DNA of 35,067 nt. Origin: Alphaproteobacteria bacterium (GTDB lineage Bacteria > Pseudomonadota > Alphaproteobacteria > DSM-16000 > Inquilinaceae). The stretch spans positions 1 to 35,067 of the forward strand of contig JAAAOG010000163.1 of the NCBI GenBank assembly GCA_009909005.1, read 5' to 3'. A program made the position numbers and the translations under genes. Below the pieces are notes generated by a model. The model was given only the letters and a program-made list of their open reading frames with translations, was not told where the DNA came from and did not search any database. Below, one piece after another: positions 1 to 35,067 of this stretch. How positions within the stretch are numbered: the first letter of the stretch is position 1; the number at the start of each line of letters is the position of its first letter.

Positions 1-132
1 CCCAAACTTGAACAGTGCGTTTCGGAAAAGGGGGTGGAATCAAGAGGTTGCAGAAGCCGGGGTGGCTGTTTGCACTACAGTCCGGTTGTTGGAAGGTTGT
101 TGCCCCGGTCTCGTCCGCGGGCCGCGTGGTGG

Positions 133-846
133 TCAGTGGCTCGTCCTCCGGGCCGGGCGATCCGGCCATGGGGCGTTGTTCCGGAATGCGCGGGTCAGGC
201 CGCATCGTCCGACCAGGGCCGGCGTTTCGTGCCGGCAGGTGGGCGCATCGATCTGGCCGATGATGAAATCGGCGACATCGGCGCGGGAGATGATGCCGCT
301 GCGCCAGTCCCGGGGTTCCGAGAGCACCCGATAGGCCCCGGTGCGGGGTCCGTTGGTCAGGATCCCCGGCCGGGCAATCATCCAGTCCAGGCGGCTTTCG
401 CGGATGATCCGCTCCTGCACATCCTTGTCTTCGTAAATCCGGCCAAGCAGCAGGCTGAAGGCCAGGTTGTACGGAATGCTGCCGCGGTTGCGGCTGTCGC
501 CGGCGCCGAACCCGGTCACACAGATCAGTCGCTTGACGCCCGTTTCTTCCATCAGCGGCACGAGCACCTGCGTCGCCTCGGAGAACAGACGAACCGGCTT
601 GATCAGAAGATCCGGAGAGGGCGTCACGCCGATCGCCTGTACCACGACGTCGACATCGCGGAGCGCCGGGCGGACGGCGCTCGCGTCCAGGGCATCGCCG
701 GCAAACCTTTCCAGAGCGGGATGGTCGACCCGGATGTTGGACGCGGTCCGCGCCATGGCGCGCACCCTGTGCCCCGCAGCCAGGGCCTCCTTCACCGTCG
801 CCAGACCGATCCCGCGGCTGGCCCCCATGACAAGAACAGTCGGCAT
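133..846 (-). CDS. NAD(P)-binding SDR-like / NmrA-type oxidoreductase
   Basis: The 237-residue protein has a Rossmann fold of the atypical SDR (NAD(P)H-binding, NmrA-like) group. A glycine-rich loop GASRGIGLATV follows the first strand at residues 8-18, then come the RAMART basic stretch, a small acidic GDALDAS segment, and a conserved VTGFGAGDSR segment near residue 110. No YxxxK catalytic pair stands out, which fits the NmrA-like sugar-epimerase/redox-sensor branch rather than a classical dehydrogenase. The start is supported by AAAGG about 8 nt upstream. It is transcribed away from the photolyase fragment, with about 145 bp between them. Substrate unknown. The family call is fairly safe; the function is not known. 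Confidence 0.82.
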   Translation of the reverse strand: MPTVLVMGASRGIGLATVKEALAAGHRVRAMARTASNIRVDHPALERFAGDALDASAVRPALRDVDVVVQAIGVTPSPDLLIKPVRLFSEATQVLVPLMEETGVKRLICVTGFGAGDSRNRGSIPYNLAFSLLLGRIYEDKDVQERIIRESRLDWMIARPGILTNGPRTGAYRVLSEPRDWRSGIISRADVADFIIGQIDAPTCRHETPALVGRCGLTRAFRNNAPWPDRPARRTSH

Positions 847-991
847 AACCAGAACCTTTCATCGCAATTTCCGGGGTCGGCGCAACCGGCGCGCTTCGCA
901 GCCCGGGTCGCTTTGGTCGCAGCCCGCGCGGCATCGGCGGTCTTCGCCGCCCCGTACCCAAAGGGAGATACGACAGCAAAGGGGTCCGTCG

Positions 992-1375
992 ATGACTGCG
1001 GCTCTGCCTATGCCGTCATTCCCCGATCGGCCGGCACTCTCCTGGGAGCCGACGCGGGAGGCCGGCCTCGCCGGTCTCCAGGCCTTTCATGTACCGATGC
1101 TGTCGCCCTGGATCCGTCATCGGCTGGTGTGCGAGGAGGAGGTTGTGCGTGCCACCCTCGACCGCCATGGCTTTCGCGGGGCCGAGAAGTTCATCCAGGA
1201 AGTCGTCTGGCCGACCTATTGGAATGGCTGGCTGGAGATGCGGCCGGGGGTGTGGCGGCGCTATGGCGAGGCTGTCGAGAGCCTGACCGGTCACCTGGAC
1301 CGTGATCCAGCGCTGCGCGGGCGTTTCCAGGACGCCGCCCATGGTCGGACCGGGATCCCGTGCTTCGGAATATAA
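992..1375 (+). pseudogene. Truncated photolyase/cryptochrome-like FAD-binding domain gene (5' fragment)
   Basis: The frame opens at an ATG preceded by AGGGG and runs 127 codons at normal local GC. Segments such as SWEPTREAGLAGLQAF, LSPWIRHRLV, EKFIQEVVWPTYWNGWLEMR and GRTGIPCF match, from family knowledge, the FAD-binding domain of DNA photolyase-like proteins, where GRTGIPCF is normally followed by DAW and the flavin-binding helices. Here the reading changes after F125 and stops two codons later, exactly where the AT-rich island begins (about 1367). A second defect is visible: LQAF runs directly into VPMLSPWIRHRLV, so roughly 20 residues usually lying between them appear missing. Unlikely to fold or bind FAD. 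Family assignment is from recall of motifs, without alignment. Confidence 0.7.
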
Positions 1376-1384
1376 AACAAAATC

Positions 1385-1413
1385 TTTACAATTTTAGAGG
1401 CTTGCTCTATCTT
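1385..1413 (+). promoter_or_regulatory. Candidate sigma70-type promoter of the NACHT gene
   Basis: TTTACA at 1385-1390 and TATCTT at 1408-1413 are separated by 17 nt and lie about 40 nt upstream of the NACHT start. Both elements are inside the AT-rich island, so the gene appears to bring its own promoter. AT-richness raises the chance of coincidental matches. Confidence 0.45.
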
Positions 1414-1454
1414 TGAGGTTGTGAAAAGCCTAGACTAATGAAGGGTATCTTTGA

Positions 1455-3686
1455 ATGGCTGGAGAAAGAGATTGGGAAGCTCTCGAAAAACGAGTGCGTA
1501 CGTTGTCTTCATTACTATGGAATTGCGCATCTAATCCAGAAGAGATAAACGGCGTGCGGTGTGATGCCGTTTTGAAACCCAAATCTGATTATTGGGTGTT
1601 AATCGAGGTTTCTTTAAGTAAAAAACTGCAGAAACTGCGAGAAGATGTAGCAAAATTTGGCGCCGTGAGGCCTTGGCTGAACTCACAAAATATTTATGCA
1701 GAATGCTATTTTATTTGCGCTGAAGAACCTACTGAAAGCGTCGTAAAAACTGGAAAAGGTCACAATGTTAATGTGCTTTCTCTTGCCCAATTTGAGCGGA
1801 TGTTCCTCGACTTTGACGAGTACTTTTTTCTGCGTGCCGAACGTAGTTTTGGTTCTGCCGTGGATCCGATGTCAGGAAGAAAAGACAAATCTCCATATGT
1901 AAACGTGACGTACGAAGACATACACCGGAATAAAAAGTATGACATCACTGATTTACAAGAAATGCTGTTGAGAGGGTCAAACATTATTTTAATTGGAAAT
2001 TATGGAACCGGCAAAAGCCGCTGCATACAAGAACTATTTACTAGAATTGGATCCGAGGCCATATCAAAGAAAGTTTATCCTATTGCTATAAATTTGAGAG
2101 AAAATTGGGGATTGCGGCGTCGCTCAGAAGTTGTTCGGCGACATTTTGAAGAACTTGGTGTTTCCGGTAAGTCAGACGCTGTGCTAAAAATTTTAGATTT
2201 GGGGGGCGTTCGACTTCTATTAGACGGATTTGATGAAATAGCGTCACAAGCTTGGAGCGATGATCCGGGTCGTCTAAAAACTATACGAGCAGACTCGCTT
2301 TCCGGAATAAAAGACCTTATTTCAACAGTAAAAAAAGGCATATTTATTGCTGGTCGCGAGCATTATTTCAATTCGGATCAAGAGATGTTTGACTGTCTGG
2401 GGTTGTCGCCTTCAGATACGGTTTTAATACGTTGTGCGGAAGAATTTTCGGAGGAACAGATGAAAAATTTCTTGGAAAATAAATCACCAGAATTTCATAT
2501 TCCTAAATGGCTACCAAAAAGGCCGTTAGTAATAAAAATGCTCTTGAGTTTTAATATTCAAGAGCTTCAGGCAATTTTAAGCGAGAGAGGTGGTGAGCAT
2601 AAATTTTGGTACCATTTGCTTGATGGAATATGTGAGCGTGAAGCTCGCATACATCCATCTCTGGTCCAAGATACGATTAGGTCGGTACTCTTGGAGATTG
2701 CTCATATTAGTCGTGAAAAACCTGGAAATGTTGGCCCAATAAGTTTAACCGAAATCAATGATGCATTTGAGAGGGTTGTTGAGTTGCGGCCACGTGACGA
2801 AGCATCTGCAATGCTGCAGAGACTTCCTATGCTTGGGAGAACCGATCCTGGTTCTAGCGATAGGCAATTTTTGGATACTTATATTTTAGATGGACTTCGA
2901 GCGACAGCCCTGATAGAGTCAATTTCACTTGAGAAGTCAACGGAATTGATTAACAAAAATTGGCGCAATCCACTAGAATCGTTTGGGCGTGCCTTGTTGG
3001 CGGACCATGTAGCAAGCCCCGGAAATGCAGCGTCATATTTGCGACTTTGCAAAAAATCTTCAGAAAAAATCAATCAGATTTTGCCTGGGGACATAGTATC
3101 GGCCATGTTGTCAACTGAAGGTGGGCAGCTTGATTTCGAAAATCTAGTAATAAAAGATTCGCATCTGGGTGAGATATTTTTAGCGGATAGTAATGCAAAG
3201 AACATAATATTTGAAGATTGTATAGTCGAGCAACTCCATATCGGACCAGTCCCGCCGCAGAACATCGTGTTTAGGCGTTGCATAATTCGATCCGTACATG
3301 GCCTCTCTACGTCTGATCCGCGACCAACATATATACAAGATTCACAAATTGAAAGTTATGATGCATTAAGTAACGTGGCAAAAATTCGTGAGGCTAAATT
3401 AAGCCGAGAACAAACAATCTTCTGCGCCATAATTCAGAAAACCTTCTTTCAACCGGGTGGCGGTAGGAAAGAGGAGGCGCTCTTGAGAGGGCTTGGGGAC
3501 ACAGCCGATAAGCGAGCTGCTCGTTCAATACTTCAGATGTTGATGAAGGAGGGTATTCTTGATAAGTTTCCAGGGGACTCTGGGGTAGTGTATATTCCAA
3601 TTAGAAAGCATACGCAAAGAATGGCAAAGATTTTAAGTGCACTGCATCACAGTACAGATCCCCTATGGGAGGAGATAAAACATTAA
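1455..3686 (+). CDS. Nuclease-like / NACHT (STAND) NTPase, probable antiphage NLR-like protein
   Basis: The protein has 743 residues. N-terminal part (about 1-135): a predicted PD-(D/E)xK-like fold, with D37 in CDAVLK, E51-V-S53 in VLIEVS and the SKKLQKLREDVAKF helix seen in REase-like defence domains; the usual lysine is serine here. NACHT part (about 150-420): Walker A GNYGTGKS at 181-188, the NACHT-type Walker B RLLLDGFDE at 253-261, and a sensor-like GREHYF at 300-305. Residues about 550-615 form a short beta-rich, pentapeptide-like stretch (FENLVIKDSHL, IIFEDCIVEQ). The C-terminus (about 640-743) looks like a winged helix. Bacterial NACHT proteins of this build are known antiphage NLR-like sensors; the trigger and target here are unknown. 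Base composition and codon use are strikingly AT-rich compared with both flanks, a strong sign of transfer. No partner gene, toxin or integrase lies beside it. Confidence 0.85.
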   Translation: MAGERDWEALEKRVRTLSSLLWNCASNPEEINGVRCDAVLKPKSDYWVLIEVSLSKKLQKLREDVAKFGAVRPWLNSQNIYAECYFICAEEPTESVVKTGKGHNVNVLSLAQFERMFLDFDEYFFLRAERSFGSAVDPMSGRKDKSPYVNVTYEDIHRNKKYDITDLQEMLLRGSNIILIGNYGTGKSRCIQELFTRIGSEAISKKVYPIAINLRENWGLRRRSEVVRRHFEELGVSGKSDAVLKILDLGGVRLLLDGFDEIASQAWSDDPGRLKTIRADSLSGIKDLISTVKKGIFIAGREHYFNSDQEMFDCLGLSPSDTVLIRCAEEFSEEQMKNFLENKSPEFHIPKWLPKRPLVIKMLLSFNIQELQAILSERGGEHKFWYHLLDGICEREARIHPSLVQDTIRSVLLEIAHISREKPGNVGPISLTEINDAFERVVELRPRDEASAMLQRLPMLGRTDPGSSDRQFLDTYILDGLRATALIESISLEKSTELINKNWRNPLESFGRALLADHVASPGNAASYLRLCKKSSEKINQILPGDIVSAMLSTEGGQLDFENLVIKDSHLGEIFLADSNAKNIIFEDCIVEQLHIGPVPPQNIVFRRCIIRSVHGLSTSDPRPTYIQDSQIESYDALSNVAKIREAKLSREQTIFCAIIQKTFFQPGGGRKEEALLRGLGDTADKRAARSILQMLMKEGILDKFPGDSGVVYIPIRKHTQRMAKILSALHHSTDPLWEEIKH

Positions 3687-3709
3687 TAATTTTGTATAAT
3701 GGGCGCTCG

Positions 3710-4429
3710 ATGGTGATGACCGAGGACGAACGGCGTCTGACCGCCTATCACGAAGCCGGTCATGCCATTGTCGGTCTGCGGGTTCCGGGTAACGATCCGC
3801 TGCACAAGGTGACGATCATCCCGCGCGGCCGCGCCCTCGGGGTCACCATCAACCTGCCCGAGCGCGACCGGTATGCCATGCGCAAGAGCGATATCCTGGC
3901 CCGCCTGGCCATGATGTTCGGCGGCCGCGTGGCCGAGGAGCTGATCTTCGGCCGTGACCACGTCACCACCGGGGCCGGCAACGACATCCAGCAGGCCACC
4001 GAGCTCGCCCGACGCATGGTGACCGAATGGGGCATGAGCGATCTGCTGGGCCGGCTGCGCTACGCCGGAAGCGACGAGCAGGTCTTCCTTGGACGCTCGA
4101 TCGGGCGCACGCAGAACGTCTCCGAGGAAACCGCAAAGCTGATCGATGAAGAGGTGCGCCGGATCATTGCGGACGCTGAGAATACCGCCCGCGCCACGCT
4201 GACGACCGACCTGCAGGGCCTGCATGCGGTGGCCGAGGGTCTTCTGTCATACGAAACACTCAGCGGCGAGGAGGTCCGGGGCCTGCTGGCCGGCGATCCC
4301 GTCAGCCGTCCGGATGTGCCGGAAGACGATCGCCCGCCCGGGGGCCGTGTCAGTCCGCCGGCCGAGCCCCGGAAGCCCGTCAGGCCGCGTCCGGTCGTCG
4401 GCCCGCCGCAGGTGCAGCCGCAGGCATAA
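3710..4429 (+). pseudogene. ftsH: FtsH 3' remnant: M41 zinc-metalloprotease domain without AAA+ or membrane part
   Basis: Homology to alphaproteobacterial FtsH begins abruptly at RSMVMTEDERRLTAYHEAGH and runs to a normal C-terminus with a proline-rich tail. The zinc site HEAGH is at residues 14-18 counted from the ATG at 3710, and the third ligand is D92 in GAGNDIQQATELARR. The roughly 400 residues expected upstream (two membrane helices, AAA+ ATPase) are absent; the AT-rich NACHT gene stands there instead. The frame stays open back to an ATG at 3665, overlapping the end of the NACHT gene by 22 bp, so a stand-alone protease domain of 239-254 residues could in theory be made. A TATAAT hexamer at 3695-3700 sits just before ATG 3710. 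Most likely a remnant; FtsH without its unfoldase should be inactive on folded proteins. An intact ftsH presumably exists elsewhere. Confidence 0.85.
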
Positions 4430-4456
4430 GGCGCACGCGTCGAATTCCGTCCTTGC

Positions 4457-4489
4457 CGCCGTCCCTTACCAGGGGGACGGCGCTTTTTT
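4457..4489 (+). terminator. Rho-independent terminator after the ftsH remnant
   Basis: A 9-bp perfect GC-rich stem (CGCCGTCCC at 4457-4465 with GGGACGGCG at 4474-4482), 8-nt loop, then six Ts at 4484-4489. It lies 28 nt after the ftsH stop, so it is the natural end of that transcription unit. Confidence 0.85.
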
Positions 4490-4564
4490 CCTGCAGACAT
4501 TGCCGGCTCAGGGCAGCCAGGCCGGGTCCCGGCCGGATCAGCTTGAGGAATTTATCGAAAGGCT

Positions 4565-5179
4565 TTATCGCAACTTCAACCATCGCGGAGTCTGGGCGCG
4601 ATACGCTTCATAAGCCGCCCCGAACTTCTCCTGAAGAACCCGCTCCTCCACGAAGACCTGACTGACGACCGCGCAGAAGCCGACCAACAGACAGACAAGG
4701 GTGAAGAGCGTCGGCAGCGCCAGAAAAAGCCCGAGCTGCGCGATCATCACGCCCAGCATCATGGGGTTTCGCGAGACGGCGAACGGGCCGCCGGTAACCA
4801 GGGTCGTCTCGTCGTCGGGCCGCGCGCCCGATCGCCAGCTCCGACCCATGTAAAAGTGGACCCGGAGGACCGTCGCGAAGCCGGCGAGCAGAAGGCCGTT
4901 GCCAAGCATGAGGATGGGTGGCTGCCAAAGCTCATCCAGGGGGAAGAGATAGCGGTCGACGGGGGGCCACAACAGGCGGGTGAGGCAGACGCCGAGAATC
5001 GCGGCGCGGAACGCTCTGAACGCCCTGTGTGTCGCACAATGCAGCGAGCCCCTCCGGCCGGCAAACACCGGCGATCGGCGCATCCCGCGCGTCAAGGCGA
5101 CGACGCGGGCCGCATAGAAGCCGGCGACGGAAAGGAAGTAAAGGGCGAGGAACCACCTGGTCACTTCGACGGCGGTCAC
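4565..5179 (-). CDS. ICMT/PEMT-like integral membrane methyltransferase
   Basis: The membrane protein has several hydrophobic helices and the C-terminal signature of the isoprenylcysteine carboxyl methyltransferase / phospholipid methyltransferase-like family: GGPFAVSRNPMMLGVMI, then a long hydrophobic helix pair, then EERVLQEKFGAAYEAYRAQ. These segments bind S-adenosylmethionine in the family. The frame is open to an ATG at 5266, but the extra N-terminus (MTDRMPDPRHW...) is not membrane-like. The GTG at 5179, preceded by GGGAG, places the first hydrophobic helix close to the start and gives 204 residues; I prefer it. Substrate unknown; bacterial members methylate lipids or small molecules more often than prenylated proteins. 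It is convergent with the ftsH remnant. Confidence 0.8.
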   Translation of the reverse strand: MTAVEVTRWFLALYFLSVAGFYAARVVALTRGMRRSPVFAGRRGSLHCATHRAFRAFRAAILGVCLTRLLWPPVDRYLFPLDELWQPPILMLGNGLLLAGFATVLRVHFYMGRSWRSGARPDDETTLVTGGPFAVSRNPMMLGVMIAQLGLFLALPTLFTLVCLLVGFCAVVSQVFVEERVLQEKFGAAYEAYRAQTPRWLKLR

Positions 5180-5383
5180 GCTGGCACAGCTCCCGCGTGT
5201 CGATCTCGGGATCACCACAGCATTGCGCAGCGGCCAATGCCGAGGATCGGGCATCCGGTCCGTCAACGTATCGCAGCCGGGCCGATCTTGTCACCTCAAG
5301 CCCACTCATTGTGTGGGGCGATCCGCAGCGGCCACCGGCTGCGCATCAGGCGCCGGGGCTGTCAGGGAGCCGTCCGAACGGCG

Positions 5384-5411
5384 TTGACATTTCCGTGCGG
5401 GCGGCTAGCCT
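5384..5411 (+). promoter_or_regulatory. Candidate promoter of the gcv operon
   Basis: A perfect TTGACA at 5384-5389, a 16-nt spacer and TAGCCT at 5406-5411. The predicted start of transcription, about 5418, lies some 35-40 nt upstream of the first glycine aptamer, giving a leader of about 290 nt. The -10 match is weak, as is common in high-GC alphaproteobacteria. Confidence 0.55.
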
Positions 5412-5451
5412 TGCTCGCACGATCACGAAAAGGATCATCGATCAGACGCCT

Positions 5452-5648
5452 TTGACCCTGGTGGGAGAGACCGGCCGAGCCGGCGCCGAAGGAGCAACCG
5501 CCCCGGAAACTCTCAGGCAAAAGGACCGCCAGGGGAGGCACTCTGGAAAGTAGCCGCGGCGACGCGGCTCACCGAAGGGGGAAGTCCGCCGCCGCCACCG
5601 TTTCGACTCGGCGCGGGCGAATCTCTCAGGTCTCGGACAGAGGGGGCG
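5452..5648 (+). ncRNA. Tandem glycine riboswitch (two aptamers)
   Basis: Two successive glycine aptamers are recognisable by their conserved cores. Aptamer 1 (about 5452-5550) contains GTGGGAGAGACC, GCCGAAGGAGCAA, AAACTCTCAGGCAAAAGGAC and ACTCTGGAAAG. Aptamer 2 (about 5551-5648) contains CACCGAAGGGG, GCGAATCTCTCAGGT and GGACAGAGGGGG. The short linker between them is the classic tandem layout. It sits directly upstream of gcvT, so glycine should switch on its own breakdown. Downstream, a GCGGG/CCCGC pairing possibility near 5655-5675 and the gcvT ribosome binding site GAGG could form the expression platform; with no U-tract visible, translational control is more likely than termination (inference). 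Confidence 0.95.
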
Positions 5649-5708
5649 AACCGTGCGGGCATCAAAGCCCCCGCGCGCTTCCGCCACCCTGAACCGAGGC
5701 GTATCACC

Positions 5709-6860
5709 GTGTCAGAGACCCCCGAAAATCCGGAAAACGGCGCCGAAGCGCTGAAGACGACCCCGCTGACCGACCTCCACCGCGAGTTCGGCGGGAAGAT
5801 GGTGCCGTTCGCCGGCTATGCCATGCCGGTGCACTACCCTGCCGGCATCATGAAGGAACACCTCCACACCCGCACGGCCGCCGGGCTGTTCGACGTCTCG
5901 CATATGGGCCAGGCGGTGCTCGCCCCCGACGGCGACGATCCCGCGGCGGCCCTGGAGACTCTGGTGCCGGGCGAGTTGCAGGCCCTGAAGCCGGGCCGCA
6001 TGCGCTACACGCTGCTCCTGAACGCTGAGGGGGGCATTCTCGACGACCTGATGGTCGGGCGCCCGACCGACCCGGATGACAAGCGCCTGCTGCTGGTGGT
6101 CAACGCCGCCTGCAAGGACGCCGATTTCGCCCATATCGCCGAAAAGCTGAAAGGGCGCGCCCGCCTGGAACGCGCCGACGACCATGCCCTGCTGGCGCTG
6201 CAGGGCCCGCAGGCAGCCGAAGTCTTTTCCCGCTTCGTGCCCGAGGCGGCGACCCTGAAATTCATGTCCGGCATGAGGGCGACGCTGCTGGGCGTCGATG
6301 GCTGGATCAGCCGCTCCGGCTATACCGGAGAGGACGGCTACGAGATTTCGGTGCCGGCCGACCGGGCCGAGACGCTCGCCCGCGACCTGCTGGCCCAGCC
6401 GGAAGTGCTGCCGATCGGCCTCGGCGCCCGCGATTCGCTGCGGCTGGAGGCGGGGCTCTGCCTCTACGGCCATGACATCGACGAGACCACGACGCCGGTC
6501 GAGGCGAACCTCGCCTGGGCGATCGGCAAGCGCCGGCGGGCCGAGGGCGGCTTCCCCGGCGCCGAGACCATCCTGAAACAGCTGGCCGAGGGGCCCGCCC
6601 GCCGCCGCGTCGGGCTGAAGCCCGAGGGCCGCGCGCCGGTTCGCGAGGGCGCGCCGGTCACCGACCCGGCCGGCGCGGCGATCGGCACGGTGACCAGCGG
6701 CGGCTTCGGCCCCTCGGTCGGCGCCCCGGTGGCGATGGGCTATGTCGCCACCGCGCAGGCCGAGACCGGCACGCCTCTCGCCTTCACGGTACGCGGCAAG
6801 AGCCTGCCCGGCCATGTCGCCGATCTGCCCTTCGTGCCGCAGCGCTATTACCGCGGCTGA
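5709..6860 (+). CDS. gcvT: Glycine cleavage system T protein (aminomethyltransferase)
   Basis: T protein moves the methylene group from the aminomethyl-lipoyl arm of H protein to tetrahydrofolate, releasing ammonia. The 383-residue protein has the family landmarks: TPLTDLHREFGGKMVPFAGYAM near the start, GLFDVSHMGQ, YTLLLNAEGGILDDLMV, SRSGYTGEDGYEI, and the C-terminal barrel segment with GTVTSGGFGPSVGAPVAMGYV. The start is a GTG at 5709 with GAGG upstream. First gene after the glycine riboswitch; gcvH follows after 52 nt. Length is typical for the family. Confidence 0.96.
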   Translation: MSETPENPENGAEALKTTPLTDLHREFGGKMVPFAGYAMPVHYPAGIMKEHLHTRTAAGLFDVSHMGQAVLAPDGDDPAAALETLVPGELQALKPGRMRYTLLLNAEGGILDDLMVGRPTDPDDKRLLLVVNAACKDADFAHIAEKLKGRARLERADDHALLALQGPQAAEVFSRFVPEAATLKFMSGMRATLLGVDGWISRSGYTGEDGYEISVPADRAETLARDLLAQPEVLPIGLGARDSLRLEAGLCLYGHDIDETTTPVEANLAWAIGKRRRAEGGFPGAETILKQLAEGPARRRVGLKPEGRAPVREGAPVTDPAGAAIGTVTSGGFGPSVGAPVAMGYVATAQAETGTPLAFTVRGKSLPGHVADLPFVPQRYYRG

Positions 6861-6912
6861 GCCGCCGCGCAAGACCGGGCCGGCGATGGCCCCAGCCTCC
6901 AAGGAGACGCCC

Positions 6913-7290
6913 ATGACCACACGCTACACCAAGGATCACGAATGGATCCGCGTCGACGGCGACACCGGCGTCGTCGGCATTACCGATTATGCCCAGGAGC
7001 AATTGGGCGACATCGTCTTCATCGAGTTGCCGGACATCGGCAAGGTTCTCGCCCAGGGCGACGAGGCGGCCACCGTGGAATCGGTCAAGGCGGCCAGCGA
7101 GGTCTATGCGCCGGCCGGCGGCGAGGTCATCGAGGCCAACGCCGCGCTCGCCGACAACCCGGCGCTGGTCAACGAGCAGCCGCTCGGCGAGGGCTGGTTC
7201 TTCAAGCTGCAGCTGTCCAGTCCCGGCGACCTTGAAAGCCTGATGGACGATGCGGGTTATGCGGCCTATTGCAAGGAGCTGGACGAATAA
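6913..7290 (+). CDS. gcvH: Glycine cleavage system H protein (lipoyl carrier)
   Basis: The 125-residue carrier shuttles the aminomethyl group between P, T and L proteins on a lipoyl arm. The lipoylation site is K59 in [15 protein letters not shown]. The N-terminus [13 protein letters not shown] and the [19 protein letters not shown] stretch are typical. The ATG at 6913 follows AAGGAGA at an ideal distance; a longer frame upstream overlaps gcvT and is not coding-like. The stop codon overlaps the next start (TAATG), so gcvPA is translationally coupled. Confidence 0.97.
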
Positions 7291-8636
7291 TGCGCTATCT
7301 GCCCCTGACCGAGGCCGATCGGTCCACGATGCTGGCGACGATCGGCGCCGGCTCGATCGACGAGCTGTATTGCGACGTGCCGCCCGGCGCCCGGCTCGAC
7401 GGGCCGGTCGACCTGCCCCATCATGCCGGCGAGCTGGAGGTCGAGCGGGCCCTGGCCGGCCTGGCGGCCCGCAATGTGCCGGCCGGGTCGGTGCCAAGCT
7501 TTCTCGGCGCCGGCGCCTATCGCCACCACATCCCGGCGACCGTCGACCACCTGATCCAGCGCGGCGAGTTCCTCACCTCCTACACGCCCTACCAGCCGGA
7601 GGTGTCGCAGGGCACGCTGCACTATCTGTTCGAGTTCCAGACCCAGGTCGCGCTGCTGACCGGCATGGACGTGGCCAATGCCTCGCTCTATGACGGCGCC
7701 ACCGCCTGCGCCGAGGCGGTGATGATGGCCAACCGCGTCACCCGCCGGAAAAAGGCGGTGCTGTCCGGCGGCCTGCACCCCCATTACGCCGAGACGACGG
7801 CGACGCTGGCCCGCTATACCGGCTTCGATCTCGTCCGGCCGGACCCCGATCCGACGGGGACCGAGGATCTTGTCGCGCAGATCGACGACGAGACCTCCTG
7901 CGTCGTCGTCCAGACCCCCGACCTCTTCGGCAATGTCCGCGAGCTGTCGCGCCTGGCCGAGGCCTGCCACGCCAGAAAGGCGCTGCTGATCGCCGTGGTC
8001 ACCGAGGTGGTGTCGCTCGGCCTGCTCACCCCGCCGGGCGACATGGGCGCCGACATCGTCGCCGCCGAGGGCCAGTCGATCGGCAACACGCTGAATTTCG
8101 GCGGTCCGCATGTCGGGCTGTTCGCCACCCGCGACAAATATATCCGCAACATGCCCGGCCGGCTGTGCGGCGAGACGGTCGACACCGAAGGAAGGCGCGG
8201 CTTCGTGCTGACCCTGTCGACGCGCGAGCAGCATATCCGCCGGGAAAAGGCGACCAGCAATATCTGCACGAACAGCGGCCTGTGCGCGCTCGGCTTTACC
8301 ATCCATCTCAGCCTGCTGGGCGAGCTGGGGCTGATGCGCCTGGCCGAGACGAACCATGCCCGCGCCATCCGCCTGGCCGACCGGCTGGCCGCGGTGCCGG
8401 GGGTCGCGGTGCTGAACGACGGCTTCTTCAACGAGATCACCGTGCGCCTGCCGCAGGCGGCGGGGCCGCTGGTCGACCGGCTGGCGGATCGCGGCATTCT
8501 GGCCGGCGTGCCGGTCAGCCGGCTCTATCCCGACCGGCCGGACCTCGCGGACCTGCTGCTCTGCACCGCCACCGAGACCAACACCGACGACGATATCGAG
8601 GCGCTGGCCACGGCGCTGCATGAGGAGGTCCGATGA
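7290..8636 (+). CDS. gcvPA: Glycine dehydrogenase (decarboxylating) subunit 1
   Basis: The 448-residue protein is the N-terminal half of the pyridoxal-phosphate P protein, which decarboxylates glycine and loads H protein. The two-subunit form is common in alphaproteobacteria. Landmarks are [58 protein letters not shown] and the [20 protein letters not shown] region. It starts within the gcvH stop (TAATG) and ends in ATGA overlap with gcvPB, so the two halves should be made in equal amounts. The catalytic lysine is in the partner subunit. Confidence 0.96.
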
Positions 8637-10195
8637 CCGGAAACCCGATCCCCGGCGAGAACCAGACCCCGCCCGGAACCCTGACCGGCAACCGCGGCCT
8701 GCAGATCGAGGAGCCGCTGATCTTCGAACAGGATTCGCCCGGCAAGACCGGCGTCGACCTGCCCGATCCCGGCCTGAGCGCGCCGCGGCTGGGCGCCGTC
8801 AAGCGCCGCGCCGCCATCGGCCTGCCCGGCATGGCCGAGCCGGAGGTGGTGCGGCACTATACCCGCCTGTCGCAGAAGAATTTCGGCATCGACACGACGT
8901 TCTACCCGCTCGGCTCGTGCACCATGAAGCACAATCCGCGCCTCAACGAGAAGATGGCGCGGCTGCCGGGCCTTGCCGACATCCACCCGCTGCAGCCGGA
9001 AAGCACCATCCAGGGGGCGCTGGAGCTGATCGACACGCTCGCCCACTGGCTCAAGGTGCTGACCGGCATGGAGGCGGTGGCCATGACCCCGGGCGCCGGG
9101 GCGCATGGCGAGCTCTGCGGCATGATGGCGATCCAGGCCGCGCTGCAGGACCGCGGCGATGCCCGCCGGCGAGTGCTGGTGCCGGATTCGGCGCACGGCA
9201 CCAACCCGGCGACCGCTGCGGCGCTCGGCTACACGGTCGATGCCGTGCCCTCCGACAGCCGCGGCCGCGTCGACCGGGCGGCGCTGGAGGCCAAGCTGGG
9301 CGACGATGTTGCCGCGCTGATGCTGACCAACCCGAACACCTGCGGGCTGTTCGAGACCGAGATCGTCGCCATTGCCGAGGCGCTGCACGCGGCCGGGGCG
9401 CTCTTCTACTGCGACGGGGCGAATTTCAATGCCATTGTCGGGCGGGTGCGGCCGGGCGATCTCGGCATCGACGCCATGCACATCAACCTGCACAAGACCT
9501 TCTCCACCCCGCATGGCGGCGGCGGTCCCGGTGCGGGTCCGGTGGTGCTGTCCAAGGCCCTGGCACCCTATGCGCCGCTGCCGGCGGTGGTGCACGGTCC
9601 CGAAGGCTTCCGCCTCGTCGAACGGCCGGAGGATGGCGGGCCGGCGCCGAAGAGCTTCGGCCGGCTGAAGGGTTTCCACGGCCAGATGGGCATGTTCGTC
9701 CGCGCCTTGTCCTTCGCCATGAGCCACGGCGCCGACGGCCTCAAGCAGGCGGCCGAGGATGCGGTGCTCAACGCCAACTACCTGCGGGCCCGCCTGCAGT
9801 CGGTGATGAGCCTGTCCTATCCGGGCCCCTGCATGCATGAGGTGCTGTTCGACGATCGCTTCCTGCGCGGCACCGGGGTCAGCACCCTCGACCTCGCCAA
9901 GGCGCTGCTCGACGAGGGCTTCCACCCGATGACCATGTACTTCCCGCTGGTGGTGCATGGCGCCATGCTGATCGAGCCGACGGAAAGCGAGAGCAAGGCG
10001 ACGCTCGACCGCTTCGCCGACACGCTGCTCAAGCTGACCGAGCAGGCGCAGTCCGGCGACGCGGCGGCGTTGACGGCCGCCCCGCGCCTCACCCCCCGCA
10101 CCCGCCTCGACGAAACCGGCGCCGCCCGCAAACCAATCCTCCGCTGGCGCCCGCCGGCCGAAGCGGTCTCGGCTCCACGCCAGGCAGCGGAGTAG
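8633..10195 (+). CDS. gcvPB: Glycine dehydrogenase (decarboxylating) subunit 2
   Basis: The 520-residue protein is the C-terminal half of P protein and carries the pyridoxal-phosphate lysine, K288 in [18 protein letters not shown]. Other landmarks are [43 protein letters not shown] and [10 protein letters not shown]. The last 40 residues ([19 protein letters not shown] and a polar tail) are the usual alphaproteobacterial extension. It is the last gene of the operon: the next gene is convergent, with two palindromic repeats between them. No gcvL (dihydrolipoyl dehydrogenase) lies in the window; it is normally shared with other complexes and encoded elsewhere. Confidence 0.96.
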
Positions 10196-10205
10196 AGCGG
10201 AAGCC

Positions 10206-10300
10206 GTAGGTTGGGTTGAGCGAAGCGAAACCCAACATTTCCGCGAGCCACGCCTGTTGGGGTTCGCGGTGCTCACCCCAACCTACCTGGCTGCGCACAA
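10206..10300. repeat. REP-like palindromic unit, copy 1
   Basis: Outer arms GTAGGTTGGG and CCCAACCTAC enclose two smaller hairpins (TTGGGTT/AACCCAA around GAGCGAAGCGA, and TTGGGGT/ACCCCAA). The unit is followed by CTGGCTGCGCACAA. It lies just after the gcvPB stop, between convergent genes, where such elements often sit and may protect or end transcripts. Confidence 0.85.
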
Positions 10301-10304
10301 GGCC

Positions 10305-10399
10305 GTAGGTTGGGTTGAGCGAAGCGAAACCCAACTTTTCCGCGATCCATGCCTGTTGGGGTTCGCGGTGCTCACCCCAACCTACCTGGCTGCGCACAA
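10305..10399. repeat. REP-like palindromic unit, copy 2
   Basis: Second copy of the same 95-nt unit, exactly 99 nt after the first and differing at only a few positions (for example CGAGCCACG against CGATCCATG). It ends 8 nt before the trmJ-like stop codon. The GTAGGTTGGGTTGAGCGAAGC core is a repeat I recognise from many proteobacterial intergenic regions. Confidence 0.85.
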
Positions 10400-10406
10400 G
10401 AGGGCA

Positions 10407-11204
10407 TCACCGCTCCTCGCCCCGCACCTTGGCTTTGCCGCCGAGGCGGCGGCCGGAGAGGGCGGTGATGATGCCGTGCAGGGTGCGGACTTCCTGGTCC
10501 GACAGGGCGGCGCGTTCGAAGATCGCCCGGATATTGCGGATCATCGACGGGCGCTTGTCCTCGGTTCGGAAGAAGCCGCCGGCGTCCAGCTCCTGCTCCA
10601 GGTGGGCGAACAGGCGCATTAGTTCTTCGCGCGTTGCCGGGATCGAATGGCCATAGGGCAGGTCGCGGGGCGGGGTGGCGTCGCCGGCCTGGAACCATTC
10701 ATAGCCGACCAGCAGCACCGCCTGGGCGAGGTTCAGCGAGCCGAAGGCGGGATTCAGCGGGGCCGTGATGATGGTGTCGGCCAGCGACACCTCGTCATTG
10801 GTCAGGCCCATGCGCTCTGCCCCGAACAGAACCCCGACCCGGTTGCCGGCGGCAATGGCGGCGCGCATCTCCGCCGCCGCCAGCCGGGGCGTCACCACCG
10901 GCTTGACCATGCCGCGCTCGCGCACCGTCGTGGCGTAGACCAGCGTGCAGTCGGCGATAGCCTCTTCGAGCCGGTCGAACACCCGCGCCCCGTCAATCAC
11001 GACATCGGCGCCGGAGGCCGCCGCCCGCGCCTTTTCGGAGGGCCAGCCATCGCGCGGGGCCACCAGCCGAAGTTCCGTCAGGCCGCAGTTCAGCATGGCC
11101 CGCGCCGCGGTGCCGATATTCTCGCCGAGCTGCGGGGCAACCAGGATCACCGTCGGGCCGGCATCCGTCGCCGGGCCGGCCCGGCTCATGTTGGTTCCGG
11201 CCAT
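10407..11204 (-). CDS. trmJ: TrmJ-type tRNA 2'-O-methyltransferase (SPOUT, TrmH group 1)
   Basis: The 265-residue SPOUT methyltransferase is predicted to 2'-O-methylate position 32 of tRNAs with S-adenosylmethionine. The three knot motifs are clear: motif 1 ENIGTAARAM at 28-37, motif 2 FGAERMGLTNDE at 127-138, and motif 3 PAFGSLNLAQAV at 152-163. The C-terminal extension (REELMRLFAHLEQELDAGGF, then RPSMIRNIRAIFERA) is the TrmJ-specific dimerisation tail. The start at 11204 has GGAG 5 nt upstream. Transcribed convergently to gcvPB and divergently from the helical-repeat gene. Confidence 0.9.
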   Translation of the reverse strand: MAGTNMSRAGPATDAGPTVILVAPQLGENIGTAARAMLNCGLTELRLVAPRDGWPSEKARAAASGADVVIDGARVFDRLEEAIADCTLVYATTVRERGMVKPVVTPRLAAAEMRAAIAAGNRVGVLFGAERMGLTNDEVSLADTIITAPLNPAFGSLNLAQAVLLVGYEWFQAGDATPPRDLPYGHSIPATREELMRLFAHLEQELDAGGFFRTEDKRPSMIRNIRAIFERAALSDQEVRTLHGIITALSGRRLGGKAKVRGEER

Positions 11205-11336
11205 CTCTCCAATTTCTCGTCTGGTTTAGACCGTTTGTTAATCAATGTTACGGCAAAGTCTACCGGTTGTAGAGCCGCCGGCCACGCCACGCAAATCGGC
11301 CGCGGCTCCGGCCCGTGACTTTGCCCGGAGCGCCCA

Positions 11337-12371
11337 ATGCCCCTGACCGAGACCGCCGCGCCCGCTACGGACCTGGTCGACACCCTGATCGCCCGCGGCG
11401 GCATCGGCGAGGACGACGTCCTGGCCTTGCGCCGCAGCGTCTTTCGCGACGGCATCGTCGATGCGAACGAGGCCGAGATGGTCTTCGCACTGGAGCGGCA
11501 ATGCCGCGACAAGGCCCCCGGCTGGACCACCTTCTACTGCGAGGCGCTGACCGACTATATCGTGCGCCGCCGCGAGCCGCGCGGCTATGTCGACGAGGCC
11601 ACCGCCGACATGCTGATGCAGCGGATTATCGAAGACGGCCGCATTCACGGGCCGACCGAGCTGGCGCTGCTGGTCAGCATCGTCGACCGGGCCGAAACGG
11701 TGCCACCGGGCCTGCGCGTCTTTGTCCTCGAAGCGGTGCACGACAGCGTCCTGCGCGGCGGCGATCCGGTCTACGGCAAGGACCGGCAGCCCGGGGTCAT
11801 CGTGCCGGTCGATGTCGAAATCGTCCGCAAGGTGGTCTATGCCGCCGCCTCCCCGGGCGGCTTCACCATCACCGAGCGCGAGGCGGACCTGCTCTTCGCC
11901 CTCAATGACGCGACCGTCGATGCCGACAACGCCCCGGCCTGGCAGGACCTCTTCGTCAAGGGCGTCGCCAATTATCTGATGTTCCCGCGCGGCGCCCCGG
12001 TCATCCCGGCGGCCGAAACGGTGCAGCGGCGGGCGGCGAAGGCCGCAGCCGGAGCCGATACCCGTGGCTTCCTCGCCCGTTTCGCCCGTGCCTTTGGCGG
12101 CGGCGATTTCGGCTTCGGCGAGGCCTGGCGGGCGCTCGATCCGTTCGGTCGCGAAGCCGAGCGCGAGATGGAGCAGCGCGAGGCGGCCCGCAAGGCCGAA
12201 GCGGATATGCGGGAAGCCATCGATCAAAGAGAGGCCCAATGGTTGGGTCAGCGCATCGCCGCCGACGGCGTGCTGCACGAGAATGAGCGGGCGCTCCTGG
12301 TCTTCATTCGCCGCAACGCCACGGCCATCCACCCCGACCTCGAGCCGGTCATGGCTCGCTTCGGGGTCTGA
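11337..12371 (+). CDS. Helical-repeat protein of unknown function (TerB-like or EF-hand-like units)
   Basis: The protein has 344 residues and no signal peptide or membrane helix. Four units share a pattern of a small acidic DG turn followed by a helix with a conserved glutamate: VFRDGIVDANEAEMVFALE, IIEDGRIHGPTELALLVSI, SPGGFTITEREADLLFALN and IAADGVLHENERALLVFIR. This resembles TerB-like or calcium-hand-like all-helical repeats. Between units 3 and 4 lies a charged helix (EAEREMEQREAARKAEADMRE, about 270-295). Monocistronic and divergent from trmJ; the ATG is preceded by GGAGC. Function not known; the family is frequent in alphaproteobacteria as a conserved hypothetical. Confidence 0.75.
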   Translation: MPLTETAAPATDLVDTLIARGGIGEDDVLALRRSVFRDGIVDANEAEMVFALERQCRDKAPGWTTFYCEALTDYIVRRREPRGYVDEATADMLMQRIIEDGRIHGPTELALLVSIVDRAETVPPGLRVFVLEAVHDSVLRGGDPVYGKDRQPGVIVPVDVEIVRKVVYAAASPGGFTITEREADLLFALNDATVDADNAPAWQDLFVKGVANYLMFPRGAPVIPAAETVQRRAAKAAAGADTRGFLARFARAFGGGDFGFGEAWRALDPFGREAEREMEQREAARKAEADMREAIDQREAQWLGQRIAADGVLHENERALLVFIRRNATAIHPDLEPVMARFGV

Positions 12372-12508
12372 CCCGCCGGTGGCCGGAATGGCTCTGCGCC
12401 TGGCCTTAACCTTGTCTTAACCAATTCAAGGCTATGCCTGACGCAAGATATTCCATGCCAGCGACCCAAGAACCCAATATGCAGACCGAGACCCAAAGGA
12501 ACGATACC

Positions 12509-12742
12509 ATGCCGGCGCCTCTCGCCACTACGGCCGCCAGCCCCTATCTCAACAAGCCCCTGCGGAGTCTTGAGCAGGCAGCCAACGACGCCGATCATCG
12601 CCGCCGGGTCGAAGGCCCGGTCGAACGGCTGGACCCGGCCGCCGCTGCGGGGCCAGCGGACAATGAGCCTGCCGCAGGCGGTGACGACAAGAGCGGCGGC
12701 CGGTCCGGGCGCAGCGTCCACATCGTCGACATTACGGCCTGA
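12509..12742 (+). CDS. Small conserved-looking protein, unknown function
   Basis: The 77-residue frame opens at an ATG with AAAGGA 8 nt upstream; earlier in-frame ATGs (12434, 12479) have no ribosome binding site. It has a short hydrophobic-polar block ASPYLNKPLRSLEQA, an acidic-basic helix, an Ala/Gly-rich disordered middle and a small C-terminal patch SVHIVDITA. The SPYLNKPLRSLE block is the only part that looks selected. No membrane helix. It stands alone between the helical-repeat gene and the acyl-CoA ligase. Confidence 0.55.
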   Translation: MPAPLATTAASPYLNKPLRSLEQAANDADHRRRVEGPVERLDPAAAAGPADNEPAAGGDDKSGGRSGRSVHIVDITA

Positions 12743-12907
12743 GCCGCCGGCCTCTCTCATATTGCGTTTTGGTAACAGATGCAGGTAATCAGGCGTCAAC
12801 ACGGGTAACCGACGAGCGCGACGGCGGGCCGGGCGGAAGCAGCTTTTCCGCTTCGTCCGATCGCGCTCAAGGCCGGTGCAACCGGCCCGACTGCCGGAGG
12901 ACGCCTC
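12743..12907 (+). other. Intergenic leader of the acyl-CoA ligase gene
   Basis: The 165-nt gap holds an AT-richer start (TATTGCGTTTTGGTAACAG), an imperfect hairpin (CGGAAGC/GCTTCG around 12833-12865) and GGAGG just before the ligase ATG. No coding sequence seen. Confidence 0.4.
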
Positions 12908-14554
12908 ATGTCGACACACGAAGCGCACACCAATCCCTATGAGATCGACCTCGACCGCAATCCCGCCAATTACGTCCCGCTGTCGCCGCTGACCTTCGTC
13001 CGGCGCTCGGCCGAGGTCTTTCCGGACTACACCGCCGTCATCCACGGGCCGATCCGCCGGACCTGGGCGGAAACCTTTACCCGCTGCCGCCGTCTCGCCT
13101 CGGCGCTGGAAAAGCGCGGGGTCGGCCTCGGCACCACGGTCGCGGTCATGGCGCCCAATATCCCCGAGCTGATGGAGGCGCATTTCGGCGTGCCGGCGAC
13201 CGGCGGCGTGCTCAACGCGCTCAACGTCCGGCTGGACGCCGCGGCCATCGCCTTCATCCTCGAGCATGGCGAGGCGAAGGTGCTGCTCACCGACCGGGAG
13301 TTCTCGCCGACCATCGGCAAGGCGCTGGCGCTGATGCCGCAGGACAAGCGGCCGATGGTCGTCGATATCGACGACCCCCTGGGCCAGGGCGGGGACCTGC
13401 TCGGCGCTCTGACCTATGAGCAGCTGCTGGAGGAGGGCGATCCCGCCTATGCCTGGACCCTGCCGGACGACGAATGGCGGGCGATCTCGCTGAACTACAC
13501 CTCCGGCACCACCGGCAATCCCAAGGGCGTCGTCTACCATCATCGCGGCGCGTACATGAACGCCGTCGGCAATGTCCTGACCTGGGCCCTGCCGCACCAC
13601 CCGGTCTATCTCTGGACCCTGCCGATGTTCCACTGCAATGGCTGGTGCTTCCCCTGGACGATCACCGCCATGGCCGGGACCCATGTCTGCCTGCGCCGGG
13701 TCGAGGCCAAGGCGATCTACGATGCGCTGGCCGATCACGGCGTCACGCATATGTGCGGCGCCCCGATCGTCATGAACCTCCTGGTCAATACGCCGGAGGA
13801 GGCCCGCCGCCCGGTGCCGCAGACGGTGAAGATGATGACCGCCGGTGCCGCCCCGCCCGCCGCGGTGATCGGCGGGCTGCAGCGCCTGGGCATGGAGGTC
13901 ACCCATACCTACGGCCTGACCGAGGTCTATGGGCCGGCCGTGGTCTGCGCCTGGCACGAGGAATGGAACGACCTGCCGCTGGAGCAGCAGGCGGTCTACA
14001 AGTCCCGCCAGGGCGTCGCCTATGCGGTGCAGGAGGCGATCATGGTGGCCAACCCGGAAACGATGGAGCCGGTGCCGCGCGACGGCGTCACGATCGGCGA
14101 GGTGATGATGCGCGGCAACATCACCATGCGCGGCTATCTGAAGAACCCGACGGCGACCGAAGAGGCCTTTACCGGCGGCTGGTACCACACCGGCGATCTC
14201 GGCGTGATCCATGAGAACGGCTATATCGAGCTCAAGGACCGCTCGAAGGACATCATCATCTCGGGCGGCGAGAACATCTCGACCATCGAGGTCGAGGGCG
14301 TCATCTATGGCCATCCGGCGGTGATGGAGGCCGCGGTCGTCGCCCGCCCGGACGAGCGCTGGGGCGAAACCCCTTGCGCCTTCGTCACCCTGAAGCCGGG
14401 CGCCGAGGCGACGGCCGAGGACATCATCGCCTATTGCCGCGAGCACCTCGCCCATTTCAAGGTGCCGAAGACCGTGGTCTTCTGCGAGCTGCCCAAGACC
14501 TCGACCGGCAAGATCCAGAAATTCGTCCTGCGCGACCAGGCGCGCGCCCTGTAA
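12908..14554 (+). CDS. Acyl-CoA synthetase (AMP-forming), DmdB-like
   Basis: The 548-residue ANL-superfamily enzyme activates a carboxylic acid with ATP and CoA. Motifs in order: NYTSGTTGNPKGVVYHH from residue 196 (P-loop A3), TYGLTEVYGP near 338, YHTGDLG at 426-432, KDRSKDIIISGGENIS (hinge), and STGKIQKFVLRDQ with the catalytic lysine K535. The segment TLPMFHCNGWCFPWT and the overall length match medium/long-chain acyl-CoA synthetases and the methylmercaptopropionate-CoA ligase DmdB; motifs alone cannot separate these. GGAGG precedes the ATG. It is convergent with clpA and has no metabolic partner genes nearby. Confidence 0.9.
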   Translation: MSTHEAHTNPYEIDLDRNPANYVPLSPLTFVRRSAEVFPDYTAVIHGPIRRTWAETFTRCRRLASALEKRGVGLGTTVAVMAPNIPELMEAHFGVPATGGVLNALNVRLDAAAIAFILEHGEAKVLLTDREFSPTIGKALALMPQDKRPMVVDIDDPLGQGGDLLGALTYEQLLEEGDPAYAWTLPDDEWRAISLNYTSGTTGNPKGVVYHHRGAYMNAVGNVLTWALPHHPVYLWTLPMFHCNGWCFPWTITAMAGTHVCLRRVEAKAIYDALADHGVTHMCGAPIVMNLLVNTPEEARRPVPQTVKMMTAGAAPPAAVIGGLQRLGMEVTHTYGLTEVYGPAVVCAWHEEWNDLPLEQQAVYKSRQGVAYAVQEAIMVANPETMEPVPRDGVTIGEVMMRGNITMRGYLKNPTATEEAFTGGWYHTGDLGVIHENGYIELKDRSKDIIISGGENISTIEVEGVIYGHPAVMEAAVVARPDERWGETPCAFVTLKPGAEATAEDIIAYCREHLAHFKVPKTVVFCELPKTSTGKIQKFVLRDQARAL

Positions 14555-14643
14555 GCAACGGACGCGCGGGGCGGTGTCAAAGTGATGACCCACCCCATGC
14601 CTGTTCCGGTTCTCAGACTGACGCGAAAGACGGTTTGCGATTT

Positions 14644-14667
14644 GCGGGGAGATCGTTCACTCCCCGC
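14644..14667. terminator. Hairpin between convergent acyl-CoA ligase and clpA genes
   Basis: Perfect 8-bp stem GCGGGGAG (14644-14651) / CTCCCCGC (14660-14667) with an 8-nt loop, ending 14 nt from the clpA stop codon. No T-tract on either strand, so it is either a weak bidirectional terminator or a 3'-end stabiliser. Confidence 0.45.
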
Positions 14668-14681
14668 ATCCCGCTTGCGTC

Positions 14682-16979
14682 CTATTCGACCAGGGCCGGT
14701 TCCTCGGTCTTCTTGTCGTCCGCCTCCACTTCCGGGAACTCCAGCGCCAGCTGTCCGTCCTTGACGAAGACCCGGACCACGCCGCCCTTGGCCAGCTTGC
14801 CGAAGAGCAGTTCATTGGCCAGCGGCTTTTTGATGTGGTCCTGGATGACGCGGGCGAGGGGACGGGCCCCGTAGAGCCGGTCATAGCCCTCCTGCGCCAG
14901 CCATTCGCGCGCCTCGTCGGTCAGCTCGATGGTGACGCGGCGGTCGGCCAGCTGCTGCTCCAGCTGGATGACGAACTTGTCGACCACCTGGGTGACGACC
15001 TCCATGCCCAGCGGCGAAAAGCCGATGACCGCGTCGAGCCGGTTGCGGAATTCCGGCGAGAAGGTGCGGTTGATCGCCTCTGTATCCTCGCCCTCCCGGG
15101 TCTCGCGCTCGAAGCCGATGGCCGGCTTGGCGAGTTCCGAGGCGCCGGCATTGGTGGTCATGATCAGGATGACGTTGCGGAAGTCGACCGATTTGCCGTT
15201 GTGATCCGTCAGCTTGCCGTGATCCATCACCTGCAGGAGGATGTTGAAGACGTCGGGGTGCGCCTTTTCGATCTCGTCGAGCAGCAGCACGCAGTGCGGG
15301 TGCTGGTCGATGGCGTCGGTCATCAGGCCGCCCTGGTCGAAGCCGACATAGCCGGGCGGGGCGCCGATCAGCCGGCTGACCGAGTGCCGCTCCATATATT
15401 CCGACATGTCGAAGCGGGTCAGCTCGATGCCCAGCAGCCGCGACAGCTGGCGGGCGACCTCGGTCTTGCCGACACCGGTGGGACCGGAGAAGAGATAGCT
15501 GCCGATCGGCTTGTCGGGATCGCGCAGGCCGGCCCGGGCCAGCTTGATGGCGCTGGCCAGGGCCTCGATCGCCGAATCCTGGCCGAAGACGAGGGTCTTC
15601 ATGTCGCGATCGATCGAGCGCAGCACCGTCTTGTCGTCGCGGTTGACGCTCTTCGGCGGGATGCGGGCGATCTTGGCGACGATGTCCTCGACATCCTTGA
15701 CCGTCACGGTCTTCTTGCGGCGCGACGGCGGCAGCAGCATCTGGGCCGCACCGACCTCGTCGATCACGTCGATCGCCTTGTCGGGTAGCTTGCGGTCGCC
15801 GATATAGCGCGCCGACAGCTCCACGGCCGAGCGCATGGCGTCCGCCGTGTAGCGGATCTGGTGGTGCTTCTCGTAATAGGGCTTGAGCCCCTGCAGAATC
15901 TTGATGGTGTCCTCGACCGACGGCTCGTTGACGTCGATCTTCTGGAAGCGCCGCACCAGCGCCCGGTCCTTTTCGAAATAGTTGCGGTATTCCTTGTATG
16001 TCGTCGAGCCGATGCAGCGCAGCGTGCCGCTGGCCAGCGCCGGCTTCAGAAGGTTGGAGGCGTCCATGGCGCCACCGGAGGTGGCGCCGGCGCCGATCAC
16101 CGTGTGGATCTCGTCGATGAACAGGATGGCGCCGTCGAGGTTCTCCAGCTCGTTGACGACGGCCTTCAGCCGTTCCTCGAAATCGCCGCGATAGCGGGTG
16201 CCGGCCAGCAGCGCCCCCATGTCGAGCGCGAAAATGGTGGCCGATTCGAGGACGGGCGGCACCTGCCCCTCGCCGATCTTCTTGGCCAGGCCCTCGGCAA
16301 TGGCGGTCTTGCCGACGCCGGGATCGCCGACATAAAGGGGATTGTTCTTCGACCGCCGGCAGAGGATGTGGATGGTCCGCTCGATCTCCTGCTCGCGCCC
16401 GATCAGGGGATCGATCTTGCCGCGCGCCGCCTTCTCGTTGAGGTTGACGCAATAGCTCTGGAGGGCCTCGCTGCCTTTCTTGACCATCTTTTCCGCGCTC
16501 GCGTCCTCGTCGGCGCCGCTCACCCGGCGCGGCTCGGCCCGTTGTGACGTCTTGGCAATGCCGTGGGAAATGTAATTGACCGCGTCGAACCGCGACATGT
16601 CCTGTTCCTGCAGGAAGTACACGGCATGGCTCTCGCGCTCTGAGAACAGGGCGACCAGCACATTGGCCCCGGTGACCTCTTCCCGCCCCGAGGACTGGAC
16701 ATGGATGGCGGCACGCTGCAGCACCCGCTGGAATCCGGCGGTGGGCTTGGCGTCCTCCATCCGGCCGGTGGCCAGGTTGGTCAGCTCATTGTCGAGATAA
16801 TTGCTGAGTTCCCGCCGCAAACGGTCCAGGTCGACGCCGCAGGCGCGCATCACGGCCCGTGCGTCCTGGTCTTCGACGAGAGAGAGCAGCAGGTGCTCCA
16901 GCGTGGCATATTCGTGGCGTCGCTCATTGGCATAAGCCAGCGCGCGATGCAGCGTATCCTCGAGATTGCGCGACAGCAT
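14682..16979 (-). CDS. clpA: ClpA, ATP-dependent unfoldase of the ClpAP protease
   Basis: The 765-residue Hsp100 protein unfolds substrates and feeds them to ClpP. Double N-domain repeat at 1-145. D1 has Walker A GDPGVGKT at 218-225 and Walker [10 protein letters not shown] at 285-293; D2 has Walker A GPTGVGKT at 499-506 and Walker [11 protein letters not shown] near 565-574. The ClpP-docking tripeptide IGF is at 621-623. There is no long middle domain, which separates ClpA from ClpB. The start at 16979 lies 58 nt after the clpS stop, so clpS-clpA form a unit on the minus strand. Length is typical. Confidence 0.97.
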
Positions 16980-17037
16980 GGGCGGTCCTTCGGCGTTACG
17001 TCCCGCGTCGATCGGTTCCGGTCACCACATTCACCGG

Positions 17038-17364
17038 TCAGGCCTTTTCCAGAATGCACTGGAGAGGATGCTGGTGGCGACGGGCAAAGTCCATCACCTG
17101 CGCGACTTTTGTCTCGGCCACTTCATAGGTGAAGATGCCGCAGACCCCGACGCCGCGGCGGTGAACGTGCAACATGATGCTGGTCGCTTCGTCCCGATTC
17201 TTGTGAAAGAATCGTTCCAGGACATGCACGACGAATTCCATGGGGGTATAATCGTCGTTCAGCATCAGAACTTTATAGTGAGAGGGTTTCTTCGTCTTCG
17301 GCTTGCTCTTGATAACGACCCCGGTGTTCGAGCCGTCATCGCCAAGTTTGTCGAAGTCGCTCAT
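17038..17364 (-). CDS. clpS: ClpS, N-degron adaptor of ClpAP
   Basis: The 108-residue adaptor binds the ClpA N-domain and delivers N-end-rule substrates. The core is [19 protein letters not shown] (about residues 28-46), with the hydrophobic pocket and NDD ligands, followed by [21 protein letters not shown] and a [15 protein letters not shown] helix. The frame is open much further upstream (to 17535), but that part is not ClpS-like; ATG 17364 (MSDFDK) or 17373 (MTSMSDF) gives the usual family length. The disordered N-terminal 25 residues are typical. Upstream of clpA in the same direction. Confidence 0.95.
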
Positions 17365-17549
17365 CGAGGTCATTCCCGGTCCCGGCGTCACCGAACACGC
17401 CCTCATGATATGAGATCGATGGCCGGTGAAGAAAGCCCGTCTTTGCACGCGACGGCTCGCCCCGGGGGCCCGCCCGGCGGGTCCGGAGAGATACCGGCGC
17501 AATCGGCAGATCGGGGCGCGGACCGGGACAGACAAGCCTGAACTCCGGC

Positions 17550-17900
17550 TCAGGCGGCACGCGCCAGCACCTCCACGCCGGCCAGGAACCGCTCTTCCAC
17601 CGGGCGCAACACCTCCCGGGCCGTGGCGCGCTGAACCGCGACCATTCGCCGGCTGCGGCTGATACAGGTGTCGAACAGACCCTTCATCACATGGCTTTGC
17701 AGCTGGACCACATCCGAGACACCCTGACAGCCGGGCACTGCCGCAGCCGCCGAAATGGCCGTTTGGCCGGCCCCCTTCACCAGCGAAATGACGGCAACCT
17801 GCAGGTCGTCGACCCCGCGACCGACGGCACCGGTCCCGCGCAGAACGGCTTCGAAATTGGCCTCATGAAACTGGGCAAGCTCTTCATAGCCTCGGAACAT
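17550..17900 (-). CDS. Phasin family protein (polyhydroxyalkanoate granule coat)
   Basis: The 116-residue, all-helical amphipathic protein matches the phasin pattern: [19 protein letters not shown], then [37 protein letters not shown] and [12 protein letters not shown] helices. Phasins coat polyhydroxybutyrate granules in the cytoplasm. AAGG precedes the ATG by about 9 nt. A CTGC-N3-GCAG palindrome, the type of site reported for the regulator PhaR, is about 70 nt upstream (17970-17980). It lies upstream of clpS in the same direction, with 185 nt between, as in other alphaproteobacteria. Confidence 0.85.
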
Positions 17901-18241
17901 CGTCTATTGCCTTATGCTCGGGGAAACAGGGGGCCCGACACCGCGCCGGAGCCGTGGCCGGCGGCTTTGCTGCAATGCAGCGCATCCGAAACGGTACCGG
18001 AGATGGCGAAACTGTCAATGCCGCCACGACTCATGAGTAATTGGTCATTGTCTATTGTTTTCAGAGTCTTGCGCCGACGCCTGTGTGCCGCAACCATCTG
18101 CGATGCCGCTTTTGCAGGGCTGCAGGGAAAGAATCGGCCGCGGGACCCGGGACGGGCTCAGCCGCACATTTCACGGAACCGCGGGCCCCGCGCCGGCATT
18201 GCACGGAGGACCGACCCCCTTTCTTACCGGATCCGGGCGTT
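17901..18241. other. Divergent regulatory region between phasin and capA-like genes
   Basis: The 341-nt region has no supported gene. It holds the probable PhaR site (17970-17980), a minus-strand TTGACA at 18013-18018 that could be the phasin -35 box (its -10 candidate ACCGTT at 17990-17995 is poor), and an AT-rich patch around 18030-18062. The octamer CAATAGAC occurs twice on the minus strand, once near 18047-18055 and once just before the phasin start. Confidence 0.5.
17970..17980. promoter_or_regulatory. Putative PhaR operator (CTGC-N3-GCAG)
   Basis: CTGCAATGCAG is a perfect palindrome around one base and extends to 13 bp as GCTGCAATGCAGC. The TGC-rich pattern CTGC-N3-GCAG is, from established work in Paracoccus and Rhodobacter as I recall it, the site of PhaR, which represses phasin genes until polyhydroxybutyrate is present. 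Its position 70-80 nt upstream of the phasin start fits. Confidence 0.6.
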
Positions 18242-19042
18242 ATGGATACGACTCTGCTGTCCCTCTTCCTCTGCGGCGATGTCATGACCGGGCGCGGGAT
18301 CGACCGGATCATGGCCAAGCCCTGTCCGCCGCGCCTGTACGAGCCGGCCGTCAAGGACGCCGGGGACTATGTCGCCATGGCCGAACGCGCCAACGGGCCG
18401 ATCCCGGCGCCGGTCGACCCCGCCTATATCTGGGGCGAGGCGCTGACCGTCCTGGCGCAGGCGCGGCCCGATGTCCGGGTGATCAATCTGGAAACGGCCG
18501 TCACGCGCAGCGAGGACGCCGCCGACAAGGGCATCAATTACCGCATGAGCCCGGAAAACGCCGGCTGCCTGACCGCCGCCGGCGTCGATGCCTGCGTCCT
18601 GGCCAACAATCACGTGCTGGACTGGGGACGCCGCGGGCTGGAAGAGACGCTCGACGTCCTGCACGGGCTCGACATCCGGACGGCCGGAGCCGGCCGCGAT
18701 CCGCAGGAGGCTTTCGCCCCGGCCGTCATCCCGGTCCCCGGCAAGGGTCGGGTGCTGGTCTACGGGATCGGCCATTCCTCCAGCGGCATTCCCCCCGCCT
18801 GGGCCGCCCATCGCGGCCGGCCGGGCCTCGCCCTGGTGCTGATGTATTTCGCCCGCTTCGACCACGCCGCCCACCGCCTGGAATCGCGGGAGATGGTGCC
18901 GATGCAGACGAGGAAATTCCGCCTGGTGCCGCCCTCCCGCGCGGACACGGAACTGCTGGCCCAGCTCGTGCACCTGGAATGGCAGAAATTCGGCGCCTCC
19001 GTCGAACTGCGCGACCCCGGCCTCCTTCATCTGGTGTGGTAA
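18242..19042 (+). CDS. CapA-family metallophosphatase-like protein lacking its central region
   Basis: The 266-residue protein begins LLSLFLCGDVMTGRGIDRI, followed by VINLETAVT and LANNHVLDWG, the first three CapA (poly-gamma-glutamate synthesis/metallophosphoesterase-like) motifs. After SSSGIPPAWAAHRGRPG it jumps to LALVLMYFARFDHAAHRL and ends with the normal C-terminal segment (MVPMQTRKFRL ... FGASVEL). In relatives about 90-100 residues lie between, carrying the HWG and HGHSSH metal-ligand motifs and a YGCGDF segment; all are absent although the frame is kept. So this looks like an in-frame internal deletion (junction near 18820-18845) and is probably inactive. Start chosen at ATG 18242, where homology begins; the frame opens earlier but is not coding-like. 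Divergent from the phasin gene. Confidence 0.75.
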   Translation: MDTTLLSLFLCGDVMTGRGIDRIMAKPCPPRLYEPAVKDAGDYVAMAERANGPIPAPVDPAYIWGEALTVLAQARPDVRVINLETAVTRSEDAADKGINYRMSPENAGCLTAAGVDACVLANNHVLDWGRRGLEETLDVLHGLDIRTAGAGRDPQEAFAPAVIPVPGKGRVLVYGIGHSSSGIPPAWAAHRGRPGLALVLMYFARFDHAAHRLESREMVPMQTRKFRLVPPSRADTELLAQLVHLEWQKFGASVELRDPGLLHLVW

Positions 19043-19210
19043 AACCGGCGCCTTTTGGTGAATTTCGTCCGGGAGGCCGGCGTCCCGAAAGGTGCCGGCA
19101 AAGCCGGCAACGATGTCCGACAACCGGAAGGTTGGATCCGGACCGATATCCACGCAAGGATGAGGAAAACCGACAGCGTGCTCCAGGAGCGGAGACGTAT
19201 TCAAGATTGT

Positions 19211-19675
19211 TTAACGGACAGCGAGCGGGTGGGGCGAAGATTTGCGCGCGTTCCGCGGCGCTTCCTGCATGCTGTTGCCACTGCCTCGGTGCCGAAGACG
19301 GTCCGCGACACCGGCAAGCGTCGCTTCAGCTGCTGCCCGGACGTCCCGACTGACCATGCCGGCCAGCTGGCTGTCGTTCGCCGCCATACAGAGCCGATGC
19401 GCTGCCGCCGTCAGCCGTACGAGGCCGAGCATGGAGGCGGCACCTTTCAGCCCATGCGCCTGTCCGAACAGGTCTTCCGGATTGCCGACGGCAAGCGCGG
19501 CGTCGATCGCGGCAAGATGTGCCGGGATACGACCGGACATCCGCTCCAGCAACTCCGCGACGCGTTGTCGCCCGACCATGCGCTCCAGCGACGCCAGCTG
19601 CTTCTCATCCAGCAAGACACTGTCAGACGTGCCGGTTTCCGCCTCGGCCGCCGACGTTTTGCTCGGAGTTGTCAT
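19211..19675 (-). CDS. Stand-alone HPt (histidine phosphotransfer) protein 1
   Basis: The 154-residue protein has a single HPt four-helix bundle. The phospho-accepting histidine is H74 in GQAHGLKGAASMLGL. The region before it (DEKQLASLERMVGRQRVAELLERM) is the family's first helix pair. The first 20 residues and the last 25 (basic, serine-rich) look disordered. The start is uncertain: ATG 19675, with in-frame ATGs at 19696 and 19714 as alternatives. It would relay phosphate between hybrid-kinase receivers and response regulators. Divergent from the NarL-type regulator gene, 455 nt away. Confidence 0.85.
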   Translation of the reverse strand: MTTPSKTSAAEAETGTSDSVLLDEKQLASLERMVGRQRVAELLERMSGRIPAHLAAIDAALAVGNPEDLFGQAHGLKGAASMLGLVRLTAAAHRLCMAANDSQLAGMVSRDVRAAAEATLAGVADRLRHRGSGNSMQEAPRNARKSSPHPLAVR

Positions 19676-20130
19676 CACGGTCACACCCTGAATCATCATT
19701 CCGGCCCAGCACATCGCTCATACGGTCCGCGGAGCCGGGTGGATGAGGCATTCAGAGAATTCCGGAGGAGCGGTCTCCCCGTTCGTCGGCGCCTCTTTCG
19801 TGCAGCGACCGCGCCGGCCGCCGCCAAAGGACGCGCCGGTATCGTCAAAACGGTTTGACCGGACCGCTTTCAGGATATCCGGGAGGAGCAGGCATAAACC
19901 CTGACCCGATTATGCGAGAATGTCTTCGTTTCAACGGAAATCACAAGCCGAACCCTGTCATATCGACTGAATACCTTGATATGCGTCTCGATTAAGGATA
20001 TAAAACGTCTCCCGGTGCCGGGATAAAAGGATACTGGCTATCCGAAAATATGTCCTTCGGCCTTGCCGCCACGCAGCAGCAATCCATTTCCCACGTTGTA
20101 AGAATGACAGAATGTCGCAGCCGGTGAAGC
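19676..20130. other. Divergent regulatory region between HPt 1 and NarL-type regulator
   Basis: The 455-nt region has no supported gene. The right half is AT-richer and holds the regulator's probable promoter (19976-20004) and two small stem-loops in the expected 5' UTR: TCCCGG/CCGGGA at 20010-20023 and GGATA/TATCC at 20029-20043. The left half (19715-19900) is GC-rich with no clear signal. Confidence 0.5.
19976..20004 (+). promoter_or_regulatory. Sigma70-type promoter of the NarL-type regulator
   Basis: TTGATA at 19976-19981 and TATAAA at 19999-20004 are each one base from consensus, with an ideal 17-nt spacer. This is the best housekeeping-type promoter in the window. It predicts a 5' UTR of about 120 nt with two hairpins. 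Confidence 0.65.
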
Positions 20131-20799
20131 ATGAAGATCGTGATCGCTGACGACCATCCGATCGTCGCGCAAGCCATCAAGACCATATTGGAAGCGGCCG
20201 ATCCCTCGACCGACGTCATTGTCCATGCCCGCATCACGAACCTGATGACCGCGCTGAACGAGGGTCCGCTGCCGGACTTCGTGCTGATCGATTATTGCAT
20301 GCCGGATGCGCCAGACGGCTCGGCCATCTTCGAGATCCGCGATCGCTATCCCGATTTGCGGCTCGGCATCATATCCGGTACGGAGGATATGGAAATCGTC
20401 CGCAAGGTCATGGCGGCCGGGGCGCTCGGCTTCATTCCGAAGTCGATGGCGCCGGAAGCAATGGTCCACGCCATCTGGGTCATGGCCGCCGGCGGGCATT
20501 ACCTGCCCTGGCCGATCATGATGCAGGACAGCGCCGCCGCGCCGGCCGGATCGCAGGACGTGGCCGGCGACTCCCTGCCGGGCGAGGCGTCGGCCGCCGC
20601 CTTGACGGACCGGGAGCGCGAGGTCCTGGATGAACTGGTGCGCGGCCTGTCGAACAAGGAAATCGGCACCAATCTCGGCATTGCCGAGGTCACCGTCAAA
20701 CTGCACCTCCGGCGACTATACAAGAAAATCAACGTCTCCAACCGCGCCAGCGCCGTCCGTTTCGCGCTGGAGAACCGGTCCTTGAATAATCCCGCATAA
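20131..20799 (+). CDS. NarL/FixJ-type response regulator (REC + LuxR HTH)
   Basis: The 222-residue transcription regulator has a receiver domain at 1-120: acidic pair D7-D8, phospho-acceptor D54 in VLIDYCMPD and conserved K104 in GFIPKS. The C-terminal LuxR-type helix-turn-helix is at about 155-215, with LTDREREVLDELVRGLSNKEIG and VTVKLHLRRLYKKINVSNR. The start follows GGTGAA. It is divergent from HPt 1, a plausible phosphodonor. It is the only DNA-binding output protein in the signalling cluster, so it is the likely end point of one relay (inference). The linker at 130-150 is Ala/Gly-rich. Confidence 0.93.
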   Translation: MKIVIADDHPIVAQAIKTILEAADPSTDVIVHARITNLMTALNEGPLPDFVLIDYCMPDAPDGSAIFEIRDRYPDLRLGIISGTEDMEIVRKVMAAGALGFIPKSMAPEAMVHAIWVMAAGGHYLPWPIMMQDSAAAPAGSQDVAGDSLPGEASAAALTDREREVLDELVRGLSNKEIGTNLGIAEVTVKLHLRRLYKKINVSNRASAVRFALENRSLNNPA

Positions 20800-20829
20800 C
20801 CCCCTCCAAAACTGAATAATATCGCATAA
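20782..20829 (+). repeat. Imperfect 18-bp direct repeat at the 3' end of the regulator gene
   Basis: TTGAATAATCCCGCATAA (20782-20799, the last six codons including the stop) recurs as CTGAATAATATCGCATAA (20812-20829) with a 30-bp period and 3 mismatches. Probably a small duplication of the gene end; a protein-binding site is less likely. Confidence 0.6.
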
Positions 20830-21108
20830 TTGAGGCCCCTGAACGACCTTCTCTGGTCTCCATATTTCAACCATATACCCGAAAGGGGTATGGGTATCAG
20901 CCTTTCGGACAAGGCTAAAACAATGCACGATACTTTTGCTCGCCCCGCGAATATCTGTCTGGTTAACTCTCGATTAAGAACATCCCCGTATTCATCAACC
21001 TTGGAAGCGATTTGTTCGGCTTCGAACGCTCGGGAATTGATCGACGCGCTTCGGGCCCGTCCTGGCCCTCTTCCCGGACGCAACCACAACAGAATGGGGA
21101 GACTTCCC
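20800..21108 (+). other. Leader region of the chemoreceptor gene with alternative stem-loops
   Basis: The 309-nt region before the chemoreceptor start is AT-richer than its surroundings. ATACCC/GGGTAT (20875-20880 with 20886-20891) and CCGAAAGG/CCTTTCGG (20879-20886 with 20901-20908) overlap, so only one can form at a time. The chemoreceptor frame is open through much of this region, but it has in-frame non-coding-like composition and poor start signals. I see no sigma28 or sigma54 consensus. Confidence 0.4.
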
Positions 21109-23925
21109 ATGCCACGTCTCAATCTGCGCATTAAGCCAAAGCTGGTTGCCGGATTTCTTCTCGTCGGACTGATCCCTGCCGTCGCAATTGGCGCCATTGC
21201 CCTGACCGAAGCCCGGTCGGCCCTGGAAGAGGACGCTTTCGCGACCCTGCAGGGGCTGCGCGACACCAAGGCTCACGAAATCGAGAGTTTCTTCGCGGGA
21301 AGCGAAGAGGATCTGCGCTCGGTCGTCGAAACCGTCCGGATCTTTCAGCAGAATGCCCAGGCCCGGCTGGCGGCCCTGCAGGCCGCCAAACGCAGCGAGG
21401 TGGAAGCCTATTTCGATGAGGTCCGGCGGGATGCGGAAAGCCTGGCGCGCCTGAATGAAGTCCGGGACCTCCTCGGCGGGACCGAAGGTCGCGTCGCCGC
21501 ACCCCTGGCCGGCTCGGCCCGGTCCGACGCGGACGCCGCCCTTCAGGCCTTCGCCGGGACCGAAGGCTACCGCGATCTGCTGGTGATCGATGCCGACCGC
21601 GGCCGGGTCCTCTTCTCGGCCAACCGCCCGGCGCTCAGCGGCCGCAGCCTGAGCGCGGGAGCCCTGGCCGGCGCAGGCCCGGCCCGCGCTTGGCAGCGGG
21701 TAATGGAGACGGGAGAGCCGCATCTGGCCGATTTCGCCCCCTATGCCCCGGGCGACGGCGTCCAGGCCGCCTTCATCGCCGCGCCCGTCATGCTGGCCGG
21801 CGAGATCGCCGGTGTGGTGGCCCTGGAGCTGTCCGCCGACCCGCTCAACGCCATCGTCCAGCGGCGCGACGGCATGGGCGAAAGCGGCGAAACCTATCTG
21901 GTCGGCCGCACGGCAGACCGCATCGCCCTGCGCAGCGATCTCGTCACCATGGGCGACGGCGCCTATGTCGTCGGCTTCGACGGGATCGTGACGCCCTATA
22001 TGGAACGGGCGCTCGACGGCGAGGATGCCAGTGCGGTCCTCACCGACAGCGCCGGCCGGCTGGTCCTGGTCGATTACGAGCCGCTGGACATCGCCGGCCT
22101 GACCTGGGCGATCATCTCGAAAATGAACCTGGAGGAGGCCATTGCCACGCGCCTGGCCGGGCAGGAGGGCGACTTCTTCGGCCATTTCATCGAAGAGCAC
22201 GGCTATTACGACCTCTTCCTCATCCATCCCGAGGGCGAGGTCTTCTACACCGTGAGCCGCGAGGCCGATTTCGGCACCAACATGCTGACCGGCCCCTATG
22301 CCGACAGCGGGCTGGGCACCGCCCTCCGGGGAGCGCTGGACAGCGGCCGCCTCGTCCTCGCCGATTTCGCCCCCTATGCGCCGAGCGACGGCGCGCCGGC
22401 CGCTTTCATCGCCATGCCGCTGATGCACCATGGCCAGGTCGAACTGGTCGTGGCGCTGCAGCTGTCGATCACCGAGATCAATGAGGTCATGCTGCAGCGC
22501 GCCGGCCTCGGCGAAACCGGCGAGACCTATCTCGTCGGGCCGGACCGGCTCATGCGCTCGGACGCGCATGGCGACCCGACGAACCGCACGGTGGCAGCGT
22601 CCTTCGCCAATCCGGACCGCGGCACTGTCGACACGGACTCGGTCGCCGCGGCCCTGGCGGAGGAGACGGGCAGCGATCTGGTCACCAACTATGCCGGGCA
22701 TCGCGTCCTGTCGGCCTATGCGCCGCTCCATGTCGGCGACATGACCTGGGCACTGGTCGCGGAAATCCGCGAGGCGGAAGCCTTTGCGGCCGTCACCGAT
22801 CTGCAAGGACTGATGGCGATCCTGGCCGCGATCGGCATCCCGGCGGTGGCCGGCTTCGGGTTCTGGCTGGCGCGGTCGGTCGCCAATCCCGTGGTCGGCA
22901 TGACCGGCGCCATGCGCATCCTCGCCGGCGGCGACAAGACCGCCGCGATCCCTTCGCAGGACCGCGTCGACGAGATCGGCGAGATGGCCAAGGCCGTCCA
23001 GGTCTTCAAGGACAACATGATCCGCAATGACGAGCTGGCGGAGGAGGCGCGCAAGGAGCAGGAGGAACGCAGCCGCCGGGCGCAGCAGATCGAGAGCCTG
23101 ACGACCGCCTTCGACAGTGACGTCTCGGGCATGCTGGGCAGCGTCACCTCGGCGACCACCCAGCTCGAGGCGACCGCCGACAGCCTGTCGGCAACCGCGG
23201 AGGAGGCCACGCAGCAGGTCTCGGTCGTCGCCGCGGCCTCCGAGCAGTCGGCCGCCAATGTCCAGACGGTCGCCGCCTCGGCCGAGGAGCTGACCACCTC
23301 CATCCAGGAGATCGGCCGCCAGGTCGTCCGCCAGGCCGAACTCGCCGCAAGCGCCGTGGAGGAGGCGGACAGCAGCAACGCCAAGGTGCAGGAGCTCGCG
23401 GGGGCCGCCCGGCAGATCGGCGAGGTCGTCTCGCTTATCACGTCGATTGCCGAGCAGACCAATCTCCTGGCCCTGAACGCCACGATCGAGGCGGCCCGGG
23501 CGGGCGATGCCGGCAAGGGCTTCGCCGTCGTCGCCTCGGAGGTCAAGAACCTGGCCAACCAGACGGCCAAGGCGACCGGGGAGATCTCCGCCCAGATCGC
23601 CGCCATTCAGGGCTCGACCGACGAGACGGTCGAGGCCATCGAGCGCATCGGCCGGCAGATCAGGGACATGAACGAGATCGCCTCGTCGGTGGCCGCCGGC
23701 ATGGAGGAGCAGAACGCCGCCACCCAGGAGATCGCCCGCAATGTCCAGGAAGCCGCGGCCGGATCAGCCCAGGTGACCGATAATGTCGGCCATGTCCGCG
23801 AGGCGGCCGGCACCACCGGTCAGTCGGCAAGTTCGGTGCGCGAAGCGTCCGGCGAACTCTCCCGCCAGGCCGAAAGCCTGAAGGGCGTGGTCGAGCGCTT
23901 CCTCGGCGACGTGCGTTCGGCGTGA
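21109..23925 (+). CDS. Methyl-accepting chemotaxis protein with duplicated periplasmic sensory module
   Basis: The 938-residue membrane chemoreceptor has TM1 at about 8-30 ([20 protein letters not shown]), a very large periplasmic part at 31-565, TM2 at 568-590, HAMP at about 590-640 and a cytoplasmic signalling hairpin at 660-930 whose tip contains [19 protein letters not shown] from about 782. The periplasmic part holds two similar modules about 211 residues apart: [12 protein letters not shown] to [10 protein letters not shown], and [12 protein letters not shown] to [10 protein letters not shown], resembling Cache/PAS-like folds. No C-terminal CheR/CheB tether pentapeptide. The ATG at 21109 has GGGGAGA upstream; a longer frame reaches 20830 but places TM1 far inside. 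Ligand unknown. Usual receptors are 500-650 residues, so this is unusually long. Confidence 0.93.
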
Positions 23926-23935
23926 CCGGGGCTGT

Positions 23936-23957
23936 GGGGCGTCCGCGCGGGCGCCCC
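23936..23957 (+). terminator. Hairpin after the chemoreceptor gene
   Basis: GGGGCG (23936-23941) pairs with CGCCCC (23952-23957), 11 nt after the stop. No T-tract follows, so it may only attenuate or stabilise. Confidence 0.35.
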
Positions 23958-24005
23958 ATGGTCCTGACCTCAAGCGAATGAAACGATACGGAAGGAATCC
24001 CGATA

Positions 24006-24290
24006 ATGTCCCAGACAGCGTGTCACCAGTCCGCCCACGCTCCGGAGACCGAGATCACGGTGGAAGAGGTGATGGCGATGCTCGGACCCCATGTCAGCAA
24101 ACTGAACAGCGACCTGGCAATCCTGCAGCGGGGGTCGAGAGCCATTTGCGCCAGCTTGCGCCAGATCGTCTTTCTGTCACGGAATAACGGTTCGGTCGCG
24201 CATGACCGGATTATCGAGATCCTGGAGAGAAACGGCGTGTTGCATTTGCATGAGCAGGCGATATCGCTGGAAACGGGAGCGCTGGAATGA
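24006..24290 (+). CDS. Small helical protein of unknown function in the signalling cluster
   Basis: The 94-residue protein starts at an ATG with GGAAGGA about 9-12 nt upstream, 80 nt after the chemoreceptor gene and in the same direction. It is mostly helical: EITVEEVMAMLGPHVSKLN, then SDLAILQRGSRAICASLRQI, then HDRIIEILERNGVLHLHEQ. No signal peptide, membrane helix or known motif. Possibly co-transcribed with the chemoreceptor; a coupling or regulatory role is a guess. Its end lies 51 nt from the convergent HPt 2 stop. Confidence 0.65.
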   Translation: MSQTACHQSAHAPETEITVEEVMAMLGPHVSKLNSDLAILQRGSRAICASLRQIVFLSRNNGSVAHDRIIEILERNGVLHLHEQAISLETGALE

Positions 24291-24340
24291 GCGGAGCGCA
24301 AGGCACGCTGCCGACCCAGCCGCCCAGCCTATGTCGGTGC

Positions 24341-24739
24341 CTATGTCGGATCCTCGCGGTCCGGAGGAGGCAGATAGCGCAATGTGTCTGCAACGGCCCG
24401 TCGGAGATCCTCCAGCGCCGGCATGGGGGAACGGCCTTGATCGGCTGCGTCGCAAAAGGCTTCGGCCGCCGCGGCAAGGCGTGCCGCCCCCAGCATGCCG
24501 GCGGCTCCCTTCAGGCCATGGGCCAGGCCGGAGGCCTGCGCGCCGTCGCCCGCTTCCAGGGCCACGACGATAGCGTTCAGGTCCTGCGTCGCCCGCTCAG
24601 CCAATTGGCGCAACAGGCTCTCAAGCCGCGGCCGGCCCAGCATGCCCTCCAGCATCTGCAAGCGGTCCGACTGAAGCAGAGTTGCGGCGTGCACAGCCCG
24701 GCCTTGCGCATTCATGATCGATCGCAACATTGCCGCCAT
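24341..24739 (-). CDS. Stand-alone HPt (histidine phosphotransfer) protein 2
   Basis: The 132-residue HPt protein has phospho-acceptor H74 in SGLAHGLKGAAGMLGAARL, preceded by LLQSDRLQMLEGMLGRPRLESLL and QLAERATQDLNAIV. It is clearly a paralogue of HPt 1: same length before the histidine and nearly the same HGLKGAA-ML core. Start chosen at ATG 24739; ATG 24730, with GGGATGG upstream, is equally possible. Longer readings of this frame (to 25489) run antisense through the receiver gene and are not real. Divergent from single-domain receiver 1. Confidence 0.85.
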   Translation of the reverse strand: MAAMLRSIMNAQGRAVHAATLLQSDRLQMLEGMLGRPRLESLLRQLAERATQDLNAIVVALEAGDGAQASGLAHGLKGAAGMLGAARLAAAAEAFCDAADQGRSPMPALEDLRRAVADTLRYLPPPDREDPT

Positions 24740-24813
24740 CCCACTGCCGGGCCGATCGATGCCAATAACGATCGGTACCACACAGGAGGTGGAGCAATCT
24801 CGGGCGGTGTAAA

Positions 24814-24825
24814 GGCATGTATGCC
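24814..24825. repeat. Small palindrome between HPt 2 and receiver 1
   Basis: GGCATGTATGCC is a GGCAT/ATGCC inverted repeat with a 2-bp centre, in the 234-nt divergent intergenic region. Could be an operator half-site pair; no family recognised. Confidence 0.3.
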
Positions 24826-24973
24826 ATAATGTGCCCAACCCGACTATTCGCTGCCATCGGATCTTCGGACGGATAGCACTCGTTCGGTTAATTGAGAAAA
24901 GTTTACAAATGAATTTAACCGGAGTCAGCGTCGGTGCCGACTGCCCGATGACGGGGTACCAAAGGAGAAAACC

Positions 24974-25372
24974 GTGGCAACGGTTCTCATCATCGATGAT
25001 GACGAAATTCTGGGAACCATCGTCAGGGATCTGGTTGCCCTTTGCGGGTACCGGCCGATCCTCCGGTATAGTGGCCGCGATGGACTGGCATGTTTCTATG
25101 AGACATCGCCGGATGCGGTTGTGACCGACATTCTGATGCCGGATTGCGAAGGCATCGAGATCATCCGGAAGGTCCGCAACCACCGGCCCGGAACGCCGAT
25201 CATCGCGATGTCCGCCGGCGGACGCATGGGGGCGGGCTATGTGCTGCAGACGGCGGAGCGGATGGGAGCCGATTTCGTCCTCAGGAAACCCTTCGATCCC
25301 GGGGAGATGACCCGGGCGCTGCACGAGGCGGTTTCCCGGATTCGGCCGGGCGCGCCGGCGGTCTCCGGCTGA
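24974..25372 (+). CDS. Single-domain response regulator (receiver) 1
   Basis: The 132-residue protein consists only of a CheY-like receiver: acidic cluster IIDDDEI at 6-12, phospho-acceptor D52 in VVTDILMPDCEG, and lysine K105 in FVLRKPFD. No output domain. The start is GTG 24974 with AAAGGAG upstream. It is divergent from HPt 2 and followed 310 nt later by a paralogue. Such proteins usually act as phosphate intermediates or sinks, or bind a kinase or motor directly. The IIDDDE, TDILMP, CEGIE, IIAMSAGG, MGADFVL and KPFD segments are shared with receiver 2. Confidence 0.92.
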   Translation: MATVLIIDDDEILGTIVRDLVALCGYRPILRYSGRDGLACFYETSPDAVVTDILMPDCEGIEIIRKVRNHRPGTPIIAMSAGGRMGAGYVLQTAERMGADFVLRKPFDPGEMTRALHEAVSRIRPGAPAVSG

Positions 25373-25682
25373 CCGAGACACGAGAAAGTCAATCCGGGCC
25401 ACCCGCACCACCGTTTGCGTGTACCAGGCCGGTTTCTCGGGATCTTCCAAAGTATATCTGACTTTCGGACAATTGCCGCCGGCAGGCAATTGAATACTTT
25501 ACTATGTCTGTTGGGTTTGCGTCAAATGTGCATAAAACTCTACAGTGTTCCGTCACGGCCTTTCTGAGTGTTCCCAGGAAACGTCGCCGGCCGTTAACGT
25601 GGCCGGACGACTGCAAAGAAGCGCGTAAGGTGCGGCCGTTCCTGTTGGCCGGCGCCATGTGTCCCTATCCGGAGAGCCGCCC
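25373..25682. other. Intergenic region between the two single-domain receivers
   Basis: The 310-nt region has no supported gene. It carries a strong nested inverted repeat at 25449-25500 (core 25470-25492) and AT-rich flanks that could hold a promoter for receiver 2. GGAGAG lies just before the receiver 2 ATG. Confidence 0.5.
25449..25500. promoter_or_regulatory. Nested inverted repeat, possible operator or hairpin
   Basis: CAATTGCC (25470-25477) pairs with GGCAATTG (25485-25492) around a 7-bp centre, and outer arms AAAGTAT (25449-25455) and ATACTTT (25494-25500) add a second symmetric pair. Could bind a dimeric regulator or form a cruciform; no T-tract for a terminator. Confidence 0.45.
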
Positions 25683-26084
25683 ATGGCGACCGTGCTGATC
25701 ATCGATGATGACGAAATCTCCCGGACGATTGTCCATGACATCGTTCTTCTTTGCGGGCATAAGGCGATCATCGCTTGGGACGGACGCGAAGGGCTGGCGC
25801 GTTACCGCGCGGAATGGCCGGACGTCGTGGTCACCGACATCCTGATGCCGGAATGCGAGGGCATCGAAGTGATCCGCACCATCCGCCGTGACGGGCTCGC
25901 CACCCAGATAATCGCGATGTCGGCCGGCGGCGCCTTCGATCGCGACTATGTCCTGACCATGGCGGACCGCATTGGTGCCGATTTCGTCCTGACCAAGCCC
26001 TTCGACTTCGACGCGTTGACCCTGACCCTGCAACGCGCCGCCTCCCGCGGACGCGGCCCCGATCTGGCCATTTCGGGATCGTGA
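25683..26084 (+). CDS. Single-domain response regulator (receiver) 2
   Basis: The 133-residue CheY-like receiver is paralogous to receiver 1 and begins with the same MATVLIIDDDEI. Phospho-acceptor D52 is in VVTDILMPECEG, and the lysine in FVLTKPFDFD. ATG 25683 has GGAGAG upstream; an ATG 24 nt earlier lacks one. The gene ends inside a 20-bp tandem repeat. The NMT1-PAS kinase gene follows 56 nt later in the same direction, which suggests co-transcription and a kinase-receiver pairing (inference). Confidence 0.92.
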   Translation: MATVLIIDDDEISRTIVHDIVLLCGHKAIIAWDGREGLARYRAEWPDVVVTDILMPECEGIEVIRTIRRDGLATQIIAMSAGGAFDRDYVLTMADRIGADFVLTKPFDFDALTLTLQRAASRGRGPDLAISGS

Positions 26085-26117
26085 TGCCATCCTTTGTATC
26101 GTGATGCCATCCTTTGT
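26078..26117 (+). repeat. Perfect 20-bp tandem repeat across the receiver 2 stop codon
   Basis: ATCGTGATGCCATCCTTTGT occurs twice back to back (26078-26097 and 26098-26117). The first copy contains the TGA stop of receiver 2 (26082-26084). The second falls in the short gap before the sensor kinase gene, 24 nt from its ATG. Confidence 0.9.
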
Positions 26118-26140
26118 AAGGACGTTCGGCCATTTGCCCC

Positions 26141-29100
26141 ATGGCTAGGAGTTGGCTCAGAACCGTGCGCCGAGCGATCGGCGCTTGCTGCCGTGCAGCC
26201 TGTTCGGCGGCCGTCGTTTCGTGCCTGGCTTTCCCTGCCGCACAGGCGCATGACCGAATCGTGCTGCAACTGCGCTGGGACCACGAGTTCCAGTTCGCCG
26301 GCTATTACGCCGCGCTCTGGCAGGGCTTCTACGAAGAGGAGGGGCTGCAGGTCGAGATCCGCTCGCGCATCGCTTCGGACGGGTCCTTCCGCGACATTTT
26401 CGAGGAAGTGGAGTTGGGCCGGGCCGATTTCAGTATCGGCGGCGCGGACATTCTGGTCCACAACGACCGCGGCGCCGATTACGTGGTATTGGCGACGATC
26501 CTCCATGAGAGCCCCAACGCCTTCTACGCCCTGAGCCGGGAGACCCTGCACGAACCGGCCGACTTCCTGCGCCATCCGGTGGCCCTGCTGGACAACGACT
26601 ATGACAGCCTGGAGCTGTTCGCCATGCTGGTGGCGGAAGGCCTGGACCCCGATCAGGTCGACCGCCGGCCCTTCCAGCCGGGGCTGGAGCCGCTGCTGCG
26701 CGGCGATTTCGCCATCACGCCCAGCTACCGCATGTCGGCGGAATGGCGGGCCCGGGAACTCGGCATCGACCTGGCCCGCCTGGTGGCCTCCGATTTCGGC
26801 GCCGCCTTCTACGGCGATACGCTGTTCACGACGCGCGCGTTCGTCGAGAGTCATCCCGACATGGCGGACCGCTTCGTCCGGGCCTCGCTGCGCGGCTGGG
26901 CCTATGCCCTGGAACATGAACGGGACATCGCCGAGCGGATCACGGCCGAGCTGCCGCGCCACATTCCTTACGAGAACCTGCTCGGCTACAACCTCTTTTC
27001 GGCAGAGGTGGTCCGCAGCCTGACCGGCTACCCGCTGGTCGAGCTCGGCCATACCAGCCCGGCGCGCTGGCAGCGCATGCACCAGCTGCTGGCCGATGCC
27101 GGCTTTGTCGACGGCGAGTTCGATGCGGCCCGGCTGATTTTCGACCCCGCGGCGGAGCGGGCCGCGCGGCTCAGAACCTGGATTCTCATCATTCTGGTTC
27201 CCGGGGCTGCCGGGCTGGCGCTCGCCGGAGCCGGCTTTGCAGGCATCACCATCCTGCGCCGCAAGGTTGCGGCGGCAACTCGGGCCCTGCAGGCCGAGCG
27301 CCGGACCCTGCAGCTGATCCTCGATACCGCGCCGGTGGCGATCTTCTGGAAAGACCGGGAACACCGTTACCAGGGATACAACAGGCAGGCGCGGGCGATC
27401 GCAGGGATCGACCGGACGCGGACCGTCATCGGGAAAACCGACCACGACCTCTTCACCGAGACCGTCGCCCGGGAATTCCAGGCAAGTGATGCAGCCATCA
27501 TGGCAGGCGGCAAGCCGGAGCACGATGTGCTGCTCACCTACATACGGCCCGACGGCGAGATCCGCTATATCAAGCGCCGCAAGGTGCCGCTGCATTCCGA
27601 CTCCGGCTCGGTGGAGGGTGTGCTGGCCTGCGTCGAGGACGTCACGGAATTCCTGACGGCGGAGCGGCAGATCCGCGAGAATTTCAGTCTGCTGCGCACC
27701 GTCTTCGATACCATTCCGGATGCGATTTTCGTGAAGGATGAGCACAGCCGCATCGTCATGGCCAATGAGCAGATGGCCGCTCGTTGCGGCCTGACGACCG
27801 AGAGCATCATCGGCAAGGCCACCGAGGAGCTTCTCCCTCCGTCGGCTGCCGCGGCAATGATCGAGATCGATCGCGAGGTCATGCGGACCGGCGTGATTCG
27901 CACGTCGGAGGAGGAGGAGCTGGTGTGCGGCGGCGCTCCATTGACCTGCCAAACGGTCAAGGCGCCCTATCGGGACGCCGACGGCCGGGTCAAGGGCATC
28001 GTCGTTATGGCCCGCGATATCACCGGGCGCCTCAAGGAGTTGCAGACCCTGCGGGAAGCCAATCGCCAGGCGGCGATCTTCCGGCGCATGGTGGAATCGG
28101 CGACGCAGGGAATCGGCACGGCGGATCTGAACGGCAATGTCGACTATCAGAACCCGGCGCTGCTCCGCATGCTCGGCCTGTCATCTCTTGAGGAGGCCCG
28201 AGAATACACCTATCGCGATTTCTACAGCGAACAGGACCTTGCCTTTCTTGAGAGCGTCGCCATTCCGAAGGTTCACGAGCAGGGATCCTGGGTGGGAGAG
28301 TTGGCGGTTCGGACGCTGAACGGAGGCGTCACGCCCACCATACAGAACATCTATCTCTTAAGGGATGATGAGGGGAAGCCGCTTGCCCTCTGCAATGTGG
28401 TCACGGACATAACGGACCGTGTCGAGGCCGAGCGGCGGATTCGCGAAAGCGAGATGCGCTACAGAACCCTCTTTGAGCTGTCCCATGATCCTGTTCTCGT
28501 TGTGGATCCGGAAACGACCCTGCCCTTGGAGTTCTCCGAAAGGCTCTGCTCATTCCTCGGCTATACGGCCAAGGAGGTGGCTACGCTCCCGGTTGCCGCT
28601 TACGAAGCCGTGGAGAGCCCGAACGCGGTGAGGGCGCATATCGACAGGGTCGTGCGCGAAGGCGGCGATCAGTTCGAGACCCGCATGCGGCGCAAGGACG
28701 GCAGTGTCAGGGAGGTGATCGTCATCGCCCGTACGATCCAGCTTGGAAACAAGACGGTGTGCCATAGCCTCTACCGCGATGTGACCGAGCAGCGGCAAGC
28801 GGAAGCGGCCCTGAGAAGCGTCAATCAGGAGTTGGAGCGGCGGGTCGAGGAGATGGTCGCCCGCAACCGGGAAAAGGATCACCTCATCATCCAGCAATCG
28901 CGCCTGGCCGCGATGGGCGAGATGATCGGCCACATTGCCCACCAATGGCGCCAGCCGATCAATGCGCTCGGCCTGCTTCTGGCAAACCTGCGCGATGCGT
29001 ATGACTATGGCGAACTCGATACGGCCTATCTCGACGCGCAGCTGCAAAAGGGCCGGCAGCTGATCCAGCGCATGTCGGCAACCATCGACGATTTCCGCAG

Positions 29101-29659
29101 CTTCTTCAGCCAGGGGCGGGAGAACGAGCCCTTCCGGATCGTCGATGCCGTGCGCGATGCCGTGTCGGTCATGGAAGCCAGCCTCGTCTATCACGGCATC
29201 GACGTCGCCATCGAGGCCGACGAAACCCTGTTTGCCGAAGGGTTCCGGCGCGAGTTCTCGCAAGTCATCCTGAACATTCTGGCCAATGCCAAGGATGCAA
29301 TCCAAAACCGGACCGGGGAGAAGGGAAAGGTGACAGTGCGCATTTCGTGCCAAGACCATGAAAATTGTATGGGGAAAATCGAGATCGCCGACAATGGCGA
29401 GGGTGTTCCGGTGGACATCCTGCCGAGAATATTCGATCCGTATTTCACGACACGGCCGAAAGGGCTGGGAATCGGGCTCCATATGGCCCGAATTATTGTC
29501 GAGCAGAAAATGGGCGGACGCATAGACGCGTATAATGCCGGGCAGGGGGCGGAAATTTCAATTATTTTACCATTGTCTGCAGAAATACCGGGGTTATCTC
29601 CCCGGCCGGCAACGATCGAAGAGAGCCCGACCCATGGCAATGCCTCTACGGAAAAATGA
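26141..29659 (+). CDS. NMT1/THI5-type periplasmic sensor - PAS4 - histidine kinase
   Basis: The 1172-residue sensor kinase has an N-terminal basic and hydrophobic signal segment ending near AQAHD. A periplasmic NMT1/THI5-like substrate-binding domain follows (about 37-320), with LQLRWDHEFQFAGYYAA, FYEEEGLQVEI and ADFSIGGADILV. One TM helix lies at about 347-370, then four PAS units (about 385-500, 510-630, 645-765, 770-890), a short coiled coil, and the dimerisation helix with phospho-histidine H934 in IAHQWRQPIN (HPK4-type). The ATPase domain has ILNILANAKDAI, IADNGEGVP and GLGIGL. No receiver of its own. The C-terminus overlaps the next hybrid kinase by 26 bp. The binding domain family recognises pyrimidine or thiamine precursors and similar small molecules; the ligand here is unknown. 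Confidence 0.93.
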   Translation: MARSWLRTVRRAIGACCRAACSAAVVSCLAFPAAQAHDRIVLQLRWDHEFQFAGYYAALWQGFYEEEGLQVEIRSRIASDGSFRDIFEEVELGRADFSIGGADILVHNDRGADYVVLATILHESPNAFYALSRETLHEPADFLRHPVALLDNDYDSLELFAMLVAEGLDPDQVDRRPFQPGLEPLLRGDFAITPSYRMSAEWRARELGIDLARLVASDFGAAFYGDTLFTTRAFVESHPDMADRFVRASLRGWAYALEHERDIAERITAELPRHIPYENLLGYNLFSAEVVRSLTGYPLVELGHTSPARWQRMHQLLADAGFVDGEFDAARLIFDPAAERAARLRTWILIILVPGAAGLALAGAGFAGITILRRKVAAATRALQAERRTLQLILDTAPVAIFWKDREHRYQGYNRQARAIAGIDRTRTVIGKTDHDLFTETVAREFQASDAAIMAGGKPEHDVLLTYIRPDGEIRYIKRRKVPLHSDSGSVEGVLACVEDVTEFLTAERQIRENFSLLRTVFDTIPDAIFVKDEHSRIVMANEQMAARCGLTTESIIGKATEELLPPSAAAAMIEIDREVMRTGVIRTSEEEELVCGGAPLTCQTVKAPYRDADGRVKGIVVMARDITGRLKELQTLREANRQAAIFRRMVESATQGIGTADLNGNVDYQNPALLRMLGLSSLEEAREYTYRDFYSEQDLAFLESVAIPKVHEQGSWVGELAVRTLNGGVTPTIQNIYLLRDDEGKPLALCNVVTDITDRVEAERRIRESEMRYRTLFELSHDPVLVVDPETTLPLEFSERLCSFLGYTAKEVATLPVAAYEAVESPNAVRAHIDRVVREGGDQFETRMRRKDGSVREVIVIARTIQLGNKTVCHSLYRDVTEQRQAEAALRSVNQELERRVEEMVARNREKDHLIIQQSRLAAMGEMIGHIAHQWRQPINALGLLLANLRDAYDYGELDTAYLDAQLQKGRQLIQRMSATIDDFRSFFSQGRENEPFRIVDAVRDAVSVMEASLVYHGIDVAIEADETLFAEGFRREFSQVILNILANAKDAIQNRTGEKGKVTVRISCQDHENCMGKIEIADNGEGVPVDILPRIFDPYFTTRPKGLGIGLHMARIIVEQKMGGRIDAYNAGQGAEISIILPLSAEIPGLSPRPATIEESPTHGNASTEK

Positions 29660-32006
29660 TTTCAGGGGTTGGGAAAACCATCTCCCGCATTTCTCTGTTC
29701 TTTATGTCGAGGATGATGAGTCGGTGCTTGAGCAGCTGTCGATGTTTCTCAATCGACGGGTGGGCTCTCTCTACGTCGCCAGGAACGGTGTAGAGGGTCT
29801 GGCGGCCTTCGGCCGTGACCGTCCGGATATCGTCATTACCGACATCGTGATGCCGGAAATGGACGGCCTGACCATGGCGGAACGGATCAAGCAGCTCGAT
29901 CCGGCGACGCCGGTCATCGTCACCACCGCCGTCAGCGAGACCGACCATCTGATCCGCGCGATCGAGATCGGCATCGACAAATATGTTCTGAAGCCGATCG
30001 ACACGGCGGCCCTGCTCGAGGCCGTCGGACGCATTGCGGCCGGACTGCAGCAGCAGCGGCGCCTCACAGTCTTCGGCAAGGCGCTCGATGAGGTGACCGA
30101 CGCCGTGGCCCTGACCGAGCGGACCGGCAGGATTGTCTATGCCAACCGCGCCTTCCGTCGCGCCGTCGCCGAGGACGGGCATGACGTCGTCGATCGGCAG
30201 GCGCAGGACCTGATATCGATTGTCGAACCGCCCAACCTGCTCGAAAGACTCTGGAGCGAAACGCAGCGGTCATGGCGGGGCGAGGTCACGGTGCGCACTG
30301 CCGGAGGCATGCGCTACGCGCTTGCCCTGTACAATGTCCTGAAGGACCTGCGCGGCAGCACGCCCCTCGGCTTTCTCATGCTGATCGACCTGACGGAGCA
30401 GCGCGAAGCCGAGGAGGCCGTGGCGGCGGCCCGGGCCGACGCGGCCGCGGCGGCCGCGGCGAGCGCGGCGAAGTCGCGCTTCCTGGCCAATATCAGCCAC
30501 GACATCCGCACGCCGATGACCGGTGTGCTCGGCATGCTAGAGCTTGTCAAGCGCACGGAACTGTCCGGCATCCAGCGCCACTACATCGATGCTGCGGCCG
30601 AGTCCGGACAGAGCCTGCTGACCATCCTCAACAACGTGCTGGACCTTGCCAGGATCGAGGCCGGACGGCTGGACCTGCGCAGCGAACCGCTGGACCTTGC
30701 CGACCTTGCGGCCGACATCCTGCGGCTGTTCGCGCTGCCGGCCCACGACAAGGGGATCGAGCTGGTCCTGCGCGTCGCGGGCGACTGTCCGGGCCGTCTC
30801 CTGGGCGACGAAGGCCGCATCCGCCAGATCCTGATGAATCTCGTCGGCAACGCCCTGCGCTTCACGGAGACCGGCGAGGTCGAACTGGTCGTCGAGACGG
30901 CGATCGAGGACGACGGCGACGTCCGCGTCGCCGTCGGCGTGCGGGACACCGGCATCGGCATCGAACCCGAGGCGCAGAGACGGATCTTCGACGTGTTCAG
31001 CCAGGCCGACGAAGCGACGACCCGGCGCTTCGGCGGCACCGGGCTGGGCCTGACCATTGCCAGCGAGCTGGCGCAGCATATGGGCGGGGGCATCACCGTG
31101 GAGAGCGTGCCCGGGGCCGGGTCCCTGTTCCGGGCGATCGTGCGTTTGCGGCCGGCTCCGGGGCCGGTGGATGACCGCCCCGCCGACCTGACAGGCCGGC
31201 GCTTTCTCGTGGTCGACCCGAATGGCGCCGCCCGCCGCGCCGTCTGCGAGCGACTGGCCGGGGCCGGCGCCGAGACCATCGCCGCCGCGCGCCTTGCCGA
31301 GGCCGCGGCGCTGCTGGAGAGCGGCAGCGATGATGCGCCGCCGGCAGCGGCGCTGATCGACGTCCATCTTCTCAAGGGACGGGATGGTGCGGAAGACGCC
31401 GCTGCCCGCATGGCCATCGCCCGGCAGGCCGGGATGCTGGTGGCGCTCGGCGGCTTCCTCGATGTCGATCCGTCCGCGGACGACGCCACCGATAGTGCCG
31501 GCCTGCTGGTCAAGCCGGGGAGTCCGGCGCGGTTCCTGGCCGCGCTCGAGCGCATGATCGCCGGTCGGCAGCCCGCGGCCGACGATGCGGTGGGTGCGGA
31601 GGCCCGGCTCGCCGCCTCGATCCTGCTGGCCGAGGACGATCCCATGACGGCCGAAATCACCATCGGCATTCTCGAGGCTGCCGGGGCGGCGGTCTCTCAT
31701 GTTGCCAATGGACGGGCGGCCGTCGAGGCCTGGGAAGCCGGCACCTTCGATGTCGTCCTCATGGACTGCCAGATGCCGGAGATGGACGGCTTCGACGCGG
31801 CACGACAGATTCGGGCCCGCGAGACTGTGCGGCCGGCCGGCCGGCGCACCCCCATTCTCGCCTTGACCGCCAGCGCCCTGGACGAGGATGCCCGGACCTG
31901 CCTCGAGGCCGGCATGGACGACCGTCTCGTCAAGCCTTTGACCCCCGACCTGCTGGTCATGAGACTGCGCCGGTCCTTGGCAGGGCGCGCTGAGCCGCTT
32001 AGTTGA
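29634..32006 (+). CDS. Hybrid histidine kinase REC-PAS-HisKA-HATPase-REC-REC
   Basis: The 790-residue protein is cytoplasmic, with no membrane helix. Receiver 1 at about 20-135 has D70 in VITDIVMPEMDG. A PAS unit at about 150-265 is followed by an alanine-rich helix, then HisKA with H289 in ANISHDIRTPM, and an ATPase domain with LMNLVGNALRF, VRDTGIGIEP and GGTGLGLTI. Receiver 2 (about 522-640) is degenerate: VVDPNGAARRAV lacks the acidic pair, although LIDVHL and LLVKPG remain. Receiver 3 (about 660-780) is canonical with D711 in VVLMDCQMPEMDG. The start at ATG 29634, with GAGAG upstream, overlaps the NMT1 kinase by 26 bp, so translation is coupled and the front receiver probably accepts phosphate from that kinase (inference). 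Receiver 3 needs an HPt; two are encoded nearby. Confidence 0.94.
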   Translation: MAMPLRKNDFRGWENHLPHFSVLYVEDDESVLEQLSMFLNRRVGSLYVARNGVEGLAAFGRDRPDIVITDIVMPEMDGLTMAERIKQLDPATPVIVTTAVSETDHLIRAIEIGIDKYVLKPIDTAALLEAVGRIAAGLQQQRRLTVFGKALDEVTDAVALTERTGRIVYANRAFRRAVAEDGHDVVDRQAQDLISIVEPPNLLERLWSETQRSWRGEVTVRTAGGMRYALALYNVLKDLRGSTPLGFLMLIDLTEQREAEEAVAAARADAAAAAAASAAKSRFLANISHDIRTPMTGVLGMLELVKRTELSGIQRHYIDAAAESGQSLLTILNNVLDLARIEAGRLDLRSEPLDLADLAADILRLFALPAHDKGIELVLRVAGDCPGRLLGDEGRIRQILMNLVGNALRFTETGEVELVVETAIEDDGDVRVAVGVRDTGIGIEPEAQRRIFDVFSQADEATTRRFGGTGLGLTIASELAQHMGGGITVESVPGAGSLFRAIVRLRPAPGPVDDRPADLTGRRFLVVDPNGAARRAVCERLAGAGAETIAAARLAEAAALLESGSDDAPPAAALIDVHLLKGRDGAEDAAARMAIARQAGMLVALGGFLDVDPSADDATDSAGLLVKPGSPARFLAALERMIAGRQPAADDAVGAEARLAASILLAEDDPMTAEITIGILEAAGAAVSHVANGRAAVEAWEAGTFDVVLMDCQMPEMDGFDAARQIRARETVRPAGRRTPILALTASALDEDARTCLEAGMDDRLVKPLTPDLLVMRLRRSLAGRAEPLS

Positions 32007-32205
32007 AAATCATAGACAATATTTTATCTCAGGAATATCTCCGTCTCGCGAACCGGCATGGGTTCTCTCAGATACATCTTCTCCTGAGTTGGAAATGGCG
32101 TGGACGGTTGCGCCCGGGCCTTGCTATCGTCCGACCTTATCGGGAATGCGGTCACTTCCCGGGAACACCCGCTATTCGTTTTCCGTTGCTTTTGGATCGG
32201 TACCG

Positions 32206-33438
32206 ATGCAGGGGACGGGCTTCGCCCAACTGTCCGATACGCGCCGGGCCGTCGATGCGGCCCTGGACGCGGCGCTGGCGGACAGCCTGGGCGATCCGCC
32301 CGGGCTGGCGCTCGTGTTCGTCGGCGGCCGGCACGATCCCCGGATCGCCTGGGAGCGGCTGAGCCATGCCCTGTCGCCCGTCCCGATCATCGGCGGTGCG
32401 GCCGTCGGCTGTATCGGCGCGGGACGGCTCGGCTATTCCGGGTTCGAGGTCAGTGTTGCCCTGTTCCCGGCGCGTTGCGGCCCGTTCCTGACCCTGACCT
32501 CCCCCGACCTGCGCGATGGGGAGTTCGCCGCCGGGCGCGCGCTGGGCGCCCGGATCGCCGCGCTCGGCCGCAAGACGCCGACCGTTCTGCTGTTCTTCGA
32601 CAGCGTGATCGACGCCGGCCCGCCGCCGCGGCTTCACCCCTGCAGCCATCTTGTCGACGGGGTGTATGCCGGGCTCGAGGGCCATCCGATCGAGCTCTCC
32701 GGTGCCGGCACCCTGGCGGATTTCACCCTGAGCAACAGCTGGCTGTTCGCCGGGGGCAGCCTTGTGCGCCATGCGGCCGTCGCCGTCATCTGTCCGCCGG
32801 CGCTGTCGGCAGAAACGGCGATTTTCCATGGATGCATTCCAATTTCGGGCCATTTTACGATTACCCGCATCGAGGGCTCGCTGCTTTATGAACTTGACGG
32901 GCAGCCGGCCGAGGCAGTGATCCGGGGGTTCCTGCCGGACGGCGTGCCGAGCCGCGAGACCAAGCTCATGCTCCATATCACCATCGGCCAGGATTGCAGC
33001 CCCGGAAACGCCGAATTTGAGGAGCACAATTACGTCAATCGGCTCATTCTTGGTCTCGATGAGGAGAGCGGTGCCGTACGGCTGTTCGATGCGGACTTTG
33101 CCGAGGGTCAGGTCGTGCAATTGATGCTGCGCGATCCCTTTTACGTTCTGGAGACGACCCGCACCGGCTGCGTCCGGGTGGCCGAGCGGCTGAGCCGCGG
33201 CCGACCGTTCGGGGCGCTTTACTTCGATTGCGCCGGCCGCGCCGGCGGGATCAGCGGCACGCCGGAAGAGGAGGCAGAAATCGTGCTTCGCGTCCTGGGG
33301 CCGCATGTTCCTCTGTCGGGATTCTATTCCGCCGTGGAGATCGCGCCGATCCTGGGACGCAGCCGGCCCCTCGACTGGACCGGAGTCCTGACGGTGATTT
33401 ATGAAAAACGGCCGGCCGCCGATGCAGGACCGGAGTGA
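32206..33438 (+). CDS. FIST-domain sensor protein (FIST_N + FIST_C)
   Basis: About 410 residues, cytoplasmic. The FIST N part shows LSDTRRAVDAALDAAL, LALVFVGGRHD, PIIGGAAVGCIGAGRLGYSG and GCIPISGHFTITRIEGSLLY. The FIST C part shows LMLHITIGQDC, YVNRLILGLDEESGAVRLF and RPFGALYFDCAGR. FIST domains are predicted small-ligand (amino-acid-like) sensors, often beside chemotaxis or two-component proteins. The start is unsure: ATG 32206 is where family similarity begins; ATGs at 32089 and 32146 are in frame but lie in poor codon use. The end overlaps the next histidine kinase gene by up to 38 bp, a strong sign of a functional pair. Confidence 0.85.
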   Translation: MQGTGFAQLSDTRRAVDAALDAALADSLGDPPGLALVFVGGRHDPRIAWERLSHALSPVPIIGGAAVGCIGAGRLGYSGFEVSVALFPARCGPFLTLTSPDLRDGEFAAGRALGARIAALGRKTPTVLLFFDSVIDAGPPPRLHPCSHLVDGVYAGLEGHPIELSGAGTLADFTLSNSWLFAGGSLVRHAAVAVICPPALSAETAIFHGCIPISGHFTITRIEGSLLYELDGQPAEAVIRGFLPDGVPSRETKLMLHITIGQDCSPGNAEFEEHNYVNRLILGLDEESGAVRLFDADFAEGQVVQLMLRDPFYVLETTRTGCVRVAERLSRGRPFGALYFDCAGRAGGISGTPEEEAEIVLRVLGPHVPLSGFYSAVEIAPILGRSRPLDWTGVLTVIYEKRPAADAGPE

Positions 33439-34756
33439 CCACTACCGGCGCCGGATGGAGGACCTCGGCAAGCGCCTGATCGCGGCCGAGGAAAGACGGC
33501 GGCTGGCGCAGATCGAGGCGGACCGGACCAGCAAAATCCTGGGGCTCATGCGCCGGGCCCACGATATCGCCGATTCGGCGAGCGACACCAAGGCATTCAG
33601 CCTGCAATACCTGGCGCAGCTCTGCGGGCTGATGCTGACGGATGGCGCGGCGATCCTGATGGCCGATCCGGATGGCGGCGGCGTTCATGGCCTCCATGAA
33701 TTCGGGGCCGCGACTCCGGTGGACCGCCTGCCTGTCTCCGGGAAATTGCCCGACTTCGATTATCTCAACGACTGTAACGCCGGGTCCGAGATCGTCGCGG
33801 CGCTGGCGGCGCATCTCGGTCAGCGACACTTGGCCTGGTCGTGGAACACGGCCGACCGGATCGGACTGGTTCTCATTCGGCAGCCATTCAACGCGGCGCA
33901 GCTGCCCTTTTCGCCGGCCGATCGCGAGGTCATGCAGTCGGCGCTCTCCATCTATTCCGAAGCGCTGAAGCGCCGTCTGGCCCGCGATGCCCTTGTTGCT
34001 GCCAAACGGGCCGCCGAAAAAGCCAACCGGGCGAAATCGGAATTCCTGTCGACCATGAGCCACGAGCTGCGGACGCCGCTCAATGCCATCAACGGCTTTT
34101 CGCAGATGATGCAGCGGGAGGTCTTCGGTCCGCTCGGCAATCCGCACTATCTCGACTATGCCCGCTTCATTCACGAAAGCGGCGAGCATTTGCTGTCGCT
34201 GATCAACGACGTCCTCGACATGTCCCGTATCGAGGCCGGCCGGATGCCATTGCACGAAGAGGCGCTGTGCCTGTCGACGACCATCGGCACGACGGTCCAG
34301 CTGATGCGCGACCAGGCCAAGGACCATGGCCTCGTCCTGATGGCCGGGCTGCCGGCCGATCTCCCGGCGCTCTGGGCCGATCGCCGGGCGATGAAGCAGA
34401 TGATGATCAATCTGCTGTCCAACGCCATCAAATTCACCCCGCGCGGCGGCGAGATCCAGGTTGCGGCAGAGCGCGAGGCCGGGGGTGGCCTGATCCTTTC
34501 GGTTGCCGATACCGGCATCGGCATCCCGGAAGAGGACCAGGCTGTGGTGCTGGAACCGTTCCGCCAGGGCCGCTCCAGCGCGCTCGCCGGGGAAAGCGGC
34601 ACCGGTCTCGGCCTGTCGCTGGTCAAGGCGCTGATCGAGATGCACGACGGCCGCCTGACCCTGACCAGCCGGCCGGGCGAAGGCACCACCGTCAACCTCT
34701 ACTTCCCCGAAAGCCGCCTCTGCCCGACCGACCGCACCGAAACCGGCACCGGCTGA
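33401..34756 (+). CDS. Cytoplasmic histidine kinase coupled to the FIST sensor
   Basis: About 450 residues. The N-terminal helix (RRMEDLGKRLIAAEERRRLAQ) is followed by a GAF-like region at about 60-190 (FSLQYLAQLCGLMLTDGAAILMA). HisKA has the phospho-histidine H221 in TMSHELRTPLNAINGFSQMM, then the ATPase domain with MMINLLSNAIKFTP, VADTGIGIPEED and GTGLGLSLVKALI. No membrane helix and no receiver, so sensing probably comes through the FIST partner or the GAF-like part (inference). Start at ATG 33401 (overlapping) or ATG 33422; neither has a strong ribosome binding site, as expected under translational coupling. It is the last gene of the signalling cluster. Confidence 0.93.
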   Translation: MKNGRPPMQDRSDHYRRRMEDLGKRLIAAEERRRLAQIEADRTSKILGLMRRAHDIADSASDTKAFSLQYLAQLCGLMLTDGAAILMADPDGGGVHGLHEFGAATPVDRLPVSGKLPDFDYLNDCNAGSEIVAALAAHLGQRHLAWSWNTADRIGLVLIRQPFNAAQLPFSPADREVMQSALSIYSEALKRRLARDALVAAKRAAEKANRAKSEFLSTMSHELRTPLNAINGFSQMMQREVFGPLGNPHYLDYARFIHESGEHLLSLINDVLDMSRIEAGRMPLHEEALCLSTTIGTTVQLMRDQAKDHGLVLMAGLPADLPALWADRRAMKQMMINLLSNAIKFTPRGGEIQVAAEREAGGGLILSVADTGIGIPEEDQAVVLEPFRQGRSSALAGESGTGLGLSLVKALIEMHDGRLTLTSRPGEGTTVNLYFPESRLCPTDRTETGTG

Positions 34757-34863
34757 GCACTGGCTGGGGCGGCAGGTTACGAAATCTCACGCTACATGAC
34801 GGGCTGATGGGCAGCGTGCGGGAGCTGAGGGCGCATGAGGCCGCGCGCCACCGTGAGGCCGCC

Positions 34864-34927
34864 GATCCGGCGGCGGCGACGCCGCCCCTCCCAGAAGATC
34901 CGGCGGCGGGGAACGCCGCCCCTCCCA
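34864..34927. repeat. Two short GC-rich direct repeats with hairpin potential
   Basis: GATCCGGCGGCGGCGACGCC followed by GCCCCTCCCA (34864-34893) recurs with small changes at 34897-34927. Each copy can fold (GGCGGCG/CGCCGCC). The second is followed by a run of As, so it is not a terminator on the plus strand. It fills part of the 191-nt gap between the kinase and the tRNA gene. Confidence 0.6.
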
Positions 34928-34947
34928 AAAAATGAAACCGGCGGGTT

Positions 34948-35023
<76 letters not shown>

Positions 35024-35067
35024 ACGCGCTGCCGGCTGACGGCCGCCCCTGGGAATGGGCGGCCCCG

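What the first reader, a model, noticed from the sequence alone, without database searches (positions are those of the whole stretch)
1368..3703. Single-gene AT-rich island encoding a nuclease-like NACHT protein, a candidate bacterial NLR antiphage system
The gene has the NACHT Walker B LLLDGFDE, a clear Walker A, a nuclease-like N-terminus, and a composition utterly unlike both flanks. Bacterial NACHT proteins are known antiphage sensors, but this REase-NACHT-beta-repeat-winged-helix arrangement with an E-V-S nuclease site may be an uncharacterised clade. It has its own likely promoter and no partner gene.
Basis: partly seen in the sequence, partly recalled or inferred. Interest (0 to 1): 0.8.

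Follow-up and report, generated by a model that had tools for sequence, protein, structure and literature searches.

The report
Mobile nuclease-armed bacterial immune receptor
A foreign-looking, stand-alone gene encodes a bacterial relative of animal immune receptors with a predicted DNA-cutting domain attached, probably a phage-triggered defence; the general kind is known, but this version seems to be an unnamed family scattered across bacteria and sometimes carried by phages.

Summary
Window 1369-3700 is an AT-rich island (41% GC against 67% outside) with one 743-aa gene at 1455-3686. Structure prediction gives a PD-(D/E)XK nuclease fold (residues 1-118), an NLR-like NACHT module (to about 555), a short pentapeptide-like beta-solenoid and a likely C-terminal winged helix. 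Over 66 homologues the nuclease residues E11, D37, E51, K60 and the Walker motifs are strongly conserved; the lysine is probably K60, so "E-V-S" is not the whole site. Homologues are rare (about 1% of sampled genomes), scattered over eight phyla, present in a phage, a plasmid and 12 viral contigs, without a recurrent partner, and AT-richer than both flanks in 54 of 55 loci (other long genes 9 of 113). Best reading: a stand-alone, mobile bNACHT-type NLR that fires a DNase on infection, working like bNACHT25/32. No family library held here matches it convincingly, but its place in the published bNACHT clades could not be tested. Both flanking genes are cut at the island edges. Antiphage activity is inferred, not shown.

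The parts
1369..3700 (.). AT-rich island, 2.33 kb, one gene
   Evidence: maximum-likelihood GC segmentation, 0.41 against 0.67
1455..3686 (+). PD-(D/E)XK-NACHT protein, 743 aa
   Evidence: ORF; full-length homologues
1455..1808 (+). nuclease domain, residues 1-118; conserved E11 (1485-1487), D37 (1563-1565), E51 (1605-1607), K60 (1632-1634)
   Evidence: AF2 pLDDT 94.5 for residues 1-134; PDB matches; conservation over 66 homologues
1905..2444 (+). NACHT nucleotide-binding domain, residues 151-330; Walker A 1995-2018, Walker B 2214-2237
   Evidence: conservation; Pfam NACHT in 40 of 46 family members at E<=0.01; fold match to NLRs
2445..3119 (+). HD1, winged-helix and HD2-like helical region, residues 331-555
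   Evidence: VIA-align to NLRC4 over model residues 114-564; sub-domain names and borders by analogy
3120..3362 (+). short pentapeptide-like beta-solenoid, residues 556-636
   Evidence: DSSP; PDB pentapeptide protein 6fls E=1.3e-4 at profile positions 552-608
3372..3683 (+). C-terminal predicted winged helix-turn-helix, residues 640-743
   Evidence: helix/strand order in the model; 37-39% mean pairwise identity within clades
992..1366 (+). left flank: 5' part of a photolyase/cryptochrome-like gene (name recalled; no Pfam match), cut at the island edge
   Evidence: 43% identity to a protein from a 441-aa open frame in another genome, match ends at 1366
3702..4429 (+). right flank: 3' part of a second ftsH (M41 peptidase part only), cut at the island edge
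   Evidence: M41 E=7.5e-72; DNA match to the intact ftsH starts at 3702; the FtsH matches listed from other genomes start at its residue 2, in frames mostly of about 650 aa

Best explanation
It is a stand-alone, horizontally mobile bacterial NLR-type (bNACHT-type STAND) defence protein. At rest the NACHT module is probably ADP-bound and closed. A phage-derived or infection-altered molecule is sensed by the variable C-terminal half (HD2, beta-solenoid, perhaps the winged helix). ATP exchange then lets NACHT modules assemble into an oligomer, which brings the N-terminal PD-(D/E)XK domains together, and these cut DNA (phage, host or both), ending the infection, probably by abortive infection. Shown here by computation: domain folds (predicted), conserved active sites, presence on mobile elements, lack of a partner. 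Inferred from characterised bNACHT and NLR proteins: nucleotide switching, oligomerisation, DNA as target, phage as trigger.
For: NLR-like fold over residues 114-564 (NLRC4 8fvu_B Z 18.3, rmsd 5.1, 379 aligned; the first 24 rows are NLRs). Nuclease fold of residues 1-134: AF1548 Z 12.9, a Pyrococcus repair endonuclease (2vld, NucS by recall) 11.2, Cdn1 10.8, Can2 10.6, FokI 8.7. E11 kept in 58 of 59 rows with a residue there, D37 62 of 62, E51 58 of 65, K60 64 of 66; Walker A residues 66 of 66. Purifying selection: dN/dS about 0.03-0.16 in the 6 of 8 close pairs with a measurable dS. The most variable part is residues 476-636 (22-27% mean identity against 37-43% elsewhere), as expected of a sensor. 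On mobile elements: phage Haddon, a plasmid, 12 distinct full-length IMG/VR contigs, some near-copies; phrog_18297, a phage protein family of unknown function, matches 6 of 7 homologues (best 6.1e-6, over the NACHT part of the window protein). The closest homologue (51%) lies beside a HerA-type gene (PADLOC E=2.8e-252), others beside a type I restriction subunit or a type III methylase. bNACHT25/32, also PD-(D/E)XK-NACHT, degrade DNA on infection and need the nuclease (PMC12169576, passages seen).
Against: No experiment. No PADLOC match for this protein and no convincing NCBIfam match. The three flanking proteins scanned are not defence genes; the rest of the window was not scanned for them. 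Foldseek alone finds no nuclease match at E<=0.001 (best 1.4e-3). Seven of 65 homologues lack E51 (6 M, 1 A), so some members may be catalytically dead. Five of ten neighbours scanned one by one, picked by hand among the larger ones, had no PADLOC match at 1e-10.
Confidence: 0.74

Rival explanations
1. A phage or plasmid fitness gene that acts on competing mobile DNA (superinfection exclusion or plasmid interference) rather than a host defence gene; the machinery is the same but serves the mobile element, and chromosomal copies are relics or recruits. Not exclusive of the best explanation.
For: Homologue in phage Haddon between the early genes and the endolysin, a phage that plaques on PA14 (PMC11841053, passages); 12 full-length IMG/VR contigs; P. 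fluorescens L050 groups with the nearly identical viral-contig copies L013/L015.
Against: In genomes no phage neighbour recurs: in the 25 of 86 phrogs families listed for 144 neighbours the commonest are a helicase (5) and a methylase (3); the closest homologue lies next to a defence-type gene.
Confidence: 0.35
2. A STAND-type transcription regulator: the C-terminal winged helix binds DNA and the N-terminal fold is a degenerate, non-cutting nuclease.
For: The predicted C-terminal winged helix is fairly conserved (37-39% identity); GntR match in one homologue; E51 is lost in a subclade.
Against: E11, D37, E51, K60 are kept in nearly all others; patchy distribution with no recurrent neighbour that could be a target.
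Confidence: 0.07
3. The island is an assembly chimera or contamination in the draft genome and the gene does not belong to this organism.
For: Both flanking genes are truncated exactly at the island edges; gene GC 25 points below the flanks; draft of 230 contigs with 3% estimated contamination.
Against: Low GC against flanks is a family-wide property (54 of 55 loci), so it is no sign of an artefact by itself; the ORF is intact. No reads were at hand.
Confidence: 0.12

Closest known systems
bNACHT25/bNACHT32 (bNACHT clade 6; PMC12169576, passages)
   Same: N-terminal PD-(D/E)XK DNase and central NACHT; expected infection-triggered DNA degradation
   Different: they are reported to have an NCH1 C-terminal helical domain; here the model shows a beta-solenoid and a likely winged helix. 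Direct sequence comparison was not possible
AVAST/Avs proteins (Avs4, PDB 8dgf; Avs5)
   Same: N-terminal effector and STAND NTPase core; Avs4 aligns over 449 residues at Z 10.2, but rmsd 10.8
   Different: 743 aa against about 1,550 for Avs4; no long C-terminal helical-repeat region in the model; NCBIfam Avs4 only 9.2 bits against a cut-off of 1500
Animal NLRs NLRC4/NAIP/NLRP3/NOD2
   Same: NACHT plus helical and winged-helix region aligned over about residues 114-564
   Different: nuclease instead of CARD/PYD, solenoid and winged helix instead of LRR; about 10-16% identity
DS-8 (DefensePredictor, PMC13092281, passages)
   Same: NACHT antiphage protein; weak NCBIfam match in 9 of 46 members (best 1.1e-4), none for the window protein at 0.01
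   Different: metallophosphatase effector, not a nuclease

Membership tests
bacterial NACHT (bNACHT-type STAND) proteins | NACHT domain with Walker A and D-G-[FY]-D-E Walker B | tested here: met
   66 of 66 homologues; Pfam NACHT 40 of 46 at E<=0.01; NLR fold; the window protein alone is below the Pfam cut-off
bacterial NACHT (bNACHT-type STAND) proteins | tripartite layout: N-terminal effector, NACHT, C-terminal sensor | tested here: met
   predicted models and domain conservation; the sensor role is inferred from variability
bacterial NACHT (bNACHT-type STAND) proteins | protects against phage | not testable with these tools
   needs a plaque assay
PD-(D/E)XK nuclease superfamily | alpha-beta-beta-beta-alpha-beta core | tested here: met
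   DSSP of the predicted model; VIA-align Z 8-13 to proteins of this superfamily (membership of the hits recalled); Foldseek weaker
PD-(D/E)XK nuclease superfamily | conserved acidic pair and catalytic lysine | tested here: met
   D37, E51, K60 and E11; the lysine is 9 residues after E51, not in the canonical E-x-K position; geometry not measured
bNACHT clade 6 (bNACHT25/32) | NCH1 C-terminal helical domain | tested here: inconclusive
   no NCH family among the 14 Pfam families matched by 46 members; only the NCH2 model was verified to be in the library
bNACHT clade 6 (bNACHT25/32) | place in the bNACHT phylogeny | not testable with these tools
   reference sequences not at hand; the founding paper is not held
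AVAST (Avs) | match to an Avs family model | tested here: not met
   Avs4 9.2 bits against 1500; no PADLOC match for this protein
AVAST (Avs) | long C-terminal helical-repeat (TPR-like) sensor (recalled) | tested here: not met
   predicted C-terminus is beta-strands and a likely winged helix, 743 aa in all

The most novel reading that the evidence does not exclude
A distinct family of bacterial NLRs in which the pentapeptide-like beta-solenoid, a fold that mimics DNA in known gyrase inhibitors (recalled), acts as a pseudo-substrate that holds the nuclease or the C-terminal winged helix off DNA, so the receptor senses phage-made changes in DNA or DNA-bound proteins rather than a phage structural protein; phages spread it as a weapon against rival phages.
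Probability: 0.12. Interest if true: 0.75.

Novelty: new variant of a known kind. Interest (0 to 1): 0.5.

Why it matters
It would add a compact, single-gene nuclease-NLR family, carried by at least one plaque-forming phage and found in records of eight bacterial phyla, with a core whose best PDB matches are animal inflammasome proteins and an unusual sensor half. The small size makes activation, oligomerisation and trigger identity directly testable. The strong, family-wide AT-richness against very different host backgrounds also marks it as a clean example of a repeatedly transferred defence-type gene.

Tried and rejected
Housekeeping gene: rejected; found in 0 of 16 other genomes of the order, in 5 full-length copies including the window's own among 385 of the class (a sixth match covered NACHT only) and in 4 including its own of 398 of the phylum at E<=1e-30; the samples overlap in part.

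Two-gene system: rejected; among 63 loci no neighbour family within 3 kb occurs in more than 3 (408 neighbour proteins called by my own simple script, near-copies L015 and L033 left out). A same-strand neighbour within 60 nt lies upstream in 9 of 59 and downstream in 5 of 62.

Canonical E-x-K site at E-V-S: rejected; position 53 is T or S in 64 of 66, and the conserved lysine is K60.

Target-site repeats: the longest shared direct repeat of the edges is 8 bp of AT-rich sequence, not taken as meaningful. Promoter: no better than chance. Sequence search of the nuclease domain against PDB: nothing up to E=10. E. coli genomes at DNA level with the Erwinia homologue: no match. Viral structure library: listed matches look like generic AAA-type ATPases. 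A narrow viral scan with the Haddon protein gave no relative. The neighbour scans listed only 25 of 237 (PADLOC), 25 of 167 (Pfam) and 25 of 86 (phrogs) families, so no exact share of defence or phage neighbours can be given. The ten neighbours were picked by hand among the larger of the 144, two of them from one locus. The structure alignment A4 holds the window and 45 loci picked by hand for spread.

Full report
What is there. The window is the whole of contig C182 of a 4.23-Mb draft genome. A single ORF of 743 aa lies at 1455-3686 in an island placed by GC segmentation at 1369-3700 (0.41 against 0.67).

What the protein is. Family models see it poorly: Pfam NACHT E=0.029, below cut-off; PADLOC nothing; NCBIfam nothing convincing; no PDB sequence match. 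Homologues settle it: of 46 aligned members 40 match Pfam NACHT at E<=0.01, best 2.7e-9. Weak matches to report: PADLOC mad8 in 3 of 7 members (best 4.2e-4), NCBIfam DS-8 in 9 of 46 (best 1.1e-4), and phrog_18297, a phage family of unknown function, in 6 of 7 (best 6.1e-6, on the window protein at residues 168-277). An AlphaFold2 model from the 46 sequences has mean pLDDT 88.6 and pTM 0.74. The structure search returns animal NLRs first (Foldseek), with NLRC4 8fvu_B at Z 18.3, rmsd 5.1, 379 residues over model 114-564 (VIA-align). The N-terminal 134 residues folded alone (pLDDT 94.5) have the order helix, three strands, helix, strand, helix, strand. VIA-align gives AF1548 Z 12.9 (rmsd 2.8, 109 aligned), a Pyrococcus repair endonuclease (NucS by recall) 11.2, Cdn1 10.8, Can2 10.6, the BspD6I nickase 10.5, FokI 8.7. 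Foldseek by itself found matches only at E of 1.4e-3 or worse. The profile of the 46 members finds pentapeptide-repeat proteins at positions 552-608 (6fls, E=1.3e-4). Residues 640-743 read as a winged helix by helix and strand order.

Active sites. Of 81 loci examined, 66 members of at least 695 aa were aligned; 11 shorter ones and 4 duplicates or cut ones were left out. E11 is kept in 58 of 59 rows that have a residue there, D37 in 62 of 62, E51 in 58 of 65 (6 M, 1 A), K60 in 64 of 66; Walker A G-x-G-K-S and D257, G258, D260, E261 in 66 of 66. Start codons were chosen by my script, which may explain N-terminal gaps. So the nuclease reads D-x13-E-x8-K with the lysine at the start of the following helix. 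The six rows with M at position 51 form one branch of the second clade and may be inactive nucleases.

Selection and the sensor. Mean pairwise identity within the clade that holds the window is 0.37 for the nuclease, 0.43 for the nucleotide-binding domain, 0.41 for HD1/WHD, 0.27 for HD2, 0.26 for the solenoid and 0.39 for the C-terminal winged helix; the second clade shows the same pattern. dN/dS is about 0.03-0.16 in the 6 of 8 close pairs with a measurable dS. A conserved effector and switch with a variable stretch at 476-636 fits a receptor.

Distribution. None of the 16 other genomes of the order has it. In 385 genomes of the class 5 have a full-length copy including the window's own, and in 398 of the phylum 4 including its own. 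One of 72,556 plasmid records (Erwinia persicina, 37.5%) and one of 50,697 phage records (Pseudomonas phage Haddon, 27.6%) hold a match. IMG/VR gives 10 full-length contigs and 2 more, some near-copies of each other. The GTDB scan kept 80 loci (of 92 relatives); L029-L088 are family members, 53 of these 60 with a frame of at least 695 aa, the other 7 shorter. By record title the rows of the tree include Pseudomonadota, Bacteroidota, Bacillota, Chlorobiota, Cyanobacteriota, Actinomycetota, Planctomycetota and Spirochaetota. In a quick tree of 66 rows the window pairs with a MAG titled only 'bacterium' (L029, 51% identity) inside a set of Bacteroidota, Bacillota, Chlorobiota and Planctomycetota (SH-aLRT 96); no named alphaproteobacterium is in that set. 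A patchy tree suggests transfer; it does not by itself prove it.

Composition. In 55 loci with at least 1 kb of flank on both sides (plus-strand, full-length members, the window's included) the gene is below both flanks in GC in 54 and by 10 points or more against their mean in 35; of 113 other long genes in the same loci 9 are below both flanks and none by 10 points. The AT-rich island is therefore a family trait.

Neighbourhood. There is no constant partner. Among 144 neighbours of 37 loci the lists, cut at 25 families, include DEAD helicases (5), ResIII (4), HSDR_N (2), type III methylases (3), PtuA (2) beside ordinary metabolic genes. The 51% homologue L029 lies beside a HerA-type ATPase (E=2.8e-252) followed by a protein that looks like SIR2 (by eye). 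L041 lies 15 nt downstream of a type I restriction subunit, and L046 near a type III methylase. Five of ten hand-picked large neighbours had no defence match. In phage Haddon the gene stands between the early genes and the endolysin region; its authors report essentially no similarity of Haddon to sequenced phages (PMC11841053, passages).

The insertion site. Both flanking genes are broken at the edges. On the left, a photolyase-like gene (named from recall) matches a protein from a 441-aa open frame only up to base 1366. On the right, a second ftsH (61% to the intact one on contig C116) begins at base 3702 without its membrane and AAA parts; 153 of 190 genomes of the class have an FtsH match at E<=1e-60, and the matches listed begin at residue 2 of the fragment in frames mostly of about 650 aa. 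No clear candidate for the missing halves was seen elsewhere in the draft genome. Insertion with deletion, or an assembly join, would both give this; reads would decide.

Mechanism and comparison. bNACHT25/32 combine a PD-(D/E)XK DNase with NACHT, degrade DNA on infection and need the nuclease (PMC12169576, passages). The present family should work alike, with a different C-terminus. P4-like satellites are known to carry STAND/NLR defence (PMC9122126, passages). Searches of the paper library (listings and the passages named) showed no paper describing this architecture, but the founding bNACHT paper is not held, so prior description cannot be excluded.

Verdict. A real bacterial NLR family, known in kind but apparently unnamed; a new variant of a known kind, antiphage role likely but unproven.

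Noticed in passing
window 992-1366 and 3702-4429: Both genes flanking the island are truncated exactly at its edges: a photolyase-like gene on the left and a second ftsH on the right.
   Followed up: partly
L066-L071: A branch of the family has methionine in place of the catalytic glutamate E51 (in L068 the methionine is also the start my script chose), so its nuclease may be inactive or repurposed.
   Followed up: no
L003 11983-14283 (phage Haddon, CDS0030): A plaque-forming Pseudomonas phage carries a full-length homologue annotated as hypothetical protein.
   Followed up: partly
L013 1526-7555: Genes near the homologue on this viral contig look like other defence cargo (an AAA ATPase and a PIN-like protein, by eye only).
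   Followed up: no
L089, L090, L091, L094: Chlorobiaceae hold short proteins (364-371 aa) that match only residues 8-263 of this protein, the nuclease and part of NACHT.
   Followed up: no
L041 6806-9973: A type I restriction subunit ends 15 nt upstream of a family member, which suggests joint expression in that locus.
   Followed up: no

Follow-up and report, generated by a model that had tools for sequence, protein, structure and literature searches.

In the systems NosP-NosK-NosR of Burkholderia and NosP-NahK-NarR of Legionella, the gene of a solo FIST protein lies with those of a cytosolic kinase and of a receiver protein, and the FIST protein modulates autophosphorylation of the kinase (PMC12570481, PMC8846402). 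The nosRPK operon includes genes for a receiver protein, a FIST protein and a kinase (PMC12570481). In Vibrio cholerae, the relay NosP-VpsS-LuxU-LuxO combines a FIST protein and a kinase with a separate HPt and a DNA-binding regulator (PMC6769237), and NosP-NahK-HptB of Pseudomonas aeruginosa joins a FIST protein, a kinase and a stand-alone HPt (PMC11784011). Furthermore, a plasmid cluster of Azospirillum oryzae (locus L107) carries a chemoreceptor, a FIST protein, a PAS hybrid kinase and a response regulator side by side.

Here, we analysed a signalling gene cluster of an alphaproteobacterium of the family Inquilinaceae. The window, i.e. the whole stretch of DNA analysed (35,067 nt), is an entire contig (C182) of a 4.23 Mb assembly in 230 contigs. 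Its positions 19211–34756 encode two stand-alone HPts, a LuxR-type regulator, two single receivers, three kinases (one of them a hybrid), a FIST protein and a dCache chemoreceptor. We consider it rather probable that the locus is composite, and that a FIST–HK3 unit, an NMT1 kinase module and a hybrid–HPt–LuxR module have come together in this lineage.

Gene content and density of the cluster

The predicted features are as follows.

19211–19714, minus strand: HptA, stand-alone HPt of 167 aa (Pfam Hpt, 42 bits; AHGLKG intact)
20131–20799, plus strand: LuxR/NarL-type response regulator, REC and GerE (Pfam Response_reg and GerE), the sole DNA-binding output of the cluster
21109–23925, plus strand: dCache-HAMP-MCPsignal chemoreceptor (Pfam); the ORF opens at 20830, the likely start is 21109
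24006–24290, plus strand: orphan ORF of 94 aa, without family
24341–24730, minus strand: HptB, stand-alone HPt of 129 aa, paralogue of HptA (Pfam Hpt, 41 bits; AHGLKG intact)
24974–25372, plus strand: REC1, single-domain receiver (receiver D and acid pair present)
25683–26084, plus strand: REC2, single-domain receiver, tandem duplicate of REC1 (Pfam Response_reg)
26141–29659, plus strand: kinase with NMT1/THI5-like periplasmic sensor, several PAS domains and HisKA-HATPase (Pfam)
29634–32006, plus strand: hybrid kinase REC-PAS-HisKA-HATPase-(degenerate REC)-REC, without HPt (Pfam, motifs)
32206 (or 32089)–33438, plus strand: FIST protein, FIST_N and FIST_C, putative soluble auxiliary sensor (Pfam, 70.1 and 69.7 bits, above both cut-offs)
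33401–34756, plus strand: HK3, N-terminal GAF-like domain (about residues 1–208) followed by HisKA-HATPase (Pfam, profile comparison, predicted structure)
34948–35023: tRNA-Ala, beside the cluster

A preliminary description had listed two HPts, three kinases, four receiver proteins, a chemoreceptor, a FIST protein and one DNA-binding output within 15.5 kb, and all of these were recovered, with the hybrid counted both among its kinases and among its receivers. All four phospho-site types of a multistep phosphorelay (HK-REC-HPt-REC) are present and intact. The phospho-acceptor histidine is kept in the three kinases (HQWRQP, SHDIRTP and SHELRTP), and the acceptor aspartate in all receivers, except that the middle one of the hybrid has neither the acid pair nor the DxxMP motif normally present. 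HptA and HptB are 41–45% identical and REC1 and REC2 58% identical; the occurrence of two paralogous pairs inside the block suggests local duplication and divergence. Genes between 25683 and 34756 share one orientation and are separated by short gaps or overlap, the NMT1-PAS kinase gene starting 56 bp past REC2 and overlapping the hybrid gene by 26 bp, while orientations are mixed at 19–25 kb. Scans revealed 6 promoter-like sites against 2.4 expected, a weak signal, whereas terminator-like sites were present in the number expected by chance.

When the genome was searched by domain family, receivers were counted at 48 places, HATPase domains at 61 and HPts at 8. At the mean density of the genome, 0.43 REC/HATPase/HPt domains would be expected in the 15.5 kb, which contain 10; the corresponding Poisson P of about 4e-11 overstates the surprise and is a rough guide only, because signalling genes normally sit in operons. 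With 5 domains in the next densest stretches of 15.5 kb, this is the largest such cluster of the genome, and it houses two of the few stand-alone HPts that the genome encodes.

Comparison with described FIST systems

Assignment of the window FIST to NosP was rejected, since neither this protein nor its paralogue on another contig of the same genome (C166) matched the NosP model NF041558 (cut-off 450 bits) at E = 1. An Azospirillum FIST scored 55 bits with the same model, far under the cut-off. HK3 fell outside the NahK/ErcS models NF041831 and NF041832, with 115 bits to the latter (cut-off 400) that covered the kinase core only. By analogy, the window FIST may work like NosP, as a soluble auxiliary sensor of the neighbouring kinase.

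In comparison with the Burkholderia and Legionella systems, the window differs not only in the FIST protein but also in that the upstream receiver belongs to a hybrid kinase and c-di-GMP output is missing. HK3 has a GAF-like N-terminal domain, whereas NosK, compared here by its description only, was reported without a recognised sensory domain. VpsS of V. cholerae is a hybrid, and LuxU and LuxO are common to quorum-sensing kinases; in the window, however, FIST is partnered by a simple kinase, and a separate gene encodes the hybrid. Unlike NahK of P. aeruginosa, HK3 lacks a hybrid architecture, and its N-terminal domain is different. The Azospirillum cluster has a more NosP-like FIST, a hybrid with its own HPt and a REC-HD regulator, is without the N-terminal domain of HK3, and its proteins are of different families. 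The statement of the preliminary description that no system of such composition had been described holds for the block, but its logic is known: FIST, kinase and HPt have been seen together both with and without a DNA-binding regulator (PMC6769237, PMC11784011). Judged by this analogy, the arrangement of FIST–HK3, hybrid, HPt and LuxR-type regulator has precedent in V. cholerae and P. aeruginosa.

Conservation of the block and its parts

The search for block synteny, which covered parts of public collections and one scan of named genomes, returned no second instance of the whole block in any other genome, and its parts occurred separately. In relatives the genes are for the most part independently inherited, the outcome that the preliminary description had itself named as speaking against its proposal. 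For the NMT1-PAS kinase, no full-length relative was detected in 61 genomes, where either the sensor half or the kinase half was matched, and its pairing with a following receiver or hybrid gene was absent from all other loci examined. The order of chemoreceptor and NMT1-PAS kinase recurs on contig C12 of the same genome. REC2-like single receivers are located behind PAS kinase-receiver hybrids in two other members of the family.

The closest outside matches of HptA were C-terminal HPt domains of hybrid kinases, together with one stand-alone HPt of another family member (G006); no match was found in plasmids. In G006 (L129), the stand-alone HPt adjoins a LuxR-type regulator, with no other part of the block. 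This was the sole such case, as the 29 further regulators related to the LuxR-type protein had no HPt within 1.5 kb. The 94-aa ORF gave no NCBIfam match and no convincing relative in 385 genomes and, being an orphan, was dropped as a marker of the block.

As far as gene order and homology tell, the cluster was assembled locally from modules that are inherited separately and is not one conserved pathway, and it provides a useful example of relay parts that assemble locally instead of being inherited as a single pathway.

The FIST protein and its partner gene

A four-member FIST alignment used as query retrieved 22 loci, which belong to named genomes as well as MAGs. Members of this FIST subfamily are found in Skermanella, Roseicella, Arboricoccus, Acetobacteraceae, Chromatiaceae, Competibacteraceae and others. 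Outside the window, the gene downstream of FIST could be read at 24 loci, and in all 24 it starts with the same domain of about 200 residues as HK3; locus L081, whose contig ends just past FIST, is outside this count. The FIST and HK3 genes of the window overlap, and their adjacency is kept in relatives. Among 347 genomes of the class, the partner domain occurred three times, each time adjoining this FIST subfamily. A profile built from HisKA-type partners only matched the GGDEF-EAL partners at E values from 1e-20 to 1e-32, and the same profile had no match in non-adjacent genes among 2151 ORFs of the FIST loci. Loci with FIST proteins of other subfamilies (L107, L076 and L109) did not contain the domain.

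The output behind the partner domain varies. HisKA-HATPase kinases follow in this genome and in most alphaproteobacteria, HisKA_2 kinases in L079 and L099, and GGDEF-EAL enzymes in the five loci of gammaproteobacterial type that were scanned; in one case, on a plasmid of Roseomonas mucosa, the C-terminus is without family assignment. The N-terminal domains of the three output classes were aligned with hhalign probabilities of 99.7–99.9%.

Pairs of the FIST-HK3 type devoid of other cluster parts are present in Skermanella, Roseicella, Arboricoccus and others. A second pair of the same genome (C166) stands alone between ssb and MATE/gyrA; the two genes are thus duplicated and relocated together, separately from the other cluster genes. 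The trees of FIST and of the partner agree in their main groups, and both place the window copy as sister to the C166 copy (100/100), so that a joint duplication of the two genes follows. Taken together, neighbourhoods and trees show that FIST and its GAF-like partner are one inherited two-gene unit.

Directly upstream of FIST, a single receiver is encoded in L070, L071, L087 and L088, and a kinase-receiver hybrid in L082, L084, L089 and the window; in several other loci, C166 included, no receiver adjoins the pair. The recurrence of a receiver or hybrid at this position makes the neighbouring receiver the likely target of HK3. The upstream hybrids of Roseicella are only 27–29% identical to that of the window, and the shared order may reflect convergence or repeated recruitment and not common descent.

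Proposed functioning of the locus and alternative explanations

Under the composite reading, FIST would act as a soluble sensor for a cytosolic ligand and control HK3 through its N-terminal helix and GAF-like domain, and HK3 would probably pass phosphate to a receiver of the upstream hybrid. The periplasmic NMT1-like domain may sense a small solute and drive the PAS kinase, which in turn would phosphorylate REC1/REC2, the receiver at the N-terminus of the hybrid, or both. Since the hybrid has no HPt of its own, the HPts encoded nearby probably carry phosphate to the LuxR-type regulator, so that the route would lead from the C-terminal receiver of the hybrid via HptA or HptB. The earlier idea of one or more multistep relays is therefore retained in part: with all relay parts intact and a hybrid that lacks an HPt, phosphate may plausibly travel by way of the local HPts, but the parts are independently inherited. 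A chemoreceptor needs CheA, and that of the window most likely signals to a CheA elsewhere in the genome; a CheA-like frame, recognised from its domain order, is located on another contig (C2). The chemosensing link to the relay that had been proposed has adjacency as its only support.

A rival reading, in the spirit of the preliminary description, makes the cluster one integrated phosphorelay, in which all three kinases would feed the two HPts, these would converge on the LuxR-type regulator, and the chemoreceptor would add another input. The relay parts are indeed intact and packed together, and a hybrid without HPt is accompanied by two of the few stand-alone HPts of the genome; the absence of the block from the other genomes searched, with its parts being separate there, and the position of the CheA-like frame on C2 make such a view unlikely. 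The opposite possibility, namely that unrelated signalling genes gathered by chance beside tRNA-Ala (34948–35023) and that functional links are limited to FIST-HK3 and to REC2 with the NMT1 kinase and hybrid, would account for the lack of conserved synteny and for the mixed orientations at 19–25 kb. It leaves aside the paralogous pairs HptA/HptB and REC1/REC2 within the block as well as the co-orientation and overlaps from 25683 onward, and we consider it no more probable than the integrated relay.

Somewhat less probable still is a NosP-type nitric-oxide relay proper, built from FIST-HK3, hybrid, HPt and LuxR-type regulator in the manner of NosP-VpsS-LuxU-LuxO. It agrees with the adjacency of FIST to a cytosolic kinase, with an HPt and a DNA-binding regulator close by, and with the similar make-up of the nosRPK operon (PMC12570481). 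Against it stand the failure of the window FIST to match the NosP model at E = 1, where an Azospirillum FIST reached 55 bits, the match of HK3 to a NahK-type model that is weak and confined to the kinase core, and the lack of the partner domain in the FIST loci of other subfamilies (L107, L076 and L109). The composite reading draws on the linkage and joint duplication of FIST and its partner, the receivers and hybrids upstream of FIST in other loci, the HPt-LuxR pair of G006, the likeness of HptA to HPt domains fused to hybrids, the REC2-like receivers behind hybrids and the shared orientation from 25683 onward. It has counter-evidence of its own, to which we counted the single other HPt-LuxR adjacency, the distance of the Roseicella hybrids, the loci where no receiver adjoins the pair and the lack of a second NMT1 kinase–hybrid pairing in the loci examined; we nevertheless prefer it.

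Predicted structure of FIST and of the partner domain

Structure prediction for the window FIST (AlphaFold2, pLDDT 91.5) confirmed the FIST fold, with FBXO22 as top Foldseek match and nearest solved structure, while sequence comparison with solved structures gave no match. The partner domain matched no Pfam family, and 21 of its members had no match to GAF models at E up to 5. In its predicted structure (AlphaFold2, pLDDT 90.6), a long helix precedes a GAF fold, and most of its best Foldseek matches were GAF-containing structures, with E values down to 1e-5. With GAF-domain histidine kinases and phytochromes it shares, by prediction, the GAF fold and long signalling helices, and it differs from them in being missed by the Pfam GAF models and in being tied to one FIST subfamily.

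It is conceivable, although we would put it at somewhat less than an even chance, that these roughly 200 residues represent an adapter family undescribed in the open-access literature, a dedicated receiver for FIST, through which one soluble sensor drives interchangeable outputs (HisKA, HisKA_2, GGDEF-EAL and others) by direct contact and, in the present genome, feeds the hybrid–HPt–LuxR relay. Conserved, folding separately and linked to a single FIST subfamily whether the output is a kinase or a c-di-GMP enzyme, the partner domain offers a concrete, testable candidate for the docking surface.

Related loci in the same genome and elsewhere

Because a second chemoreceptor gene followed directly by an NMT1-PAS kinase gene is present on another contig (C12, positions 5105-9156 of locus L072) of the genome to which the window belongs, association of the two seems to recur in this genome. 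A cluster resembling that of the window in its make-up is carried by an Azospirillum oryzae plasmid (L107, 257-13545) and comprises a chemoreceptor, a NosP-like FIST protein, a PAS hybrid with HPt, a REC-HD regulator, CheX, a second kinase and a receiver. On a Roseomonas mucosa plasmid (L106, 7116-8144), the FIST gene is followed by that of a 342-aa protein, which has the GAF-like partner domain and a C-terminal part without family assignment. The FIST-kinase pair of L083, located on a contig binned as Terriglobus (Acidobacteriota), clusters with Acetobacteraceae in both FIST and partner-protein trees, which points to mis-binning or transfer.

Other features of the window

3665-4429, + strand, Peptidase M41 domain (242 bits, within a 254-aa ORF)
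5452-5538, + strand, glycine riboswitch aptamer (74 bits)
24006-24290, + strand, 94-aa ORF of coding-like composition
34948-35023, - strand, tRNA-Ala (ggc), at the contig end just past HK3, the FIST-coupled kinase

The M41 ORF is overlapped by an upstream ORF (1455-3686) with only a weak AAA match, and the two constitute an unusual split FtsH-like arrangement. Downstream of the aptamer lies a GcvT-like gene (5709-6860). No convincing relatives of the 94-aa ORF were found in 385 genomes. The tRNA-Ala gene possibly marks an island boundary.
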